In this document: positions 1 through 59,050 of the stretch, one piece after another | How positions within the stretch are numbered: position 1 is the stretch's first letter | How the letters are laid out: the number at the start of each line of letters is the position of its first letter | Assembly (NCBI GenBank): GCA_937998865.1 | Contig: CALLBR010000020.1 | Span: 1 to 59,050, forward strand | Reading direction: 5' to 3' | Source: an uncultured bacterium | GTDB lineage: Bacteria; Nitrospirota; Thermodesulfovibrionia; Thermodesulfovibrionales; Thermodesulfovibrionaceae | DNA length: 59,050 nucleotides | Made by a program: the position numbers and the translations under genes | Notes under the pieces: model-generated | Told to the model about the DNA's origin: nothing | The model's input: the letters and a program-made list of their open reading frames with translations, nothing else | Databases searched by the model: none

Positions 1-830
1 TCCTTGAGAAATTTTGAAATGGTGCTCTTACCTATATGAGTTTAAACCAACCTTAAGGCAGTTTAGCATTTTTTGTATATTTTGGGACAGGATCAAACAC
101 CTTTTCTTTAAGTTCTCTAATGTAGAGTTCTATCTTTCCGAAAGGCGCTTTAAACTTAAAGTCTTCTCCCTCAGCCATATGAGGTTTAGCACTCTCTTGA
201 AAATCAACATATCCCTTTTTGTAAGATCTATGTAATAAATTACCCAAATTTCCCCTTTCTCTTTCAAGAATTCCTCGAAAGCATCCCAAAGGAAATACTC
301 AGATCAAGCCTTTTGCCAAGTTCTTTAGCAATTCACCATCCTCGTTTAGTGTCATACATGGAATTTATTAAAGGTTGGTGGATTGAAATCCCAAAACTTA
401 CCTCTTTCACTGTAAAAAATCATTATGACCTCAACATAATTACATTATGATAGAACTACATGAGCCAGCATTACTCCAACATAAAGCATCATATCAATAG
501 CCAATAAAAGATAGAGCTTTTGGAAAGCATTTAGGTACCCCTTTGATTTGGCATAACCTTTAGAATATTTGTTCCTGTTACAAACAAAAGGCTTACAGTA
601 AATGCATGAAATAAGTGGAGATAGTTACATTTCTCATTAAAGTTTTTGATTCAGGACCGTACTTTTCCTTGATTTTATGCATTTTTCTGCTAAAATCTCA
701 AAGCTTCATTCCGTGAAGCTTTTTTAAACTTAGCCTCTCCTCTTCCTCAAGTGTTAATTAGAGGAGATTAAAGCTGTCAGCATCATAGATAAGTCCTATT
801 ACTCCATGTCACCTTAGTCTTATGCGATTC
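1..830 (-). pseudogene. Decayed molybdopterin oxidoreductase (PsrA/PhsA-like), continues past window edge
   Basis: This stretch has no intact gene, but the minus strand carries ordered remnants of a DMSO-reductase-family catalytic subunit in shifting frames. From about 810 down to 1 I read GLIYDADSF (family GLYDPDR), KFKKASRNEAL (GKFxxISWDEAL), KIKEKYGPES, LAIDMMLYVGVMLAHVVL (VAIDxxxxETAxxADVVLP), IAKELGKRLDL, WDAFEEFLKEKG, FKAPFGKIELYI followed by FDPVPKYT, and GWFKLI followed by RAPFQNFSR (family GRxPxHTxSR). The order is that of polysulfide/thiosulfate reductase-type enzymes. The remnants fit in about 275 codons where the family needs about 700, so large internal deletions have occurred. 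Several stops and at least one frameshift (near 255) interrupt them. The C-terminal end runs off the left edge. The family call is solid; the exact substrate class is inference. Confidence 0.75.
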
Positions 831-927
831 TCTCTTAATGGTATATGAGGATATGAATTTTAGTTTAATTTTTTTTCTTTTAATGAATATGCTAATATTG
901 AGTAAATAAAAACAGAGGAGGAGGTAC

Positions 928-1875
928 ATGGAGAGCAGCAGAATTAAAAACTTTCCTGTTTCTTTCTTTGCTGTAGTAATGGGTTTAACAGGTCTTGCTA
1001 TTGCCTATATGCGAGCTTCTTTTTTGGGAAAAGCCGCTGAAGCAGTGGGAATTTCTCTAACTTTTTTAGCCACTTTTATTTTTTGCCTTTTTTTAATCTT
1101 TTATTCCTTAAAAATACTTAAATATTTCGAAGTGGTAAAGGCTGAATTTAATCATCCCATAAAAGCAAGCTTTTTCCCAACAATTTCCATCTCCCTTTTA
1201 TTGCTTGCAATAGCCTACAGCTCCTTAAGCGAATCATTATCATATTACATGTGGCTAATTGGAACAATCATGCAATTTCTTTTCCTTGTAAGGATTATAA
1301 GCTACTGGATAAACAAAGATTTTAAAATTGAAATGATTAATCCTTCCTGGTTTATTCCTGTAGTTGGAACAATCATTGTTCCAATTCAAGGAATGGATTA
1401 CTCAGAGGAACTTTCATGGTTTTTCTTTAGCACAGGAATTATTTTTTGGATATGTCTATTCACGATAGTTTTCTATAGATTAATTTTTTATAATCCGCTT
1501 CCAGAAAAATTATATCCAACTTTTTTTATTCTTATAGCTCCACCTGCAGTAGGATTTGTCTCCTACACTAAAATCAATGACTCTATTGATTCTCTTGGTA
1601 ACATCCTTTTTTATTTTGCCTTGCTTCTCCTTATTGTCTTAGCTGCCCTAATTAGGAAATTTTTAAACTTAAAATTTTACATATCCTGGTGGGCATATAC
1701 CTTTCCCCTTGATGCCATAACCATAGCAATTGCCATGAGATATCACCTAACAGGTCTAGAATTTTACAAAGTTCTCTCAATTTTTTCTCTAATAATTACC
1801 ACCTGTGTCATAGGGATTGTAAGTATAAAAACGCTATTTTCAGTCTCAAAAAAACAGGTATTCATAGAAGAATAA
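928..1875 (+). CDS. TDT-family anion channel/exporter (TehA/SSU1-like)
   Basis: The 315-residue integral membrane protein begins SRIKNFPVSFFAVVMGLTGL, the characteristic first-helix signature of the tellurite-resistance/dicarboxylate transporter (TDT) family. About ten hydrophobic segments cover the whole length, as in TehA and SLAC1 channels. The start is supported by AGAGGAGGAGG a few bases upstream of ATG. TDT members pass or export small anions; yeast SSU1 exports sulfite. The gene sits between remnants of a molybdopterin oxidoreductase and rhodanese genes, so a sulfur oxyanion substrate is attractive but unproven. Tellurite or dicarboxylate export cannot be excluded. Confidence 0.85.
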   Translation: MESSRIKNFPVSFFAVVMGLTGLAIAYMRASFLGKAAEAVGISLTFLATFIFCLFLIFYSLKILKYFEVVKAEFNHPIKASFFPTISISLLLLAIAYSSLSESLSYYMWLIGTIMQFLFLVRIISYWINKDFKIEMINPSWFIPVVGTIIVPIQGMDYSEELSWFFFSTGIIFWICLFTIVFYRLIFYNPLPEKLYPTFFILIAPPAVGFVSYTKINDSIDSLGNILFYFALLLLIVLAALIRKFLNLKFYISWWAYTFPLDAITIAIAMRYHLTGLEFYKVLSIFSLIITTCVIGIVSIKTLFSVSKKQVFIEE

Positions 1876-1933
1876 TCATTAAAGGATTTTTTTGTCAGGA
1901 TTGTGAATTAAGTTTTTTATATTTTTTAAGATA

Positions 1934-1990
1934 TGGGAGAATCTTTATACTCTCTCTATGGAGCTTTTTCAATTTCCTGAGATTCTCCCA
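1934..1990. repeat. 11-bp perfect inverted repeat
   Basis: TGGGAGAATCT (1934-1944) and AGATTCTCCCA (1980-1990) are perfect inverted copies separated by 35 bases. The pair lies 60 bases after the TDT gene stop. No T-run follows either arm, so it is a weak terminator candidate. It may be an mRNA 3' stabilising stem or a mobile-element scar. Confidence 0.45.
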
Positions 1991-2109
1991 GTAAATTTTT
2001 CATAGTATCTGTCTTTGTTTATATTTACTTTTTTACTAAAATACTCTGATAAATAAAGCTTATCTTTAAGATATATCCATGAGGCAAAACCTCATATTTA
2101 AAAGCCCGG

Positions 2110-2580
2110 TTATAGTTTGATCTTTGTATGCCAAAAATCTGTCAATCGAAGCCCTCTTTCATCAGCAATTATTTTGTATCTACCCTTAAAGTGCTTTGCA
2201 CCTTCTCCGTAAACTTCATTCCTAATGTTATAGGCTATTTCTGCTCTCCTTGCAGTAGCACAGTGTTCAATTATCCCTTTATCCTCCGGTATTTCACTAA
2301 GTCTATCCTTAAGTTCTTCAGAGGGAATATTCTTTGCTCCTGTTATCATTCTTGTCTGAGTTTCTTCTGGATCTATTACATTAATGATTAAAACATTTTT
2401 AGGGAAGTTTCCCTATAACTATCCAGCTTTAGACTTATGAAAAGCAGGAGTAGTAAAGCTTTTAGCTATTATGGGTTTTTGTTGAGAGACACCCTAAGAA
2501 ATCAAGAAAACAAAGGAAAAACTAATTTTTTTCAAGAATCCAATACCCATTAGACCCAAATATGCAAGAAAGTTTTTCAT
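2110..2580 (-). pseudogene. Rhodanese-domain protein inactivated by in-frame stops
   Basis: A single minus-strand frame runs from an ATG at 2580 to a stop at 2110 and reads as an exported rhodanese. It has a hydrophobic N-terminus, then FTTPAFHKS, NVLIINVIDPEETQTRMITGAKNIPSEEL, and the active-site loop region HCATARRAEIAYNI. Three internal TAG codons interrupt it, one after the signal-like segment and two close together near 2410-2420. The frame is otherwise kept throughout. In the active-site loop the family Cys is still present (HCATARRAE). Only the part downstream of 2349 is open. It is convergent with the TDT gene and divergent from the intact rhodanese at 2661. Loss of function by nonsense mutation is the simplest reading. 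Confidence 0.7.
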
Positions 2581-2609
2581 TGATTATACTACTTTTTTAA
2601 TGTTATACT
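2580..2609 (+). promoter_or_regulatory. Putative sigma70 promoter for the rhodanese gene
   Basis: TTGATT (2580-2585) and TATACT (2604-2609) are separated by 18 bases. A small CCTGC-TTG-GCAGG hairpin and a strong TTAGGAGGT ribosome binding site follow before the ATG at 2661. Confidence 0.5.
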
Positions 2610-2660
2610 CTTATAGAGTATCCTGCTTGGCAGGTAAAATTCTTTAGGAGGTAAGGTAAA

Positions 2661-3131
2661 ATGAAGAGAGTTTTTATGGGGTTAATCATCTCTTTATTCT
2701 TTGCCACATGGGTTTTTGCTTATGATGCAGAAATGGCAAAAAAGTTTGACGCAATGTTTTCTCAAATGACACCAGAAGTTCTCACCATGAGACCCTGTCA
2801 GATAACAACTAAAGATATTCTTGATATGATCAAAAAGAAAGAAGATTTCGTAATTCTTGACATAAGAACTCCTGCTGAGCAAAAGCTAATTGCTCCTGTT
2901 TGGAAGGGTTCTTTGTTAATACCTATGCATGAACTTTTTAAGCCTGAGAATCTTAAAAAGCTTCCTAAGGATAAAAAGATCGCCGTTCTTTGCCACACCG
3001 GTGACAGAGCAGCAGCTGCTACAATAGCTTTAAGAGCAATTGGCTTTAATAATGCCTTTCAGTTTAAAGGTGGAATTGCTGAATTTGCAAAGGAAATTGG
3101 AAGAACAGCCACAGAATATGTAAAAGATTAA
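2661..3131 (+). CDS. Exported rhodanese-like sulfurtransferase
   Basis: This 156-residue protein has an N-terminal signal peptide (cleavage probably after WVFA, near residue 20) and a single rhodanese domain. The domain shows FVILDIRTPAEQ near residues 63-74, IPMHEL, and the active-site loop VLCHTGDRAAAA with the catalytic Cys at residue 111. Rhodanese domains carry persulfide sulfur on this Cys, so a periplasmic role in sulfane-sulfur transfer is likely. AGGAGGT precedes the ATG. The neighbouring decayed rhodanese and decayed polysulfide-type reductase suggest it is the survivor of a larger sulfur module. Confidence 0.88.
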   Translation: MKRVFMGLIISLFFATWVFAYDAEMAKKFDAMFSQMTPEVLTMRPCQITTKDILDMIKKKEDFVILDIRTPAEQKLIAPVWKGSLLIPMHELFKPENLKKLPKDKKIAVLCHTGDRAAAATIALRAIGFNNAFQFKGGIAEFAKEIGRTATEYVKD

Positions 3132-3149
3132 TAAAATTACCTAACCAAA

Positions 3150-3169
3150 AGCCTGCCTCCTGGCAGGCT
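3150..3169 (+). terminator. Rho-independent-type hairpin after the rhodanese gene
   Basis: AGCCTGCC-TCCT-GGCAGGCT forms a perfect 8-bp stem with a 4-base loop 19 bases after the stop codon. The following sequence is AAAATCTTTAT, so the T-tract is poor. A terminator or 3' stabilising stem is likely. Confidence 0.6.
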
Positions 3170-3523
3170 AAAATCTTTATTTAATCCCTCTCTTTCAGTT
3201 TCGGGGCTTCCTTCCATCTCATTAATAGTTAATAATGCTTTTCTAAATAAATGATTTCGAGAATACTTTTTTATATATTATTGGATGAAGCTTAAGCCCT
3301 GAAGCAATTTACCTTTCTAAGTATACACAAGTTTGCGAGAAAATCACATCTTTACCCTTTAGCTAAGGGAGTTATAACGCCTAACAAGGAAAACCGTCTT
3401 TAAAAAAAATTTATATTATTAAAAGACAGTCTAACAGCTACAAAGAAGACGTCAGAAAGCTATAGTTATTTTAAAGGGCTTATTTAATTTAAATTATTCA
3501 TGGAACTCATAGGAAACTCAAAC
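3170..3523. other. AT-rich intergenic region, no gene seen
   Basis: The space between the convergent rhodanese and NtrC-type genes shows no coding remnant I can recognise on either strand. A loose inverted repeat (GTCTTT near 3400 and AAAGAC near 3422) is flanked by A-runs and might end transcription from the minus-strand operon. Confidence 0.4.
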
Positions 3524-4873
3524 TTAGCTGGGCCTGGAAATTCCCCATTTTTTTCTCTTTTCCCATAAAGCTTTTCTTGTGATGCCAAGCATATCAGCAA
3601 GTTCTTGTTCATTATAAATAGATTGATATTTAAGAATGAATTCTTTTGTATATTCTTCGATAGAAAGCAAAGGAATTTCCTTTGCTTTTTCAAAAAATTT
3701 CTCCTGAGATCTGATATAATCAGGTAGATTCTCAGGCAATATGGTATCTGTCTCACAAAATACAACAGCCTGTTCAATAACATTTTGCAACTCTCTTATA
3801 TTACCAGGCCAAGAATGCTTATAGAGTAGTTTAATGGCTTGGGGATCTATTTTTTTCAAATTCTTACCCATTTTTATAGCAAATTTTCTCATAAAATGAT
3901 GAGCAAGTATCTCCATATCTTTTCCTCTTTCTCTTAAGGGAGGGATATGAATTGTAATGACATTTAATCTAAAAAAGAGATCTTCTCTAAATTTACTCTC
4001 TTTCACGGCTTCGATAAGATCTTTATTTGTAGCAGAGATAAATCTTAGATCAACCTTTTTACTTATTACACTTCCCAAAGGACGAATTTCCTTGTCTTCC
4101 AATACCCTAAGTAGCTTTGCTTGGAGACTTAAGGGTAAATCTCCTATTTCATCAAGAAAGACCGTACCTCCATCAGCGATTTCAAGGAGACCTTTCTTGT
4201 CTGTAGTGGCTCCGGTGAATGCTCCTTTTACAAAACCAAAAAGTTCGCTTTCAAGAAGATTTTCAGGAAGACTTGCACAGTTTATAGCTACAAAAGGTTT
4301 TTTCTTTCTATAACTGGATTCATGAATTGCTCTTGCAAATAGCTCTTTACCTGTACCTGTCTCGCCGAGAAGTAACACATTAGTAGGAGTATTGGCAATT
4401 TTCTTAATTTTCTCAAACAAAAGTTTTATCTCTATAGATTCACCTATTATGGAAAAAATTTCCTTTCGGTTTTCTAAATTTTGTGGTTTCTCCTTTTGCT
4501 CTTCATTTTTTGTTTTTTCGATTAATTTGGACAAACTTACTTTTATTTCCTCATAGACAAAAGGTTTCACTAAGTAATCTTCCACTTTAATTTTTATTGC
4601 CTTCAGAGCTGAACTTATGGAAGGATAAGAAGTTGTCAGAATGACCTTTACATTTGGATTCAAAAATCTAATTTTGCTTGCTAACTCTATACCATCACCA
4701 TCGGATAACTCTATTTCAATAATTACAATATCATGAAGAAAGGAAGAATAAATATTGAGAGCCTGCTGAAAATTTGGAGCGCTATCAACATTAAATCCCT
4801 CCTTTTTTAAATACTCACTCAAACTTTCTCTTAAATCATCATTACCATCAACTATTAAAAGTCTCTCATTCAT
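3524..4873 (-). CDS. NtrC-family sigma54-dependent activator with degenerate receiver domain
   Basis: The 449 residues comprise a receiver domain (about 3-120), a sigma54-interaction AAA+ domain (about 140-375) and a C-terminal Fis-type helix-turn-helix. The AAA+ domain has Walker A GETGTGKE, the GAFTGA loop that contacts sigma54, and an intact Walker B region (GGTVFLDEIGDLP). The receiver is odd: the phosphoacceptor position reads IIEIELSDGDG with Glu53 where Asp is expected. The acidic pair near the N-terminus is Asp-Gly (VDGNDD) instead of Asp-Asp, while the conserved Lys in YLVKPF is kept. Its start overlaps the end of the upstream synthetase gene by ATGA (4 bp), indicating co-expression. 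No partner kinase is adjacent. Family confidence is high; the target genes are unknown. Confidence 0.92.
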   Translation of the reverse strand: MNERLLIVDGNDDLRESLSEYLKKEGFNVDSAPNFQQALNIYSSFLHDIVIIEIELSDGDGIELASKIRFLNPNVKVILTTSYPSISSALKAIKIKVEDYLVKPFVYEEIKVSLSKLIEKTKNEEQKEKPQNLENRKEIFSIIGESIEIKLLFEKIKKIANTPTNVLLLGETGTGKELFARAIHESSYRKKKPFVAINCASLPENLLESELFGFVKGAFTGATTDKKGLLEIADGGTVFLDEIGDLPLSLQAKLLRVLEDKEIRPLGSVISKKVDLRFISATNKDLIEAVKESKFREDLFFRLNVITIHIPPLRERGKDMEILAHHFMRKFAIKMGKNLKKIDPQAIKLLYKHSWPGNIRELQNVIEQAVVFCETDTILPENLPDYIRSQEKFFEKAKEIPLLSIEEYTKEFILKYQSIYNEQELADMLGITRKALWEKRKKWGISRPS

Positions 4874-7566
4874 GCATTATGGTCAAGGGTTAATAAAACT
4901 TTCACACTATCCTCTTCCACAGAATGTCTAACAAAACCTAATCTTTCAGCAAGTCCTAACATATAGGTGTTTATTCTTAAAATATCCATCCAAATTCTCT
5001 TTACTCCAAGATCTTTTGCTACTTCAATTGCGTAATTGCATAGTGCTTTCCCAACTCCTCTACCTTGATATTCATCTTCTACTAATATTGCCATATCAGC
5101 CTCTGTTCCATCAGGATCCCGAGAAAGTCTAACATCACCTATTATTTTTTCACCATCGCTATCCTTTATGACACAGACAAATGCTAAATTTCTATGATAG
5201 TCAACTTGGCAAAATTTACATAGATTTTCATGCCTTAAATCTATAGCTCTTTGAAAAAACCTAAGACTTATTGTTCTTTCAGAACATCTTGAGAGCAAAT
5301 CACCTATCAACTTTTCATCTTCAGCCTTAACTGGTCTTACAATAGCCTTCATGCCATCTTTGAGTTCCACCTCTTTATATAGATGTACAGGATAAGGACA
5401 GATGCTTAAATGAGGAGGACAAAATTCACCTTTTACAATAGTCTTTTTCTTTGGAGCTGTTTTATCCAAAATAATACTACAGTCAAGGGCGAAAATATCT
5501 GAATCAGTTATGAATAGGGGATTTATATCAAACTCTTTTATTTGAGGAAAATCAGAAATTAGGTAGGAAAATTTTACTAAGGTTTCTTCCAGACTTCTTA
5601 AGACATCCTCATAATAGGAGTATTTAATTAGATACCTATAAATCTTCGTTTCTTCCATTAACCTTCTAGCTAAGGTTTGGTTGAGAGGAGGAAGTCCAAT
5701 GGAATAGTCTTCTAAGGCTTCTAAAAGATTCCCGCCAGTTCCGAAGAGAATTACTGTTCCAAAGGTAGGATCTTTTTTAGCTCCAATTGCTATTTCATAA
5801 CCATAGGTAATAACCATTGGCTGAACAATTACTGAAGCCGAAGGATCTCCATTTTCTTGAGCTAATTTTTTTAACCACTTAAAGCCCTCTACTGCTTCCA
5901 GCTCATCTCTTACATCAAGTATTACTCCTCCTTTTTTAAATTTATGAATTATTTTTGGAGTGTCAATCTTTAAAACTACAGGATAACCTATTTCTGTAAT
6001 TGCTTTTTTGAGTTCTTCAAGATTATCAGCCTTTTTTGTAAGAACAACAGGAATACCATAAGCATTAAGAATTTCTGAAACCTCAAAGAAGGTAAGTATG
6101 GGTCTTCCTTCATTTATAGCTGTGTCAATTATCATCTCTGCTTTCGAAGTTTCAAATTGAAGATTTTGAAGAATCGTTTGTGGTGTTTCAAGAAGGAGTT
6201 TAAGGTTAAAATCATATCGATACATATACATAAATGTCCTTACTGCTTGTTCAGGTGTTACAAAAGTTGGTATACCGTGACTGTTTAATATTTCTCTGCC
6301 TTTTTGTACAAGTTCTGCTCCCATCCAGTTTGTCAGCACGGGTTTATAAGGTGATTCTTTTGCTACTTTGGCTACTATCTCTGCTGTATCCTCAGGAGAT
6401 GTACCTAAGGAAGGTGCCAACATTACTAAAACAGCATCTACATTTTTATCTTTAAGAATAATTCTCAAAGCCTTTTCATAATCAGCAGCTGTTGCATTGG
6501 AGATTAGATCAAGAGGATTTCTGATGAAACGAGTTGGAACACTGCTTTCTAATTCCTTTTTAGTCTCTTCTGAAAAATCAGCCAATTGTCCACCAAGCTT
6601 TAAAAGACTATCAACAGCTGTTACAGCAGGTGCGCCTGCATTAGTTATAATTGCTAATTTATTACCTCTGGGTCTTCTTTGTTTAGATAAAGTTTCGGTT
6701 ATATAAAACATATCAAGCGTCTCATCAACCCTTACTGCTCCTGCTCTCTTGAAGGCTGCGTCATAAACCTTATCCTCTCCAGCAAGCAGTCCTGAGTGGG
6801 TTAAAGCAATCTCCAGGGACTCAACAAATTTACCTGACTTAACAATGACAATAGGTTTTGAAAAGGCAAAAGAACGAGCAGAGGTCATAAACTTTCTTCC
6901 ACTTTTTATTGACTGCATATATATGACTATTGCTCTCGTGGAGGGATCTACTCCAAAAAAATCTATGAGATCAGCACAATCTATATCTATGTCAGAACCT
7001 AAGGATACAAAATAACTAAATCCAATGTTTTTATCTGCAGCTCTATCCAATAAAGCTGTAGATAGGGTTGCACTTTGAGCTATAAGGGCAATACTACCTT
7101 TATTTAATTTTCTTCTAAAAAGACTCGCATTTATCCCTAATCCAGGACGAATAAAACCAAGAGTATTTGGACCTAATAGTCTAAAACCATATTTTCTATG
7201 GATTTCCTCAATCTTTCCCTCTACTAGCATGGCATCCTTAATCTTTGTTCGGAAATCAGGACAAAATAGTATGACTCCTTTAACTGCCTTTTGCCCACAT
7301 TCTTCAAGAATTTCAAGAAGATTAGATTCACAATCTTTTGCTATAATAGCAAGATCAATGTCCTTCGATATATCACTTAGAGATTTATAGGCTTCAACTC
7401 CCTGGACAGAATCATATTTGGGATTTACAGGATAAACTATTCCTTTGTATCCTTCTCCAATAAGATTTCTAAAAACAGTATACCCTATTGTATGGGGCAT
7501 ATTGTCTGCACCAATAACTGCTATTCTTTTGGGATTAAAAAAATATTCAAGATTATATATTGACAT
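4870..7566 (-). CDS. ADP-forming acyl-CoA synthetase fused to GNAT acetyltransferase (Pat/YfiQ-like)
   Basis: The protein has about 898 residues. It starts with a CoA-binding domain ([13 protein letters not shown]), continues with a succinyl-CoA-ligase-like domain and an ATP-grasp domain (about 480-700), and ends with a GNAT domain from about residue 735 that contains the acetyl-CoA motif [10 protein letters not shown]. This is the architecture of bacterial protein lysine acetyltransferases of the Pat/YfiQ group. The loop THSGLLAG keeps the His used as phospho-carrier by active ADP-forming synthetases, a residue lost in enteric Pat. A real synthetase activity is therefore possible. I chose the ATG at 7566, preceded by GAAGGAG, over a start nine codons further upstream. 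The gene overlaps gyrA by 14 bp and the NtrC-type gene by 4 bp. Confidence 0.88.
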
Positions 7567-10030
7567 TTTCTTCTCCTTCAAAAATTCTTCCAACGCTTAC
7601 AACAGTATCCTGTGCTCCAAGGTCTATTAATCTTACTCCCATGGTGTTTCTTCCTCTGGTGGGAATATGGGATACCTTTAGCCTTATCATTTTACTGTTA
7701 CTGCACAGAATTATCTCTTCATCTTCTCTAACCTGCATAGCTGCTACTACAGAACCTGTCTTTTCATTAAGTTTCATATTTCTTACGCCTATTCCAGCTC
7801 TTCTCTGAAGAGGATACTCATCAATTGGAGTTTTCTTGCCAATTCCTTTTTCTGAGATGGTAAAAATAAAAGATTTTTCCGATACCATGTCACCAGAAAC
7901 TACCTCATCATCTTGAGAAATTTTAATCCCTATAACTCCCTTTGCAGAACGTCCCATGGCTCGTACGTCTTTCTCATTAAACCTAATAGACATACCTTTT
8001 TTGGTTGCCAAAATAAGATCACTTGTACCGTTTGTTTTTCTGGCTGAGATAAGTTCATCTCCTTCTTCAAGCTCAATAGCAATAACTCCCTTGGATCGGA
8101 TGTTTTTAAATTCTTTCAGAGATGTCTTCTTTACAAGTCCCCTTTTAGTAAACATGGTAAGATATCCCTCTTCAAGATCTTTACAAACAAGAGCTGTGGA
8201 GATTTTTTCACCTTCCTGCAAAGATAATAAATTAACAATCGCTTTACCTTTTGAAAGCCTTCCAGCCTCAGGAATTTGATAAATTTTTAAACAATAAACT
8301 CTTCCAAAATTACTGAAAAAGAGTATGTGATCATGAGTTGAACCAATCAAAACAGCATCTAAATAGTCTTCAGATACTGTTTCCATAGGAGTTAATCCCT
8401 TGCCTCCTCTTTTTTGGCTCCTATAATCACTTAAAGGCGTTCTTTTTATATAACCAAGATGAGTAAAGGTAATTACCATATCCTCTTCTGCAATAAGGTC
8501 TTCTAATCTAATATCTTTTGTTTCTGTATTAATTTCAGTTCTTCTATCATCGCCGTATTTTTCTTTTATTTCAATAAGTTCATCTTTAATAATTTTTCTT
8601 ACCAATTCTTCACTTTCCAAAATTGCTCTAAGTCTCTCAATTTCTTTAAGAATATCTCCGTAATCTTGCATTATCTTTTCTCTCTCTAAACCTGTGAGCC
8701 TCTGTAGTTTCATATCAAGAATTGCTTGAGCTTGAATTTCTGTAAGTGGAAATCTCTCTTGTAATCTATTCCTTGCTTCTTCAGGATTTTTAGAGCTTCT
8801 TATTATAGAAATTACTTCATCAAGATTCTCCACAGCTATTTTTAGTCCCTCTAATATATGAGCCTGATGTTCAGCCTTCTTTAGATCAAAAGCAGTTCTT
8901 TTTAGAATTACATCTTTTCTGTGTTTAAGAAACTCATCTAACATTTCTTTAAGATTTAAAATTTTAGGTTGCCCATCTACGATAGATAGCATAATTCCGC
9001 CAAAGGTTGTCTCCATTTGGGTATGTTTATAGAGATTATTTAGTATAACTTCGGGCATTTCTCCTCTTTTTAACTCAAGAACTACTCGAATGCCTTCTCT
9101 GTTGGATTCATCTCTAATTTCAGTTATTCCTTCAATTTTTTTCTCTCTTACAAGTTCTGCTATTTTTTCTATTAATCTTGCTTTATTAACCTGGTAGGGA
9201 ATTTCTGTTATAACAACTCTCTCTTTAAAGGTCCTTCCCTCTGTTTCATGGTCAAAAAGAGAATTTTCCTTTCCTTTTTTACCTTTTGCCTCCTTTTCAA
9301 TCTTAACCTTAGCTCTTATCTTGATTAGACCCTTCCCAGTAAGATAGAGATCCCTAATACCTTCTACGCCATAGATAATACCACCGGTGGGAAAATCTGG
9401 TGCTTTAACAAAATTCATTAGTTCTTCAACTGAAGCTTGAGAATTTTCAAGTAAAAATAACAGAGCATCTACTATCTCCCTTAAGTTATGAGGAGGAATA
9501 TTAGTTGCCATACCAACAGCGATTCCAGAGGAACCATTTATAAGAAGATTAGGAATTCTAGTGGGAAGAACAATTGGTTCCTCTGTAGTTCCATCAAAAT
9601 TGGGAGTGAAGGGAACAGTTTCTTTGTCAATGTCTTGCAATAGCTCTTCAGCTATTTTTGTAAGTCTTGCCTCTGTATAACGATAGGCAGCGGGAGGATC
9701 ACCATCTATGGAACCAAAATTGCCCTGACCATCGATAAGTGGATATCGCATATTGAAATCTTGAGCAAGCCTTACTAAAGCATCATATACAGCCTGATCA
9801 CCATGAGGATGATACTTTTTAAGAACCTCTCCCACCACTCCAGCACACTTAGAATATTTCCTACCAGCAAGAAGTCCTTCACGAAACATGGCGTATAGAA
9901 TTCTTCTTTGAACAGGTTTGAGTCCGTCTCTTACATCAGGGAGAGCTCTACCTACAATTACACTCATTGCATAATCGAGATAGCTTACTTTCATTTCATC
10001 TTCAATATTTACCCTTAATACATTAGCCAT
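7553..10030 (-). CDS. gyrA: DNA gyrase subunit A
   Basis: The 825-residue subunit cleaves and rejoins DNA in gyrase (GyrA2GyrB2), which introduces negative supercoils. The N-terminal [20 protein letters not shown] block, the active-site [10 protein letters not shown] with the catalytic Tyr, and a six-bladed C-terminal beta-pinwheel region are all visible. The GyrA box reads QKRGGKG, close to QRRGGKG, which marks gyrase rather than topoisomerase IV. The ATG at 10030, preceded by AAAGAGG, is preferred to a TTG two codons earlier. gyrB is not in the window. Continuation into the acyl-CoA synthetase gene with a 14-bp overlap makes an unusual operon partner. Confidence 0.97.
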
Positions 10031-10100
10031 AATCAACCTCTTTAAGATTTTTGAGAATTAATAGCGATTAAAAATTTGTAGAAGATTTTCATAAAATAAT

Positions 10101-10301
10101 TTATTTACAACTACTACAGGAAGAAGCTTGACAGGAAGAACACCCTGAATTACCTTTTTGAACACCTTTCATTGAGAAGGTGGAGAATTTTTTTTCAATT
10201 TTTTCAGAATCACATTTAGGGCATTTTACCTTTTTGTTTCCAAAAACAAGAACTTCAAAACTTTCACCGCATTCTTTACATTCGTATTCATATATAGGCA
10301 T
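10101..10301 (-). CDS. FmdB-type zinc-ribbon protein
   Basis: This 66-residue protein begins MPIYEYECKECG and has a second pair CPKCD, giving the four Cys of the FmdB/CxxC_CxxC_SSSS zinc ribbon. The C-terminus is a run rich in Cys, Ser and Lys (GCSSCQASSCSSCK), typical of the family. Related proteins were proposed as regulators of amidase and formamidase genes, but the general role is unknown. It lies 70 bp upstream of gyrA on the same strand and may share its transcript. Confidence 0.88.
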   Translation of the reverse strand: MPIYEYECKECGESFEVLVFGNKKVKCPKCDSEKIEKKFSTFSMKGVQKGNSGCSSCQASSCSSCK

Positions 10302-10412
10302 TCTATCACCTCAAAATATAAAATTTAAGCATTTTTATTATATCACAGCTTGCCTTCAACCTAAAAATTCTTTTAAAGTAAATATTAACAGAAATTATAA
10401 AGGAGGCCTCTT

Positions 10413-11000
10413 GTGATTAAAATTCTTAGAGAAAATGCTAAATATTTTTATTTTCTCTTTTTCCTTGTAATTATAACCTTTATTTTCTGGGGAGTAGGCA
10501 CAGTTGATAAACCAAAAGCAGAGTATGTGGCAGAAATTGAAGGGCAGAAAATTTATGTAGAAAGATTTTGGAGGAATTATGAGGAAATCAGGAGACTCTA
10601 TAGAGAAATATATAAAGATAAGGCAGAAAAAATGGAAGAAGGACTTAAAGAGAGAGTTCTTGAAGATCTGATTAATGAGGAACTTTTATTGTGGTTTGCC
10701 AAAAAATATAATATTTCTGCAACAGAAATAGAAATTCGAGAGGCAATAACTAATGATCCAAGATTTATGCGGAATGGTGTTTTTCAAAAGGATATATATT
10801 TTCAGATTTTAAAATTAAACAGAATAACACCAGCACAATATGAAGCCTCAGTTGCAAAAGATATAACAATGCTAAAAGCCCTTCAACTCATCTTATCTTC
10901 AAAAGAAACAAATATCCCTGATGATTACTATCTTAAATCTTTTTTACGTGCACTTAGAAATCAAGTAAAAATAAAGATAAATAAAGAGGCTATATCTTAA
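10413..11000 (+). CDS. Membrane-anchored SurA/PpiD N-terminal-domain protein, no PPIase domain
   Basis: The 195 residues have a single transmembrane anchor (YFYFLFFLVIITFIFWGVG, about 11-29) followed by a helical chaperone-like domain resembling the N-terminal part of PpiD and SurA. EGQKIYVERFWRNYEE, EDLINEELLLWFAKKYNI and a segment with DPRFMRNGVFQKDIYFQIL are family landmarks. PpiD is about 620 residues; here the parvulin domain and C-terminal half are absent, yet the reading frame ends cleanly. The GTG start has AAAGGAGG at good spacing. The next gene, cdaA, begins directly after the stop. A role in periplasmic protein folding is likely, and it may be a short natural form. Confidence 0.78.
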   Translation: MIKILRENAKYFYFLFFLVIITFIFWGVGTVDKPKAEYVAEIEGQKIYVERFWRNYEEIRRLYREIYKDKAEKMEEGLKERVLEDLINEELLLWFAKKYNISATEIEIREAITNDPRFMRNGVFQKDIYFQILKLNRITPAQYEASVAKDITMLKALQLILSSKETNIPDDYYLKSFLRALRNQVKIKINKEAIS

Positions 11001-11768
11001 ATGGAGAGATTTTTAAGTCAACTTCGTTGGCAAGATCTTATTGATATCATAATTGTATCATATATCATTTACAAGGTTTTTTTGCTAATTAAAGGAACTC
11101 GTGCAGCAAGAATGCTTATTGGAGTAGGTGTACTATTGGCTCTTTCTTTATTTTCCAGATTTTTGGAATTATACACTCTTGATTGGCTCATTCAAAGTTT
11201 TTGGACACAGATTGTTATTGTTCTAATAATTCTTTTTCAACCAGAGATAAGAAAAGCTTTAGCACAAGTGGGCGAAACTCCTCTTTTTCATCGCTTTAGT
11301 TCTGCTGGAGAAATGAAAACTATAGAAGAAATAGTTAAAGCATCACAAGCCTTGGCAAACAAGAAAATAGGGGCGCTAATTGTCTTTGAAAGAGATGTAA
11401 GCCTTAATGAGTATATCGAAATAGGAGTCCCCCTTGATGCAAAAGTTACAAAAGAACTGTTGATCAGCATTTTTCATCCATCAAGTCCAATTCATGATGG
11501 AGCAGTTATAATTAAAGGAAATAAAATATTAGCAGCAGGATGTTTTTTGCCCATAAAGTTAGGAGCTCATATAAGTAAGACCTATGGGACAAGACATAGA
11601 GCAGCTATTGGAATATCAGAAGAAACAGATGCTGTGGCAGTAGTAGTCTCAGAAGAGACCGGAGCAATTTCACTTGCTGTAGATGGCGTTCTTGAGAATA
11701 ATCTAGATATGGAGAAATTAAGACATAGACTTACTAATCTTTTTACTAATGAGAGAGATAGAAAATGA
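11001..11768 (+). CDS. cdaA: Membrane diadenylate cyclase CdaA
   Basis: This enzyme makes cyclic di-AMP from two ATP. The 255 residues start with three hydrophobic helices (about 12-85), then a DAC domain carrying the catalytic DGA motif (residues 166-168, IHDGAVII) and the RHR motif (198-200, GTRHRAA). Length and layout match CdaA rather than DisA. The ATG immediately follows the upstream stop. The downstream order cdaA-cdaR-glmM is the classical arrangement, in which CdaR and GlmM modulate the cyclase. Confidence 0.95.
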   Translation: MERFLSQLRWQDLIDIIIVSYIIYKVFLLIKGTRAARMLIGVGVLLALSLFSRFLELYTLDWLIQSFWTQIVIVLIILFQPEIRKALAQVGETPLFHRFSSAGEMKTIEEIVKASQALANKKIGALIVFERDVSLNEYIEIGVPLDAKVTKELLISIFHPSSPIHDGAVIIKGNKILAAGCFLPIKLGAHISKTYGTRHRAAIGISEETDAVAVVVSEETGAISLAVDGVLENNLDMEKLRHRLTNLFTNERDRK

Positions 11769-12418
11769 AAAAATTTTTTCATAATCTACCTGCCGAAAAT
11801 TTGACTATCAAAATTATTTCCATTGCTTTAGCAGTTTTTTTATGGTTTTTTGTTACCTTTAAAGGTCAAACAGAGACCTCTTTGGAGATTCCTATAGAGT
11901 TTAAAAATACACCTTCTGATATGGAAATTTTTAAACAAAGTATAAAAAAAATATCTCTTTATATCTCTGCTCGTGAAAGAATATTAAAGGAAATAACACA
12001 AAATGACATAAGAGTGGTTTTAGATATTTCAAATATAAAATTTGGAGAGAACTCAATTCCCATAACAAAGTCTTCCATAAGACTTCCACGAGGCATAGAA
12101 ATTTTAAGAATAGAGCCATCCACTGTTAAGTTATATGTGGATAAAAAAGAAGAAAAAACAGTACCTGTAAAACCGGTAATCACAGGAAAACCTGAAAAAG
12201 GATTTACTGTAGAAGCTGTAGAGGTTAATCCTTCAAAACTACACATCGAAGGCGCAAAAAGAGAATTGGATGGAATTCGTGTTATAAAAACTGAACCTAT
12301 TGATATTGAAGGAATTTATGAAAATATTACTGTTCAAGTCAAGATAGATCCACAGGGTAAAATTTTTAGAACTGACAAAGACATGGTGAATGTGAATATT
12401 AAACTAAGGAGGAAGTAA
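11765..12418 (+). CDS. cdaR: YbbR-domain protein CdaR
   Basis: The 217-residue protein has one N-terminal membrane helix (IISIALAVFLWFFVTF, about 18-33) followed by extracytoplasmic YbbR-type repeats, for example SLEIPIEFKNTP and TVPVKPVITGKPEKGF. CdaR proteins bind and tune CdaA from outside the membrane. It overlaps cdaA by ATGA and ends in TAATG with glmM, so the three genes are translationally coupled. Gram-positive CdaR often has more YbbR repeats; this one seems to have about two. Confidence 0.9.
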   Translation: MKKFFHNLPAENLTIKIISIALAVFLWFFVTFKGQTETSLEIPIEFKNTPSDMEIFKQSIKKISLYISARERILKEITQNDIRVVLDISNIKFGENSIPITKSSIRLPRGIEILRIEPSTVKLYVDKKEEKTVPVKPVITGKPEKGFTVEAVEVNPSKLHIEGAKRELDGIRVIKTEPIDIEGIYENITVQVKIDPQGKIFRTDKDMVNVNIKLRRK

Positions 12419-13776
12419 TGACCTTATTTGGCACTGATGGAATAAGAGGCACAATAAATAATTATCCTATGATTCCAGAAATATGTCTGAAATTGGGAAT
12501 GGCACTTTGCCATTTGCTAAAAGAAAATCTTACCCACAAACCAAGAATTTTAATCGGTAAAGATACAAGAATATCAGGTTATATTATTGAAACTGCTTTG
12601 ACCTCTGGAATTACTTCCATGGGTGGAGATGTCTATCTTGTAGGACCTATGCCTACACCTGCAATTGCCTTCTTAGTAAAAAGCATGCGCGTTGATGCTG
12701 GAGTGGTAATTTCAGCTTCTCATAATCCCTTTCATGATAATGGTATAAAGATCTTTTCAAATGACGGTTTCAAGTTTAATTCAGAATTTGAAAATAATAT
12801 TGAAAAATTATTAAACGATAATTCTTTCCCCTATGTAAGAGCTTTAGCAACACACCTTGGTAAAGCCTATAGAATTGAGGATGCTCAAGGAAGATACATA
12901 GAATTCATAAAATCCACTCTTCCTAAAGATCTACATCTTGAGGGTTTAAGAGTTGTAGTAGACCCTGCAAATGGTGCTGCTTATAAAATAACACCCCTTC
13001 TATTTAAAGAATTAGGAGCAGAAGTTCATACTGTAAATGATGAACCTAATGGTCTAAATATCAATAAGGAATGCGGAGCTCTTTATCCTGAGTCACTAAG
13101 ACAAAAAGTCCTTGAAATAGGAGCACACTTTGGAATTGCTCACGATGGTGATGCAGATAGAACAATCCTTGTGGATGAAAAAGGAAACATTATAGATGGA
13201 GATTTTATCCTTGCTATTTTGGCAGAGGACTTTAAGAGAGAAAAAAAACTGAAGAAAAATACTGTGGTGGCAACCGTCATGACAAACTTAGGAGTAGAGA
13301 AATATTTAGAAAAAAAGGGGATAAAACTAATAAGAACAAAAGTGGGAGACAAGTATGTTGTAGAGGCTATGCTTAAGGGAGGCTATAATCTTGGTGGAGA
13401 ACAGTCTGGACATATAATATGTCTTGATTATACCAATACTGGAGATGGTCCGCTTACAGCTGTACAGATGGCTTATATCATTAAGAAAAAGGGAAAATAT
13501 CTTAGCGAATTAATCAAGGACATTCCCCGTTATCCTCAAATGATTAAAAATATTCCCCTTCCTAATGGATTGACAAGACAACAGATAGATTCAATACTCA
13601 AAAAAATTTCACCTAAAATTTCAAAAATAGAAAAAAACCTTAATGGCCGTATTATAATAAGACCTTCAGGAACAGAACCAAAAGTAAGAATAATGGTTGA
13701 AGAAGAAAAGGAAGAAACATTGAAAGCAGTTATAGGAGAGGTTGAAAATATAGTGATTAAGTCCTTAGAAGCATAG
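12418..13776 (+). CDS. glmM: Phosphoglucosamine mutase
   Basis: This enzyme interconverts glucosamine-6-phosphate and glucosamine-1-phosphate on the way to UDP-GlcNAc for peptidoglycan and lipopolysaccharide. The 452-residue length is standard. The start FGTDGIRG, the phosphoserine loop VVISASHNPFHDNGIK (Ser101), the metal-binding loop AHDGDADR, the sugar-binding loop GGEQSGH and the C-terminal RPSGTEPKVR are all present. Position after cdaA-cdaR is conserved in many bacteria. Confidence 0.97.
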   Translation: MTLFGTDGIRGTINNYPMIPEICLKLGMALCHLLKENLTHKPRILIGKDTRISGYIIETALTSGITSMGGDVYLVGPMPTPAIAFLVKSMRVDAGVVISASHNPFHDNGIKIFSNDGFKFNSEFENNIEKLLNDNSFPYVRALATHLGKAYRIEDAQGRYIEFIKSTLPKDLHLEGLRVVVDPANGAAYKITPLLFKELGAEVHTVNDEPNGLNINKECGALYPESLRQKVLEIGAHFGIAHDGDADRTILVDEKGNIIDGDFILAILAEDFKREKKLKKNTVVATVMTNLGVEKYLEKKGIKLIRTKVGDKYVVEAMLKGGYNLGGEQSGHIICLDYTNTGDGPLTAVQMAYIIKKKGKYLSELIKDIPRYPQMIKNIPLPNGLTRQQIDSILKKISPKISKIEKNLNGRIIIRPSGTEPKVRIMVEEEKEETLKAVIGEVENIVIKSLEA

Positions 13777-13792
13777 TTTAAAAAATCGCTCC

Positions 13793-13957
13793 CTAAATCT
13801 CTAAAAAACTTATAAGTATTCTCTTTGGAAATTCTACTTTCGTAATTTTACAGATTCCTCTTGAGAGAAGTAAATTATTAGGGATTCTGAAACCTAAATT
13901 TAGAAGATCTTTTTTCATCTCATTAAATTTTCCTCTTTCTGGCAAGAAATGAAACAT
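13793..13957 (-). CDS. Possible small hypothetical protein (54 aa)
   Basis: A 54-codon frame starts MFHFLPERGKFNEMKK and ends at a TAG at 13793, convergent with glmM. Its residue content looks protein-like (basic and hydrophobic, with RIPNNLLLSRG), but there is no ribosome binding site. A stop codon sits directly before the ATG, and I recognise no family. It may be a short gene or the remnant of a longer one. Confidence 0.25.
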   Translation of the reverse strand: MFHFLPERGKFNEMKKDLLNLGFRIPNNLLLSRGICKITKVEFPKRILISFLEI

Positions 13958-14050
13958 TTAGGAATTAACTTACAAAAAGTTACTACAAAAGGAAAATTAA
14001 AAGTTTCATACTAATATTAATACAAAATACAAAAGAAAGGAGATTAAAAA

Positions 14051-15262
14051 ATGGAGACAATTAATGAAAGGACAAAAGTAGATTTACTATTAAAATTTCA
14101 ATGGCATTCCAATATAGGAGAGCATGAAGAAGTTCAATTTTGCAAATTGAATGTATGGAGAGATTTCGAATTCTTACCTGAAAAACTTAGAGAACTTTTA
14201 AGGGGAAAAAAAGAAGGTGAGAGTTTCAGCATATTTTTCCACAGAGGCGAACTCTATAAATATTCTCACGAAAATATCATTGACTTAAAGTTATTCCAAT
14301 TTGCTCCTCCTAAATCCTTTAGTAAGATAAAACCAAAAATTGGTAGATTTTATCCTTTGGGATTTTTTATGGGATTACAAGGAGTTTTTCCAGAAAATTT
14401 TAAACCTGCGCGAATAATAGATATAAATCAAGACAATTTAAGGATCGACACAAATATTCCCATAGCAAAATATGATATAACTTTGGAAGGCCACATTTTG
14501 AGTGTAAAGAAAAAATCTGCTGACATAGGCGGTGAATGTCGAGACTGGTGTGCCATATCTTTGGAAAATGGACCCGGTATGCAGGTAAGATATGAGGGTG
14601 TACCAACTGATTTTGAAATCGATAATCCTGAAAGCTTCAAAAGAGAGGATGAATCAGATGACAGACTTTTCTATAAAGAGCCAAGAATCACCACTCACAT
14701 TGACTCTAAGGCTCATGAAAATCTCTTAGAGCTTTACAAAAAAATTCTTCCCCAAAAAGGCAAAATTCTTGACTTAATGAGTAGTTATCAATCCCATATT
14801 CCTGAAAATATTGATATTGAAGTAACTGGACTTGGATTAAATGAAGAGGAAATGAAGCAAAATAGGAGACTAAAAAGTTTTATAATCCATGACTTAAATA
14901 ATAATCACCATTTACCTTTCCATGATGAAGAATTTGATGCAGTAGTCTGTGATCTGTCCATAGAATATGTAACAAAACCCACTGAATTATTAGGAGAAAT
15001 AAATAGGATTCTCAAAAAAGATGGCATTCTCACAATAAGTTTTTCTAATAGATACTTCCCCCCAAAGGTCATTAAACTCTGGATTGACCTTCATGACTTT
15101 GAAAGAATGGGTTATGTTTTAGAGTTATTATTAAGGAACGAAGGATTTAAAAACTTCAAAACATATTCTATCAGAGGATTCAGAAGACCCTATGATGATA
15201 AATATTTCGGATGCAGTCTTTTTTCAGATCCTCTATATGTGGTCTATGCCCAAAAAAAATGA
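14051..15262 (+). CDS. FKBP-like domain fused to SAM-dependent methyltransferase
   Basis: The 403 residues appear to have two parts. Residues about 1-165 resemble an SlyD/FKBP-type fold, with ELLRGKKEGESF, then GRFYPLGFFMGLQGVF, and a segment ending IPIAKYDITLEGHILSV that matches the family's NHPLAGKDLTF-type motif. Residues about 215-400 are a class I methyltransferase: the SAM loop is KGKILDLMSSYQSH, and the later FHDEEFDAVVCDLSIEYVTKP with INRILKKDGILTISF is the usual motif II-III region. The Gly-rich loop is replaced by MSSY, a known variant of small-molecule methyltransferases. AAAGGAG precedes the ATG. It is first in a four-gene overlapping operon with an FAD oxidoreductase and a LytS/LytTR pair. 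The substrate is unknown. Confidence 0.68.
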   Translation: METINERTKVDLLLKFQWHSNIGEHEEVQFCKLNVWRDFEFLPEKLRELLRGKKEGESFSIFFHRGELYKYSHENIIDLKLFQFAPPKSFSKIKPKIGRFYPLGFFMGLQGVFPENFKPARIIDINQDNLRIDTNIPIAKYDITLEGHILSVKKKSADIGGECRDWCAISLENGPGMQVRYEGVPTDFEIDNPESFKREDESDDRLFYKEPRITTHIDSKAHENLLELYKKILPQKGKILDLMSSYQSHIPENIDIEVTGLGLNEEEMKQNRRLKSFIIHDLNNNHHLPFHDEEFDAVVCDLSIEYVTKPTELLGEINRILKKDGILTISFSNRYFPPKVIKLWIDLHDFERMGYVLELLLRNEGFKNFKTYSIRGFRRPYDDKYFGCSLFSDPLYVVYAQKK

Positions 15263-16676
15263 AAAAATTGCCGTAATTGGAGGGGGGATTGCTGGAGTAT
15301 GCACTGCAGCACTCCTCTCCTTAAAGGGATTTCAAGTTCATCTCTATGAAAGAAGCAATAGGCTTGGAGGTTGTTCTGGTAGTTTTAGAAGGAATGGCTA
15401 TGAATTCAATATAGGTGCTACCACTATTGCTGGCTTAAAAGAAGGGTTTCCTGTACAAAAAATATTATCAAAAATTCAAACAAAACAGAAAATTGTAAAT
15501 CAAGAACCTTCTATAATTGTATTAACTCCTAAAGGATTAATAAAAAGATCCTCTTCCTTAGAGGAAACCATAGAGGAAATTCAGAGAGTTTTTCCAAATA
15601 AGGGAAATGAAAAATTTTGGAGAAAAGTCTACAGCACAACTCACGATATACTTATGTTTGAATACTATAATAATCTATCCTCTATGAAAGAATGCTTGAA
15701 AAGCTTTTTTAGTCTCAAAGAACTTATCATTAAACATGGTTACTCTTTCCTCACTCCTGCACAAGAGGGGTTAAAAAAATATTTCCAATATTTAGATAAT
15801 GACTACTACGATTTTATGGAATCGCATGTAAAGATAGTAGCTCAGTCTACAATTAGAGAGGTTAACTTTCTTACTCTTCTACTTTCCCTTGGTTATCCCT
15901 TTACTGGCATTGGATATCCTGTTGATGGAATGGATAATTTTATTAATGAATTAGCAAAAAATTTCAGTTATCACCTTAACACAGAAGTTACATCTATAAG
16001 CACGAAAAACAACGGTTATCTCATAAAAGGAGTCTTCGGCGAAGAATTTTACAATAGAGTCATTCTTGCTTTACCCTTTCTGGAAAATTTCTCAATAATA
16101 GAGGATATAAAATTGAAAAAATACTTAGAGAGATATCAAATCCTAAAATCAGACCAATCAGCTATTGTTTTATATGGAGTAATAAAAAATTTCTCCCCTG
16201 AGGGCAAATTTTATCTAAAAGTACTAAAGAAACCCTTACTCTTTACAGATTCAAAATATCTTTTTTGCTCTTTCAACAATTTCTTCAATGGAAAAGAAAA
16301 TCTTACTATTTTAACTGCCTCTTGTCATACGAAAATATCAAAATGGAAAGATTTAATTCCGGAAATCTACAATATAAAGAAAATTACATTAGGTGAAATG
16401 ATTAAAGAGCAAATTACAGAAGCCTTTGGAATAAATAAAACGCAAATTATTGATTCTTTTATTGCTACACCTGAGACCTTTTATAAATATTTAAGGAGAA
16501 GAAGTGTAGGAGGTATTCCCATAACAAGAAAAAATGCTTTCTGGAAGATACCCTCTAACTTCACGCCCTTTAAAGGTTTTTACTTGGTAGGAGATAGTTC
16601 TTTCTGTTATCAAGGCTGGATAGGTGTTTCAATTGGTGTAAGAAATTTAGTAGAAAATTTCCATGAAAAGATTTGA
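15246..16676 (+). CDS. FAD-dependent phytoene-desaturase-like oxidoreductase
   Basis: The protein has about 476 residues. A perfect dinucleotide-binding signature is near the N-terminus (IAVIGGGIAGVCTAALLSLKG, with the Glu of YERSNRLGG). The C-terminal VGDSSFCYQGWIGVSIGVRNL closes the FAD site as in CrtI/CrtO and prolycopene-isomerase-type enzymes. The middle lacks any clear carotenoid operon context. I start at the ATG at 15246 because the earlier candidate adds 18 residues without homology and runs deep into the upstream gene. This start overlaps the methyltransferase gene by 17 bp. Carotenoid, quinone or other polyene redox chemistry is possible; the substrate is not visible. Confidence 0.82.
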   Translation: MPKKNEKIAVIGGGIAGVCTAALLSLKGFQVHLYERSNRLGGCSGSFRRNGYEFNIGATTIAGLKEGFPVQKILSKIQTKQKIVNQEPSIIVLTPKGLIKRSSSLEETIEEIQRVFPNKGNEKFWRKVYSTTHDILMFEYYNNLSSMKECLKSFFSLKELIIKHGYSFLTPAQEGLKKYFQYLDNDYYDFMESHVKIVAQSTIREVNFLTLLLSLGYPFTGIGYPVDGMDNFINELAKNFSYHLNTEVTSISTKNNGYLIKGVFGEEFYNRVILALPFLENFSIIEDIKLKKYLERYQILKSDQSAIVLYGVIKNFSPEGKFYLKVLKKPLLFTDSKYLFCSFNNFFNGKENLTILTASCHTKISKWKDLIPEIYNIKKITLGEMIKEQITEAFGINKTQIIDSFIATPETFYKYLRRRSVGGIPITRKNAFWKIPSNFTPFKGFYLVGDSSFCYQGWIGVSIGVRNLVENFHEKI

Positions 16677-17664
16677 ACTGAAGATATCGCTCTATGATTG
16701 GTTTTTTGTTTTGATTATAGCATTATTTTTTGCTTCTTCCATTAATGTAATAATCTATTTGGTTTTAGAAGCAGATTGGAAAGAAGGTATATTAGTTGGT
16801 TCTATTTTAGGAATCTGTATGGCTCTTTTTTCTATTATTTTTATTAGCATTAACAATAAATATATCTTGCCAAAGATATCAAAACCTATTCTATGGTGGA
16901 TTATTTCAGCCTTTTTCTCCTTCTCTGCCGGTTTTATTGGTTTCTATGGAGCTTTTCATCTGGCAAAAACCTTTTCTATTTCTATTCCTGAGAGTATCTT
17001 GAAAAATAAAAATACTATAGCTTTCATTTCTGGATTTCTCAACTATCTTATGGGTTTAATAATCTATCTTTTTATAAGTATGAGGGGCAAAATGGAAGAA
17101 GTACAAAATCTTCTTCGGGAGGGAAGAATATTGTCTCTTCAAATTCAGTTAAATTCACACTTTTTATATAATGTGATAAATAATATTGCTGAACTTATAA
17201 AAATTGACGGCAATAAAGCTGAAGAGGCTCTCATAAAACTAAGTAGATTTTTAAGAAGAGTTATGCAAGAAGAGGACATTATACCCATTCCAAAAGAACT
17301 GGAAAATGTGAAAAATTATGTGGAACTTGAAAATTTAAGATATGATGGAATGATTAATCTACATATCTTTGGAGAAGAGAAAGCTAAGGATTTTTTAATT
17401 CCTCGTTTTTCTATTCAACTTTTAGTGGAAAATGCAATAAAGCATGGCTTTCAAGGCAAAACTCTAAATATTAAAATATCTTTTTTTAATATTTCCAAGG
17501 CTTCTTGTTTCATTAGTGTATCAAATGATGGTAAAAAAATAGAAAATCTTAAATTTGGTATTGGCCTTGAAAATCTCTCCAAAAGACTCAAAATTCTATC
17601 AAAAGGAGAGATAAAATTAGCAGATGCAAGCAAGAATGAGTTTATAATAAAGCTAAAGAAATGA
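16663..17664 (+). CDS. LytS/YehU-type sensor histidine kinase
   Basis: The 333 residues include four or five membrane helices (about 10-150) with no obvious extracellular sensor. A His_kinase (PF06580-type) domain follows, in which LQIQLNSHFLYNVINNI carries the phosphorylated His. The ATP-binding N-box is LLVENAIKHGF, and the last part has GIGLENLSKRL. The start overlaps the oxidoreductase gene by 14 bp and the stop overlaps the LytTR regulator by 4 bp, so kinase and regulator are a cognate pair. The stimulus may be linked to membrane or lipid-like products of the two upstream genes, which is inference. Confidence 0.9.
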   Translation: MKRFELKISLYDWFFVLIIALFFASSINVIIYLVLEADWKEGILVGSILGICMALFSIIFISINNKYILPKISKPILWWIISAFFSFSAGFIGFYGAFHLAKTFSISIPESILKNKNTIAFISGFLNYLMGLIIYLFISMRGKMEEVQNLLREGRILSLQIQLNSHFLYNVINNIAELIKIDGNKAEEALIKLSRFLRRVMQEEDIIPIPKELENVKNYVELENLRYDGMINLHIFGEEKAKDFLIPRFSIQLLVENAIKHGFQGKTLNIKISFFNISKASCFISVSNDGKKIENLKFGIGLENLSKRLKILSKGEIKLADASKNEFIIKLKK

Positions 17665-18362
17665 AAATTTTAATAGTAGATGACGAAAAAATAGCTCTCC
17701 TTAGATTAAAAAGGCTCCTAAATGAAAGCGGAAGCCATTTAGTATTATCAGCCAATTCCCCTTCCGAAGCCCTTTCAATCTTAGAGAAAAATCCTGATAC
17801 AGAAGTTGCTTTTATTGATATAAAAATGCCTGAAATTTCAGGTCTTGAATTAGCTTATAAATTCCTGGCAATAAATGAAAACCTCTTCATAGTATTTCAG
17901 ACTGCCTATGAAGATTATGCTTTAGAGGCTTTCAAGGTAGGAGCTATTGATTATCTTCTTAAACCTTTTACCTTAGAAGATGTTAAAAGAGTATTAGGAA
18001 GAATTGAAAAATTTAAAGAAGCAAAAAAAGATATTAAATTTATGGTTAAAACCCTCTGTGGTGAGTATAAAATCATTTCTTCCCATGATATTTTTTATAT
18101 TCAAGCAGAACTTAAAGATTCCATGATCAGGACAAAAGAAGATTATATATACTATCCTCTTTCCATTTCAAAGTTAGAGGAAAGACTAAAAGACTCTAAC
18201 TTTTTCAGGATTCACAAGTCTTACTTAATAAATCTAAAAAAAGTAAAAAGCATAGAAACAATCCATCAGAGTAAACTTTTGTTTAAATTCGCTGGCATTG
18301 ACGATATTATCACGAGTAGCAAAGAAGGAGCTAAGCTTTTTAGAGAGAAATTCGGAAAATAA
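17661..18362 (+). CDS. LytTR-family response regulator
   Basis: The 233 residues have an intact receiver domain (VDDE acidic pair, phosphoacceptor Asp53 in AFIDIKMPEISG, Lys in LLKPF). A LytTR DNA-binding domain (about 130-230) follows, with the landmarks IFYIQAELKDS and FFRIHKSYLINLKKV. LytTR domains bind direct repeats upstream of targets. It is the partner of the LytS-type kinase immediately upstream. The gene ends 5 bp before a convergent minus-strand gene. Confidence 0.93.
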   Translation: MKILIVDDEKIALLRLKRLLNESGSHLVLSANSPSEALSILEKNPDTEVAFIDIKMPEISGLELAYKFLAINENLFIVFQTAYEDYALEAFKVGAIDYLLKPFTLEDVKRVLGRIEKFKEAKKDIKFMVKTLCGEYKIISSHDIFYIQAELKDSMIRTKEDYIYYPLSISKLEERLKDSNFFRIHKSYLINLKKVKSIETIHQSKLLFKFAGIDDIITSSKEGAKLFREKFGK

Positions 18363-18367
18363 GTCCT

Positions 18368-19510
18368 TTAAGGTTCATAAAGAATTTTAATTTTACAATC
18401 TCTCGGGATTCTTATCTTCTTATCCCTTATAGGGATAAATTTGTTAATAGAAAAATAACTTCCTTTCCTAATTTTCAGCCACTCCTCATCTTCACTAAAA
18501 TCTCTCTTCAGCTTCTCCATATCAATAAGCCTTCCTTTCCAACAAGCCCAAAGTCTACTTTTCCCCTTTTCATTGAGTAGATGACTTGTATTTTTTATTA
18601 TCTCCTCAGAAGGTTCAAAGGTTTCTTTTATGTTTATACGGTCCTTTCTGAGAATTATATAGCTAAATTTCATATAATTTATTTGCAATCCCATAGAACT
18701 TAAAAATTTTAAATATTCAGGGGCAGTCCATTTTCTCTCTTCATAACACCAATTGTTTGCCTTGAGTGCAGAACAAGGAAGATTATCAAGACATGGACTA
18801 AAAGGATAAAGTTCTGCCTCTTTTATAAGTTCATCTCTTAGTCTATGAAGCCTCATAGAGGACTTTCTTGTGCCAGGTTCAATTATTATAAGTGTAAAAT
18901 TATCATTTTTATGTGAGAAATTCTTTACAATTTTCACAAAATCTTCAAAGGAAAAATTTCCCTTATCAAAAATCTCACCTAAGGAATTAGAGAATATTAA
19001 AATGTCAGGTTTGATTTTCTTTAGATTTTTGTATATTTCTAAATCGGTAGCATTTGCCCTGAAAAAATCGTATTTTAGATGTAATCCTTGTTTTTTAAAA
19101 AAAAGCACAAATTTTTCAGCATAATGAATTGCTCCTTGTTGTGATTCAACTCCTAAATATCTTATGAATTCTAAATCTATTACATTTTCATTTAAAAGTC
19201 TGAATATGGGCAAAATTGCAGGAGATGGACCGCAGCCAATATCTAGTACTTTTAGTTCTTCCATATTTTTAAATTTAGGATGTCTGAATAACTCTTTAAA
19301 AATACTGTATTGTTTTTCAATTGTTAAAGGAACAAAATAAAGTAAATATCCCTTTAACAAATCCTCATTTTCCAAATAGTCATTTGCTCTAAATTCTGAT
19401 TTTTTAGTAAAGAGATCTGATATGTTTAAAATTAGATTCTTTATTTGCCCTTTTGTAGGTTTCTTCTCAGGAAAAACTACATCAACAAGTGAATATTCTT
19501 CTATTTTCAC
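18368..19510 (-). CDS. Rsm22-like methyltransferase
   Basis: This 380-residue protein has a methyltransferase SAM loop VLDIGCGPSPAILPIF and the acidic residue in YLGVESQQGAI. It then shows IIIEPGTRKSS, and a Cys cluster in the pattern PCLDNLPCSA and NNWCYEER, followed by MKFSYIILRKD. This arrangement fits the Rsm22 family (PF09243-type), whose eukaryotic member is needed for the mitochondrial small ribosomal subunit and carries a Cys-bound iron-sulfur cluster. It lies 69 bp downstream of the HU gene on the same strand, with a GC-rich hairpin between them. A role in ribosome assembly is inferred from the family. Confidence 0.7.
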   Translation of the reverse strand: MKIEEYSLVDVVFPEKKPTKGQIKNLILNISDLFTKKSEFRANDYLENEDLLKGYLLYFVPLTIEKQYSIFKELFRHPKFKNMEELKVLDIGCGPSPAILPIFRLLNENVIDLEFIRYLGVESQQGAIHYAEKFVLFFKKQGLHLKYDFFRANATDLEIYKNLKKIKPDILIFSNSLGEIFDKGNFSFEDFVKIVKNFSHKNDNFTLIIIEPGTRKSSMRLHRLRDELIKEAELYPFSPCLDNLPCSALKANNWCYEERKWTAPEYLKFLSSMGLQINYMKFSYIILRKDRINIKETFEPSEEIIKNTSHLLNEKGKSRLWACWKGRLIDMEKLKRDFSEDEEWLKIRKGSYFSINKFIPIRDKKIRIPRDCKIKILYEP

Positions 19511-19529
19511 TTACCTTATGTAAATTTTG

Positions 19530-19553
19530 GGGAAGGAGACTCATCTCCCTCCC
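19530..19553 (-). terminator. GC-rich hairpin between HU gene and Rsm22-like gene
   Basis: On the minus strand GGGAGGGAGA-TGAG-TCTCCTTCCC makes a 10-bp stem with one G-U pair. No T-run follows, so it is not a textbook intrinsic terminator. It may lower read-through from the highly expressed HU gene or protect its 3' end. Confidence 0.45.
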
Positions 19554-19579
19554 AGCTTGATTAATACTTTGATTAGTAT

Positions 19580-19852
19580 TTACTTTACAACGTCTTTTAA
19601 AGCTTTACCAGCTGTGAATTTTGGCACTTTTGTGGCAGGAATTTTTATCTCCTGTCCAGTCCTTGGATTTCTTCCTTTTCTTGCTTTTCTCTTGGAAACG
19701 TAGAAACTACCAAACCCTACAAGAGTAACTTTCTCACCTTTTTTAAGAGCTTCCTTAATGGCTTCGATAGTGGAATCAAGGGCTTTTGCTGCTTCTGCCT
19801 TTGTTAATCCCGCTTTAGTGGCTATTTTCCCGATTAAATCTGCCTTTGTCAT
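19580..19852 (-). CDS. hup: HU-family DNA-binding protein
   Basis: The 90 residues match HU along their full length: MTKADLIGKIATKAGL, the core VTLVGFGSFYVSKRKARKGRNP, and GRNPRTGQEIKIPATKVPKF, the arm that inserts Pro into the DNA minor groove. HU bends and compacts the nucleoid. GGAGGTATC precedes the ATG and a clear promoter lies upstream. Whether it is HU or IHF cannot be decided; single-gene context and arm sequence favour HU. Confidence 0.93.
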   Translation of the reverse strand: MTKADLIGKIATKAGLTKAEAAKALDSTIEAIKEALKKGEKVTLVGFGSFYVSKRKARKGRNPRTGQEIKIPATKVPKFTAGKALKDVVK

Positions 19853-19896
19853 GATACCTCCTCCTTTTTAGTTGATAAATTAAGGATTTGTTGTAA

Positions 19897-19925
19897 ACAA
19901 TACCAAATTTTTAAAATATTGTCAA
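19897..19925 (-). promoter_or_regulatory. sigma70 promoter of the HU gene
   Basis: Reading the minus strand, TTGACA (19925-19920) and TATTGT (19902-19897) are separated by 17 bases and lie about 45 bases upstream of the HU start codon. Confidence 0.7.
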
Positions 19926-20255
19926 GTATTTTTTCTACCAAATTTTTTACAAAGTATGTCATTTTAAAAAAAAACAAATAAAATTGGAAGAGAAAATAAT
20001 CTCTTTTTTCTCTTTATAAAAATCCTTACTTTCCTATTTATTGGGAAAGCACCACCTTGTGCCTGAAGTAATCTCTCAAAATATTACTTTGTGACTATGT
20101 CTCCTTGCAATTACATATCAGGCTGCAAAGAGGAATACTCCACCCAGCATAAAGAAGGAGAAGAATTAAGCAATCTATTCTTGTAGCTTAATTATGATGT
20201 TTTTGCAGGGGAAAGACCTTATGAATCTTTTTGCTAAAGTGATGTAAAATAAATC
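19926..20255. other. Intergenic region without recognised features
   Basis: The stretch between the divergent HU and GGDEF genes is AT-rich. I looked for a c-di-GMP riboswitch because of the downstream GGDEF gene and saw none of its conserved blocks. No convincing coding remnant is present. Confidence 0.4.
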
Positions 20256-21155
20256 ATGTTACTTGATGAAAATTTAATGAATCTTTTAGATGATTTTTTT
20301 GTAGGTATTTATGTACTAGACAAGCAAAGGAAAATAATTTTTTGGAATAAGGAGGCAGAGAAAATAACAGGATACGAAGCAAAGGAAGTTGTTGGTAAAA
20401 GCTGTAGAGATAACCTTCTAAAACACGTAGACAAAAAAGGCAATGAGTTATGTATAAACGATTGTCCCATGGTGTTTGCCATGAATAAAAAAATAAAGGT
20501 GGAAGATGAGGTATTTCTCCATCATAAAAATGGATTTAGATTGTTAGTTAGAGTTAAAGGTATTCCTATTATAGAAGATAATGAAGCAAAAGGATTAATT
20601 GAACTCTTTGTTCCTAAAGGATTTACAAGTGAATACAATCATATAGATGATTTAATTGACTTAGCCTACCGGGATTCTCTTACTGAAGCTTACAACAGAA
20701 AAGGTTTTGATTTTATGTATCCCCTTCGTCAGAGAGAAATGGAATTATTAGGATTTCATACGGCCATCTTGTTTTTTGACATTGATGATTTTAAAAAAAT
20801 AAATGATACTTATGGACATGATGTGGGAGACAAAGTTTTAATTGCTGTTGCACAGACTTTTATTAAATCATTAAGAAGAGATGATATGGTAATTAGGTGG
20901 GGAGGAGAAGAGTTTGTTTTAATTTTATTTTTCAGAAAATTAGGGTTCTTAAATGAAATAGGGAGAAAGTTAGTAAAATTAATCGAAAGCACCTTCATCC
21001 ATTATTCAGATAAAATAATTAAGATAACCATCTCAGGTGGCGGAACTTATCTTAGAAAGGAAGAAGATATTCATCAAGCAATAAATAGGGCTGATAGACT
21101 TATGTATGAAGCAAAGAAAAAAGGTAAGAATCAATTTATTAGTGATTTAAAGTAA
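20256..21155 (+). CDS. PAS-GGDEF diguanylate cyclase
   Basis: The 299-residue soluble protein has an N-terminal PAS domain (about 8-125; GIYVLDKQRKIIFWNKEAEKITGY) and a C-terminal GGDEF domain (about 135-297). The active site reads RWGGEEF and is preceded by RRDD, which fits the RxxD inhibitory site for product binding. FFDIDDFKKINDTYGHDVGD supplies the metal-binding Asp. It should make cyclic di-GMP in response to a ligand or redox state sensed by PAS. The PAS region has several Cys (KSCRDN, ELCINDCPM), so a metal or redox signal is conceivable. It stands alone and its ribosome binding site is weak. Confidence 0.92.
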   Translation: MLLDENLMNLLDDFFVGIYVLDKQRKIIFWNKEAEKITGYEAKEVVGKSCRDNLLKHVDKKGNELCINDCPMVFAMNKKIKVEDEVFLHHKNGFRLLVRVKGIPIIEDNEAKGLIELFVPKGFTSEYNHIDDLIDLAYRDSLTEAYNRKGFDFMYPLRQREMELLGFHTAILFFDIDDFKKINDTYGHDVGDKVLIAVAQTFIKSLRRDDMVIRWGGEEFVLILFFRKLGFLNEIGRKLVKLIESTFIHYSDKIIKITISGGGTYLRKEEDIHQAINRADRLMYEAKKKGKNQFISDLK

Positions 21156-21434
21156 TCATTAATCTTTCATAATTTTAAAAATAATCCCTTTTTATAAAGT
21201 TTCCAAAAACAAAAGTCCTCTTTTTACCACCATGAAAAAATCTACTGTTTTAAGAATTGAAAAGGCTTTTACTTTAGTTAGGATTCTCACCCAAAATAAC
21301 AGAAAAGGTGCCCTTCTTAGATGCCTTACCAACAGTTAATATTTTTGTCTGCAATTTAGGAGCATGATAAAAATTTTTCTTTTTTTTGTAAAAATTATGT
21401 TATAATTTTCCACTTCTTTTTAGGGAGGGGATAT

Positions 21435-22826
21435 ATGAAAAAAATTTTTTTAAGAATTTTGATGAGTTTTCTATTTATCCTCAATTTTTCAGCTATTTCT
21501 TATGGAATTGAAAATGAACCCGGAGCCTCCATTAGATTAAGACAAGAGATATGGGATAATGTAGTATCACTTGGAACTGCTAGAAATGCTCAACCAGATA
21601 GAAATTTTTTCCGATTAAGAATTCAAATATGGAACAATATTAAGTTTAATGATGATTTGAATCTATATGTAAGATTAGCTACTGAACCAAAATACTTCGC
21701 TGGTCCTTACAAACTTGCTCTTGATGGCGGAAAAAACCTGAAACATTTCGATCAAGATGAATTAGTAATTGACAATCTTTATATAGACATAAAAAAACCT
21801 TTTAATCTTCCGGTAAATCTGAGACTGGGAAGACAGGATTTTCTTGGAAAAGACATGTATGGCGAAGGCTTCCTAATTTTTGATGGAACTCCGGGAGATG
21901 GTTCAAGAACCTTTTATTTTAATGCCTTAAAAGCTTCTCTTTTGATTGCTGCAGGTCATTCCATTGATGTGGTATATGTTTCAGAACCTAAGACAGATCA
22001 GTATCTACCAAGCCTCCACCCCTCTTATGACGATGGATCAAAAGCTTACATCAATCATAAAAAAAGACTTACAGGATCGAACGAGAGAGGAATCTGGATT
22101 TATGGCAGACATAAAATTACGGAGGGATTAAATTTAGAACCTTATTACATCTATAAAAAAGAAAAAGATTATGATAACATCAAAGAAAAATATATAAACA
22201 CCTTTGGATTAAGAACAGTTCTTACAATAAATGATTTCTCTTTAAGAGGAGAATTGGCATTGCAAAAGGGAAAATATGAAGCAAATGACAATAAAATTAG
22301 AGGAGTGGGTGGATATTTATTTGGAAGCTATACGGCTAAAAAATGCCCTCTAACTCCTACTTTAGAAGTAGGATATGTATATCTTTCAGGTGATAAAAAT
22401 GATACAACTAAAGATGAAGGTTTCAACCCCTTGTTTTCAAGAGCTCCCCAATGGAATGAACTATTAATATACACCTTAATACCTGAAACAGCTGGTAAAG
22501 GAGGACCTATACCTGGATATTGGACAAACATAAAAGGTATTGTAACAAAACTTAAACTTAATCCCTTAAAAGATCTAAGTATCATTTTATCATATCAACA
22601 TTTCTGGGCAGATGAAAAAACCAATATTACCACAGGTCCTTACAAAGACATGTTCTCCAACAACGGAAAAAATAGAGGAGATCTATGGGCAATAGTAGGA
22701 AATTATAAATTCAATAAAAATCTGGATGCTTTGATTCAACTGGAATATTTTGAACCAGGAAACTTTTATTCTGACAAAACTAAAAATGCTACCTTCTTTA
22801 GATGGCAACTTCAATATAAACTATAA
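21435..22826 (+). CDS. Alginate-export-family outer-membrane porin
   Basis: The 463-residue protein has a signal peptide (hydrophobic MSFLFILNFSAISYG, cleavage near residue 24). A mature region of alternating amphipathic strands follows and ends in Trp-Gln-Leu-Gln-Tyr-Lys-Leu, a typical beta-barrel finish. The opening GASIRLRQEIWDN and the FFRLRIQIWNNIKFNDDLNLYVRLATEPKYF-type region match the Alginate_exp (PF13372-type) barrel. The family covers porins for varied substrates, so alginate itself should not be assumed. GGGAGGGG precedes the ATG. The next gene follows after 12 bp and may be co-transcribed. Confidence 0.75.
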   Translation: MKKIFLRILMSFLFILNFSAISYGIENEPGASIRLRQEIWDNVVSLGTARNAQPDRNFFRLRIQIWNNIKFNDDLNLYVRLATEPKYFAGPYKLALDGGKNLKHFDQDELVIDNLYIDIKKPFNLPVNLRLGRQDFLGKDMYGEGFLIFDGTPGDGSRTFYFNALKASLLIAAGHSIDVVYVSEPKTDQYLPSLHPSYDDGSKAYINHKKRLTGSNERGIWIYGRHKITEGLNLEPYYIYKKEKDYDNIKEKYINTFGLRTVLTINDFSLRGELALQKGKYEANDNKIRGVGGYLFGSYTAKKCPLTPTLEVGYVYLSGDKNDTTKDEGFNPLFSRAPQWNELLIYTLIPETAGKGGPIPGYWTNIKGIVTKLKLNPLKDLSIILSYQHFWADEKTNITTGPYKDMFSNNGKNRGDLWAIVGNYKFNKNLDALIQLEYFEPGNFYSDKTKNATFFRWQLQYKL

Positions 22827-22838
22827 GGACAAAAGAGG

Positions 22839-23621
22839 ATGAGAAGAGTAAAACAAATTGTTATTCAGATTCTTCTCATCCTCTCTATTTTTTCTATTTC
22901 ATATGCATGGGACTGTAAAACTCATGCATACATAGCCAAAAAAGCTGGATTAAAAGTTCCTGAAGCAGCTTGTATGCCTGATATAATTAGAGATGAACTC
23001 TATGACCTTTTATCTCCATCTCATTATCATAATGCTTCACCCGATACTTTTGTAACATCTGAATATATTGAGAGATTTAATGTGGAAGAGATTTTAATAG
23101 AGAATAAGGGAAAAAGATACAAAATTTCTGTGCCTCATCCTTCGGGAATTCTTTATTGGAAAATTTTACAGATTTTTGAAAAAATGAAATCACTCGATAA
23201 ATCTATTCAGGATAACCTTCTTGCCTATGAATATTATCTATTCAACATAGCCCACTACATAGGAGATCTTTCACAGCCACTTCATAATTTTCCCTATGGA
23301 GAATATCCAGCAAGCGATGGAAAAGTTTATGCCTTGGAGGGAAACTTTAACAAAGAATATCACTTTAAATTTGATGAATCCTTTAGCCATTCCTTGTACA
23401 TTAATCCACAAATAGACTTTCTAATTGAAAAAAACATAAAGGACTTAAATATAAGGTCAAAGGAAGACTTAAAAAAAGAGATTTCCGCTATTGCTAATGC
23501 AGCATTAAAGATAGCTAATGCCTGTTTTAAAGAGAATAGATTACCTTCGGAAGAAGAATTAGTTCAACAAATCTCATGGTCTATTTCTCTTCTTAAAGCA
23601 ATAATTAAAGCAACGAATTAA
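22839..23621 (+). CDS. Exported S1/P1-nuclease or zinc phospholipase C-like protein
   Basis: The 260-residue protein has a signal peptide (IQILLILSIFSISYA) that would leave Trp as the first mature residue (WDCKTHAYIAKKAG). This is the hallmark of the zinc-dependent phospholipase C / S1-P1 nuclease superfamily, where the N-terminal Trp binds zinc. Further zinc ligands are likely in SPSHYHNASPD and in NIAHYIGDLSQPLHNFPYG, the family's HxxxDxxxPxH-type motif. Phosphodiester or phospholipid hydrolysis in the periplasm is probable; the substrate is unknown. Its last 17 bp overlap the convergent TIGR02757 gene. Confidence 0.75.
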   Translation: MRRVKQIVIQILLILSIFSISYAWDCKTHAYIAKKAGLKVPEAACMPDIIRDELYDLLSPSHYHNASPDTFVTSEYIERFNVEEILIENKGKRYKISVPHPSGILYWKILQIFEKMKSLDKSIQDNLLAYEYYLFNIAHYIGDLSQPLHNFPYGEYPASDGKVYALEGNFNKEYHFKFDESFSHSLYINPQIDFLIEKNIKDLNIRSKEDLKKEISAIANAALKIANACFKENRLPSEEELVQQISWSISLLKAIIKATN

Positions 23622-24378
23622 TGTGCCCATGGCATAAAACAAAATCATATTTTAAAGGATCTTCCGGATCTATTCTTCTTAGGTAATCAGTAATCTCCAA
23701 TGCTGTCTTTAGATTTATGCTATTTCTTTTGGTAAAACCTAATTTTTTTGAAACTTTCCAAATATGAATATCAAGAGGAATGATAAGCTCATTGGCTTTA
23801 ATATCTGTCCAGAGTCCAAAATCTATGTCTCTTCTTCTCACCATCCAACGAAGAAATAAATTGATCCTCTTACAGGGACTCCCTTTCTGAGGATTAGGGA
23901 AAAAGTGAAGTAAGCCCTGTCTTTTTATGTTCTTTCCGTAAATGGGAGACAGGTCAACAGAGAGAGCTGATTGAGTATAATTAAAGATTGCCTCTACAAT
24001 ATTTTGAGCATGAAAGTAATATTTCAAAGACTCTGAAGGAGACTTCTCAATTAGTTTTTGAATTATGAACAAAAAAGCTACAATATCATGGATGTTACTG
24101 AATCTATATTTGATTCTCAATTTCTTTAGCATAGAAGAAGGTTTAAAATTTTTAATAAAATCTGAAGGGTTTTTACCAAAAAGGAGGAAAAGTTCTTCCA
24201 GGAATTTACAGAAACATCTTATGCTTCCATAGGCAAAAGAAGAGGCAATCAATCCTGTTATTTCAATGTCTAAGGGATTATCAAATCTTTTAGGGAATTT
24301 AATAGGATCATTCATAACAGCACTTTTAAAATCGAAGGTACAATATAATTTTTCAAGCCTTTCCCTTATTTCATCCAT
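23605..24378 (-). CDS. TIGR02757/DUF2400-family protein
   Basis: The 257-residue soluble protein carries the family landmarks DPIKFPKRFDNPLDIEITGLIASSFAYG, KRINLFLRWMVRRRDIDFGLWTDI, PLDIHIWKVSKKLGFTKR and FVLCHGHIN (each shown in part). No biochemical role is established for the family that I know of; a distant link to helix-hairpin-helix DNA glycosylases has been suggested. It is transcribed convergently with the preceding hydrolase gene and divergently from leuC. Confidence 0.82.
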   Translation of the reverse strand: MDEIRERLEKLYCTFDFKSAVMNDPIKFPKRFDNPLDIEITGLIASSFAYGSIRCFCKFLEELFLLFGKNPSDFIKNFKPSSMLKKLRIKYRFSNIHDIVAFLFIIQKLIEKSPSESLKYYFHAQNIVEAIFNYTQSALSVDLSPIYGKNIKRQGLLHFFPNPQKGSPCKRINLFLRWMVRRRDIDFGLWTDIKANELIIPLDIHIWKVSKKLGFTKRNSINLKTALEITDYLRRIDPEDPLKYDFVLCHGHINSLL

Positions 24379-24446
24379 TCGAATATTTTTGATTATTTTT
24401 CAGTCTTTGTGCAATAATAAATTTATTTAACAGAGAGGAGGTTTTT

Positions 24447-25712
24447 ATGGGAATGACTATTGCTCAAAAAATTCTTGCAGATCATGCCGGTAAAAAGGAG
24501 GTTTCTCCTGGCGAGATAATCAATGCAAAGGTAGATTTAGTTTTAGCAAATGACATAACAGCACCTATTGCTATAAAGGAATTTGAAAAATTGGGAGTTA
24601 AGAGTGTTTTTGATAAAGAAAAGATAGCCCTTGTACCTGACCATTTTACACCTCAAAAAGACATAAAAGCAGCAGAACAATGCAAGATGCTAAAGGATTT
24701 TGCTAAGAGATACAATGTTAAACATTATTTTGAAATAGGAAGAGTTGGAATTGAGCATGCACTTTTGCCAGAGGAGGGAATAGTTCTCCCTGGAGACCTT
24801 GTAATTGGAGCAGACAGTCACACCTGTACTTACGGAGCCTTAGGAGCTTTTGCCACCGGTGTTGGCTCTACAGATGCAGCAGTTGCCATAGCAACAGGAG
24901 AGTGTTGGTTTAAAGTACCTGAAACAATTAAATTTATTTACTATGGAAAGCTTCAAAAATGGGTAGGTGGAAAGGATTTAATTCTCTATACTATTGGTGA
25001 TATTGGGGTAGAAGGAGCCTCCTACATGGTTATGGAATTTTCTGGAGAGGTTATTGACAACATGTCCATGAGCGGTAGACTAACAATGTGTAATATGGCA
25101 ATTGAGGCAGGAGCAAAAACAGGAATAATTATACCCGATAAGATTACAGAGGAGTATGTGAAAAATAGAGCAAAAAGATCATATAAATTCTATAGTTCTG
25201 ACTCCGATGCAAGATATTTTGACATAAAAGAATATGACTGCTCAAAAATTCCACCTCTTGTGGCATGTCCTCATCTTCCATCAAATGTGAAACCTGCTAG
25301 TGAGCTTACGCATATTAAGATAGATCAAGTAGTAGTAGGTTCTTGCACTAATGGAAGACTTGAGGATCTAAGAGAAGCTGCAATGGTTCTCAGAGGAAGA
25401 AAAGTAAATCCAGAGGTAAGAATGATTGTCATCCCAGCTACACAAAAAATTTACATGGAAGCCCTTCGAGAAGGTCTTCTTGAAATATTTATTGAAGCTC
25501 AGGCTGTTGTATCGCCACCTACTTGTGGTCCCTGTCTAGGAGGTCATATGGGTATCCTTGCAAAGGGTGAAAGAGCTATCGCAACTACCAATAGAAACTT
25601 TGTGGGCAGAATGGGACATCCTGAAAGTGAAGTATATCTAAGCAATCCTGCTGTGGCAGCAGCAAGCGCAGTGCTTGGAAGAATAGGCACTCCTGAAGAA
25701 TTAGGATTGTAA
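24447..25712 (+). CDS. leuC: 3-isopropylmalate dehydratase large subunit
   Basis: The 421-residue aconitase-fold protein isomerises 2- to 3-isopropylmalate in leucine synthesis. The three [4Fe-4S] ligands are visible in VVGSCTNGR and in [10 protein letters not shown], and the substrate region [21 protein letters not shown] is intact. The length is that of the shorter LeuC/HacA (archaeal-type) branch. leuD is not adjacent, so the partner is elsewhere. Homoaconitase activity is an alternative. GAGAGGAGG precedes the ATG. The 3' end overlaps the convergent ybeY by 12 bp. Confidence 0.9.
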
Positions 25713-26171
25713 TTCCTTTAAAATTTTTCCTTCTACTTTTGCCATTTTTCTTGCATAGTAGGCTGACTTTTCATGATCGTAGCCAAAAAGATGAAGAATC
25801 CCGTGAATAATTAGTCTCTCTATCTCCTGCCAGAAAGTTACACCGAATTGTCTTGATTGAATTTTTGCCTTTTCTGGACAGATTACAATTTCACCAAGAT
25901 AAACTTCTTCCATTGAAAATTTATCCTCAAAATAAGAGAAAGATAACACATCTGTTACATATTTTTTACCACGATATTTATAATTAAGCTCTTTCATTCT
26001 TTTTGCACCTATCAAAACTATAGAGATTGTCAAAATATTAAAATTTTTTTTCCTTTTGAAAATTCCCAAATCTTGTGAAATTTTCAGTATTTTTTTAGTG
26101 GTTTCTTTCAATCTTTTTTGAGAAATTTTGGTCTTTCTTTGCTGATTTTTAATATCAACTAAAACTTCCAA
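25701..26171 (-). CDS. ybeY: Endoribonuclease YbeY
   Basis: The 156-residue metallo-RNase matures 16S rRNA and takes part in ribosome quality control. The zinc motif [11 protein letters not shown] (H-x3-H-x5-H) is intact and [18 protein letters not shown] is the conserved preceding block. The N-terminal 50 residues are more basic than usual. The start overlaps the pgpH-like gene by 17 bp, and the phoH-pgpH-ybeY order is widely conserved. Confidence 0.95.
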
Positions 26172-27681
26172 CTTTTCTCTCTTCTCTTTTTATCTCTGGG
26201 TAAGGTATTCTTCTATGAAAAATTCCCGTTAATACATGTTCGAATCTTTTTTTTATCTCAATTAAATCTTTTAGAGTTATTTCACACTCATCAAGTTGCC
26301 CATCATTGAAAATGTTTTTTACTATTTTATCTATGAGATTAGAAATTCTTGCAGGAGTGGGATCATCAAGAGTTCTTGCAGAGGCTTCAACAGCATCAGC
26401 AAGCATAATAAGAGCCGCAAGCTTTGTTTGAGGTTTAGGCCCAGGATATCTATAATCTATCTCTGATGGTGGAATTTCTTGCTCCTTTAAGGCTTTTTGA
26501 TAAAAATAAGTGACTAGAGAAGTTCCATGATGTTGTTGAATTATATCTTTTATTATCTCTGGTAAATTATACTCCTCAGCGAGCTCTACTCCGTCTTTTA
26601 CATGAGAAATTATGATCATACTGCTTAAATGGGGACTTAATTTCTCATGTCTACTTATACATCCCGTTTGATTCTCTATAAAATACTCTGGCATTCTTAC
26701 TTTACCTATATCGTGATAATAGGAAGCCACCTTAGCTAATAGAGGATTTACCCCTACAACCTCTGCTGCTGATTCTGCAAGACTGCCTACAATCATGCTG
26801 TGATGATAAGTACCAGGAGCCTCCACCGAGAGATGTTTCAACAAAGGATGGTCAATATCAAGGAGTTCAATTAAACTTAAAGGAGTAGCAATTTTGAAAA
26901 ATTTCTCCAAGGCAGGTAAGAAGGAAAAACAGAGAGCCGATACAAAAAATCCGTTAGTCAAGGAAAAAACAAGTAAAAAATAAACAGACTCAATTTTAAA
27001 TCCATCTGTAATAGATAAAATTGACAGAGAGGAAATAAATGTCAATAAAACTATATAAAAACCAGCATTGATTATATCACTTCTTTTCTTTACTCTAAAA
27101 AGAGCAAAAGCAGCAATCAGACAGGTAATGAAAACATAAAGAGGAAATAGAGAGATTTTAATCCAAATACCTATCATTAAACTTAATACAAGAGAGAATA
27201 TTATAGCTGTGTGAAAATCAAAAACCATTACAACTATAACTGCACCAATTGCCAAGGGTATACCAAAATAATGAATAATTGGATTTTCTATGCCCATACC
27301 CTTTGAAAAAATATAAAAGAGGTGTTCAAATACCCTTGCCACTACTAAATTTAAAATCAAAAGACTACTGAGGAGAAGTAAAGACTTTTTCTTTTTCAAA
27401 TAGGTTGGTTTGTATCTTTTTAAGTCTCTGTAGAAAAAATGAAGTAAAATAAAAACTAAAATTGTGCTTCCTAAAAAAGCTAGAACCCCCCTTTTATAAT
27501 CATGCAAGAGAAGAGAAATCAATAAGGAGAGTAAAATGAGCGGATAAATTACTTCTCTGTCAATAAAATTAATCTTTAGTTGACTTTTTTTATTTTGCTT
27601 TAGTCTTTCAATAAATCTTTTTATATATGGTTTTGAGGAATTTTGTGATTTAAGATTCTGAATGTCTTTCATATTTTTCAT
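26155..27681 (-). CDS. PgpH-like membrane HD-domain phosphohydrolase
   Basis: The 508 residues have seven or so membrane helices (about 48-265), then an HD domain from about residue 290 with HHSMIVGSLAE, the metal-binding YYHDIGK and IIQQHHGTS. This matches the C-terminal part of PgpH/YqfF, a c-di-AMP phosphodiesterase of about 700 residues. The large extracellular 7TMR-HDED domain is missing here. With cdaA in the same window, c-di-AMP hydrolysis is a reasonable inference. The start overlaps phoH by 32 bp. Confidence 0.85.
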   Translation of the reverse strand: MKNMKDIQNLKSQNSSKPYIKRFIERLKQNKKSQLKINFIDREVIYPLILLSLLISLLLHDYKRGVLAFLGSTILVFILLHFFYRDLKRYKPTYLKKKKSLLLLSSLLILNLVVARVFEHLFYIFSKGMGIENPIIHYFGIPLAIGAVIVVMVFDFHTAIIFSLVLSLMIGIWIKISLFPLYVFITCLIAAFALFRVKKRSDIINAGFYIVLLTFISSLSILSITDGFKIESVYFLLVFSLTNGFFVSALCFSFLPALEKFFKIATPLSLIELLDIDHPLLKHLSVEAPGTYHHSMIVGSLAESAAEVVGVNPLLAKVASYYHDIGKVRMPEYFIENQTGCISRHEKLSPHLSSMIIISHVKDGVELAEEYNLPEIIKDIIQQHHGTSLVTYFYQKALKEQEIPPSEIDYRYPGPKPQTKLAALIMLADAVEASARTLDDPTPARISNLIDKIVKNIFNDGQLDECEITLKDLIEIKKRFEHVLTGIFHRRIPYPEIKREERKVGSFS

Positions 27682-28612
27682 AGGCTTTTATTATCTCCTG
27701 TACAAGTCTGTGTCTGACAACATCCTTGTCAGTAAAATAAATAATTTTAATTCCCTCTATATCTTTTAAAATTTTGAGAGCTTCTACTAAACCTGAACTT
27801 TTCTGCGGTGGCAAATCAATTTGCGTTATATCTCCAGTAATAACTGTTTTTGAACCAAAACCAAGCCTCGTCAGATACATCTTCATCTGTTCAGTAGTAG
27901 TGTTTTGAGCTTCATCAAGAATTATAAAAGCATCGTTAAGAGTTCTTCCTCTCATAAAAGCCAAGGGAGCAATTTCAATTGCTCCTTTTTCGATTAATTT
28001 AGAGGCTTTATCAAGATCAAGCATATCATAGAGAGCATCATAAAGTGGTCTTAAATAAGGACTTACTTTTTCTTCAATAGCACCTGGTAAAAAGCCTAAT
28101 TTCTCTCCTGCCTCTACAGCAGGTCTCACAAGCACAATTCTGGACACCACACGACTAAGCAAAAAATGTATTGCCATAGCCATAGCAAGATAGGTTTTGC
28201 CTGTACCTGCTGGTCCTATCCCAAAGACAATATCATACTTTAACATTGCCTCTGTATATATTTTTTGTGTCTCTGTTTTGGGTATTATGATCCTTTTCTT
28301 GGAGGGAATAGGAATACCACCTTTAAAGAGTCCTAAAATGGAAACTGGCTTCCCTTCTCTAAGAGATTGTAAAGAATGCATTACATCTTCTGGTTTTACT
28401 ATGTATCCTTCTTTATTAACAATTCTTATCTCTTCTATTATTTTTTCAGCCTGTTGTATGTCTCTTTCATCTTCTCCTTGAATAATAAGTTTATTACCCC
28501 TGATACTCAAAGTAACATTTAAAACTTCTTCTATGATTTTTAATATCTTGTCTAATGCACCATGAATAAAGGGATATTCTCTTTCTTCATTTAATTCGAT
28601 TATGCGTCCTAT
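27650..28612 (-). CDS. phoH: PhoH-family ATPase with apparent AUA start
   Basis: The ATPase domain has Walker A GPAGTGKTYLAMAMA, FMRGRTLNDAFIILDEAQN (Walker B DEAQ) and TGDITQIDLP, as in PhoH/YbeZ. The shortest plausible reading starts at a TTG (28510). However, the same frame stays open for 34 more codons and encodes the family's N-terminal block: GRIIELNEEREYPFIHGALD followed by KILKIIEEVLNVTLSIRGN. No ATG, GTG or TTG lies in frame in that extension. Its first suitable codon is ATA (28612-28610), placed 6 bases after a perfect AGGAGG. I therefore place the start at ATA, giving 320 residues, the usual length. A sequencing error is the alternative. The start lies 3 bp after the upstream stop. 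Confidence 0.85.
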   Translation of the reverse strand: MGRIIELNEEREYPFIHGALDKILKIIEEVLNVTLSIRGNKLIIQGEDERDIQQAEKIIEEIRIVNKEGYIVKPEDVMHSLQSLREGKPVSILGLFKGGIPIPSKKRIIIPKTETQKIYTEAMLKYDIVFGIGPAGTGKTYLAMAMAIHFLLSRVVSRIVLVRPAVEAGEKLGFLPGAIEEKVSPYLRPLYDALYDMLDLDKASKLIEKGAIEIAPLAFMRGRTLNDAFIILDEAQNTTTEQMKMYLTRLGFGSKTVITGDITQIDLPPQKSSGLVEALKILKDIEGIKIIYFTDKDVVRHRLVQEIIKAYEKYERHSES

Positions 28613-28615
28613 TTT

Positions 28616-29365
28616 TTACCTCCTTTGAAAGTTTCTTTTCAATATAAAGTTCTCAAAGCCCTTTGACCGAAGCTCCTCTGATACTTTTTTAGCTTGAGAA
28701 AACTTCAGATACTTTCCTATCCTTACTTTGTAATTATCTTCCCTTGTTAAATAGACCTGATAACCATTACTCTTTAATCTTTCTAACAAAGTCTCTGCAT
28801 TTGTAAGTTCAGAGAAAGCACCTAACTGGACGGTATAAAAGTTCTGTGAAAAGGACTTAGATATTTTCTTTCCTTTTTTTGTTTGCGAAAGCATTTTTTC
28901 GGTATTCTGACTTTTAATCCTATCTTGAGTTTTTATCTGAGATTGAGTCTCATGAATTTGATTTGGTTTTTCAGTCTTTGAAGTTTGAGGCTCCTTTTCT
29001 TTTAATTTTTCTCTTTCAGATTCTTTTAATTTCTCTTTGTCAGCTGAAATCTGAGGAATCTCCTTATCTTTAATTTCACTTTCATTGGATTCCTTTTGTT
29101 TTGACTCATTAGCTTTTGCTTCATTTTTATTTGTTTCACTTGGCAAATTTATAGGTTCCTGTTTTTTTGCTAAAGCAGTTTCTACTGTAGATGGTAAAAC
29201 AGTTTTTTCTGAATCCTCTATTTTTTTTATTTCTACCTCTTTCTTAGGAGAGGCAATAAAAGATATAGAAAAACCTAAAATAACTCCTAAAACTACACAT
29301 CCTGATAAAATAAGGAAAAAAATTTTTTTGCTTATTACTATTAACTCATCTCCTTTTTGTTTCAT
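28616..29365 (-). CDS. SPOR-domain membrane protein
   Basis: The 249-residue protein has an N-terminal inner-membrane anchor (IFFLILSGCVVLGVILGF, about 15-32). A low-complexity Lys/Glu/Ser/Gln linker of about 130 residues follows. The C-terminal SPOR domain (about 170-245) has FYTVQLGAFSELTNAETLLERL and VRIGKYLKFSQAKK, each in part. SPOR domains bind denuded peptidoglycan at the division septum. It overlaps queA by 4 bp. Confidence 0.9.
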   Translation of the reverse strand: MKQKGDELIVISKKIFFLILSGCVVLGVILGFSISFIASPKKEVEIKKIEDSEKTVLPSTVETALAKKQEPINLPSETNKNEAKANESKQKESNESEIKDKEIPQISADKEKLKESEREKLKEKEPQTSKTEKPNQIHETQSQIKTQDRIKSQNTEKMLSQTKKGKKISKSFSQNFYTVQLGAFSELTNAETLLERLKSNGYQVYLTREDNYKVRIGKYLKFSQAKKVSEELRSKGFENFILKRNFQRR

Positions 29366-30399
29366 ATGATTAACATACCATCTCCATATGAGAAAAATCT
29401 ATATCTTTTCTTGATAGCTTCTTCATAAGCTTTTTTAACTTTTTGACTCTCACAAAAGGAATAGACAAGAGCTAGGGGGGTAGATTTTGGAAGGTGAAAA
29501 TTTGTAACTAAAGCATCAACTATTTTAAATTTATAGCCCGGATATATGAAAATATTAGTAAAACCTCTGAGGGTTTTCTCATCAGAATTTTGCTCTTCAA
29601 ATATACCAGAGGCATATCCTTCCATTGCTCTTGTGGATGTTGTTCCAACACAGAAAATTCTATAGCCTTCCTTCTTTATTCTCTCAATTTCATAAAGAAT
29701 ATCTCTGCTAATCTCAAAATATTCTGCCTCCATCTTATGTTTCTCCACTTCCTTTTCTTTTATAATTTTAAAAGTTCCGATTCCTACATGAAGAGTTATC
29801 TCTCTTACTAGGACACCTTTTTGCTTAATTTTTTCTAAAAGTCTATCAGTAAAATGTAAACCTGCTGTTGGAGCTGCAATAGAACCCTCCTTTTTTGCGT
29901 ATACAGTCTGATATTCTCCTTTGTCCTCCTCATCAGGTTTTCTCTTTATATAAGGAGGAAGAGGGATCACTCCTTTTTTTTTGATAAACTCCTTAGCTAA
30001 AGAGTTATTCATGTGGGGGAAAATAATCTCTTTACCCTCAGCATTCTTTCTTATAATGAGTTCAAATTTTTCAACAAAAACTTTACCCTCATATTCTCCC
30101 TTGCTAAGTATTTCCCACCTTGAACTATCATCATCAGAGGTTTTTTCTCTGATTAAGAGAATTTCAATCTTACCTCCTGTTGGTTTTCTTGCGATGATTC
30201 TTGCAGGTATAACTTTTGTATTATTAATTATTAGCATATCACCAGGATTTAAGTATTCAACTATTTCGTAAAATATTCTATGCTCAATTTCACCCCTTTG
30301 TTTATGTAAAACAAGAAGTCTTGCTTGATCTCTTTCTTTAAGTGGCTTTTGAGCAATTAATTCTGAAGGTAAAAAATACTCTAATTCAGTTAGTTCCAT
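29362..30399 (-). CDS. queA: S-adenosylmethionine:tRNA ribosyltransferase-isomerase
   Basis: The 345-residue enzyme transfers and isomerises the ribosyl part of SAM onto preQ1 in tRNA, forming epoxyqueuosine. The start LPSELIAQKPLKERDQARLLVL, the segment AAPTAGLHFTDRLLEKI and the late GFTNIFIYPGYKFKIVDALVTNFHLP (each partial) are diagnostic. queH, for the next step of queuosine synthesis, lies three genes upstream in the same operon. The start overlaps the SpoIID-like gene by 14 bp. Confidence 0.97.
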   Translation of the reverse strand: MELTELEYFLPSELIAQKPLKERDQARLLVLHKQRGEIEHRIFYEIVEYLNPGDMLIINNTKVIPARIIARKPTGGKIEILLIREKTSDDDSSRWEILSKGEYEGKVFVEKFELIIRKNAEGKEIIFPHMNNSLAKEFIKKKGVIPLPPYIKRKPDEEDKGEYQTVYAKKEGSIAAPTAGLHFTDRLLEKIKQKGVLVREITLHVGIGTFKIIKEKEVEKHKMEAEYFEISRDILYEIERIKKEGYRIFCVGTTSTRAMEGYASGIFEEQNSDEKTLRGFTNIFIYPGYKFKIVDALVTNFHLPKSTPLALVYSFCESQKVKKAYEEAIKKRYRFFSYGDGMLII

Positions 30400-31381
30400 T
30401 CATTCTGACCAGTTTCGTGCCAGGATAAAAATACTGAAGAATCTCTTTATAATTTCTTCCATCAAGAGCCATTTGGAAGGCACACCACTGACACATACCC
30501 ACTCCATGACCATATCCTTTCCCTTCAAAAATTACTCCATCCTTTTCAATTTTCATGTTAGTTATAGAGGTACTTGGTAAAATTTTCCAATTAAGAAGCC
30601 TTCTTAGTTCAGTTGCTTTTATTGTCTTTGAATTTTTTTCATTAGAAAATTTCAATTCTTTAACTCTTCCTGTACTTGTAAAGCTAATGATTTCAACATT
30701 TTTTATACTATCCATTTGTAAAATCTTTTCAAGTAAATCAAAAGAAATCTTATTTTCCCATAAGTTATGAGGAGAGGGGGTAAAAGGAACTTCTACAGAT
30801 TTTAAATAGGGATACTCTCTCCCAAAGACTTCCTTTGCATCTTCTGTTCTTTCAACACTGCAGGCATGATAAAAAGCCATGATTGGTTCATTTTTATAGA
30901 TTAATATTTCTCCTTCAGTTTCTCTTACTGCCTTTTCTACCTCTTCTGTTATTTTATCTAGGTTGTAGACTTGATGAAAAACTGTTGATGTTACATCATA
31001 AAAATTTCTATTTCTGTTTCTTAAAATGTGAGCTACTGCATAAGTACGAGCTAACACAGCCTGACTCTTAAGGGCTTCTAAGGGCCAATTTATTCCTACC
31101 TCAGAAGCCACAACTCCTTTGACATAATCTTCAAGATTAACGACATTTATCAAATAATATCCCTCAGTACTTTTCCAAATTTCTATTTTACCTACATAAG
31201 TTGAACCATCAATGATGACCCTTGAAGATACCATTTTGATTTTTTCAAGATCTTTACCTTTTGCCTTAATTTCCCCTAAAAGTACCCTTATTTGAGAACT
31301 ATCTATCTCATCAAAACCAGAAGATTTACACAGAGAGGGTATAAAGATAAGGAGGAGCAATAGTATCTTTATGAACATCAT
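30386..31381 (-). CDS. SpoIID/LytB-domain protein, probably a periplasmic lytic transglycosylase
   Basis: The 331-residue protein has a signal peptide (IKILLLLLIFIPSLCKS, perhaps a lipoprotein-type end at Cys18). The SpoIID domain is shown by YLINVVNLEDYVKGVVASEV, WPLEALKSQAVLARTYA, and the C-terminal GYGHGVGMCQWCAFQMA followed by YKEILQYFYPGT. SpoIID cleaves glycan strands denuded of peptides; in non-sporulating bacteria the family works in septal cell-wall turnover. That fits the nearby SPOR protein, which binds denuded glycan. Confidence 0.88.
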   Translation of the reverse strand: MMFIKILLLLLIFIPSLCKSSGFDEIDSSQIRVLLGEIKAKGKDLEKIKMVSSRVIIDGSTYVGKIEIWKSTEGYYLINVVNLEDYVKGVVASEVGINWPLEALKSQAVLARTYAVAHILRNRNRNFYDVTSTVFHQVYNLDKITEEVEKAVRETEGEILIYKNEPIMAFYHACSVERTEDAKEVFGREYPYLKSVEVPFTPSPHNLWENKISFDLLEKILQMDSIKNVEIISFTSTGRVKELKFSNEKNSKTIKATELRRLLNWKILPSTSITNMKIEKDGVIFEGKGYGHGVGMCQWCAFQMALDGRNYKEILQYFYPGTKLVRMNGTN

Positions 31382-31593
31382 CTTTTGCTCAGCAGATAAA
31401 TTATGAGACTAATTATAACACTTATTAAAATGGATGTTGCCAAAGGAAAGTAAAAAACAAAATTTCTTCTCTCAACAATTATATCTCCTGGTAATTTACC
31501 AATTAGTGGAATTTTTCCAAAAAATAACAGTAGCAATCCTGTTAATGTCAATATTAAACCAAATATTATAAGAATTTTCCCTATCTCATTCAT
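31378..31593 (-). CDS. DUF2905-family small membrane protein
   Basis: The 71-residue protein has two membrane helices flanking the family signature GKIPLIGKLPGDIIVERRNF. Its function is unknown. It often occurs between ruvAB, queA and spoIID-like genes, exactly as here, and overlaps both neighbours by a few bases. Confidence 0.88.
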   Translation of the reverse strand: MNEIGKILIIFGLILTLTGLLLLFFGKIPLIGKLPGDIIVERRNFVFYFPLATSILISVIISLIIYLLSKR

Positions 31594-32131
31594 AAGATAT
31601 ATTCCTTATATATCTTTCAGCCTCAGAATAAATACATCCACAGTATCTTTGTCTGTATAATTCTAAGGCTTTTGCAATAGTCATTGCTTTTTTAAAACCA
31701 CTCCTAAAATCTTCTTCCAAAAAATTAATCCCGTATTTCTCTGATAATTCATTACCTCTTTTTATTATACTATCAAAATTTTGATAGGGACTTACCAGTA
31801 AAGTGGTTGTAAAATTAGGAATTCCTAAATCTTTTGCTTTTTTTACGGTGCTTTCGAGCCTTAATCTATAGCAAATATTACAGCGTTCTTTTTCTTTTCC
31901 GGAGACTAATCTTAAAAATTTATAAAAATCTCTGTAATCATCTTCGTATAAAATATCTAAGTTCCAGATTTGTTGAAGTTTTTTTAAGGAATCTAATCTC
32001 AATTTATACTCAGAATAGGGATGAATGTTAGGATTATACCAGTGAAAAACTATATCATATCCCTTTCCCCTCAAAACCTCAAAGGGATAAATAGCACAAT
32101 TGCTACAACAGGTATGAAGCAATACCTTCAT
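31586..32131 (-). CDS. queH: Epoxyqueuosine reductase QueH
   Basis: The 181-residue enzyme reduces epoxyqueuosine to queuosine in tRNA, the non-orthologous replacement for QueG. The Cys pairs of the family are all present: LLHTCCSNCAIYP near the N-terminus, ERCNICYRLRL in the middle and RYCGCIYSE near the end. These would bind the iron-sulfur cluster and a second metal. It begins 1 bp after ruvB and precedes DUF2905, in the operon that also carries queA. Confidence 0.92.
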   Translation of the reverse strand: MKVLLHTCCSNCAIYPFEVLRGKGYDIVFHWYNPNIHPYSEYKLRLDSLKKLQQIWNLDILYEDDYRDFYKFLRLVSGKEKERCNICYRLRLESTVKKAKDLGIPNFTTTLLVSPYQNFDSIIKRGNELSEKYGINFLEEDFRSGFKKAMTIAKALELYRQRYCGCIYSEAERYIRNISYE

Positions 32132-32132
32132 C

Positions 32133-33110
32133 TTAAAATAACCTTTCTGATCTTCTTTTCTTCAATATTTCATAGGCAAGAGGAGTTGCCACTCTACCTC
32201 GCGCTGTTCTCTCTATAAAACCCTCTTGCATAAGATAAGGTTCATATACATCCTCAATTGTCTCTTTATCTTCCCTTAAGGAAGCTGCTATAGATTCAAT
32301 ACCAGCAGGACCTCCATTGAATTTATCAATTATAGTGAGGAGTATTTTCCTGTCCATTTCATCTAATCCATAATCATCCACTTCCATAGCAATTAAAGCA
32401 TCCTTTGCAATTTCTAAGTCTATAGTAAAAAAATTCTTTACCTGAGCAAAATCTCTGATTCTTTTCAATAATCTGTTTGCTACTCTCGGTGTTCCTCTTG
32501 ACCTTCTGGCGATCTCCATTGCTGCCTCTTCAGTAATGGAAATACCTAAAATATTCGATGACCTTTTTACAATCTCCTTAAGCTCTTCAGGAGAATAAAA
32601 CTCTAATCTAAAGACCACCCCAAATCTATCTCTCAAAGGAGAGGTTATTAAACCTGTACGAGTTGTTGCTCCAATAAGTGTAAAGCGAGGCAAATTTATT
32701 TTTATGGAGCGAGCTGAAGGACCCTGTCCTACAATTATGTCAAGTGTAAAATCTTCCATAGCTGGATATAAAATTTCTTCAACCATTCTTGGAAGTCTAT
32801 GAATTTCATCAATAAATAAAATATCTCTATCTGCCAAATTTGTAAGAATAGCTGCTACATCACCAGCCCTCTCAAGAACAGGTCCTGAAGTACTTTTTAT
32901 GTTTACACCTAATTCATTGGCAATTATAGTGGCAAGGGTAGTTTTACCTAATCCCGGTGGACCACAGAATAAAACATGATCAAGAGGTTCTCCTCTTAAC
33001 TTAGCTGCTTTAATAAAAACCTCTATGTTATCTTTAATTCTTTTCTGTCCGATAAAGTCCTTAAGTAATCGAGGTCTAAGATTTATGTCGAATAATTCAT
33101 TATTCTGCAT
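32133..33110 (-). CDS. ruvB: Holliday-junction helicase RuvB
   Basis: The 325-residue AAA+ motor drives branch migration with RuvA. Walker [12 protein letters not shown], Walker [11 protein letters not shown], the sensor ATTRTG and the C-terminal winged helix with [13 protein letters not shown] are intact. It overlaps ruvA by 11 bp. ruvC is not in the window. Confidence 0.97.
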
Positions 33111-33672
33111 ATCTGCCTGCTAAAAGATTTAAACACTCTTTAATTATAGAGGCTTCATCTTTTTCTTTATTGTACACTTTATCTAAAATCTCTCTGGCAT
33201 CAGCTTTCCTATAACCAAGATTTACCAAAGCAGAGAGAATATCTTCATAAACCCTGTCCTCTTTTACAAGCAAGGAAGGTAAAACTCCCCTCAATTCAAG
33301 AAGAATTCTTTGAGCTGTTTTCTTACCAATTCCTGGTACTCTGCTTAAAGATTTTATATCCTCTTTTTCGATAATGCTCTTAAGAGTGTTTAAATCATAT
33401 GTTGACATTATGTTCAAGGCAGTTCGTGGACCAATGCCTGATATTTTAATTAATTGATCAAATAATTCTTTTTCGTAAATTTCTGAAAATCCATAAATTT
33501 CTATATTTTCCTCCTTTATAACTAAGGATGTATAGATTTGAAGGTCCTGACCAATTCTTATATTTTCAGCTAACCTCAAGGGAATCTTCACACCAAAACC
33601 CACTGAACCAACATGAATTGTCAGCTTGTCAGGTTTGAGGGCAACTACTTTTCCTTGCAAAAACTCAAGCAT
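33100..33672 (-). CDS. ruvA: Holliday-junction DNA-binding protein RuvA
   Basis: The 190-residue protein has an N-terminal OB fold ([17 protein letters not shown]), two helix-hairpin-helix motifs ([17 protein letters not shown] and [19 protein letters not shown]), and the C-terminal domain that contacts RuvB ([12 protein letters not shown]). It tetramerises on four-way junctions. It is upstream of and overlapping with ruvB. Confidence 0.96.
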
Positions 33673-33695
33673 TTATAAATCTATTTTACCATATG

Positions 33696-34712
33696 CTAAA
33701 ATCTCAAAATACTCTTGCTCACCTCTTTAACATCTCCAACACCAGTAAGAAGCATGGCTTGCCTTAGTTCATTTTTTATATTGTTAAAATAAGTATTTAA
33801 GCCCTCTCTTCCACCTCCCACCACAGCTACTACTATTGGTCTTCCGATTAAAACAGCATCTGCACCAAGAGCTAAAAGTTTTAGAACATCAACTCCTGAT
33901 CGAACTGCTCCATCAGCAATGATTTTTATCTTTCCCTTTAATTTATCAGTAATCTCTGGTAACACCTCAGCAACACCTGGAGTATGATCAAGAATTCTGC
34001 CACCATGATTAGAAACTACGATGGCTGATGCTCCTATGTGAAAAGCAATTTCTGCTTCTCTCAGAGTCATTATACCTTTCAGAATGAATGGAAGTTTTGT
34101 GGACTTTATAAGTTCTTCCAATTCTCTCTGAGATTTAGGGCTTACTGGCTGACCTTTAAGAGCCATAGTGACTAAACCTGCTCCATCTATATCAACTCCT
34201 ACTGCGATTGCTCCTGCTTCCTCTGCAAGACGAATTCTCCTTATAATCTCCTCTTGACTCCTTGGTTTAATAATTGGAATGCCTTTACCTCCATTTTTTC
34301 TTATAGCCTCAATACCACTGCTAAACATCAAAGGATCAGCACCATCTCCAGTCCATCCAATGGTTCCAGCCAGAAGGGAGCCTGCTATTACCTCTTCGCA
34401 ATAAACATCTTCTGTTATAGCTCCTCCCATGTTGTAGGTAGTTCCAGTAATTGGAGCCGCCATAACTGGAATAGATAGTTTTTCTCCAAAAAAGTCAATA
34501 GATGTACGGGGTTCTCTTACATCATGAATTGTAGACAGATTTAGTCTATACTTATTTAATGCTTCCACATTTGCCTTAAAGGATGAACCACTTCCTACTC
34601 CTCCCATTCCTGGAACTTCTCCTGCGCATACAACACCGTTGCAAAGGGGGCAAACTCTACAGTATGGTTTTAATTTTTCTTTAGCAATTTTTCTTATCTC
34701 TTGCCAATTCAT
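33696..34712 (-). CDS. FMN-dependent alpha-hydroxy-acid oxidoreductase-like protein
   Basis: The protein has about 338 residues and the TIM-barrel signature of the lactate oxidase/glycolate oxidase family: PVMAAPITGTTYNMGG, FILKGIMTLREAEIAF, the active-site SNHGGRILDHTPG and IIADGAVRSGVDVLKLLALGADAVLIGRP (each partial). The N-terminus carries CRVCPLCNGVVCAGEVPGMGG, a Cys-rich segment absent from classical oxidases and typical of an anaerobe subgroup. The ATG at 34712, with GGAGG at good spacing, is preferred over one six codons earlier. Type 2 isopentenyl isomerase is a related alternative. It is first in line before ruvAB. Confidence 0.8.
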   Translation of the reverse strand: MNWQEIRKIAKEKLKPYCRVCPLCNGVVCAGEVPGMGGVGSGSSFKANVEALNKYRLNLSTIHDVREPRTSIDFFGEKLSIPVMAAPITGTTYNMGGAITEDVYCEEVIAGSLLAGTIGWTGDGADPLMFSSGIEAIRKNGGKGIPIIKPRSQEEIIRRIRLAEEAGAIAVGVDIDGAGLVTMALKGQPVSPKSQRELEELIKSTKLPFILKGIMTLREAEIAFHIGASAIVVSNHGGRILDHTPGVAEVLPEITDKLKGKIKIIADGAVRSGVDVLKLLALGADAVLIGRPIVVAVVGGGREGLNTYFNNIKNELRQAMLLTGVGDVKEVSKSILRF

Positions 34713-34764
34713 AACTTTCCTCCATTTCAATTAATGCTTTTAATATGATATTATAAATCAAATT

Positions 34765-34837
34765 GGGCGGTTAGCTCAGGTGGGAGAGCGCCAGAATCGC
34801 ACTCTGGAGGCCGGGGGTTCAAATCCCCTACCGTCCA
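34765..34837 (+). tRNA. tRNA-Ala (anticodon CGC)
   Basis: The 73-base cloverleaf has acceptor arms GGGCGGT and ACCGTCC, D-stem GCTC/GAGC, anticodon stem CCAGA/TCTGG with loop ATCGCAC (anticodon CGC, codon GCG), T-stem GGGGG/CCCCT with loop TTCAAAT, and discriminator A. The third acceptor pair is G3-U70, the alanine identity element, which agrees with the anticodon. CCA is not encoded. It is the only tRNA seen and lies between two minus-strand operons. Confidence 0.93.
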
Positions 34838-34876
34838 TTTTGTTAAATCTCTTCTTTCTATTTTATTACTCCAGTT

Positions 34877-36733
34877 TTAATTAATATTGATATGCCCACT
34901 CTCCTGACTATTTTTATATAAATTGACCAATTTAGTAATAGAATCTGTCTTAAGCTCATCCATCAAAACATAATCAGAATTTAACATTCTTGCAAGTCTT
35001 AAAGCTAAATCCATTTTGATAATATTAGTCTTTTTTTCCGTATCAATTACTACTATGTCAGTGAGAGTTAATTGTCTAAGAAAGTTACAAACCATTTTAA
35101 TCTCTTCAAATATTGGTTTTCCGCTAATGGAAACATTTGCCTTGCCGTCTGTCAGTATAAATAATAAAAAGCGAGCATGTGGTTCCTTTAATTTTAATCT
35201 CCTGATAAATTTAAAAGCTTCAAATAGACCCTTTGTAAGAGGAGTTTTACCACCAGTAGGAATTTCCCTAAGTCTTTTCATAGCTAATTCCACAGAGGAT
35301 GTAAGAGGTAAAACAGTCTCAGCTTTATCTTTTCTGAATACAATCATAGCTACTCTGTCTCTTTTATGATAACTATCTATGAGAAGAGAAAGAATAGCAC
35401 CTTTTACCTCTATCATTCTTTGCCTTACTCCCATAGATCCAGAGCCATCTACTAAAAATATGACATTAAGACCCATTTTACGCTCTTTTTCTTTGTATCT
35501 TAAGTCTTCTTCTAAGATTACAACTCTGTCTTTTCTTCCCCTAATTTTTTGGAAAGGTGCAGCTGCCCTTAAGGTGGCATCAAGGGCAATTTCTGGAGTT
35601 TTGCTAAAAATACTTCTTATGTATCTACCACCCCTACCTTTAGTTTTAGTTTTTGTTCTACTACCACTTTTCTGTCTTTTTATTCTATCTCTCTTAAAGA
35701 AAAATCTCTTTACTTTAAAGGCTTGTCCTATGCTAAAAACCTCTTGTCTCTTAAAAGTTTGAAACTCTTGAGATTCAATGTTATCGGTAGAAAAATTTGA
35801 TGACTCATGTGATTTTCCTCTGTTCTCATTTCTTTTTGAGTTTTCAAAATTCTCCTCCTTGTTTTCCCCACTTTTATCTTCGTGGCGTTCATTTTGTTCC
35901 CTCTCTTCTTGCGGTAATATGTATCTTTTCCTATGAAATGTAACAAAAGGAATCATATCTTTAATATGTTGCTCCCTTACAGTACCTTCACTTAAGAAAG
36001 CAGCATAGGCTCTGGAGGTATGGTATAGAAAAATATCTGCTCTATGACTCTCTACCGCTTCTTTTAGGATCTGCTCAGAGATAAGATTTTGCACGTAATC
36101 AGACACTTTCACAGACTTAATGATTTCTTTTGATTTTCTTATTTTTTGAATGAGTTCTTCTTGGCTAATATTCTTCGAATCTCTCCTAATATTTACCTTA
36201 ATTATGTCTTCCCTTAGGTCTTTATCAATTATTGTATTCATAGCCACACATAAACCAAATCTATCAAGAAAATGAGAAGATAGTTCCCCTTCTTCTGAAT
36301 TCATAGTAGCAAGAATTTGAAAAGAGGATAACTCTCTAAGAGCAAAACCCTCTCTTTCAATAACTATTTCAGATCTTGACTGTGCCTCGAAAACCAAAGA
36401 CAGTAGCTGTAAGGGAAAAAGATTTATGTCCTCAATAACTAAAAATCCATTGTTTGCCCTTGAAATAATTCCCCTTTGGAAAATCTTTTTTCCATCCTTC
36501 ACAGACTTCTCAATATCAATTCCACCTAAGAGGGCTTCTTCAGTAGCATTCAAAGGAAGTTCAATAAAAGGCACATGAAAGGCTTTTACAATACTTTTAA
36601 AAGCTTTTAAGAGGGTAGATTTTCCTGTTCCTTTAGGACCTATTAGAAGAAGACCACCACATTTAGGTTCAATCAAATTAAGTATAAGAGCAAGTTTTGC
36701 CTTTTCATGATCTACAAATTCTAAAAAATCCAT
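34877..36733 (-). CDS. ChlD/BchD-type chelatase subunit (AAA+ plus VWA)
   Basis: The 618 residues have an N-terminal AAA+ domain (Walker A GPKGTGKSTLLKAF, about 33-46). A charged Glu/Lys/Arg-rich linker (about 285-385) follows, then a C-terminal von Willebrand A domain with an intact MIDAS: DGSGS near residue 432, the Thr of GGKTPLTKGL and the Asp of LTDGKAN. The Walker B region reads FLVIEDIN, with Glu-Asp instead of Asp-Glu, so ATP hydrolysis may be weak, as in BchD. It pairs with the ChlI-like gene 1 bp upstream and forms the motor for the CobN-like subunit of the same locus. There are no bacteriochlorophyll genes nearby. Confidence 0.88.
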   Translation of the reverse strand: MDFLEFVDHEKAKLALILNLIEPKCGGLLLIGPKGTGKSTLLKAFKSIVKAFHVPFIELPLNATEEALLGGIDIEKSVKDGKKIFQRGIISRANNGFLVIEDINLFPLQLLSLVFEAQSRSEIVIEREGFALRELSSFQILATMNSEEGELSSHFLDRFGLCVAMNTIIDKDLREDIIKVNIRRDSKNISQEELIQKIRKSKEIIKSVKVSDYVQNLISEQILKEAVESHRADIFLYHTSRAYAAFLSEGTVREQHIKDMIPFVTFHRKRYILPQEEREQNERHEDKSGENKEENFENSKRNENRGKSHESSNFSTDNIESQEFQTFKRQEVFSIGQAFKVKRFFFKRDRIKRQKSGSRTKTKTKGRGGRYIRSIFSKTPEIALDATLRAAAPFQKIRGRKDRVVILEEDLRYKEKERKMGLNVIFLVDGSGSMGVRQRMIEVKGAILSLLIDSYHKRDRVAMIVFRKDKAETVLPLTSSVELAMKRLREIPTGGKTPLTKGLFEAFKFIRRLKLKEPHARFLLFILTDGKANVSISGKPIFEEIKMVCNFLRQLTLTDIVVIDTEKKTNIIKMDLALRLARMLNSDYVLMDELKTDSITKLVNLYKNSQESGHININ

Positions 36734-36734
36734 T

Positions 36735-37742
36735 TTAAATCCTTGAAAGGACCTCCTTCAGTCTCTCTGATTCTTGAGAAATATCTTCAAAAGGAAGTCT
36801 TTTCAATCTATGTCTCAAACACAAAGGAGCAACCTTTCTTATATCCTCTGTAGTAATTCTATCTCGCTCATTAAGGGCAGCATGAGCCTTTGCAGCCTTT
36901 AGCATAACTATATCTGCCCTATGGCCATCAAGATTAAGTTCTGCTGTGATGTCAACAATTTTACTGATGATATCATCATCAATCTCAATTTTTTTCAAGG
37001 TCTCTTTTGCTCTCATTATTTTCTGAGCTAATTGCCTTTGCTCGGGAAGCCACTTTTCAATAAAACTCCTTGGATCTCTATCGTATTCTGCTTTTCTCCT
37101 TAAGATCTCAACCCTCAGTAACTTATCCTTTATGGAATAAACCTCTACACAAAGGCCAAATCTATCAAGAAGTTGGGGTCTTAATTCTCCCTCTTCAGGA
37201 TTCATAGTTCCCACAAGAATAAATCTTGCAGGATGAACAAAAGAGACCCCTTCCCTCTCAACCACATTAATCCCCATAGCTGCTGAATCAAGTAAAAGAT
37301 CCACAATGTGATCCTCAAGAAGATTAACTTCATCTACATATAGGAAATTCCTATTAGCCTCAGCAAGAATGCCAGGAGAAAATCTTTTTTCTCCCTTTTT
37401 TATTGCCTCTTCAATATCAAGGCTCCCTACAACTCTATCTTCTGTAATGCCTAAAGGAAGTTCAACCACGCGCATTTTCTTGTTGATAATCTCTAAATTT
37501 TCACCTTTTTGGATTTTTTCTAAACAATCAGTACAAAAGGGACCCTGAGGTGCACAGTTAAATCTGCAATTAACAGTATCCATTTCTGGTAACAAATCAG
37601 CTAAGGCTCTAACAGTAGTAGATTTAGCTGTTCCTTTCTCTCCCATTATCAAAACTCCACCAATGCTTGGATCAATTACATTCAATATGAGAGAAAGCTT
37701 CATCTCCTCCTGATTTACAATTGCAGTAAAAGGGAAAATCAA
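36735..37742 (-). CDS. ChlI/BchI-type chelatase AAA+ subunit
   Basis: The protein has about 335 residues. Walker A is [14 protein letters not shown] and Walker B is [13 protein letters not shown]. The Cys-rich insert [12 protein letters not shown] and the Mg-chelatase lid [25 protein letters not shown] (partial) are present. I prefer the TTG at 37742, which has AAGGAGGT seven bases upstream, over an ATG 17 codons earlier. AAA+ subunits of this type form hexamers with ChlD and power metal insertion by the large subunit; the CobN-like protein in this locus is the obvious partner. Confidence 0.9.
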
Positions 37743-37863
37743 AAGAGCACCTCCTTCATTTTGTCTATTGATGTAGTAATTTATAATCTGCATTAAAATT
37801 ATCCAATGTATTCTTTATGAAGTCTAAATCCCCTTTGATTTTATATTTAACATTTTTAAACTT

Positions 37864-38634
37864 TTATATCTTCGGGTGAATTAAATTATATCCGTCAAAT
37901 TTTATTCTAATTACCTCCACACCATAAACTTTTTTAATGTGCGTTTCTGAGATGATCTCATTAGATCTCCCTTCAGCAATTTTCAATCCAGAATTAATAA
38001 GAATCAATTTATCGGAAAAAATACCTGCCATATTTGGGTCATGAAGAGTCATTAATATAACTAAAGAATTGTTTATGGCAATCTCTTTAATCTTCTTCAG
38101 AACAACTATTTGATTTCTAAAATCAAGATGACTTGTAGGCTCATCAAGAAGCATAATAGGTGTATCCTGTGCCAAAGCTCTTGCAATAAGAGTTAGCTGA
38201 CGCTCTCCACCACTGATTTTAGTGTAGGATTTGTCCTTTAAATGAAAAATTCCAACTATATCTAAACATTTTTCAGCAATTTCATAATCCTTCTTGCTGG
38301 GAGTTGAGAAAATTCCTATATGACTTGCTCTGCCCATTAATACTACATCAAAAACTGAATAAGGAAAGGGAGGCTCATGCTCTTGAGGTACAATGGATAA
38401 AATTTTTGCTCTCTTTGAATAGGAAAGATCCCTTATGGAACTGCCATCGTAGATAATATCGCCTTTTGAAGGCTTCCAATATCCTAAAATACACTTAAAA
38501 AGAGTTGTTTTACCAGAACCATTAGGACCTAAAATTGTTGTTATTTGACCTTTGTAGGCATCAAAACTTATGTTTTTGAGCAAGTCCTCTTTTGAGTCTT
38601 TATGTCTGAAACTTAAGTTCTTAATCTCTAACAT
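37864..38634 (-). CDS. ABC transporter ATP-binding protein (FecE/BtuD type)
   Basis: The 256 residues carry Walker A GPNGSGKTTLFK, the ABC signature ISGGERQLTLIARAL and Walker B IMLLDEPTSHLD. The subgroup serves iron-siderophore, heme and B12 importers. The start abuts the permease stop (1-bp overlap). With the permease and binding protein it forms a complete importer. Confidence 0.93.
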   Translation of the reverse strand: MLEIKNLSFRHKDSKEDLLKNISFDAYKGQITTILGPNGSGKTTLFKCILGYWKPSKGDIIYDGSSIRDLSYSKRAKILSIVPQEHEPPFPYSVFDVVLMGRASHIGIFSTPSKKDYEIAEKCLDIVGIFHLKDKSYTKISGGERQLTLIARALAQDTPIMLLDEPTSHLDFRNQIVVLKKIKEIAINNSLVILMTLHDPNMAGIFSDKLILINSGLKIAEGRSNEIISETHIKKVYGVEVIRIKFDGYNLIHPKI

Positions 38635-39635
38635 TACTTACCCCATGCCTCTTTCCCACCACGCTTCATAAGATAGATGAAAAAGGGCGCACCTGTTAAA
38701 GCAGTAATTATACCAACTGGTATGTCAAAGCTTGTAAGAGTTCTTGAAATTGTATCTGCTGCTATCATAAAGGCTGCACCTGCTGAAATACTTAATGGTA
38801 CTAAGGTTTTGTGGTCTGGTCCTGTAAGCATTCTCACAAGGTGGGGTACCATAAGCCCTACCCAACCAATAATGCCACATAAAGATGTGGCTGTAGCAAC
38901 CGCCAATGTAGAAAAGGCAATAAAAAGTATTCTTTCTCTCTTTACATGTACTCCCAAGGCTTTTGCCTCTTCATCTCCCATACTCATAACATTAAGTCTC
39001 CATCTCATAAGAAAGATAGGTAATACTCCAGCTAAAAATCCAAGGAGAGAAATTTTTACAGCTCTCCAGTCCGCAAGACTAAAACTTCCCATAAGCCAAT
39101 AAACAATGCTTTGAAGTTTGTGTGGATCTACAAGAAATTTCACTATGGAAACCATGGCTGTAAAAAAGGCTGAAACAATAATTCCTGATAAAATCAAAGG
39201 AAGCCGAGAAACCTCTCCTTGAAACCTTGCAATACTATAAGCAATAATTACTGAAATAATGGCAAAGATAAAAGCTGTAAACTGCAGTGGAAGAAAACTT
39301 AAAAATCCAATAGTAATGGCGCATCCGAAGGCTGCACCAGCGGAAATTCCAAGGATGAAAGGATCTACAAGGGGATTACGAAATATTCCTTGAAGTGTAA
39401 CTCCAGCACAGGAAAGAGCTGCACCAACAATTCCTGCAAGAAGGACCCTTGGAAGTCTTATATCAAAAATTATGGCTTTTTCTGGAATGTCTCCTATTTC
39501 AAAAAAGTGGAAGCCTTCATTAATAAGAATCTTTATTACCATAAGAGGACTAACATCATAAGCACCAAAAAAGAGTGCAAACCAAGCAACTAAAAAAGGG
39601 GATAGGATTATAATTACTACTTTAATACTCTTCAT
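38634..39635 (-). CDS. FecCD-family ABC permease (B12/heme/siderophore type)
   Basis: The protein has about 333 residues and about ten membrane helices. The FecCD landmarks RLPRVLLAGIVGAALSCAGV, GIFRNPLVDPFILGISAGA and the coupling-helix region GWVGLMVPHLVRM are present (some shown in part). The annotated start is the ATG at 39635; a TTG ten codons earlier is possible. No strong ribosome binding site is seen for either, as expected with a 14-bp overlap with the upstream binding-protein gene. Confidence 0.92.
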   Translation of the reverse strand: MKSIKVVIIILSPFLVAWFALFFGAYDVSPLMVIKILINEGFHFFEIGDIPEKAIIFDIRLPRVLLAGIVGAALSCAGVTLQGIFRNPLVDPFILGISAGAAFGCAITIGFLSFLPLQFTAFIFAIISVIIAYSIARFQGEVSRLPLILSGIIVSAFFTAMVSIVKFLVDPHKLQSIVYWLMGSFSLADWRAVKISLLGFLAGVLPIFLMRWRLNVMSMGDEEAKALGVHVKRERILFIAFSTLAVATATSLCGIIGWVGLMVPHLVRMLTGPDHKTLVPLSISAGAAFMIAADTISRTLTSFDIPVGIITALTGAPFFIYLMKRGGKEAWGK

Positions 39636-40620
39636 ATTGTCTAACTTTGTAATAGGAGATTCCAAATACTTTTTTATAAAAATTATCCACTATTTCTTCA
39701 AAATTTATGTCTTTAAATACCTCAGGATAAATTTTCATTGCCATATAGAGGGCAATAGGTGCAACACGAGGTGACCAAGTAGACCACTTAGGAAGTTTAT
39801 AAACTTCACGATTCTTTACAGCCCTTATTTGGTTCCATTGAGAATTATTATAGAGCCATGACTCATTGTATCCTGCATTACCCCATATAAAAATAACATC
39901 AGGATTCCATTGGAATATTTTTTCCATTGAAATGTCAATGTAATTATTATTTATTCTCTCCGCTGCATTGATTGCTCCGGTAATCTTTATGATTTCATTA
40001 GTTATTCCTATTCCGCCAGAAACTCTTGTAGGAGTATGAACTAGATGTAAAACCTTTTTTCTTTTTTCAGCCGGGATTTTTTTAACTCTATCAGTAATTA
40101 ACTTTAAGATTTTATCCATCTCAAAAAATACTTCTCTTACTCTCCTTTCTTTCCCGAAAATTTTTCCGTGTAATCTTATCACATCATAAAGCTCTTTTAA
40201 ACTCTCTGGATAAATTCCAATTACATTCAGACCTTTTTTTTCTAAAAAATATATCACTTCAGGATTATATGTCCAAGTTATTACTATATCAGGATTCAGT
40301 TTCACTATGGACTCAACATTAATATCAGTTCCTGTACCTATCTTTGGTCTAACATAAGAGGGTTTATCACTTATTAATGCCTTATAAAGCCCGCATTCTT
40401 CTTCAGCCCATCTTGAAACACCCACAACTTGATTCCATAAATTTAAAGCTGGAATAAGTTCATAAGTTATTACAATAACAGCCCTATTCACTGGAGTGTT
40501 TATGCTAATTTTTCTATTTAATTTGTCAGTTAGATTAATACTAGAAGCATTGGCAATTCCTGCTATAAGAATCAAATTAAATATGATCATTATTGATAGA
40601 TTCCTAAACCTATTATGCAT
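39622..40620 (-). CDS. Periplasmic binding protein, BtuF/Fe3+-chelate type (copy 1)
   Basis: The 332-residue protein has a signal peptide (IMIIFNLILIAGIANASS). The two-lobed TroA-like fold has landmarks RAVIVITYELIPALNL, IVKLNPDIVITW and WNPDVIFIWGNAG. It would deliver the substrate to the FecCD permease downstream. The direct upstream neighbour is the CobN-like chelatase, so the cargo is probably a tetrapyrrole or a metal chelate. A second, diverged paralogue lies at 46800. Confidence 0.88.
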   Translation of the reverse strand: MHNRFRNLSIMIIFNLILIAGIANASSINLTDKLNRKISINTPVNRAVIVITYELIPALNLWNQVVGVSRWAEEECGLYKALISDKPSYVRPKIGTGTDINVESIVKLNPDIVITWTYNPEVIYFLEKKGLNVIGIYPESLKELYDVIRLHGKIFGKERRVREVFFEMDKILKLITDRVKKIPAEKRKKVLHLVHTPTRVSGGIGITNEIIKITGAINAAERINNNYIDISMEKIFQWNPDVIFIWGNAGYNESWLYNNSQWNQIRAVKNREVYKLPKWSTWSPRVAPIALYMAMKIYPEVFKDINFEEIVDNFYKKVFGISYYKVRQYEEY

Positions 40621-40646
40621 GATTCTTCTCCTTTTTATCTTTGATC

Positions 40647-43600
40647 CTACTTTAAAACTTTATCCTCATCCATAATATCTTCTTCAGTATTCATTATTAA
40701 CTGGAGTAATTTATCCATTTTCTCTTCATCCACTCGCCAATAACCTCTTTTTGCAGATTCAAACAAAAGCTCAGCCATTTTAACCGTTGCATAAGGATTG
40801 TTTTCATAAAGTTTATTTCTCATATCATCGTTGAAAATAAACTTATCTGCTATGTCATCAAAGATCCAATTTTCAACTTTTCCAGTGGTGGCAGCAAAAC
40901 CAAGAAGATATTCAACTCTATCTTTTATTTTCTTTGCACCATGAAAATTATGCTTTAACATTCCCTCTATCCATTTAGGATTGAGGATTCTTGTTCTAAC
41001 AGCTCTCTCTATGGATAATTTTAGATCTTCTGCAAAGACATCCTCTTCCGTAGAGTCTATAACCATAATTTCAGCTTTTTGTCCCTTCTTATCTTGAACA
41101 GTTCTGGATAAACCTCCTAAAAATTCATAGTAATGATCCAAGTCTGTTACCTCATATTCAGTGTTATCTCTTTCCTGAGTTACTATATCAATGAGTTTTA
41201 CGAGATTTGAAAAGGCTTTCTCGTTCTTTTCTATTTTTCCCTTAAAATAAGCATAACACATGCTTTCCTCATAGCTTTTTACTAAGTCCCTTTCATCTTT
41301 CCAGGCACTACTTTCAACCAATGTTCTCATGGATGTAGCATACTCTGTGGGAGAGGGACCAAAAATTCTGGCAAGGGCATGATCATCTAAATTATTCCTT
41401 AGCTGAAGAGAATGCTTTCTGACGAAATTCCTTTCAGGAGGTTCATTTAATACTGCAACCATTTTTATGGCTCTGTTTATTAGGTCAATATGGGTACCAA
41501 AGGTATCCCTAAAAATTCCACAAATAGTTATCAAAACATCTATTCTTGGCCTATTTAGTTCCTCTAAAGGGATAACTTCAAGCTCCTTTAACCAAGGATT
41601 CTTTTTATGTTTTATCCTTACTCCAAGAAGATTAAGTATAGTGGCAATCGTATCGCCGCCTGTTTTCATAGTTTCAAATCCCCAAAGAATAATCCCAACA
41701 CTCTCTGGAAATTTTCCGTATTTTTTCAAATAAGACTCAATTAATAGATCAGCAGCTTTCCTACCCCTCACCTCTGCTGCAATAGTTGGAATGAGTCTTG
41801 GATCAAAGGCATACATGCCTCTACCAGAGGGATAAACTTCTGGATCTCTAATAGGATCACCTGCTCGAGCTGGGAGGATATATCTACCCTCTAATGCGAG
41901 TAACAGAGTGTCACTCTCTGATGATCGATAAATATTCTCTACAATCTTTCTTACAAAGTCTTGGTATTCTTTTTGTAGCCCCTTAATTTGATTATTTTTA
42001 AGCAAATCCCTTATTACCTCTTTTGCTTGATTTTCTATTTCGGTGGCTAATTTAGTTTCCTTTACTTTATCCCAATCAAGCCCATTATTATTTGCTACTA
42101 ATTTAAGAATTGAGGGAAATTCACGGTCAATTCGTAAAACACCAAGGAGATAATCAATCATTTCTTCTTCCCCTAATTTTTTATCCATTACATGTAAACC
42201 ACAAGGAATAAGCCTCCTTTTCATTCTATATAGTTCTTTTCTTATTTCAGAGACATCTGAGGGTAGATGTAGCTCTGAAGCAATTTCTTTAATAACTTCT
42301 AAAGTTTTTTCGTCCTTTTTTTCCTCGTATTGATTCAGTAAATCTTCTAAAATTATATATTTTTCATAAAGTCCTGAAGTTTTCATGGGCGGAGATGCAT
42401 GGGAAATACAAAGGGCATAAGAACGTCTCTTAGCAATTGTTGACTCTGATGGATTTCCAATCCAGTAATAATAAATATGTGGCATATTTCCAATAAGGAT
42501 ATCTGGAAAACACTCTGAGGAAAGGGCAATCTCTTTACCTTTAGTAAATTCCAAAGTTCCATGCATCCCAAAGTGTATTATTGCGTGAGCTTGAAAAACT
42601 CTCTCTAAGAAAAAATAATAAGCTAAATATTGATGATGAGGAGGCAATTCTTTGTCATGATAGGCTTTATCAACATCCTCATGAACACCTCTTGATGGCT
42701 GAATTCCAATAAAGATATTTCCTAAATATACCCCTGGAATTAAAATATTGCCCTTTTTGTCAACCATTATATTTCCTGGAGGCTTTCCCCAATGTTCAAT
42801 AACATTTTTTTTGACATTATCAGAAAGATTATCAAACCAAGAGAGATATTCAGAGAAAGGTATCCTAATGGAAGGCATCTTATCAGTATACTTTGGACTA
42901 TTAAGTATTGCATTGGAAAGAAAGATTTCTTTAACATCAGTGAATGATTTGTCTAATTTATACCCTCTTTCTTTTAATCTTTCTAAAAATATCCTCAAAC
43001 TTTCAAAAACATCCAAATAACCAGCACTGGCTAAGTTTTCCTCTCCTGGAGGATAGTTGTAAGTTAGAATGGCAATTCTTTTTTTCTCATTAGGAGTATT
43101 TCTCAAAATAATCCAATTTTTGATCCTTTTAGCAAGTTTTTCTACTCTATCCTCTAATGCTTTGGGTTCTTTTATTTTACCTATAAGGGGATCATCAAAA
43201 CTTTTTAACCCTGAGATAAAAATAGGTTCAATGGCTCCGTCAAGCTCTGGTAAAGTAACAGCAATTACAATCTCAATTGGATTTAATCCCTCTTTGCTAA
43301 TCCTCCATTTTTCTAAGTCAGTAGAGGAAGCTCTAAGCCCACATAAAAGAGGAATATCTAACTCCTTTAAAAGCTGATAGGTAGGTTCTGGTTCACCTCC
43401 GTAGGGACCACCATGAATTCTGAAGTATTGTAAGTTCAAAAGTAAATCAACTTTTAAATTTTTGAGATATTTTAGGAGGGCTTCAATATTAAACTGTACC
43501 TTAGATGCAATAAAAATCAAATTTAAATCATTATGCAAGTACTCAAAAAGTGAATCTGCCATCACCTTACATTCGTTGAAGTGCATGCCACCATACATTA

Positions 43601-44276
43601 AAACTGCCACTGTATTCTTTTCAGGATTGTAGGGAAGAGCTTTTTTAAATTCGTGGATGTCATAAAAAAAGCCTCTTTTAGGTAAGTATATTCCATACTC
43701 GAAAATTCTTGGAGGTGGAATTTTATTAATACCTTTCACTCCTGCATATTCCTTCAGAAGCATGAGAATAAGACTCTTTATATTCTCCGGATCCCCTTCA
43801 TTGTAATATTGCTGAGCTAAAACCCAGTTCCGCATATCTTTTAATGTTCCGAAGGGAAGAATTTTACCAAGTTTTTCTGTTAACTCGGAGAATTTCTTCA
43901 CTTTAAGATAAGTTTGAAGATTAAACTCTTTTTCTTCACCTTTAAAGATCATCTCACCTTTAAATTTTCCCATTTTTAAAAGCTTCCAGATATGTTGTCC
44001 ACTTGCCACCAAAACAACCACTGTTTTTTCTTTTCCTTCAAGGAGAAGGTGAAGTTTACGGCTTAATCTATTGTCTCCTCGTATGTCAATAAGCAAAATA
44101 TGAGAATTTTCTATTTCCTCTTTTAGTTCATCGAGGGAAATATCAGGATTTTCATAATCATCAAGGTAAATTTTCTTTACTGCTACAATATTGCCATACT
44201 CTTCTCTTATCTGTTTAACAGCCTCTCTAATGGCTGTCATGTCGTTGATAGTGGTTAAGGCTAAGATTTTTTCCAT
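40647..44276 (-). CDS. CobN/BchH-type chelatase large subunit
   Basis: The 1209 residues are somewhat short for CobN (about 1275). Family blocks are clear: HFGMHGTLEFTKGKEIALSS near residue 570, GNPSESTIAKRRSYA, LITICGIFRDTFGTHIDLIN, NEPPERNFVRKH, RIFGPSPTEYATSMRTLVES, and the C-terminal FHGAKKIKDRVEYLLGFAATT. The central motif has Met where most CobN and BchH proteins have Thr (HFGTHGTLEW). CobN subunits insert Co2+ with CobST, BchH inserts Mg2+ with ChlI/ChlD; here ChlI/ChlD-like genes are in the same operon. Flanking TonB receptor and importer genes suggest work on an imported tetrapyrrole. The related HmuS of Bacteroides heme-uptake loci is a precedent for demetallation. Metal and direction are not readable from sequence. 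Confidence 0.88.
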   Translation of the reverse strand: MEKILALTTINDMTAIREAVKQIREEYGNIVAVKKIYLDDYENPDISLDELKEEIENSHILLIDIRGDNRLSRKLHLLLEGKEKTVVVLVASGQHIWKLLKMGKFKGEMIFKGEEKEFNLQTYLKVKKFSELTEKLGKILPFGTLKDMRNWVLAQQYYNEGDPENIKSLILMLLKEYAGVKGINKIPPPRIFEYGIYLPKRGFFYDIHEFKKALPYNPEKNTVAVLMYGGMHFNECKVMADSLFEYLHNDLNLIFIASKVQFNIEALLKYLKNLKVDLLLNLQYFRIHGGPYGGEPEPTYQLLKELDIPLLCGLRASSTDLEKWRISKEGLNPIEIVIAVTLPELDGAIEPIFISGLKSFDDPLIGKIKEPKALEDRVEKLAKRIKNWIILRNTPNEKKRIAILTYNYPPGEENLASAGYLDVFESLRIFLERLKERGYKLDKSFTDVKEIFLSNAILNSPKYTDKMPSIRIPFSEYLSWFDNLSDNVKKNVIEHWGKPPGNIMVDKKGNILIPGVYLGNIFIGIQPSRGVHEDVDKAYHDKELPPHHQYLAYYFFLERVFQAHAIIHFGMHGTLEFTKGKEIALSSECFPDILIGNMPHIYYYWIGNPSESTIAKRRSYALCISHASPPMKTSGLYEKYIILEDLLNQYEEKKDEKTLEVIKEIASELHLPSDVSEIRKELYRMKRRLIPCGLHVMDKKLGEEEMIDYLLGVLRIDREFPSILKLVANNNGLDWDKVKETKLATEIENQAKEVIRDLLKNNQIKGLQKEYQDFVRKIVENIYRSSESDTLLLALEGRYILPARAGDPIRDPEVYPSGRGMYAFDPRLIPTIAAEVRGRKAADLLIESYLKKYGKFPESVGIILWGFETMKTGGDTIATILNLLGVRIKHKKNPWLKELEVIPLEELNRPRIDVLITICGIFRDTFGTHIDLINRAIKMVAVLNEPPERNFVRKHSLQLRNNLDDHALARIFGPSPTEYATSMRTLVESSAWKDERDLVKSYEESMCYAYFKGKIEKNEKAFSNLVKLIDIVTQERDNTEYEVTDLDHYYEFLGGLSRTVQDKKGQKAEIMVIDSTEEDVFAEDLKLSIERAVRTRILNPKWIEGMLKHNFHGAKKIKDRVEYLLGFAATTGKVENWIFDDIADKFIFNDDMRNKLYENNPYATVKMAELLFESAKRGYWRVDEEKMDKLLQLIMNTEEDIMDEDKVLK

Positions 44277-44292
44277 TTTCTCTATGAATCCC

Positions 44293-46548
44293 TTAAAACT
44301 TTAATGTAATATCTGCAAACCATGATCTTCCTGCTGCTTTATGCCATGTATAGTACTTTCTGTCAAAAATGTTCTCCACTGAAAAACCGAGCTTTGCAAA
44401 TTTTGTTATTTGATAAGCAATTCTTCCATCTACAACAAAATAGGGATCAAGAGAATTAAATACATTATTTATTTTGTCAGAATTATCATCATTTAGATAT
44501 CTCTTAGCAGCATATCTACCAAGAAGAGTTGCTGAAAATCCTGACTTGTCAATCTCTACTCCTGAGTTAACAGTCCAAAGTGGAATGTAGGTGAGTCTAC
44601 ATCCAACAGTTCTTGGAGATGCCTCATTTTCCTTTATCTCGGAATCAGTATAGGTAATATTTGCAAATAATCTTAGCCATTTTTCAAATTTCTGTTCAAA
44701 TTCAAACTCTATTCCACGGGATTCTGCTTTTCCCACATTAACAAGTTGTTTTCTTTGTTGACCTAAATCCCTATAATAGATTAAATCCTTTAAATAGTTT
44801 TCGAAATATGTTAAAGAGATTTTTGATCCTTTCCAAAGCTTTTGTTCAATTCCTAAATCCCAAGATATGACTTTTTCTGGCTCAAGATCAGGATTTCCCA
44901 TCCGCAGTATTTTATCTGGAGGAATAAAGTCTCTATAAAGTTCATAAATTGTGGGAGGTCTGAAAGCCTTTCCAATTGATCCACGCAAAGTGGTATCTTT
45001 AAAAGGTTTATATACCAAGGCAAATTTCGGACTAAAAGAAGAAACAGATCTTGTAGGATATGATCTGGGATAGCCAGATTGTCCCACCTTGTCAATGTAA
45101 CCATCATATGTCTTCCACCAATCTTGCCTAAAACCTAAGTAGGCTGTAAGATTATGAATTATCATAATTTCATCTTGAATGAAAAAGGAATATGTTCTAC
45201 CTTTTCCCCTGAATTCTTGCGAAAGAGTGGTGGTTGATTTTTCATCTCTCCAATCCCTTAAATATTCTTCCTTTGTATTTCCTTTATCTTGTCTAAAGGA
45301 ACCACCAAAAGTAAGGATTTGATTTGTAAAAATGGGAAGACTAAACTGTATGTCTATCATGTATGAGTCTGCAGGAGTATTAGTTACAGTAGCACATTGT
45401 TTGGGATCTGAACCGCAACCAAATCTTGTTGCGCTACTTAAGGGAGTTACATACCAATCTCTTTCAGTATGAAAATAGGAGAGTTTTAATTTCATCCTTA
45501 GATCTTTCCATAAATTGCTTTCAAAATCTAAGGCATATATATTTTGAATTCTTCCTCCTCCACCAGATAGAAAAGTATTTTCATCTACTCTTCTGGGCGG
45601 AGGAGAAACTCCATAACTCCACACAGCATTTCCAGATTGGTCTCTTAAATAAGTGTGAGGTTCGTTATTATTTTGCTCATAACGATTTCTCACAATGGAA
45701 AACCCTATCTTCGTATCTTTCGTAAAATCATATTGAAGTTTAAAGGTTATTCCATCATCCCACCAAAGGTTATCTCCTCTATCACCAATAAGAAAAGCCC
45801 TTTCGCCTTTTGGTGTTGTAGTATTTTCATATCCAAATATATTTGGTGGAGGCTGGAATCGTCTTTCATCTATTACATTTAACTCCATGGGAAAACCATT
45901 TGTACTCTGAAAGCCATAACTCAGAAATAGGTTTAGTTTATCCCATAGTTTATCTCCATAGGAAATATAGAATCTCCTTAGATCATCCCATGCCTCATTC
46001 CTTTGCCAACTGGAACCGTATCCTGACTTAAAGACAAATTCCCTTTTCTCTGGCATCTTAGTAATAAAATTTATAACTCCACCCATGGCATGACCACCAT
46101 AAAGAGAAGAAAAAGGACCTTTTACAACTTCAACTCTTTCAAGATCCTCTGGATAAAATCCTCCAAATCTTGCATGACCTGTAGTAGGATCATTTAAGAC
46201 AACTCCATCTCTAAGCATAAGAACTCTTGGTTGTCCAGAAATTCCTCTTATAGTTATCGGTGAGAGACGGGTTTCCATTATTCCTCTTAGTCTTTCAATA
46301 TACAACCCAGAAGTGTCATTTAATGCTTGATCAATTGTTTTAGGTGCTTTAAGCTCAATTCTTTCCTTTGAGACAACACTTACACTGGCTGGAGCAGACT
46401 CTACCTCTTTTTCAGTTCTTGTAGCAGTTACAACAATTTCACCTAAACTTGTCTCCTCTAAGTCAGCTTCTTTAGACTTCTGCTCAGCCCAGGCATGATT
46501 AAAAAATGAAAGAAAGAAGAATAAAATAAAAATTAAAAAATAAAACAT
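44293..46548 (-). CDS. TonB-dependent outer-membrane receptor 1
   Basis: The 751-residue protein has a signal peptide ending near AWA (about residue 21), a TonB box EIVVTATRTEK and a plug domain with RGISGQPRVLMLRDGVVLND and VEVVKGPFSSLYGGHAMGGVINFIT (partial). A 22-strand-type barrel ends in Trp-Phe-Ala-Asp-Ile-Thr-Leu-Lys-Phe. FRPP followed by NPDLEPEK is reminiscent of the FRAP/NPNL motifs of heme receptors, though NPxL is common in the wider family and no His lies between them. AAGGAGGG precedes the ATG. It is 16 bp upstream of the chelatase gene and preceded by the attenuator leader copy 1. A metal-tetrapyrrole cargo is inferred. Confidence 0.92.
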   Translation of the reverse strand: MFYFLIFILFFFLSFFNHAWAEQKSKEADLEETSLGEIVVTATRTEKEVESAPASVSVVSKERIELKAPKTIDQALNDTSGLYIERLRGIMETRLSPITIRGISGQPRVLMLRDGVVLNDPTTGHARFGGFYPEDLERVEVVKGPFSSLYGGHAMGGVINFITKMPEKREFVFKSGYGSSWQRNEAWDDLRRFYISYGDKLWDKLNLFLSYGFQSTNGFPMELNVIDERRFQPPPNIFGYENTTTPKGERAFLIGDRGDNLWWDDGITFKLQYDFTKDTKIGFSIVRNRYEQNNNEPHTYLRDQSGNAVWSYGVSPPPRRVDENTFLSGGGGRIQNIYALDFESNLWKDLRMKLKLSYFHTERDWYVTPLSSATRFGCGSDPKQCATVTNTPADSYMIDIQFSLPIFTNQILTFGGSFRQDKGNTKEEYLRDWRDEKSTTTLSQEFRGKGRTYSFFIQDEIMIIHNLTAYLGFRQDWWKTYDGYIDKVGQSGYPRSYPTRSVSSFSPKFALVYKPFKDTTLRGSIGKAFRPPTIYELYRDFIPPDKILRMGNPDLEPEKVISWDLGIEQKLWKGSKISLTYFENYLKDLIYYRDLGQQRKQLVNVGKAESRGIEFEFEQKFEKWLRLFANITYTDSEIKENEASPRTVGCRLTYIPLWTVNSGVEIDKSGFSATLLGRYAAKRYLNDDNSDKINNVFNSLDPYFVVDGRIAYQITKFAKLGFSVENIFDRKYYTWHKAAGRSWFADITLKF

Positions 46549-46582
46549 CTCAACCCTCCTTAAATTGATAAATAATGATCTT

Positions 46583-46694
46583 TCTCTCTTCAGAGAGGAT
46601 TGAGACTCTTCATGAGCCTTAATTCATAAAAAAAGCCTTGGATGGGATTCTTTCCCTCCAAGGCCTTCATGACCTTAAGTGACCCTTCTTGGGT
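46583..46694 (-). ncRNA. Structured attenuator leader, copy 1 (candidate riboswitch or RNA-binding-protein target)
   Basis: The conserved block starts at the predicted transcription start (A at 46694) and runs for about 112 bases into the leader of TonB receptor 1. On the RNA strand it can form hairpin H1 ACCC-AAGAA-GGGU, H2 AAGGUC-AUGAA-GGCCUU (46676-46660), terminator T (46664-46635) with loop AAGAA and a 7-U tail, H3 AGGCUC-AUGAA-GAGUCU (46619-46603) and H4 CUCUC-UGAA-GAGAG. The 3' arm of H2 is part of the 5' arm of T, so H2 and T are mutually exclusive. I see no cobalamin, heme-, moco-, TPP or T-box consensus. A near-identical copy precedes the other TonB gene. Confidence 0.75.
46628..46664 (-). 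terminator. Intrinsic terminator inside leader copy 1
   Basis: GCCTTGGA pairs with TCCAAGGC and GGGA with TCCC around a 5-base AAGAA loop, with one bulged A. A run of seven T follows. It lies between the promoter and the TonB receptor gene, the position of an attenuator. Confidence 0.85.
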
Positions 46695-46700
46695 AGGAAT

Positions 46701-46730
46701 ATTATAAAAAAGATAAAATCTTTTTGTCAA
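46701..46730 (-). promoter_or_regulatory. sigma70 promoter of leader copy 1
   Basis: Minus strand: TTGACA (46730-46725), 18-base spacer, TATAAT (46706-46701). Both boxes are perfect consensus. Seven bases further lies the A that opens the conserved leader. Confidence 0.8.
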
Positions 46731-46799
46731 TTTTAATAAAATTTTTCATATCAATTATGCAAAAAATTCAATCAAAAGAATTAATGCTGAGAAAAACAA

Positions 46800-47834
46800 T
46801 CAATTTATAAGTTTCTTTCCATATAAAAAATTAATTATCTTTCTTTTTTCTTCTTCCAGTTCAAAAGTATAAATTTCGGGATAAGCTGCTTTTGCCATGA
46901 ATTTCATAGCATACAAAAATTTCAATGTCCACAAGTCAAATATAAATGTCTCATCAAACTGATAAATCGAATTTCTCCTAACAGCAGTAATTGTTCTGTA
47001 TTGTTTATTTTTCCTTATATCCTCAGGTTTTAAAAATTTTGAATGCCACATAACTATAACGTCTGGATTATGAAGGATAAGCTTTTCCATAGTTAAAACC
47101 TTAGATTCTCCCTCTATATCCCCACATATGTTCTTAGCACCAATCTTAAGTATTATCTCATCAACGATACTTCCTTTGCAGGAGGTCTGAAGAAAATTAA
47201 GCTGAGCCCAACTGTAGAATAATTTCTTAGGAGACCTTATTTTTAAGGCAATTTTTTCAATATCTGTAATTTCTCTCTTTACAAAATTTATTAATTTTTC
47301 TGCCTGACTCTTTGCACCAAGCATAACTCCAAAATCACTTATCTCTTTAAAGATGTCTTCAATTTTTGTTATAAATACGGCGTAAACAGGAATGCCGATT
47401 CTCTCAAGTGTTTCGATTACATCTGTCTGATTCGCCCATATTATCACTAAATCTGGCTTTATTGATATTATTTTCTCTAAATTTACCGATTCCCAGTTTC
47501 CAACTGCTGGAATTTTTCTTAATCTTATTCTTTCGTCTAAAAGAGAATAATATTTAAAAGTTTCACTATAATAGTAACCTTCATCATAAACATTTGTAGG
47601 TATACCAACAAGCTTTTCTTGCTTTCTCAACATGTAAATTCCTGTAAGAGCGCTTTCAATAAGGCAGACGACCCTCTCTGCTGGTCTTTTTAGTTTAATT
47701 GTTTTTTCCCTGAAATCATGGACGACGATATCTGCTGCTACATGCTTTGGAAAGAAAAAATAAAGAATTAAAAATATTGATACCATGAGGGAGCGGTAAG
47801 AGCCGCTCCCAAATTTTAGAAGTTTAGTTCCCAT
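46800..47834 (-). CDS. Periplasmic binding protein, BtuF/Fe3+-chelate type (copy 2)
   Basis: The protein has about 344 residues with the TroA-like fold: ERVVCLIESALTGIYML, IISIKPDLVIIWANQ, HNPDVIVMWHSKF. I chose the ATG at 47834 because it gives a signal peptide with a basic n-region (KLLKF and YRS) before SLMVSIFLILYFFF. This start overlaps the TonB gene by 19 bp; another ATG at 47786 would leave no positive n-region. A perfect 8-bp hairpin lies between the two candidates. No permease or ATPase accompanies it, so it may share the importer at 37864-39635 with copy 1. Confidence 0.82.
   Translation of the reverse strand: MGTKLLKFGSGSYRSLMVSIFLILYFFFPKHVAADIVVHDFREKTIKLKRPAERVVCLIESALTGIYMLRKQEKLVGIPTNVYDEGYYYSETFKYYSLLDERIRLRKIPAVGNWESVNLEKIISIKPDLVIIWANQTDVIETLERIGIPVYAVFITKIEDIFKEISDFGVMLGAKSQAEKLINFVKREITDIEKIALKIRSPKKLFYSWAQLNFLQTSCKGSIVDEIILKIGAKNICGDIEGESKVLTMEKLILHNPDVIVMWHSKFLKPEDIRKNKQYRTITAVRRNSIYQFDETFIFDLWTLKFLYAMKFMAKAAYPEIYTFELEEEKRKIINFLYGKKLIN
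47789..47810 (-). repeat. Perfect hairpin at the TonB2/binding-protein junction
   Basis: GGGAGCGG-CTCTTA-CCGCTCCC (minus strand) is a perfect 8-bp GC-rich stem lying 5 bases after the TonB receptor 2 stop and overlapping the signal-peptide codons of the next gene. No T-run follows directly, so it may reduce downstream translation or stabilise the upstream mRNA. Confidence 0.55.
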
Positions 47835-49828
47835 CTTAGCATAGCATTGAATCCAGGATCCAGAAATTGCCAAGGCATTTCGTATTTTCTATCAAAAAGA
47901 TTGTTTACTTCAAGAATAAGGTTGGAGTAATACTTTTCTGATCTGAAAATTTCTTTTCTTATATTGAAGTTAACGGTAGCATATTTTCCAAAACTTTTTC
48001 TATTCGTTTTATCAGTGCTGTCATAGTATTTTCCTACATATTGTATATAGGGAGAAACTTTAAATTCAAGGGGAAGATCTGCTGTAAATCCTGCATTCAC
48101 TACAAATTCTGGCACAAAGGGGATATCACTACCATCTTGATTCTTATCTAAAGAGTTTTTCACTTTCGTATCAGCAAGAGTAAGGTTTGAAAACCATTTA
48201 AAATTATCACTTAAGAAATGCTGAACCTCAAGTTCTGCGCCTGTTGTATATGCTTTTCCAGCATTAACTGACTGAGATTGAGAGGGATTATTGCTAACCA
48301 CATTCTCCACAATAGTATCCTTAGTAATATGATAAAAGGCTCTCAAACTAAAATATAAATTATTCATAGCCCACAAGTCTGTTCCAAGGTCAAAACTATA
48401 GCCTTTTTCTGGCTTTAGGGTAGGGTTAGGTAGCTGACCATTCTTGCCAGGAACACCTCTGTCAGATTCCTTCAGTGTCCCGCCTACAGATTTTGCTGAA
48501 GGTACAAGATAGCTTGACCCAGCATTGGCAAAAATACCAAACTTATCAGTAAAATTATATCTCAATCCAGCTGTCCATGTAAGTTGATCCCACGATTTTG
48601 AAGATATACCAGGTTCAACTTCTCCCAACAGGTCATATTCATGTTTTGTGTAACTGTATCTTAAACCTGCTCTAAATACCCATTTATCAATTATAAGTTT
48701 TTCCTGTGCATATATGCCAAAACTCTTGGCACTAACGTCATTTCCAATTTTTTTATTACCTCCTTTTTTTGCATATGTTTCATAGGTTGAAAACTGAGCA
48801 TCAATTCCAAAGGTAAGAATGCTTTTATCTAAATGTTTGTAGATTAAAGATATGTCAATGGGAAAGATGTTTTGTTTTACTCCATCTTCCTCTTTTAAGC
48901 TCAAATCATTTGGATAATTATCTTCCTCCCAAGAGCGATTATAATATCTATAACCAGATTTTATATTGAGAATAAAATCCTTAAAAAGAGAAGAGGAAAA
49001 ATTGAGATTTATCACATCATACTGATGGTCATAACCTCTATTAGGTCTCCCAGCATCTCCATCATGCTTTGTATGATGAACAAAAAGTGAAATCTTAGTA
49101 TCAGGTGTAAAGAAATAAGTTGTTTTAATATAGCCCTTGATTTTCTTATATTCTGGATCATCTATCATACTAAGCCATGAAGGAACTGTTCCATAATTGG
49201 TGTAATCTGATTGTTCAAAGTTTGCACCGAGGAAAAAATTAAAGGGACCGGCATTTCCCTCATGATAAACTCTTGCATTTATTGTATTCCATGTTCCGTA
49301 GCCAAGAGATATGTTTGTAAGAGGCTTTTCAATTTTTTCCTTTGTTATTAAATTAGTAATTCCAGCCAAAGGAGTTTCATTTCCTGCAAAATCCATAGTC
49401 ATATAATTGGGATATAGAACAGAAGCAGGTCCTCTATGAACTTCAATTCTTTCAAGATAAATAAAATCTAAACTCATTGGATCTACAAATGAATCGATTG
49501 GAAGTCCGTCTAAGAGCCAACCGTTATATTTAGGACCTAAGCCACCATATGAGCCCCAGTTTGCATCATTACGTGAAAGGGGATTTACAAAATTACCCGG
49601 AAGATATCTAAGCAATTCTGACAGATTTCTATTAGGAAGATTTATTTTCTCAATCTCTCTCTTTTCTAAAACATCAATTTTATGGGTCTGTTCTTGAGGT
49701 TTTTGCTCAATTTTTGATTCTGTAACAGTAACTTCCTGAAGTGTAAAATCATCCTCTTTTTCCTTAGAGTAAGCATAATTAAAGATAATAAACATAATAA
49801 GGATAATTAAAAACACTTTCCGCATCAT
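47816..49828 (-). CDS. TonB-dependent outer-membrane receptor 2
   Basis: The 670-residue protein has a signal peptide (FLIILIMFIIFNYAYS), a TonB-box region (LQEVTVTESKIEQ) and a plug with LLRYLPGNFVNPLSRNDANW and IEVHRGPASVLYPNYMTMDF. The barrel ends in Met-Leu-Arg-Trp-Glu-Leu-Asn-Phe. The plug is less typical than that of receptor 1: the usual RG motif is replaced by GGLGPKYNGWLLDGLPID, so the two receptors probably take different ligands. TAGGAGGAGG precedes the ATG. It is followed by a binding-protein gene and preceded by leader copy 2. Confidence 0.92.
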   Translation of the reverse strand: MMRKVFLIILIMFIIFNYAYSKEKEDDFTLQEVTVTESKIEQKPQEQTHKIDVLEKREIEKINLPNRNLSELLRYLPGNFVNPLSRNDANWGSYGGLGPKYNGWLLDGLPIDSFVDPMSLDFIYLERIEVHRGPASVLYPNYMTMDFAGNETPLAGITNLITKEKIEKPLTNISLGYGTWNTINARVYHEGNAGPFNFFLGANFEQSDYTNYGTVPSWLSMIDDPEYKKIKGYIKTTYFFTPDTKISLFVHHTKHDGDAGRPNRGYDHQYDVINLNFSSSLFKDFILNIKSGYRYYNRSWEEDNYPNDLSLKEEDGVKQNIFPIDISLIYKHLDKSILTFGIDAQFSTYETYAKKGGNKKIGNDVSAKSFGIYAQEKLIIDKWVFRAGLRYSYTKHEYDLLGEVEPGISSKSWDQLTWTAGLRYNFTDKFGIFANAGSSYLVPSAKSVGGTLKESDRGVPGKNGQLPNPTLKPEKGYSFDLGTDLWAMNNLYFSLRAFYHITKDTIVENVVSNNPSQSQSVNAGKAYTTGAELEVQHFLSDNFKWFSNLTLADTKVKNSLDKNQDGSDIPFVPEFVVNAGFTADLPLEFKVSPYIQYVGKYYDSTDKTNRKSFGKYATVNFNIRKEIFRSEKYYSNLILEVNNLFDRKYEMPWQFLDPGFNAMLRWELNF

Positions 49829-49926
49829 TTTAACCTCCTCCTACTTCTTATGCAATAAACATTAAAATCAAATGAATGAGATTTTTTTGATAAATTGTAG
49901 AAAAATGTCCCACCTCCCTTGAATTT

Positions 49927-50040
49927 CTCTCTCTTCAGAGAGGATTGAGACTCTTCATGAGCCTTAATTCATAAAAAAAAGCCTTGGATGGGATTCATTC
50001 CCTCCAAGGCCTTCATGACCTTAAGTGACCCTTCTTGGGT
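49927..50040 (-). ncRNA. Structured attenuator leader, copy 2
   Basis: It matches leader copy 1 almost base for base from its first nucleotide (A at 50040, seven bases after the -10 box) to the H4 hairpin. The main differences are one extra base in the T-run (8 T), one base in the terminator loop (AUGAA here, AAGAA in copy 1) and two extra bases in the H4 tail. Every stem is unchanged and the loop change keeps the A-A/U-G-A-A pattern. Sequence outside the block, including the promoter spacer, is not conserved between copies. This argues for selection on the RNA. Confidence 0.75.
49973..50010 (-). terminator. Intrinsic terminator inside leader copy 2
   Basis: It has the same stem as in copy 1 (GCCTTGGA/TCCAAGGC plus GGGA/TCCC), loop ATGAA, followed by eight T. 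Confidence 0.85.
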
Positions 50041-50046
50041 ATAGAT

Positions 50047-50076
50047 ATTAAAACAAATAAAAAAATGATTTGTCAA
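50047..50076 (-). promoter_or_regulatory. sigma70 promoter of leader copy 2
   Basis: Minus strand: TTGACA (50076-50071), 18-base spacer, TTTAAT (50052-50047). Geometry relative to the leader start is identical to copy 1, though the spacer sequence differs. Confidence 0.7.
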
Positions 50077-50383
50077 CAAAAATATTATTGATATTCCATA
50101 GGTGGAGGGGAACTTTTTATTTATCTTAAATTTCAAATAATTTTATTTATGCCTCTCTGAAGTTTTGATTGACTGTTAAAGATATCTTCTATTTACTTGT
50201 ATTGGTATTGCCTTAATAAAATTATTGACTAGAAAGCTTAAAGGCATCCTCGCAAAGTGGGATTACTACGCAGCACTTCGGAACTTTTTCAATGAAAGAA
50301 AAAGTCATTTTCACCTTCTTTTTTTCATTTTAAGGGAGGAAAGGTAATATCGGCTTCTACTGGTTTACCTTATGAGTTTAAGG
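50077..50383. other. Intergenic region, no gene seen
   Basis: This is the space between the divergent TonB and molybdoenzyme operons. I see no coding remnant or riboswitch. Around 50245-50282 are scattered pieces (CATCCTCGCAAAG, CAGCACTTCGG) that may be worn REP elements. Confidence 0.35.
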
Positions 50384-50454
50384 GATTGCTTCGCCTGCCA
50401 AGGGGCAGGCTAGCAATGACAGAAAAAAATAAGGGGCAGGATAGCTATGACAAA
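50384..50454. repeat. REP-like palindrome with degenerate half copy
   Basis: GATTGCTTCG-CCTGCC-AAGG-GGCAGG-CTAGCAATGACA forms a palindrome with the same ends (ATTGCTTCG and GCAATGACA) as the elements at 58203-58315. A degenerate second half, GGGGCAGGATAGCTATGACA, follows immediately. Confidence 0.7.
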
Positions 50455-50552
50455 GAGCAGGAAAACAGGCTTCAAATGGCTGATTGCAAAGACTCACTAC
50501 TTGAGCCTCGCATATGAAACATCTTAAAAATATAAACTACAAAAAAAATAAT

Positions 50553-50608
50553 TTGACAATCAAGTTTTCATCTGATATAATTTAGCAATAAATTTCATCT
50601 GATATAAT
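50553..50608 (+). promoter_or_regulatory. Consensus promoter with tandemly duplicated -10 region
   Basis: TTGACA (50553-50558), 17-base spacer, TATAAT (50576-50581) is a perfect sigma70 promoter. A 27-bp unit starting TTTCATCTGATATAATTTAG is repeated in direct tandem (about 50566-50619), which places a second TATAAT at 50603-50608. It faces the molybdoenzyme operon. Confidence 0.75.
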
Positions 50609-50633
50609 TTAGCAATAAAAAAATTTTATAACT

Positions 50634-50855
50634 ATGAAATTTTCAATAAAAAACAGAATAAATCTTTACAAATCCCTTGAAGAGAAACTGCATCCTCATG
50701 TTTTAAATTCAAAGGAAAATAAAAATTTTCTATTCTCTGCAAAGATTTATAGCAATAAAATAATGGTCAGCAAATTTGAAAAAAGTAACATAATATTTTT
50801 TACCGAAGGGCTCTTTGGAAAGAGATATCCAAATATTTTTAAAAGGTTCCATTAA
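50634..50855 (+). CDS. Doubtful small ORF in the leader of the molybdoenzyme operon
   Basis: A 73-codon frame starts 53 bases after the first -10 box. The product is basic and has no recognised motif or membrane segment, and there is no ribosome binding site before its ATG. It could be an untranslated leader that happens to be open. It is listed because it fills the only space between promoter and first enzyme gene. Confidence 0.2.
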   Translation: MKFSIKNRINLYKSLEEKLHPHVLNSKENKNFLFSAKIYSNKIMVSKFEKSNIIFFTEGLFGKRYPNIFKRFH

Positions 50856-50868
50856 AAAGGAGGCATTT

Positions 50869-51390
50869 ATGACACAATTGAAGTATGCCTATGTAATTGA
50901 TGTCTCTAAGTGTTATGGTTGCATGTCCTGTGTTGCAGCTTGTGCCTCAGAAAACAATATTCCCATAGGTGTATTCAGAACTTGGGTGGAAAGATTCGTA
51001 AAAGGAGACGGTAATGTTTTTTTCCTTCCTAAAATTTGTAATCATTGCGACAACCCAACCTGTGTTTCTGCCTGTCCCGTTAAAGCAACATACAAAAGAG
51101 AAGATGGCTTAATACTTATTGACGATGAAAAATGCATAGGTTGTGGTGCCTGCATTCAAGCTTGTCCATATGGAGCAAGATTTCAAAACCCTGTAAAAGG
51201 AGTAGCAGATAAATGCACCTTTTGTGCCCATAGAATCCCAGAGAGACTTCCTGCCTGCGTAGAGGTATGTCCCACTTCATCAAGGCTCTTTTTGCGGATG
51301 GGAGAATCAAATCTTAATCTAAGCGTAATTAAACCAACCACAGGTAATAAACCTCAAGTTTATTACCTTAATTATGAGGGGGTGGAATAA
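50869..51390 (+). CDS. Four-cluster ferredoxin subunit of a molybdopterin reductase (TtrB/PsrB-like)
   Basis: The protein has 173 residues from the ATG at 50869, which has AAAGGAGG upstream; an earlier in-frame start adds 18 residues without homology. Four Cys groups are visible: CYGCMSCVAAC, CNHCDNPTCVSACP, CIGCGACIQACP and CTFCAHRIPERLPACVEVCP. They make four [4Fe-4S] clusters that carry electrons from the membrane subunit to the catalytic subunit. There is no Tat signal of its own, as usual for subunits exported with the catalytic partner. Gene order B-C-A equals ttrBCA. Confidence 0.9.
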   Translation: MTQLKYAYVIDVSKCYGCMSCVAACASENNIPIGVFRTWVERFVKGDGNVFFLPKICNHCDNPTCVSACPVKATYKREDGLILIDDEKCIGCGACIQACPYGARFQNPVKGVADKCTFCAHRIPERLPACVEVCPTSSRLFLRMGESNLNLSVIKPTTGNKPQVYYLNYEGVE

Positions 51391-52463
51391 TGGATTTGTT
51401 TCAATTTACATACCCGTTTGGATATGTTTATTTTAATGAAACCCTTGTTTGGAAGCCGATGGCTTTTGCTTATTCCTTTTTAATATCAGGAGCAGATCTC
51501 TTTATTTTAGCAGCCATAGCCTATTTGAGCCGTAGAATGACAGAGTGGATACCCATATTTTTAATTACAGGATTGGCCTTTTTCTCAGTTGTACTCTTAG
51601 GACCTTTAGCAGATAGTATAGAGCCTCATAGGGCTTGGAGAGTGATGCTAACTCCTCATCTTTTTTCTTCTGAAAAATACCCGGGATTTTCTGTAATGGC
51701 ACTTTATGGAGGTTTTCTGTGGCCAGTTACTTTTATCTTAGGAGCTTTGGCAACTTTCATCTATATGAGCAATAAAAATCCCAAATATTCCTTCTTGAAA
51801 TTAGATGAAGAAAAGTATGAAAAGCTTAACCCTTATCTTAAAATCATATTCATAGCTCTGATACCTTTTTCCTTAATGTGGTCAATTTATCCGAGCACTC
51901 TTCTTGTTAATCAAACCTGGATATGGAGCTGGAGAAACTGGGGAATGCTTCCAGCATTGTTATTTATCGAAACTTTTGTTGCTGCTACAGCCTCTGCAAT
52001 TATCCTTGGAAACATATTTAAGAAAAAACAGGACGAGTTGCTTCTTTTCATCCATTCATTAGCTGCTATTGCCTTGGCTTTTTTATTAATCATACAGATG
52101 ATTTTCTGGAGTTTTCAGTTAAAAGATACTAATTTTAATGCCATCTACTCTCTATATCCACTATTTATCCTAGCCATAGCAATTTTTATAATTAAAGCCT
52201 CTTTATCCATTAAATCCAAGCATAGTGAAATAGGTCTCTATCTTATTGGTATTTTAGCTTTAATAGAAGTTGCCATTAATAAATGGAATATTTTTATTAA
52301 CGGTCAGCTAATCTCAAGAACAGGAATGGGTAAAGTAGCCTCAAATCTCCATGGCTGGTGGTTTTTTGAAACCTTAGCTCCCATAGCCATGGGTATTATA
52401 GTTTTTATAATACTTTCCTCAATATATCCTTTGAGAGGTGAGGGTTATGAAACAAGTAAGTAG
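51390..52463 (+). CDS. NrfD/PsrC-type membrane quinol subunit (TtrC-like)
   Basis: The 357-residue integral membrane protein has about nine helices and starts FQFTYPFGYVYFNETLVW. Polar and charged residues in loops (GPLADSIEPHRAWRVMLTPH) resemble the quinol-handling face of NrfD/PsrC proteins. It exchanges electrons with menaquinone and passes them to the ferredoxin subunit. Its start overlaps the stop of the previous gene by one base and its end overlaps the catalytic-subunit gene by 17 bp. Confidence 0.88.
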   Translation: MDLFQFTYPFGYVYFNETLVWKPMAFAYSFLISGADLFILAAIAYLSRRMTEWIPIFLITGLAFFSVVLLGPLADSIEPHRAWRVMLTPHLFSSEKYPGFSVMALYGGFLWPVTFILGALATFIYMSNKNPKYSFLKLDEEKYEKLNPYLKIIFIALIPFSLMWSIYPSTLLVNQTWIWSWRNWGMLPALLFIETFVAATASAIILGNIFKKKQDELLLFIHSLAAIALAFLLIIQMIFWSFQLKDTNFNAIYSLYPLFILAIAIFIIKASLSIKSKHSEIGLYLIGILALIEVAINKWNIFINGQLISRTGMGKVASNLHGWWFFETLAPIAMGIIVFIILSSIYPLRGEGYETSK

Positions 52464-55400
52464 AAGAGATTTTATTAAAGGACTTGTAGGACTTGCCTGT
52501 GCATCGGTATTCGTGGCTGGTTATGCTCCTACTATTGGAAGAATAATAAGCCCTCGATATAAGAGTGTTCTACCAGATAAAGAGGGCAGAATTATTCACT
52601 CTGCTTGTTTAGGTTGTAACGTAAGATGTGGCATAAGAGTAAAAGTTTTAGATACAAAATACGGAGAGGTTGTAGAAAAAATTGATGGTAATCCCTATCA
52701 TCCCTACAATAGAGCTGTGAGTGTGAAAAATCAAGTAAAGAGATATTTTTCAATCCCCTACGATACTCCAGTAAAGGATTCCCTTAATTACACTGGCACC
52801 TTATGTGGAAAAGGTGAAGACGGAATACACTATCTTTATGATCCCTACAGGATTCTTGCACCTCTTAAAAGAAGCGGACCAAGAGGTTCAGGCAAGTTTA
52901 AAGTTATCTCCTGGCAGCAACTTATAAAAGAAGTCTCAGAAGGTGGAGTTATAGAAGAGACAAAAGAGAAAATTCCTGGAATGGGTGAAGTTTTTGTTTA
53001 TGGAAAACTTAAAAAAGCAGGCTTTGATCCTGTGGAAGTTCTGGATGAAATGAAAAAGGACATTGAGGATATAAAAAGTAAAATTAAGGAAAAGGAAATA
53101 AATAATAAAGAGGCACTTCAAGCAAAGATAAATAGCTTTAAAGAGAAATGGTCTCAGAAACTCTCTCCCCTAAAACTGGAGGATATTCTCATAGATCCTG
53201 ACAGACCAGATTTAGGAACAAAAGCTAATCAAGTAGTATTTTATAGAGGAAGAGGTCAACCTCATTCTGACTATTTCTACCGGAGATGGATAAAAGATGC
53301 CTTTGGTAGTGTAAATTGGCTTAGACATACATCATCCTGTCAACTTGGTTACTATGCAGCGAATAAACTATGGGCAGGTGTAACTGACCTTCAAATGGAT
53401 GTGCATTCCTCAAAGGTTATTGTCATGGCAGGAGCCCAAATGGGTAGACTCCATCCAGGAGCCACAGGCCAGGGACTTCTAATTGAGAGAGCTGCCCTTG
53501 GTGAGTTAAAAATTTACTATGTAAATCCTACTGCACCAAGAACAACAGCCAATGGCAACATAGTTTGGGTTCCTGTAAAACCTGGAACTGATGCCGCCTT
53601 GGCAATGGCAATTTTAAATGTTATGTTTGAGAAAGAATGGTTTAATCGTTATTTTCTCTCCATTCCCAGTAAGAAAGCATCAGAGAAGGCAAAACAACCC
53701 ATCTATACCAATGCTACCTGGCTTGTCATTGGAGAAGGAGACAAAGCAGGACAGATACTTAAAGGAAAACATATGGGAGCATCCCATGAAAATCCAATTG
53801 TTTATAACTCAGGCTATAAGGACTCAGAGACAGTAGAGAGTGCTGAATTATTCCATAGCGGAAAAGTAAAGGTGGAAGGGCAAGAAGTAGGGGTTAAAAC
53901 AGTTTTACAGATTCTCAAAGAGGAAGCCCAATCCAAAAACGTAGAAGAATGGAGTAAGATTTGCGGTGTTCCCATCTCCATGATAGTAAATATTGCAGAA
54001 GACCTATTTAAAAATTCACCTCAGTCTGGCACAACAGTCCATAGGGGCTTGGGAATGCATCCTCAAGGAGAATACACTGTTTGGAGCTTTAGAGCCATAG
54101 ATACTCTTCTTGGGAACATGCACAAAAAGGGTGGTATGCTTGGAAGAGCAGGAAATTTAAAATCAAACGAATATATTTATGATCTTAAAAAGGTTAAAAA
54201 TGTATCCTGGGGTGTACCAATTGACCGACATGGAGTAGCTTATGAAGAGAGTTTCGAATTTATGTTCTCAGGTTATCCTGCCAAAAGACCATGGTACCCT
54301 CTCACTCCTGAAGAAATATACACAGAGGGTTTTGCAGGAATAGATGAGGGATATCCCTATCCTATCAAAGCCTTAATACTTTATTATGCAAACCCTGTTT
54401 TATCAGCAAACTACGGAGTTAAATTTATTGAAACTCTTAAAGATACCAAAAAATTACCCCTCTTTATTGGTATAACCACCTCAATAAATGAGACTTATCT
54501 TTATGCAGACTACATAGTCCCAGACACTACCTACCTTGATGGTGGAACCATGGGATGTCAATTTGTCTATGCCTCCGGTGGTGGAGTAAAAACTCTTGAA
54601 ACATGGAGAACTCCTGCTGTAATGCCAAAAACCCTGAAAATCGGAGATTGTCCAAATGGACATCCAAAATATGCCTCCATGTGGGAATTTCTCATCGACA
54701 TTGCTCTTCATTTAGGAATGCCAGGTTTTGGTGAAAAAGCAATAGGTGGAAATCCAGAAAAGGAAGAATTAAAAGATCAAAAATTCTCACTTTACTGCGT
54801 ATGGGAATACATTATGAGGGTATTTGCAAACTCTGCTATGGATGGAAAAGACGCTGGACTCATAAAGGAGCCAACAGAGGAGGAAATTGAGTTTGTGGAG
54901 AAAAACTATCCTATAGCAAAATTCAAAGACATAGTGCCTAACGAGTGGAAATACATTGCTTACGGACTTGCGCGTGGTGGAGTTTTCACAAGTTATGAAT
55001 CCTCTTTCGATGAGAACGGATTTTCTAAGAGGAAACCTCCTACAGAAGTTTTAATGTTGTGGAACGAAAAACTTGCAAAAACTAAAAATAGTATTACAGG
55101 AAAGAAATTCTATGGTGGACCAAAGTATTTTGAGTTAAATGACTATGCTAATAAAGATCTAAAAAAGCAAATTGAGGGATATCCCTTTACTGTTATATTC
55201 CCTGGAAGTCCTCTATTTACTAAACACAGAAGCATGTTTTACTACTGGATGAAACAAATCATGCCAGAGAACTTTGCCCTTATTCATCCCGATGATGCAA
55301 AGTCAACGGGCATTAAAAGTGGAGACATTATAACCATTGAAACACCAACCGGATATCTGGATGTAAAGGCAATAGTAGAACCCTCTGTAATGAAAGGAGT

Positions 55401-55794
55401 TATCGCGATACCTGTTGGAATGGGAAGATGGGCAGATACTGCGGTGATGAAACCAAAGTATTTCAAACTTAAAGATGAAAAAATCAATAATTCTATCAAA
55501 GAATTACCAAATAAGTTAGAATTGCCAAAAGAAGCTGTAAATCCTGTAAAAGAACTTGATGAAATAAGAAAGAAATTACTCTTTACAAAGTCAAAGAAAA
55601 AATATTATGAACATCTTATTCCCGATAGTTGGAGATTTTCAGGTGTTACCCCCAATGTGGTTTCTCTCATAGATAGCACTACAGGAAATTGGTCACTTCT
55701 TAGTTGGATAGGAGGTGCTCAGGTATACTTCACTGTTGCTAAAATAAAGAGAAAATCAAAGGGAAAAACAGAGGTACCATGGATAATTTGGTAA
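52447..55794 (+). CDS. Molybdopterin oxidoreductase catalytic subunit (TtrA-like; tetrathionate/selenate/arsenate group)
   Basis: The protein has about 1115 residues. A Tat signal is clear (SRRDFIKGLVGLACAS), so export is folded with cofactor. An N-terminal [4Fe-4S] site has Cys54, Cys57 and Cys61 (ACLGCNVRCG) and a fourth Cys in LCGKGED. The likely Mo/W ligand is the Cys near residue 298 in RHTSSCQLG. A coil-prone Lys/Glu segment (about 190-245) is an insert compared with PsrA. The length and the BCA gene order match tetrathionate reductase TtrA and the related selenate reductases better than ArrA or PsrA. The ATG at 52447, after a purine-rich GAGAGGTGAGG, is preferred to the GTG three codons earlier. 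The substrate remains inference. Confidence 0.88.
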   Translation: MKQVSRRDFIKGLVGLACASVFVAGYAPTIGRIISPRYKSVLPDKEGRIIHSACLGCNVRCGIRVKVLDTKYGEVVEKIDGNPYHPYNRAVSVKNQVKRYFSIPYDTPVKDSLNYTGTLCGKGEDGIHYLYDPYRILAPLKRSGPRGSGKFKVISWQQLIKEVSEGGVIEETKEKIPGMGEVFVYGKLKKAGFDPVEVLDEMKKDIEDIKSKIKEKEINNKEALQAKINSFKEKWSQKLSPLKLEDILIDPDRPDLGTKANQVVFYRGRGQPHSDYFYRRWIKDAFGSVNWLRHTSSCQLGYYAANKLWAGVTDLQMDVHSSKVIVMAGAQMGRLHPGATGQGLLIERAALGELKIYYVNPTAPRTTANGNIVWVPVKPGTDAALAMAILNVMFEKEWFNRYFLSIPSKKASEKAKQPIYTNATWLVIGEGDKAGQILKGKHMGASHENPIVYNSGYKDSETVESAELFHSGKVKVEGQEVGVKTVLQILKEEAQSKNVEEWSKICGVPISMIVNIAEDLFKNSPQSGTTVHRGLGMHPQGEYTVWSFRAIDTLLGNMHKKGGMLGRAGNLKSNEYIYDLKKVKNVSWGVPIDRHGVAYEESFEFMFSGYPAKRPWYPLTPEEIYTEGFAGIDEGYPYPIKALILYYANPVLSANYGVKFIETLKDTKKLPLFIGITTSINETYLYADYIVPDTTYLDGGTMGCQFVYASGGGVKTLETWRTPAVMPKTLKIGDCPNGHPKYASMWEFLIDIALHLGMPGFGEKAIGGNPEKEELKDQKFSLYCVWEYIMRVFANSAMDGKDAGLIKEPTEEEIEFVEKNYPIAKFKDIVPNEWKYIAYGLARGGVFTSYESSFDENGFSKRKPPTEVLMLWNEKLAKTKNSITGKKFYGGPKYFELNDYANKDLKKQIEGYPFTVIFPGSPLFTKHRSMFYYWMKQIMPENFALIHPDDAKSTGIKSGDIITIETPTGYLDVKAIVEPSVMKGVIAIPVGMGRWADTAVMKPKYFKLKDEKINNSIKELPNKLELPKEAVNPVKELDEIRKKLLFTKSKKKYYEHLIPDSWRFSGVTPNVVSLIDSTTGNWSLLSWIGGAQVYFTVAKIKRKSKGKTEVPWIIW

Positions 55795-56315
55795 AAGATA
55801 ACCTTCTCATCACTATTGGAAGAGCAAAAATGTATTCAGCTCTATTTAACAGTTTCTACTCCCTCTACAATAGAGAGGAAATTCCCAAGGAAAACATAGA
55901 GGCTTTAGAGTATTTAGTGCCTGAAATTGAAGAGGAAATAACCAAAATAACTACAGAGGATGTGCATGATTACAGAGGGATAAAAACCTGTGACGAATTT
56001 TTAGGAAAGGTTTATCCTCAAATCATGGAGGAATTTTATGAAAACTACGGCTTCGAAGTAAAGGAACTTCCACCAGATCATCTTATAACTCAATTTGCCT
56101 TCATGTCAAAACTACTAAACGATGAAATCCAAGCATTACAAAGAGATGACAAAAACAAGGCATTAAGCTTAAAAATAATACAACACCGCTTGCTTGCCAC
56201 TCATATGTTAAGGATATTGAAAACCTTTGAAAAATTAAAACCCTTTTATGAACTTATCAAAATGGACAAAAGCATACTCTTCATGGAGTTAAGAGATGAG
56301 ATTCGTCAAAGTTGA
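55779..56315 (+). CDS. TorD/DmsD-like molybdoenzyme chaperone
   Basis: The 178-residue all-helical protein has the family pattern of a long helix bundle with LPPDHLITQFAFMSKLL, corresponding to the ExPPDHLxxEL(E)FM motif. Such chaperones hold the Tat signal of the catalytic subunit until the cofactor is inserted. Its start overlaps the catalytic gene by 16 bp and its end overlaps moeA by 20 bp. It is the dedicated chaperone of this operon by position. Confidence 0.85.
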   Translation: MDNLVKDNLLITIGRAKMYSALFNSFYSLYNREEIPKENIEALEYLVPEIEEEITKITTEDVHDYRGIKTCDEFLGKVYPQIMEEFYENYGFEVKELPPDHLITQFAFMSKLLNDEIQALQRDDKNKALSLKIIQHRLLATHMLRILKTFEKLKPFYELIKMDKSILFMELRDEIRQS

Positions 56316-57483
56316 GCAAGTAGATAGAATTTTAAATGATCTGAGGAAGGATTTTTTCTTTAGAAGAGAAATTGAAAGTGTTGAATTAATTGAAAGTGTA
56401 GGAAGAATTCTTGCTGAGGATATATACTCAAACATTACCTTGCCAAAATATAATATTGCCACAATGGACGGCTATGCTGTGAATAGCTCTGATATTCCTC
56501 CCCTGAAAATAGTAGGCGAGATATTTCCTGATACATCTCCACTGAGAGCAGAAAGAGGATTCGCTTACTATATTACAACTGGCTCTCCCCTTCCAGAAGG
56601 CTCAGATGCCGTTGTAAAAATTGAGGATGCTATTATAAGTGAAGAAGGCTTGCTAAATTATGATAAAGTAGTCCCTGGAAAATATGTATTACTCCGCGGA
56701 AGTGACATAAGAGAAAACGAATTAGTAATAGAAGCTGGAAGAAGAATAACTCCCCAAGAAGTTGCCATGCTCTCTGCTCTGAATATTCAAAAAGTGAAAG
56801 TTTTAAAAAAGTACAAAGTGGGAGTTTTAGCAACAGGAAATGAGATAAAGAAAGGAATAATTAGAGATGTTAACTCTCCCATGATCATGGCTTTTCTCAA
56901 ACAATGGAATGAAGATTATCAATACCTTGGCTGCTGCAGTGATGACTATGATGAGCTAAAAGAGAGAGTTACGGAAGCCTTGGAATTTTGTGATGCTATT
57001 ATAATCTCTGGTGGAGTGAGTGTGGGAAAAAAGGATTATGTAATAAAACTAATAGAAAATGAGGGAGAATTAATCCTTCACAAGGTAAAAATGCGTCCGG
57101 GAAAACCAATGACCATTGGATTAGTAAAAAATAAACTAATATTCGCTCTTCCTGGAAAGCCAGCAGGATCTTTCATCTCCCTATTAAATTTAAGAAAGTT
57201 TTTTATTGGTGATATTCCCTTTCCAATTATTAAGCTACCTATGAAAAAAGATGTAAAACTTCCCACGCCGGGATTCGAATACATAATTTTCATAAAAAAT
57301 ATTGATGGATATGCTTATCCTCTTGGATACAAAGACTCTCCAATTAACATAATACCTGAAAATTCCAATTATCAGCCAAGCCTTATATCAAACACTGTTA
57401 AAACTCTCCTTGCTGATGGTTTTATTCTGACATCAGAAGATTTAAAGAAAGATCAAACAGTTGAAGTAAACCTATTCTATTAG
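56296..57483 (+). CDS. moeA: Molybdopterin molybdenumtransferase MoeA
   Basis: The 395-residue enzyme inserts molybdate (or tungstate) into adenylated molybdopterin. KYNIATMDGYAVNSSDI, VLATGNEIKKG, AIIISGGVSVGKKDYV and LHKVKMRPGKPMTIGL are the family blocks; LPGKPAGSFISLL closes the MogA-like domain. Its place inside a molybdoenzyme operon suggests a dedicated paralogue. It overlaps the chaperone gene and is followed 8 bp later by the FmdE-like gene. Confidence 0.94.
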   Translation: MRFVKVEQVDRILNDLRKDFFFRREIESVELIESVGRILAEDIYSNITLPKYNIATMDGYAVNSSDIPPLKIVGEIFPDTSPLRAERGFAYYITTGSPLPEGSDAVVKIEDAIISEEGLLNYDKVVPGKYVLLRGSDIRENELVIEAGRRITPQEVAMLSALNIQKVKVLKKYKVGVLATGNEIKKGIIRDVNSPMIMAFLKQWNEDYQYLGCCSDDYDELKERVTEALEFCDAIIISGGVSVGKKDYVIKLIENEGELILHKVKMRPGKPMTIGLVKNKLIFALPGKPAGSFISLLNLRKFFIGDIPFPIIKLPMKKDVKLPTPGFEYIIFIKNIDGYAYPLGYKDSPINIIPENSNYQPSLISNTVKTLLADGFILTSEDLKKDQTVEVNLFY

Positions 57484-57491
57484 GAGGAAAA

Positions 57492-58067
57492 ATGGACATT
57501 GATTTTGCTGAGAAATTTCATGGACATAGAAGCCCCGGTCTAATTTTAGGACTTAAGATGATAGAAATTCTCTATAGAAAATTCCCTGATTTACCTAAGG
57601 GAAAAAGAATAATAGGGATTGCAGAGACAAAAATGTGTATACCTGATGCCCTACAAATTGGCTCTCAAGCTACAGCAGGCAATAAAAACCTCTTAATTTA
57701 TGACTATGGTAAACTCTCTTTATCGATAGTAAGGAGAGAAAACGGACAAGGCTATAGAATATCACTCAGAAAAGAGGCGATAGAAGCTTCAGAAAGAATC
57801 AGAAAATTTTTATTAAGAGAGGGAAAACTCTCTCAGGAAGATAGAGACAGACTAATTGAGGACTTCCTTAATCTTGATGAAAAATATTTTAAAATTGAAA
57901 AAATTCATGTAAATATTCCTCCAAGGGATGAACAACTTGAAATTACAGAATGTCCAAATTGTGGTGAACTTCAACCTAAAAATTTTATGCTTGGAGCAGA
58001 CCATGAATTTCTCTGTAAAATTTGTGCTGGTGAGAAATATTTTGATTTTTTTGTAAACTCTGATTGA
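57492..58067 (+). CDS. FmdE-like protein with C-terminal zinc ribbon
   Basis: The 191-residue protein has the FmdE domain (FHGHRSPGLILGLKMIEIL, CIPDALQIGSQATAGNKNLLIYDYGK, each in part) followed by a zinc ribbon (CPNCGEL and CKICAGE). Two usual Cys positions of the domain are changed: the HGHxCPG motif reads HGHRSPG, and the GCT motif reads QAT. Its metal site is therefore probably altered. FmdE proteins are found next to molybdenum and tungsten enzymes; here it ends the moeA-containing operon. AGGAGG precedes the ATG. Its function is unknown, with a link to cofactor handling inferred from position. Confidence 0.82.
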   Translation: MDIDFAEKFHGHRSPGLILGLKMIEILYRKFPDLPKGKRIIGIAETKMCIPDALQIGSQATAGNKNLLIYDYGKLSLSIVRRENGQGYRISLRKEAIEASERIRKFLLREGKLSQEDRDRLIEDFLNLDEKYFKIEKIHVNIPPRDEQLEITECPNCGELQPKNFMLGADHEFLCKICAGEKYFDFFVNSD

Positions 58068-58153
58068 AAAATCCTAACCTTACAATCAATAGAGAAAAGG
58101 GAGTAGCGTTTTAATTTCCTGAATATGACTGACTGCATATCCTGCCACAGGAC

Positions 58154-58189
58154 ACCTTCGCAATGACTCTCTACTGTCATTGCGAAGGT
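58154..58189. repeat. 14-bp perfect inverted repeat made of REP ends
   Basis: ACCTTCGCAATGAC (58154-58167) and GTCATTGCGAAGGT (58176-58189) are perfect inverted copies with an 8-base loop. They carry the GTCATTGCGA end that recurs in the next two palindromes. Confidence 0.75.
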
Positions 58190-58202
58190 CCTCTCTTTTC
58201 CA

Positions 58203-58243
58203 GTCATTGCGAGTCCCTCCCTAAGGAGGGACGAAGCAATCTC
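58203..58243. repeat. REP-like palindromic element
   Basis: GTCATTGCGAG, stem TCCCTCC-CTAA-GGAGGGA, then CGAAGCAATCT. Terminal sequences match the elements at 50384 and 58276. Confidence 0.75.
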
Positions 58244-58275
58244 ACTCATTCTTTTTCATAAAAAGGATTTCAATA

Positions 58276-58315
58276 AGATTGCTTCGCAGTCCTCACGGAC
58301 TGCTCGCAATGACAG
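58276..58315. repeat. REP-like palindromic element, inverted relative to its neighbour
   Basis: AGATTGCTTCG, stem CAGTCC-TCAC-GGACTG, then CTCGCAATGACAG. It is the opposite orientation of the element at 58203 and lies 22 bases before the NusG-like fragment. Confidence 0.75.
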
Positions 58316-58337
58316 AATAGGGGGTTTTTTCATAAAA

Positions 58338-58646
58338 ATGAAGATGAGTCAATCTAACATAGATTCTTATTGGTATGCCATTTATGTTAAGGCAAAGCAT
58401 GAATTCATTGTTCGTGATAGGCTTTTAAGGTTAGGCATTGATGTCTTTCTTCCCGCTGTGGAACGCCTGAGTAAATGGAAGGACAGCAAAAAAGTGATTC
58501 AATGCCCTCTTTTTCCTGGATATCTATTTGTAAATATTAGAAGGACTTATGATGAAATAATGACAGTGCTACGAACACCTGGGGTTGTAAGATTTCTCGG
58601 CTTTGAACCGAGGTATCCTGAGATAATACCCGAGGAACAGATATGA
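58338..58646 (+). pseudogene. Truncated NusG/RfaH-like antitermination factor (NGN domain only)
   Basis: The 102 codons encode a NusG N-terminal domain of the UpxY/RfaH specialised type: WYAIYVKAKHEFIVRDRLL, FLPAVERLSKWKDSKKVIQCPLFPGYLFVNI (partial) and VLRTPGVVRFLGF. The family needs about 165-180 residues with a C-terminal KOW domain; this copy stops at PEEQI and the KOW part is missing. Right after the TGA the same frame continues with a sugar-epimerase fragment, so a deletion joined two genes. Paralogues of this type usually drive long polysaccharide operons. Confidence 0.8.
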
Positions 58647-58923
58647 GATTTTTACCATCATCATTATGGTTTAGCCATTGTAAACTGCAGATTCTCTAAT
58701 TCTTACGGTCCAGGGGAAATTCCAGGACAATATAGAAATGTAATTCCAAATTTTATTTATTGGTCTATGAAAGGATTACCACTTCCTATTACCGGCACAG
58801 GAGAAGAGACAAGAGATTTCACATATGTTTTGGATTTAGTACAAGGACTTCTTAAAGCTGGATATTATAAGAAAGCTGTCGGAGAGAATTTTAATCTTGC
58901 CGCAGGCATAGAGATTTCCATAA
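58647..58923 (+). pseudogene. Fragment of NAD-dependent sugar epimerase/dehydratase
   Basis: Open in the same frame as the NusG fragment after its TGA. It reads YHHHYGLAIVNCRFSNSYGPGE, VIPNFIYWSMKGLPLPITG and EETRDFTYVLDLVQGLLKAG (each partial), then NFNLAAGIEISI. These are the middle and C-terminal blocks of the extended SDR nucleotide-sugar epimerases. The NAD-binding N-terminus and the end are missing. The fragment is broken near 58923 by a junction with the next remnant. Confidence 0.78.
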
Positions 58924-59050
58924 ATAGAGGGAATAGAGTCTGGAAATGCTCTCCTTGTTGGAACCAATAAAAACAAAATTGTACACGCAGTAGATCTGTT
59001 AATAAAAAATAGAGAAATCTATCAAAAAATGTCAAAGTCTACTAATCCCT
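58924..59050 (+). pseudogene. Fragment of UDP-GlcNAc 2-epimerase (WecB-like), continues past window edge
   Basis: A different frame reads IEGIESGNALLVGTNKNKIV, then HAVDLLIKNREIYQKMSKSTNP up to the last base. This matches the C-terminal block of WecB-type epimerases (EAxxxGxxxLVGTDxxxI, later YxxMSxxxNP). The preceding 300 residues are absent, so only the end of the gene survives, fused to the sugar-epimerase fragment. Confidence 0.72.

Follow-up and report, generated by a model that had tools for sequence, protein, structure and literature searches.

Tandem-hairpin attenuator leaders before TonB-receptor genes of Thermodesulfovibrio and their proposed role in nickel/cobalt uptake

Two leaders on the minus strand of the window, a 59,050-nucleotide stretch of DNA from an uncultured bacterium, are best explained as members of a family of cis-regulatory RNAs by which nickel/cobalt uptake genes are attenuated and in which a trans-acting factor switches expression on when the metal is scarce, a reading to which we give a probability of about 60%. 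Comparative analysis of the sequences establishes the hairpins, their mutual exclusion with the terminator and with the helix at the Shine-Dalgarno (SD) sequence, the conserved loops on freely changing stems, the covariation and the regulon. In the absence of the factor, the switch hairpin would yield to the intrinsic terminator and expression would be off; in two-module leaders, a second strand would also hide the SD sequence, with the same outcome. At scarce metal, an RNA-binding factor would grip both loops of each hairpin pair and thereby stabilise the switch hairpins, so that termination would be prevented, the ribosome-binding site (RBS) freed and the genes turned on. If this is true, the Thermodesulfovibrio leader acts twice per transcript, on termination and on translation. 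As far as sequence can tell, the finding is larger than the original prediction had seen, as it comprises two modules and extends over several phyla.

The two leaders of the window

The original prediction had placed two near-identical blocks behind the -10 boxes of two promoters, which has been confirmed on the minus strand: the copies are 98-99% identical to each other, and their first hairpin (HP1) starts at 46694 (copy 1) and 50040 (copy 2), 6-7 bases past the -10 box. This promoter layout directly 5' of HP1 recurs in nearly all copies of the genus. The parts of both leaders and the genes behind them are as follows.

46701-46730, minus: copy 1, sigma-70-type promoter, from sequence (TTGACA 46730-46725, 18 nt, TATAAT 46706-46701)
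46682-46694, minus: copy 1, HP1, first hairpin of module 1 (ACCC-AAGAA-GGGU)
46660-46676, minus: copy 1, HP2, switch hairpin (AAGGUC-AUGAA-GGCCUU)
46628-46665, minus: copy 1, intrinsic terminator, GGCCUUGGAGGG..CCAAGGC plus U7 (hairpin 46665-46635)
46604-46618, minus: copy 1, HP4, first hairpin of module 2 (GGCUC-AUGAA-GAGUC)
46584-46597, minus: copy 1, HP5, second hairpin of module 2 and switch hairpin of the translational platform (CUCUC-UGAA-GAGAG)
46593-46605, minus: copy 1, anti-SD strand UCUCAAUCCUCUC, whose pairing with the RBS excludes HP5
46548-46559, minus: copy 1, SD region GGAGGGUUGAG plus the A of AUG, to which the anti-SD strand pairs
44293-46548, minus: TonB-dependent receptor gene of copy 1, 751 aa
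34877-44276, minus: remainder of the putative copy-1 operon, as suggested by gene order
40647-44276, minus: same operon, BchH/CobN-like chelatase H subunit
39622-40620, minus: same operon, SBP
38634-39665, minus: same operon, FecCD permease
37864-38634, minus: same operon, ATPase
36735-37793, minus: same operon, ChlI-like gene
34877-36733, minus: same operon, ChlD-like gene
50047-50076, minus: copy 2, sigma-70-type promoter, from sequence (TTGACA 50076-50071, 18 nt, TTTAAT 50052-50047)
50006-50040, minus: copy 2, module 1 (HP1 50040-50028, HP2 50022-50006)
49973-50011, minus: copy 2, intrinsic terminator plus U8 (hairpin 50011-49981)
49929-49963, minus: copy 2, module 2 (HP4 49963-49949, HP5 49942-49929)
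49908-49918, minus: GGGAGGUGGGA, complementary in part to the anti-SD strand of copy 2, from sequence
47816-49828, minus: TonB-dependent receptor gene of copy 2, 670 aa
46800-47873, minus: SBP gene, next after the copy-2 receptor

The terminator and its competing hairpin HP2, both foreseen in the original prediction, are present in both copies; in copy 1 the 3' arm of HP2 doubles as the 5' arm of the terminator, and the leader folds have been found more stable than those of dinucleotide shuffles (z -3.8 and -4.2; 0 of 200 shuffles as low). The prediction had captured the first half of the element and missed HP4 and HP5 (46618-46604 and 46597-46584 in copy 1) together with the SD-complementary strand. 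That strand pairs with its own partner in copy 1 at -20.4 kcal/mol, the SD being fully paired in the minimum-energy fold, from which its release requires 12.5 kcal/mol. In copy 2 the partial complement GGGAGGUGGGA lies ~80 nt 5' of the start codon of the receptor gene, and in this receptor group the direct coupling of leader to RBS is apparently lost.

Conservation and covariation within the genus

The full leader has been found 23 times, in 15 of the 16 genomes of the genus and every time before a TonB-receptor gene; with homologues also occurring well beyond the genus, absence from related genomes is refuted. It consists of one module used twice, a hairpin pair with loops of the form C-(A)NGAA-G, of which module 1 competes with the terminator and module 2 with the SD-hiding helix. 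Among the 23 leaders, the HP2 core GGUC-AUGAA-GGCC is near-invariant; compensatory changes have occurred at three pairs of the terminator (96% of cells paired) and two pairs of HP5 (94%) have changed on both sides; HP4 is paired in 98% of cells. The pair counts exceed those of shuffles and of slid controls. Covariation extends to the SD/anti-SD helix, with a set mean of -19.1 kcal/mol against -16.5 for permuted partners (sd 0.67; 0 of 20,000 permutations as good), and the default fold hides the SD in nearly all genus copies. The leaders thus have the layout of a transcription attenuator, an intrinsic terminator with U-run and, upstream of it, a hairpin that competes with it, the pairing being kept through covariation; the suggested control by a ligand or protein gains support from the mutually exclusive hairpins, the covariation and the metal-uptake regulon described below.

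Regarding the near-identity of the two window copies, which had been taken as a sign of selection, a more cautious view is required. Leaders of the same genome are 85-99% identical, those of different genomes 80% on average and 96% at most, so that recent duplication or gene conversion contributes to the likeness of the window copies, and selection as its only cause is rejected. Identity alone is therefore no proof; the evidence for selection on the leader is its conservation and covariation across species. A more radical version of this objection, that the leaders are plain terminators without regulatory role, spread by recombination as a mobile or gene-converted cassette, could draw on the greater likeness of same-genome copies and on one genome (G013) in which the leader and the signal-peptide coding region are common to different receptor genes. 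We regard it as highly improbable, since across phyla the loop and the competing fold are retained in independent leaders whose stems are unrelated, and these leaders precede functionally related genes.

Loops, regulon and candidate factor

Across leaders, the loops are constant and the stems unrelated. The HP1 loop A[A/C]GAA has been kept even where the stem is wholly replaced, as in UAAUCC-AAGAA-GGAUUA (L043) and AACC-AAGAA-GGUU (L069). Throughout the order, one-module leaders precede tonB, TonB-receptor, methyltransferase and NikMQO/CbiMQO-type genes. Scanning GTDB species with an exact pattern has added more than 100 further leaders in Firmicutes, Desulfobacterota, Spirochaetes and Nitrospirota, the majority of them ahead of genes for nickel/cobalt uptake; Acetobacterium and Fervidicola are among the carriers of the one-module form. 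GTDB-wide, 41 of 71 leader loci have upstream a hairpin whose loop ends in GAA, against 0 of 9 spurious matches; such upstream loops number 44 against 1.7 in shuffles, and downstream just 5 of 129 hairpins carry one. Under the strict hairpin rule, HP1 has not been found at ~40% of the GTDB-wide loci. Two low-scoring or pattern matches represent something else, one behind an atp operon (L073) and one followed by no sense-oriented gene (L114).

The regulon comprises TonB receptors, TonB-ExbB-ExbD, CbiM/NikM-Q-O, NikA-type SBPs, DUF4198, LarE and CooT, and includes two members unlike metal uptake, ubiX-hemH (L340) and an epimerase (L353). From the earlier suggestion of a metal, chelate or tetrapyrrole signal, these comparisons retain the metal and would narrow it to nickel/cobalt supply, which is presumably what the leaders sense, with heme and B12 disfavoured.

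The second loop base is free, AUGAA being replaced by ACGAA, AAGAA, AGAA or UGAA. Loop-loop kissing through the UCAUGA palindrome of HP2 and HP4 is therefore unsupported. The same freedom speaks against attenuation by ribosome stalling on short peptides started at the loop AUG: although CAUGAAG is frequent at the HP2/HP4 loops, through which short frames can be traced, neither frames nor stops are kept (L042, L044 and L045, for example, have GUG-UAA just past codon 3). With no conserved frame or start codon, this reading has been rejected as very unlikely.

The spacing between HP1 and HP2 ranges from 5 to more than 80 nt, and the linker may carry an inserted hairpin, which fits recognition of separate hairpins. 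It also weighs against the possibility that the two loops are by themselves the binding site for a metal ion or small molecule and need no protein, in the manner of the guanidine-II riboswitch. The short, strongly conserved paired loops, the wide phylogenetic spread and the existence of metal riboswitches (PMC7689651) would agree with such an RNA; however, loops like AAGAA and AUGAA are unable to pair mutually, no further conserved nucleotides are left to build a pocket, and ON hairpins stabilised by metal would make uptake increase as metal rises, the opposite of what an importer calls for. A riboswitch thus appears unlikely, and the comparative data speak more for a trans-acting factor than for a classical aptamer. 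For that factor, we infer control in the ON direction.

As the factor, DUF3842 (PF12953) is proposed, perhaps together with CooT (PF10133), a small nickel-binding dimer (PMC6006190) whose gene adjoins that of DUF3842 and in some genomes lies directly behind leaders. DUF3842 co-occurs with the leader best: it is present in 40 of 41 leader genomes against 1 of 9 spurious-match genomes and, within the order, in 72 of 76 leader genomes against 21 of 58 others (odds ratio 32, Fisher p 9e-14), a co-occurrence in which kinship and anaerobic life style are confounders. The four leader genomes of the order without DUF3842 also lack CooT, and in family f2 the only genome with a strong leader match is the only one with DUF3842 (G083). 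In Nitrospiraceae, a divergent DUF3842 is present and no leader is detectable. The predicted structure (pLDDT 85.8; best Z 9.8 to malate dehydrogenases) is a generic Rossmann-type domain with no recognised RNA-binding fold; a search with profile A2 has given weak, non-significant matches to ribosomal protein L1 alone (E 0.19), and no mention of DUF3842 has been found in the literature searched. That CooT alone is the RNA-binding sensor, as its nickel binding and gene position might suggest, is very improbable: it is present in 31 of the 41 leader genomes and missing in 10, mainly gut Firmicutes, and within the order it is not associated with the leader (odds ratio 1.6, p 0.5).

One may tentatively go further and postulate a widespread and hitherto undescribed RNA-based nickel(/cobalt) homeostasis, in which tandem (A)NGAA hairpins are read by a novel type of regulator, DUF3842 with or without CooT, in anaerobes from at least four phyla and which would fill at uptake genes the role that NikR and B12 riboswitches have elsewhere; we see this as possible, at somewhat less than even odds. 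It would show control of nickel/cobalt import in anaerobes, give DUF3842 a testable function and provide a context for CooT.

Comparison with known RNA classes

The earlier statement that no known riboswitch class is involved holds against Rfam 15 and the literature searched: the Rfam search has given no match for the block and nothing at gathering score in the window, lax filters yielding chance-level matches only, and that literature has yielded no comparable nickel leader or riboswitch. If the main reading holds, these leaders would make up a further class of regulatory RNA, absent from Rfam 15 and with a clear regulon.

Hairpin loops are also the targets of CsrA/RsmA, a dimer that grips loops of the consensus form C-ANGGAN-G with a required GGA. 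GGA is absent from the (A)NGAA loops of the genus leader set. In the guanidine-II (mini-ykkC) riboswitch, an expression platform follows two hairpins with matching loops and a variable linker between them, a layout which the present leaders resemble, but its loops are ACGR and its context is guanidine, whereas the (A)NGAA loops here do not pair mutually and belong to metal uptake. The cobalamin riboswitch likewise acts on genes for TonB receptors and cobalt transport, yet through an aptamer of ~200 nt unlike the present leaders. Neither the guanidine-II model nor RF00174 matches in the window, the leaders of its own genome or the leaders of 14 loci; a single RF00174 match has been seen ~6.8 kb away from a leader (L191). 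The NiCo (czcD) riboswitch, like the present leaders a metal-related 5' leader RNA controlling gene expression, turns on czcD-type resistance genes at high Co/Ni (PMC7689651); the leaders described here have a different architecture and precede import instead of resistance genes, and at gathering score its Rfam 15 model has found no match in the same three sets.

The same layout is seen in the leaders targeted by ANTAR-domain antiterminators (EutV, NasR, AmiR), in which two short hairpins with recognised loop bases are followed by a terminator that the second excludes, some overlapping the ribosome-binding site (PMC3369931, PMC8934654). An ANTAR protein as the factor is nevertheless ruled out, or at best extremely improbable, by the loop mismatch and its absence from the genus: the targets carry hexaloops with A1 and G4 (PMC3369931), whereas the loops of the 23 genus leaders and of most of the wider ones have 5 (ANGAA) or 4 bases (NGAA), and a search for PF03861 gives matches in 0 of 16 genus genomes but in 7 others of the order. 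The genus leader differs further from ANTAR targets by its second module copy with an SD-hiding helix, and with two module copies and two expression platforms on one transcript it lends itself well as a model of doubled gene control.

Leaders of the TonB receptor genes

As had been predicted, two leader blocks lie on the minus strand, each immediately 3' of a sigma-70-type promoter, in the following surroundings.

46694-46583 (-): window copy 1, leader RNA before a TonB receptor gene
50040-49927 (-): window copy 2, leader RNA before another TonB receptor gene
34877-46548 (-): TonB/ABC uptake operon with ChlI- and ChlD-like proteins and a BchH/CobN-like chelatase subunit, which scores above the TIGR02025 cut-off and is replaced in relatives by a CobN split in two genes
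50815-55794 (+): divergent from copy 2, iron-sulfur subunit, NrfD-like membrane subunit and molybdopterin oxidoreductase, which judged by eye belong to the sulfur/polysulfide reductase type

The blocks share 98-99% identity and fold into structures much more stable than those of shuffles. Their near-identity had been taken as a sign of selection, which holds only in part: same-genome copies are more alike than between-genome copies, so duplication or conversion accounts for some of it. The expected lack of a known class has been borne out against Rfam 15, where the blocks have no match at gathering score and the best matches of a lax-filter scan are at chance level. In a search of 101 relatives, good copies have been found confined to the genus Thermodesulfovibrio, where 15 of 16 genomes show the full leader with the covariance model R1 (one of these one-module only); outside the genus, a single genome from another family (G103) has a full-leader match. 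All 23 copies defined from the fetched loci, including one clearly degenerate (L047), precede TonB-receptor genes, which belong to several orthologous groups, and weaker one-module R1 matches stand before tonB, another receptor (L069) and a SAM-methyltransferase plus receptor pair. The pattern of switch hairpin and terminator has 40 matches in the genus, the reversed pattern none.

Several further arrangements have been observed around these operons. At locus L041 (3322 and 10419), two different receptors are preceded by a near-identical leader, signal peptide and TonB-box region, as if this 5' part were exchanged as a cassette. A small gene pair recurs beside the leader operons of L039, L040 and L041 and by eye looks like a HEPN/nucleotidyltransferase toxin-antitoxin. 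A CooC/ParA-like ATPase and a TrmO_N domain, encoded by two adjoining genes elsewhere in the genus, are fused in a single frame at L034 4209-5411 (+).

Two predicted platforms, termination and translation

In alignment A1, the first module comprises HP1 (ACCC-A[A/C]GAA-GGGU) and the switch hairpin HP2 (GGUC-AUGAA-GGCC), whose 3' arm doubles as the terminator 5' arm, and the second comprises HP4 (GACUC-AUGAA-GAGUC) and HP5 (CUCUC-(A)NGAA-GGGAG). The terminator shows compensatory changes; the whole structure in its terminator form has 95% of cells paired, with both-side changes at six pairs, and beats 500/500 shuffles on every measure, while the HP2-form structure likewise has 95% of cells paired. 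The attenuator interpretation is supported, and the family is real and apparently new to description.

Between HP4 and HP5 runs a strand (UCUCAAxCCUCUC) that complements the Shine-Dalgarno (SD) region (GGAGGGxUUGAGA). Among 16 distinct leaders, this pairing averages -19.1 kcal/mol with own partners vs -16.5 (sd 0.67) with swapped partners, and 0/20,000 permutations reach the own-partner value, though the sequences are related and thus less than fully independent; variants such as UAUACCUCUC/GGAGGGGUAUAG (L048) carry compensatory changes outside the SD core. The minimum-energy fold of most copies sequesters the SD by pairing, and 4 to 12 kcal/mol are needed to free it. The default state would thus be off at two steps, both of which would switch on once HP2 and HP5 form. 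In the receptor group of window copy 2, the leader has been retained and its direct coupling to the ribosome-binding site lost. Four loci (L036, L037, L038, L040) carry a repeat of ~100 bases (GUCAUCCUGA...GGAAUGACAGGAU) between HP5 and the SD, which nevertheless still matches the anti-SD strand.

A wider family with a constant loop

The core of switch hairpin and terminator has been found in order-mates before CbiM/NikM-Q-O, DUF4198, TonB-ExbB-ExbD, TonB receptors and a methyltransferase. Scanned for the exact pattern, GTDB species yield at least 117 stretches, where about two are estimated by chance; the matches listed fall in Firmicutes, Desulfobacterota, Spirochaetes and Nitrospirota, before genes for CbiM, NikA-type binding proteins, TonB receptors, LarE, ECF S components and methyltransferases. 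Rfam has no match at the leader in any of 14 such GTDB-wide loci, nor at the own-genome leaders.

Among the 84 GTDB-wide matches listed, hairpins upstream of the switch hairpin have GAA-ending loops in 44 cases vs 1.7 in dinucleotide shuffles, with little excess downstream (5 vs 1.6). With spurious matches set apart, 41/71 of the loci listed have such an upstream hairpin vs 0/9 spurious ones, and 35/43 of these hairpins close with a C-G pair. The upstream loops seen are AUGAA, UGAA, AGGAA, AAGAA and AGAA; within the genus, switch loops read AUGAA or ACGAA, and the terminator arm co-changes (AUG/CAU to ACG/CGU). Stem sequences are unrelated, and HP1 of L043 has an entirely different stem with an unchanged loop (UAAUCC-AAGAA-GGAUUA). 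Constant loops on unrelated stems are a mark of loop recognition.

The regulon may also extend to tetrapyrrole synthesis, since the same two-hairpin element (GUUAGC-UGAA-GCUAAC, then AACC-AUGAA-GGUU) stands before a UbiX-like gene and hemH at L340 (own genome C44:25812), L346 and L349. Loci L156, L162, L168, L175, L205 and L244 share a small helical protein that is rich in His and Glu (HWxEHNxEHxxxY), has no Pfam match and is possibly metal-binding.

A proposed factor reading the leaders

HP1 is conserved though compatible with both states, and HP2 and HP5 are weak alone; the simplest reading is therefore a factor that, in the ON state, would bind the pairs of hairpins. The regulon points to nickel/cobalt. 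Direct stabilisation of the ON hairpins by the metal itself would have the wrong sign for import genes; import should drop at high metal, which fits a factor active in low metal, the direction we infer for the ON-state factor.

DUF3842 (PF12953) is a candidate for this role. In the own genome, its gene adjoins that of CooT (PF10133), a dimeric nickel-binding protein (PMC6006190), beside a decayed leader. At this site (L068 3218-3321, own genome C7:45217), the decayed full leader is followed by receptor-operon remains and a TrmO-like gene, with the CooT and DUF3842 genes immediately past these on the opposite strand. CooT occurs in 31/41 and DUF3842 in 40/41 leader genomes, vs 1/9 each among genomes with spurious matches, a weak control as these are taxonomically different. 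A second covariance model, R2, has been run over 176 genomes of the order, 134 with data for both leader and protein: DUF3842 is present in 72/76 leader genomes vs 21/58 others (p 9e-14), and CooT shows no association within the order (p 0.5). The four leader genomes lacking DUF3842 also lack the neighbouring CooT, which makes an assembly gap likely. In family f2, both a strong leader match and DUF3842 occur only in G083. Against DUF3842 count its predicted fold, of generic Rossmann type, and the Nitrospiraceae, where a divergent DUF3842 is present and the leader has not been detected.

Binding of hairpin pairs is the manner in which ANTAR proteins act (PMC3369931, PMC8934654). The genus has no ANTAR match, and the leaders differ from ANTAR targets in both loop size and loop sequence.

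Follow-up and report, generated by a model that had tools for sequence, protein, structure and literature searches.

We describe a family of leader RNAs in Nitrospirota whose core is a switch hairpin with an AYGAA loop that overlaps an intrinsic terminator, together with a partner hairpin carrying an (A)NGNA loop. The best explanation for this element, and in our judgement a probable one, is a tandem-hairpin attenuator of a nickel-uptake regulon that is read by a factor acting in trans. At the level of sequence, the analysis establishes the hairpins, their conserved loops, the covarying and mutually exclusive helices, a complementarity to the Shine-Dalgarno (SD) region, the presence of nickel/cobalt-uptake genes downstream and the exclusion with the nickel repressor NikR. 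The literature excerpts that we retrieved contain no description of such an element and, as far as Rfam 15 and these excerpts show, it is undescribed.

Tandem hairpins and their loops in Thermodesulfovibrio

The window, a stretch of 59,050 nucleotides from an uncultured member of the Thermodesulfovibrionaceae, carries two near-identical leaders on the minus strand (copy 1, 46694-46584; copy 2, 50040-49929; 93% identical), each of which begins ~7 nt downstream of a -10 box and contains H1, H2, a terminator, H3 and H4 in this order. Direct reading places the -35 box of copy 1 (TTGACA) at 46725..46730 and its -10 box (TATAAT) at 46701..46706, both on the minus strand, and since H1 begins ~7 nt downstream of the latter, the transcript has this hairpin at its 5' end; TTGAC was seen by eye in 21 of 23 long leaders. 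In copy 1, all on the minus strand, the partner hairpin H1 (ACCC-AAGAA-GGGU, 46682..46694) is followed by the switch hairpin and candidate antiterminator H2 (AAGGUC-AUGAA-GGCCUU, 46660..46676), the intrinsic terminator (46628..46665), and a second pair formed by H3 (AGGCUC-AUGAA-GAGUCU, 46603..46619) and H4 (CUCUC-UGAA-GAGAG, 46584..46597). The corresponding positions in copy 2 (49929..50040, minus strand) are 50040-50028 for H1, 50022-50006 for H2, 50011-49973 for the terminator, 49964-49948 for H3 and 49942-49929 for H4. An earlier note on this DNA had placed H1, H2, the terminator and H3 at 46694-46603, and all four were found there on the minus strand, whereas the fifth small hairpin that it mentioned, with a UGAA loop, is H4 and lies outside this range, at 46597-46584. 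Upstream of copy 2, at 50560-50620, there is a short direct tandem repeat, TTTATTGCTAAATTATATCAGATGAAA, in about two copies, and a decayed leader relic retaining H3, H4 and the terminator end is found near a contig end of the same assembly (G000:C7:45216-45324, L003/L066).

Scanning both strands of the window for tandem hairpins (stems of at least 4 bp, C-G closed (A/U)NGAA or NGAA loops, gaps of at most 50 nt) returned six tandems, all six inside the two leaders, and none were obtained in 60 dinucleotide shuffles or for the other 63 possible loop cores. Further leaders were collected by a DNA search of 61 relatives and with a covariance model, R1, built from 22 leaders, which gave 23 long leaders in 14 of the 16 Thermodesulfovibrio genomes; the remaining two, G006 and G011, yielded weaker matches only, and L047, L048 and L093 are, as judged by eye, shorter forms. 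Six matches of the DNA search (L017, L018, L019, L027, L029 and L030) were dropped as short AT-rich chance matches. An open frame follows each of the 21 long leaders checked, and the frames recognisable by eye are those of receptors.

Alignment A1 of 22 genus leaders was made without the relic and without L013, a long leader (1439-1602) whose H1 and H2 are separated by an insert of ~50 nt and one more hairpin. In this alignment the H1 loop reads ACGAA in 12 leaders and AAGAA in 10, the H2 loop AUGAA in 20, ACGAA in one and AAGUA in one, and the H3 loop AUGAA in 20 and ACGAA in two, while the H4 loop is mostly UGAA, sometimes AGAA or AAGAA, and is lost in one degenerate leader (three cells parsed by eye). 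Standard pairs occupy 96.2% of the H1-H4 cells. H4 is paired in 93.6% of cells, with both-side changes in two pairs; H3 is paired in 98.2%. Across the genus leaders neither H2 nor H3 has a both-side change, so that the evidence for their pairing is invariance, together with the covarying counterpart in class D. The terminator loop, which the earlier note had counted among the shared loops, varies freely in relatives, and its AAGAA and AUGAA forms in the window are thus a coincidence; nor is the UUAAGG entry said to be common to H2 and H3 conserved. For H1-H4, free variation of the loops, the finding that would have told against the idea of repeated recognition loops, was not seen: these loops outlast changes in stems, linkers, order and downstream genes across Nitrospirota families. 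That they are recognition elements, ANTAR-like in logic, is therefore strongly supported by comparative data, although ANTAR proteins themselves are excluded as the general partner (see below). Two leaders of genome G013, L011 and L023, precede receptors of different types, yet leader and signal peptide are almost letter-identical before the sequences diverge, and the two seem to have been swapped as a cassette between receptor genes.

Exclusive helices at the terminator and the ribosome-binding site

The 3' arm of H2 is the 5' foot of the terminator, which makes the two structures mutually exclusive. In the genus leaders 95.0% of the terminator cells are paired and nine both-side changes are present, compared to 2.5 in shuffles. 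Alignment A4 comprises 20 distinct leaders from three families, reached via porin homologues, whose rows were picked by switch hairpin and terminator only, the partner loop playing no part in the choice. Here the terminator is paired in 91.4% of cells with 32 both-side changes versus 10.5 in shuffles, and the hairpin pair in 90.6% of cells with 17 versus 5.3. Column 3 of A4 has two alternative partners, column 15 in the hairpin and column 58 in the terminator, the pairs being A-U or G-C (6 rows) in both, and column 8, the Y of the loop, is matched by R in the 3' arm of the terminator in 18 of 20 rows. The possibility that the AUG in the H2 loop opens a leader peptide extending through the terminator was dropped on inspection by eye, because the reading frame is not kept between relatives.

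The second hairpin pair faces a different helix. In copy 1 the end of H3, the linker and the start of H4 together form a strand, GUCUCAAUCCUCU (46594..46606, minus strand), that is complementary over 13 bp to the SD region GGAGGGUUGAGAU (46547..46559, minus strand), which continues into the receptor AUG. With receptor starts taken as start codons, such pairing was found in 18 of 23 long leaders; the own mean is -19.06 kcal/mol versus -16.31 kcal/mol with partners permuted, and none of 20000 permutations was as strong. The linker variants CAAUCC, CAAACC, UAUGCC and UAUACC are compensated on the SD side, and pairing is poor at the own start in the other five long leaders, including window copy 2. 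The minimum-energy fold of the copy 1 leader contains both the terminator and the sequestering helix (-58.3 kcal/mol, z -5.23). From these complementarities, H3 and H4 are predicted to compete with a helix that hides the ribosome-binding site in the long form. The exclusivity of H2 and terminator, the SD pairing and the copy 1 fold thus place H1 and H2 against termination, and H3 and H4 so as to free the ribosome site. In L007, L009, L010 and L021 a repeat of the type GTCATCCTGAAGG...GGAATGACAGG is inserted between H4 and the ribosome site, with the long-range SD pairing retained.

Target genes, distribution in Nitrospirota and exclusion with NikR

Downstream of copy 1, and like it on the minus strand, lie genes for a TonB-dependent receptor (44293..46548; PF00593, PF07715), a CobN/BchH-like chelatase (40647..44276; PF02514, NCBIfam) and an ABC transporter with the Pfam domains Peripla_BP_2, FecCD and ABC_tran (37864..40620), and copy 2 is followed on the same strand by a second TonB-dependent receptor (47816..49828, domain match) and a periplasmic metal-binding-type protein (Peripla_BP_2, 46800..47873, domain match). 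Weak R1 matches proved by eye to be leaders of other genes of the genus. Twelve lie ahead of a methyltransferase, with the partner hairpin visible in eight and none seen by eye in four; seven in the genus, and one in the window's own genome, lie ahead of TonB; one precedes a receptor-methyltransferase-ABC operon, and a further target is the porin-NikKMLQO operon, whose members include CbiM, NikL and CbiQ according to NCBIfam. Class G (L092, ahead of mfd) may be chance. R1 E-values of ~0.01 would arise by chance in a few of 395 genomes, and L064 was accepted only since it heads a homologous porin-NikK pair and was later found by the second covariance model, R2.

Ten further leaders, with three CAUGAAG hairpins each, precede a monocistronic 19-residue Cys-peptide of the type MIKKVSGKxMPTCKCKGSC, which is possibly a metal-binding peptide; they include L080, L082 and L091, the last from the window's own genome (G000:C15 near 45850), and seven more. 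In this class F leader the third hairpin overlaps the ribosome site, and binding of a factor could therefore repress the Cys-peptide. Cobalamin riboswitches were found in 15 of the 16 genus genomes at other loci than this leader, and at eight of these loci the translated neighbours were a receptor of another type, CobU/CobT-type genes and MetE, not the gene set of the leader.

R2 was built from A4 and run on 395 Nitrospirota genomes, one per species and mostly drafts. It matched both window leaders and 128 of the 395 genomes (E<=0.01), in 77 of 170 genera, R1 and R2 both being built partly from sequences later counted. In 57 distinct phylum leaders the switch loop is ACGAA in 44, AUGAA in 12 and UUGAA in one; a partner hairpin with a C-G closed (A)NGNA loop accompanies it in 46, other patterns of the same shape occurring at most once, and the (A)NGNA loop is absent from five. 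For the genes outside the genus, 20 regions with 25 R2 matches, selected for spread over families, were read by eye: the matches head CbiM/NikM operons, UreH-like transporters, NikK-NikL, receptors, TonB-ExbBD, a His-rich frame and the same methyltransferase as in the Thermodesulfovibrio leaders, that is, mostly nickel/cobalt-uptake genes, with one match in L202 ahead of a cytochrome-like frame. Two nikK loci titled as other bacteria (L117 and L118, outside Nitrospirota) were inspected as well and showed no hairpin pair of this kind. Two or more attenuator units stand in series ahead of nickel-uptake genes in L147 (994-1130) and L215 (4048-4178), and L219 (G360:C15:20540-40539) is a nickel island with five switch-hairpin units that comprises a methyltransferase, receptors, a binding protein resembling NikA by eye, TonB-ExbB-ExbD and an ABC transporter.

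The element and NikR exclude each other in their distribution. In a survey published in 2009, fewer than half of the organisms with NikABCDE had NikR, from which regulation independent of NikR was inferred (PMC2667541, in excerpt). NikR was found in none of the 16 genus genomes, and NikR_C is present in 190 of the 395 Nitrospirota genomes: in none of the 91 with an R2 match at 1e-4 or better and in 190 of the other 304. Of the 128 motif genomes counted at E<=0.01, 12 carry NikR, all of them with weak R2 matches (1.9e-4 or worse). These counts are not corrected for phylogeny, and 103 of the 190 NikR genomes belong to one family, f29, but R2 found no match in any of those 103; the exclusion holds within families f2, f3, f13 and f15 and within genera g78 and g85. 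Among 13 genomes of f15 the UreH-like transporter was found in five, all motif-bearing, and in none of the seven that carry NikR, and in g78 and g85 leader and transporter occur together in motif-bearing genomes, the transporter being absent from the NikR-bearing congeners examined.

Proposed mechanism and comparison with known systems

We propose that the partner hairpin (loop (A)NGNA) and the switch hairpin (loop AYGAA) fold first, near the 5' end of the transcript. The terminator draws its 5' arm from part or all of the switch hairpin, and unless the hairpins are kept in place it would take over and transcription would stop. A factor recognising the loop pair would instead stabilise the switch hairpin, so that the terminator could not close and the uptake genes would be transcribed. 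In the long leaders the H3-linker-H4 strand would, unbound, pair with the SD region and AUG, and binding would leave this site free; the factor would thus be active when nickel is short, preventing termination and, in long leaders, freeing the ribosome site. The sign follows from the layout: the switch hairpin takes up a strand without which the terminator cannot form, so that stabilising the hairpin pair turns the genes on. Binding under nickel shortage is what uptake genes would call for, whereas direct binding of nickel would have the wrong sign. We infer that the factor is a protein of a new kind, not ANTAR, that it is probably a dimer and binds when free of nickel, and that the signal is nickel rather than cobalt. 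The constrained loop positions, the free linker, the occurrence of hairpins in pairs or triples and their swapped order look like recognition by a protein dimer. What speaks against a trans-acting factor is that it must have been gained wherever the element replaced NikR.

A rival reading is that the leader is a self-contained riboswitch in which the two loops dock and bind a small ligand, a metal complex or a metabolite, with no protein involved. The unit is small, tandem hairpins with like loops and a linker resemble guanidine-II (PMC5486947, in excerpt), and because leader and transporter are portable, travelling together in g78 and g85, this reading keeps a place, as a possible but doubtful one. 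Against it stands the sign: a formed hairpin means on, and free nickel, were it the ligand, would promote uptake at times of plenty. Moreover, the constraint in each hairpin extends to only about five loop positions, and the classes differ in how many hairpins they have and in what order, class F having three and class A two pairs. As to the signal, CbiM-type permeases and a CobN-like chelatase belong to the regulon, and its receptors resemble, below cut-off in every case, the models of haem, siderophore and B12 receptors, as would suit an element serving cobalt/cobalamin or general metal limitation. We regard this as unlikely, since the exclusion is with a nickel repressor, the NikK/NikL types are nickel-linked in most organisms (PMC2667541, in the part available) and in these genomes the genes under B12 riboswitches are different ones.

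An ANTAR-type protein would account for the two-hairpin antiterminator logic, which is the same (PMC3369931, in excerpt), but this reading is close to refuted: the loops are of 5 and 4 nt, not hexaloops with A1 and G4, and PF03861 is missing from nearly all motif carriers, with none in the 16 genus genomes and, among the other 81 confident-motif genomes, G025 alone positive and 0 of 80 above the cut-off (2 weak matches). H1-H4 could descend from one duplicated hairpin, and the 93% identity of the window copies is in keeping with recent duplication. We nevertheless give next to no credence to a mere coincidence of A-rich loops or such a duplication, since the same loops recur on altered stems in many gene classes and families, no other loop pattern occurs in more than one of 57 leaders and shuffles gave no tandems.

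We lean, if only slightly, towards the broader view that the element represents phylum-wide RNA-based control of nickel uptake that has repeatedly replaced NikR in Nitrospirota, its AYGAA and (A)NGNA loops serving either as the target of a nickel-responsive RNA-binding protein of a new class or as sensors of nickel status in their own right, and that in Thermodesulfovibrio the same reader is used twice per leader, on transcription and then on translation. The element is a concrete candidate for NikR-independent control in many genera of one phylum, and it comes with a list of target genes that includes the conserved 19-residue Cys-peptide, a clean NikR exclusion and defined loop positions. A protein reader of the loops would represent a new family of RNA-binding metal sensors, whereas sensing by the RNA itself would make the element a new metal-status riboswitch.

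In the window, Rfam returned nothing but one tRNA at gathering score, and 10 leader loci searched at E<=1 gave four sub-threshold matches only, the best of which, to CsrC in L080 (25.7 bits versus a cut-off of 61), was taken as chance. CsrA/Rsm targets have GGA in the hairpin loop; the core of the conserved loops here is GAA or GNA instead. The NiCo (czcD) riboswitch, RF02683, is likewise a cis-acting RNA related to nickel/cobalt, but it forms a four-way junction ahead of efflux genes, unlike the tandem hairpins ahead of uptake genes described here, and it had no match in the window at gathering score or in the 10 loci at E<=1. The cobalamin riboswitch (RF00174) matches other loci of the genus, not this leader locus. 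Guanidine-II (mini-ykkC, RF01068) shares the two linked tandem hairpins with near-identical loops (PMC5486947, in excerpt) but has ACGR loops where (A)NGNA is found here ahead of metal-uptake genes, and it likewise gave no match in the window at gathering score or in the 10 loci at E<=1. The NikR repressor regulon comprises the same kinds of target operons (NikMNQO, NikKMLQO), but NikR is a DNA-binding protein acting at promoters and does not co-occur with a confident match to the RNA (0/91). Closest in logic are the ANTAR targets (eut, nasF, amiE), which have two short stem-loops with like loops of conserved identity, the terminator-overlapping one acting as antiterminator, a linker of 5-12 nt in the case studied, and recognition of the hairpin pair by a protein dimer (PMC3369931, in the part available). 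The leader shares with them the two hairpins of which one overlaps and excludes the terminator, and differs in its pentaloop AYGAA and tetra- or pentaloop (A)NGNA in place of hexaloops, in its nickel genes and in a second pair placed to act on translation, a double use in one leader, at the terminator and then at the ribosome site, that would be an unusual design.
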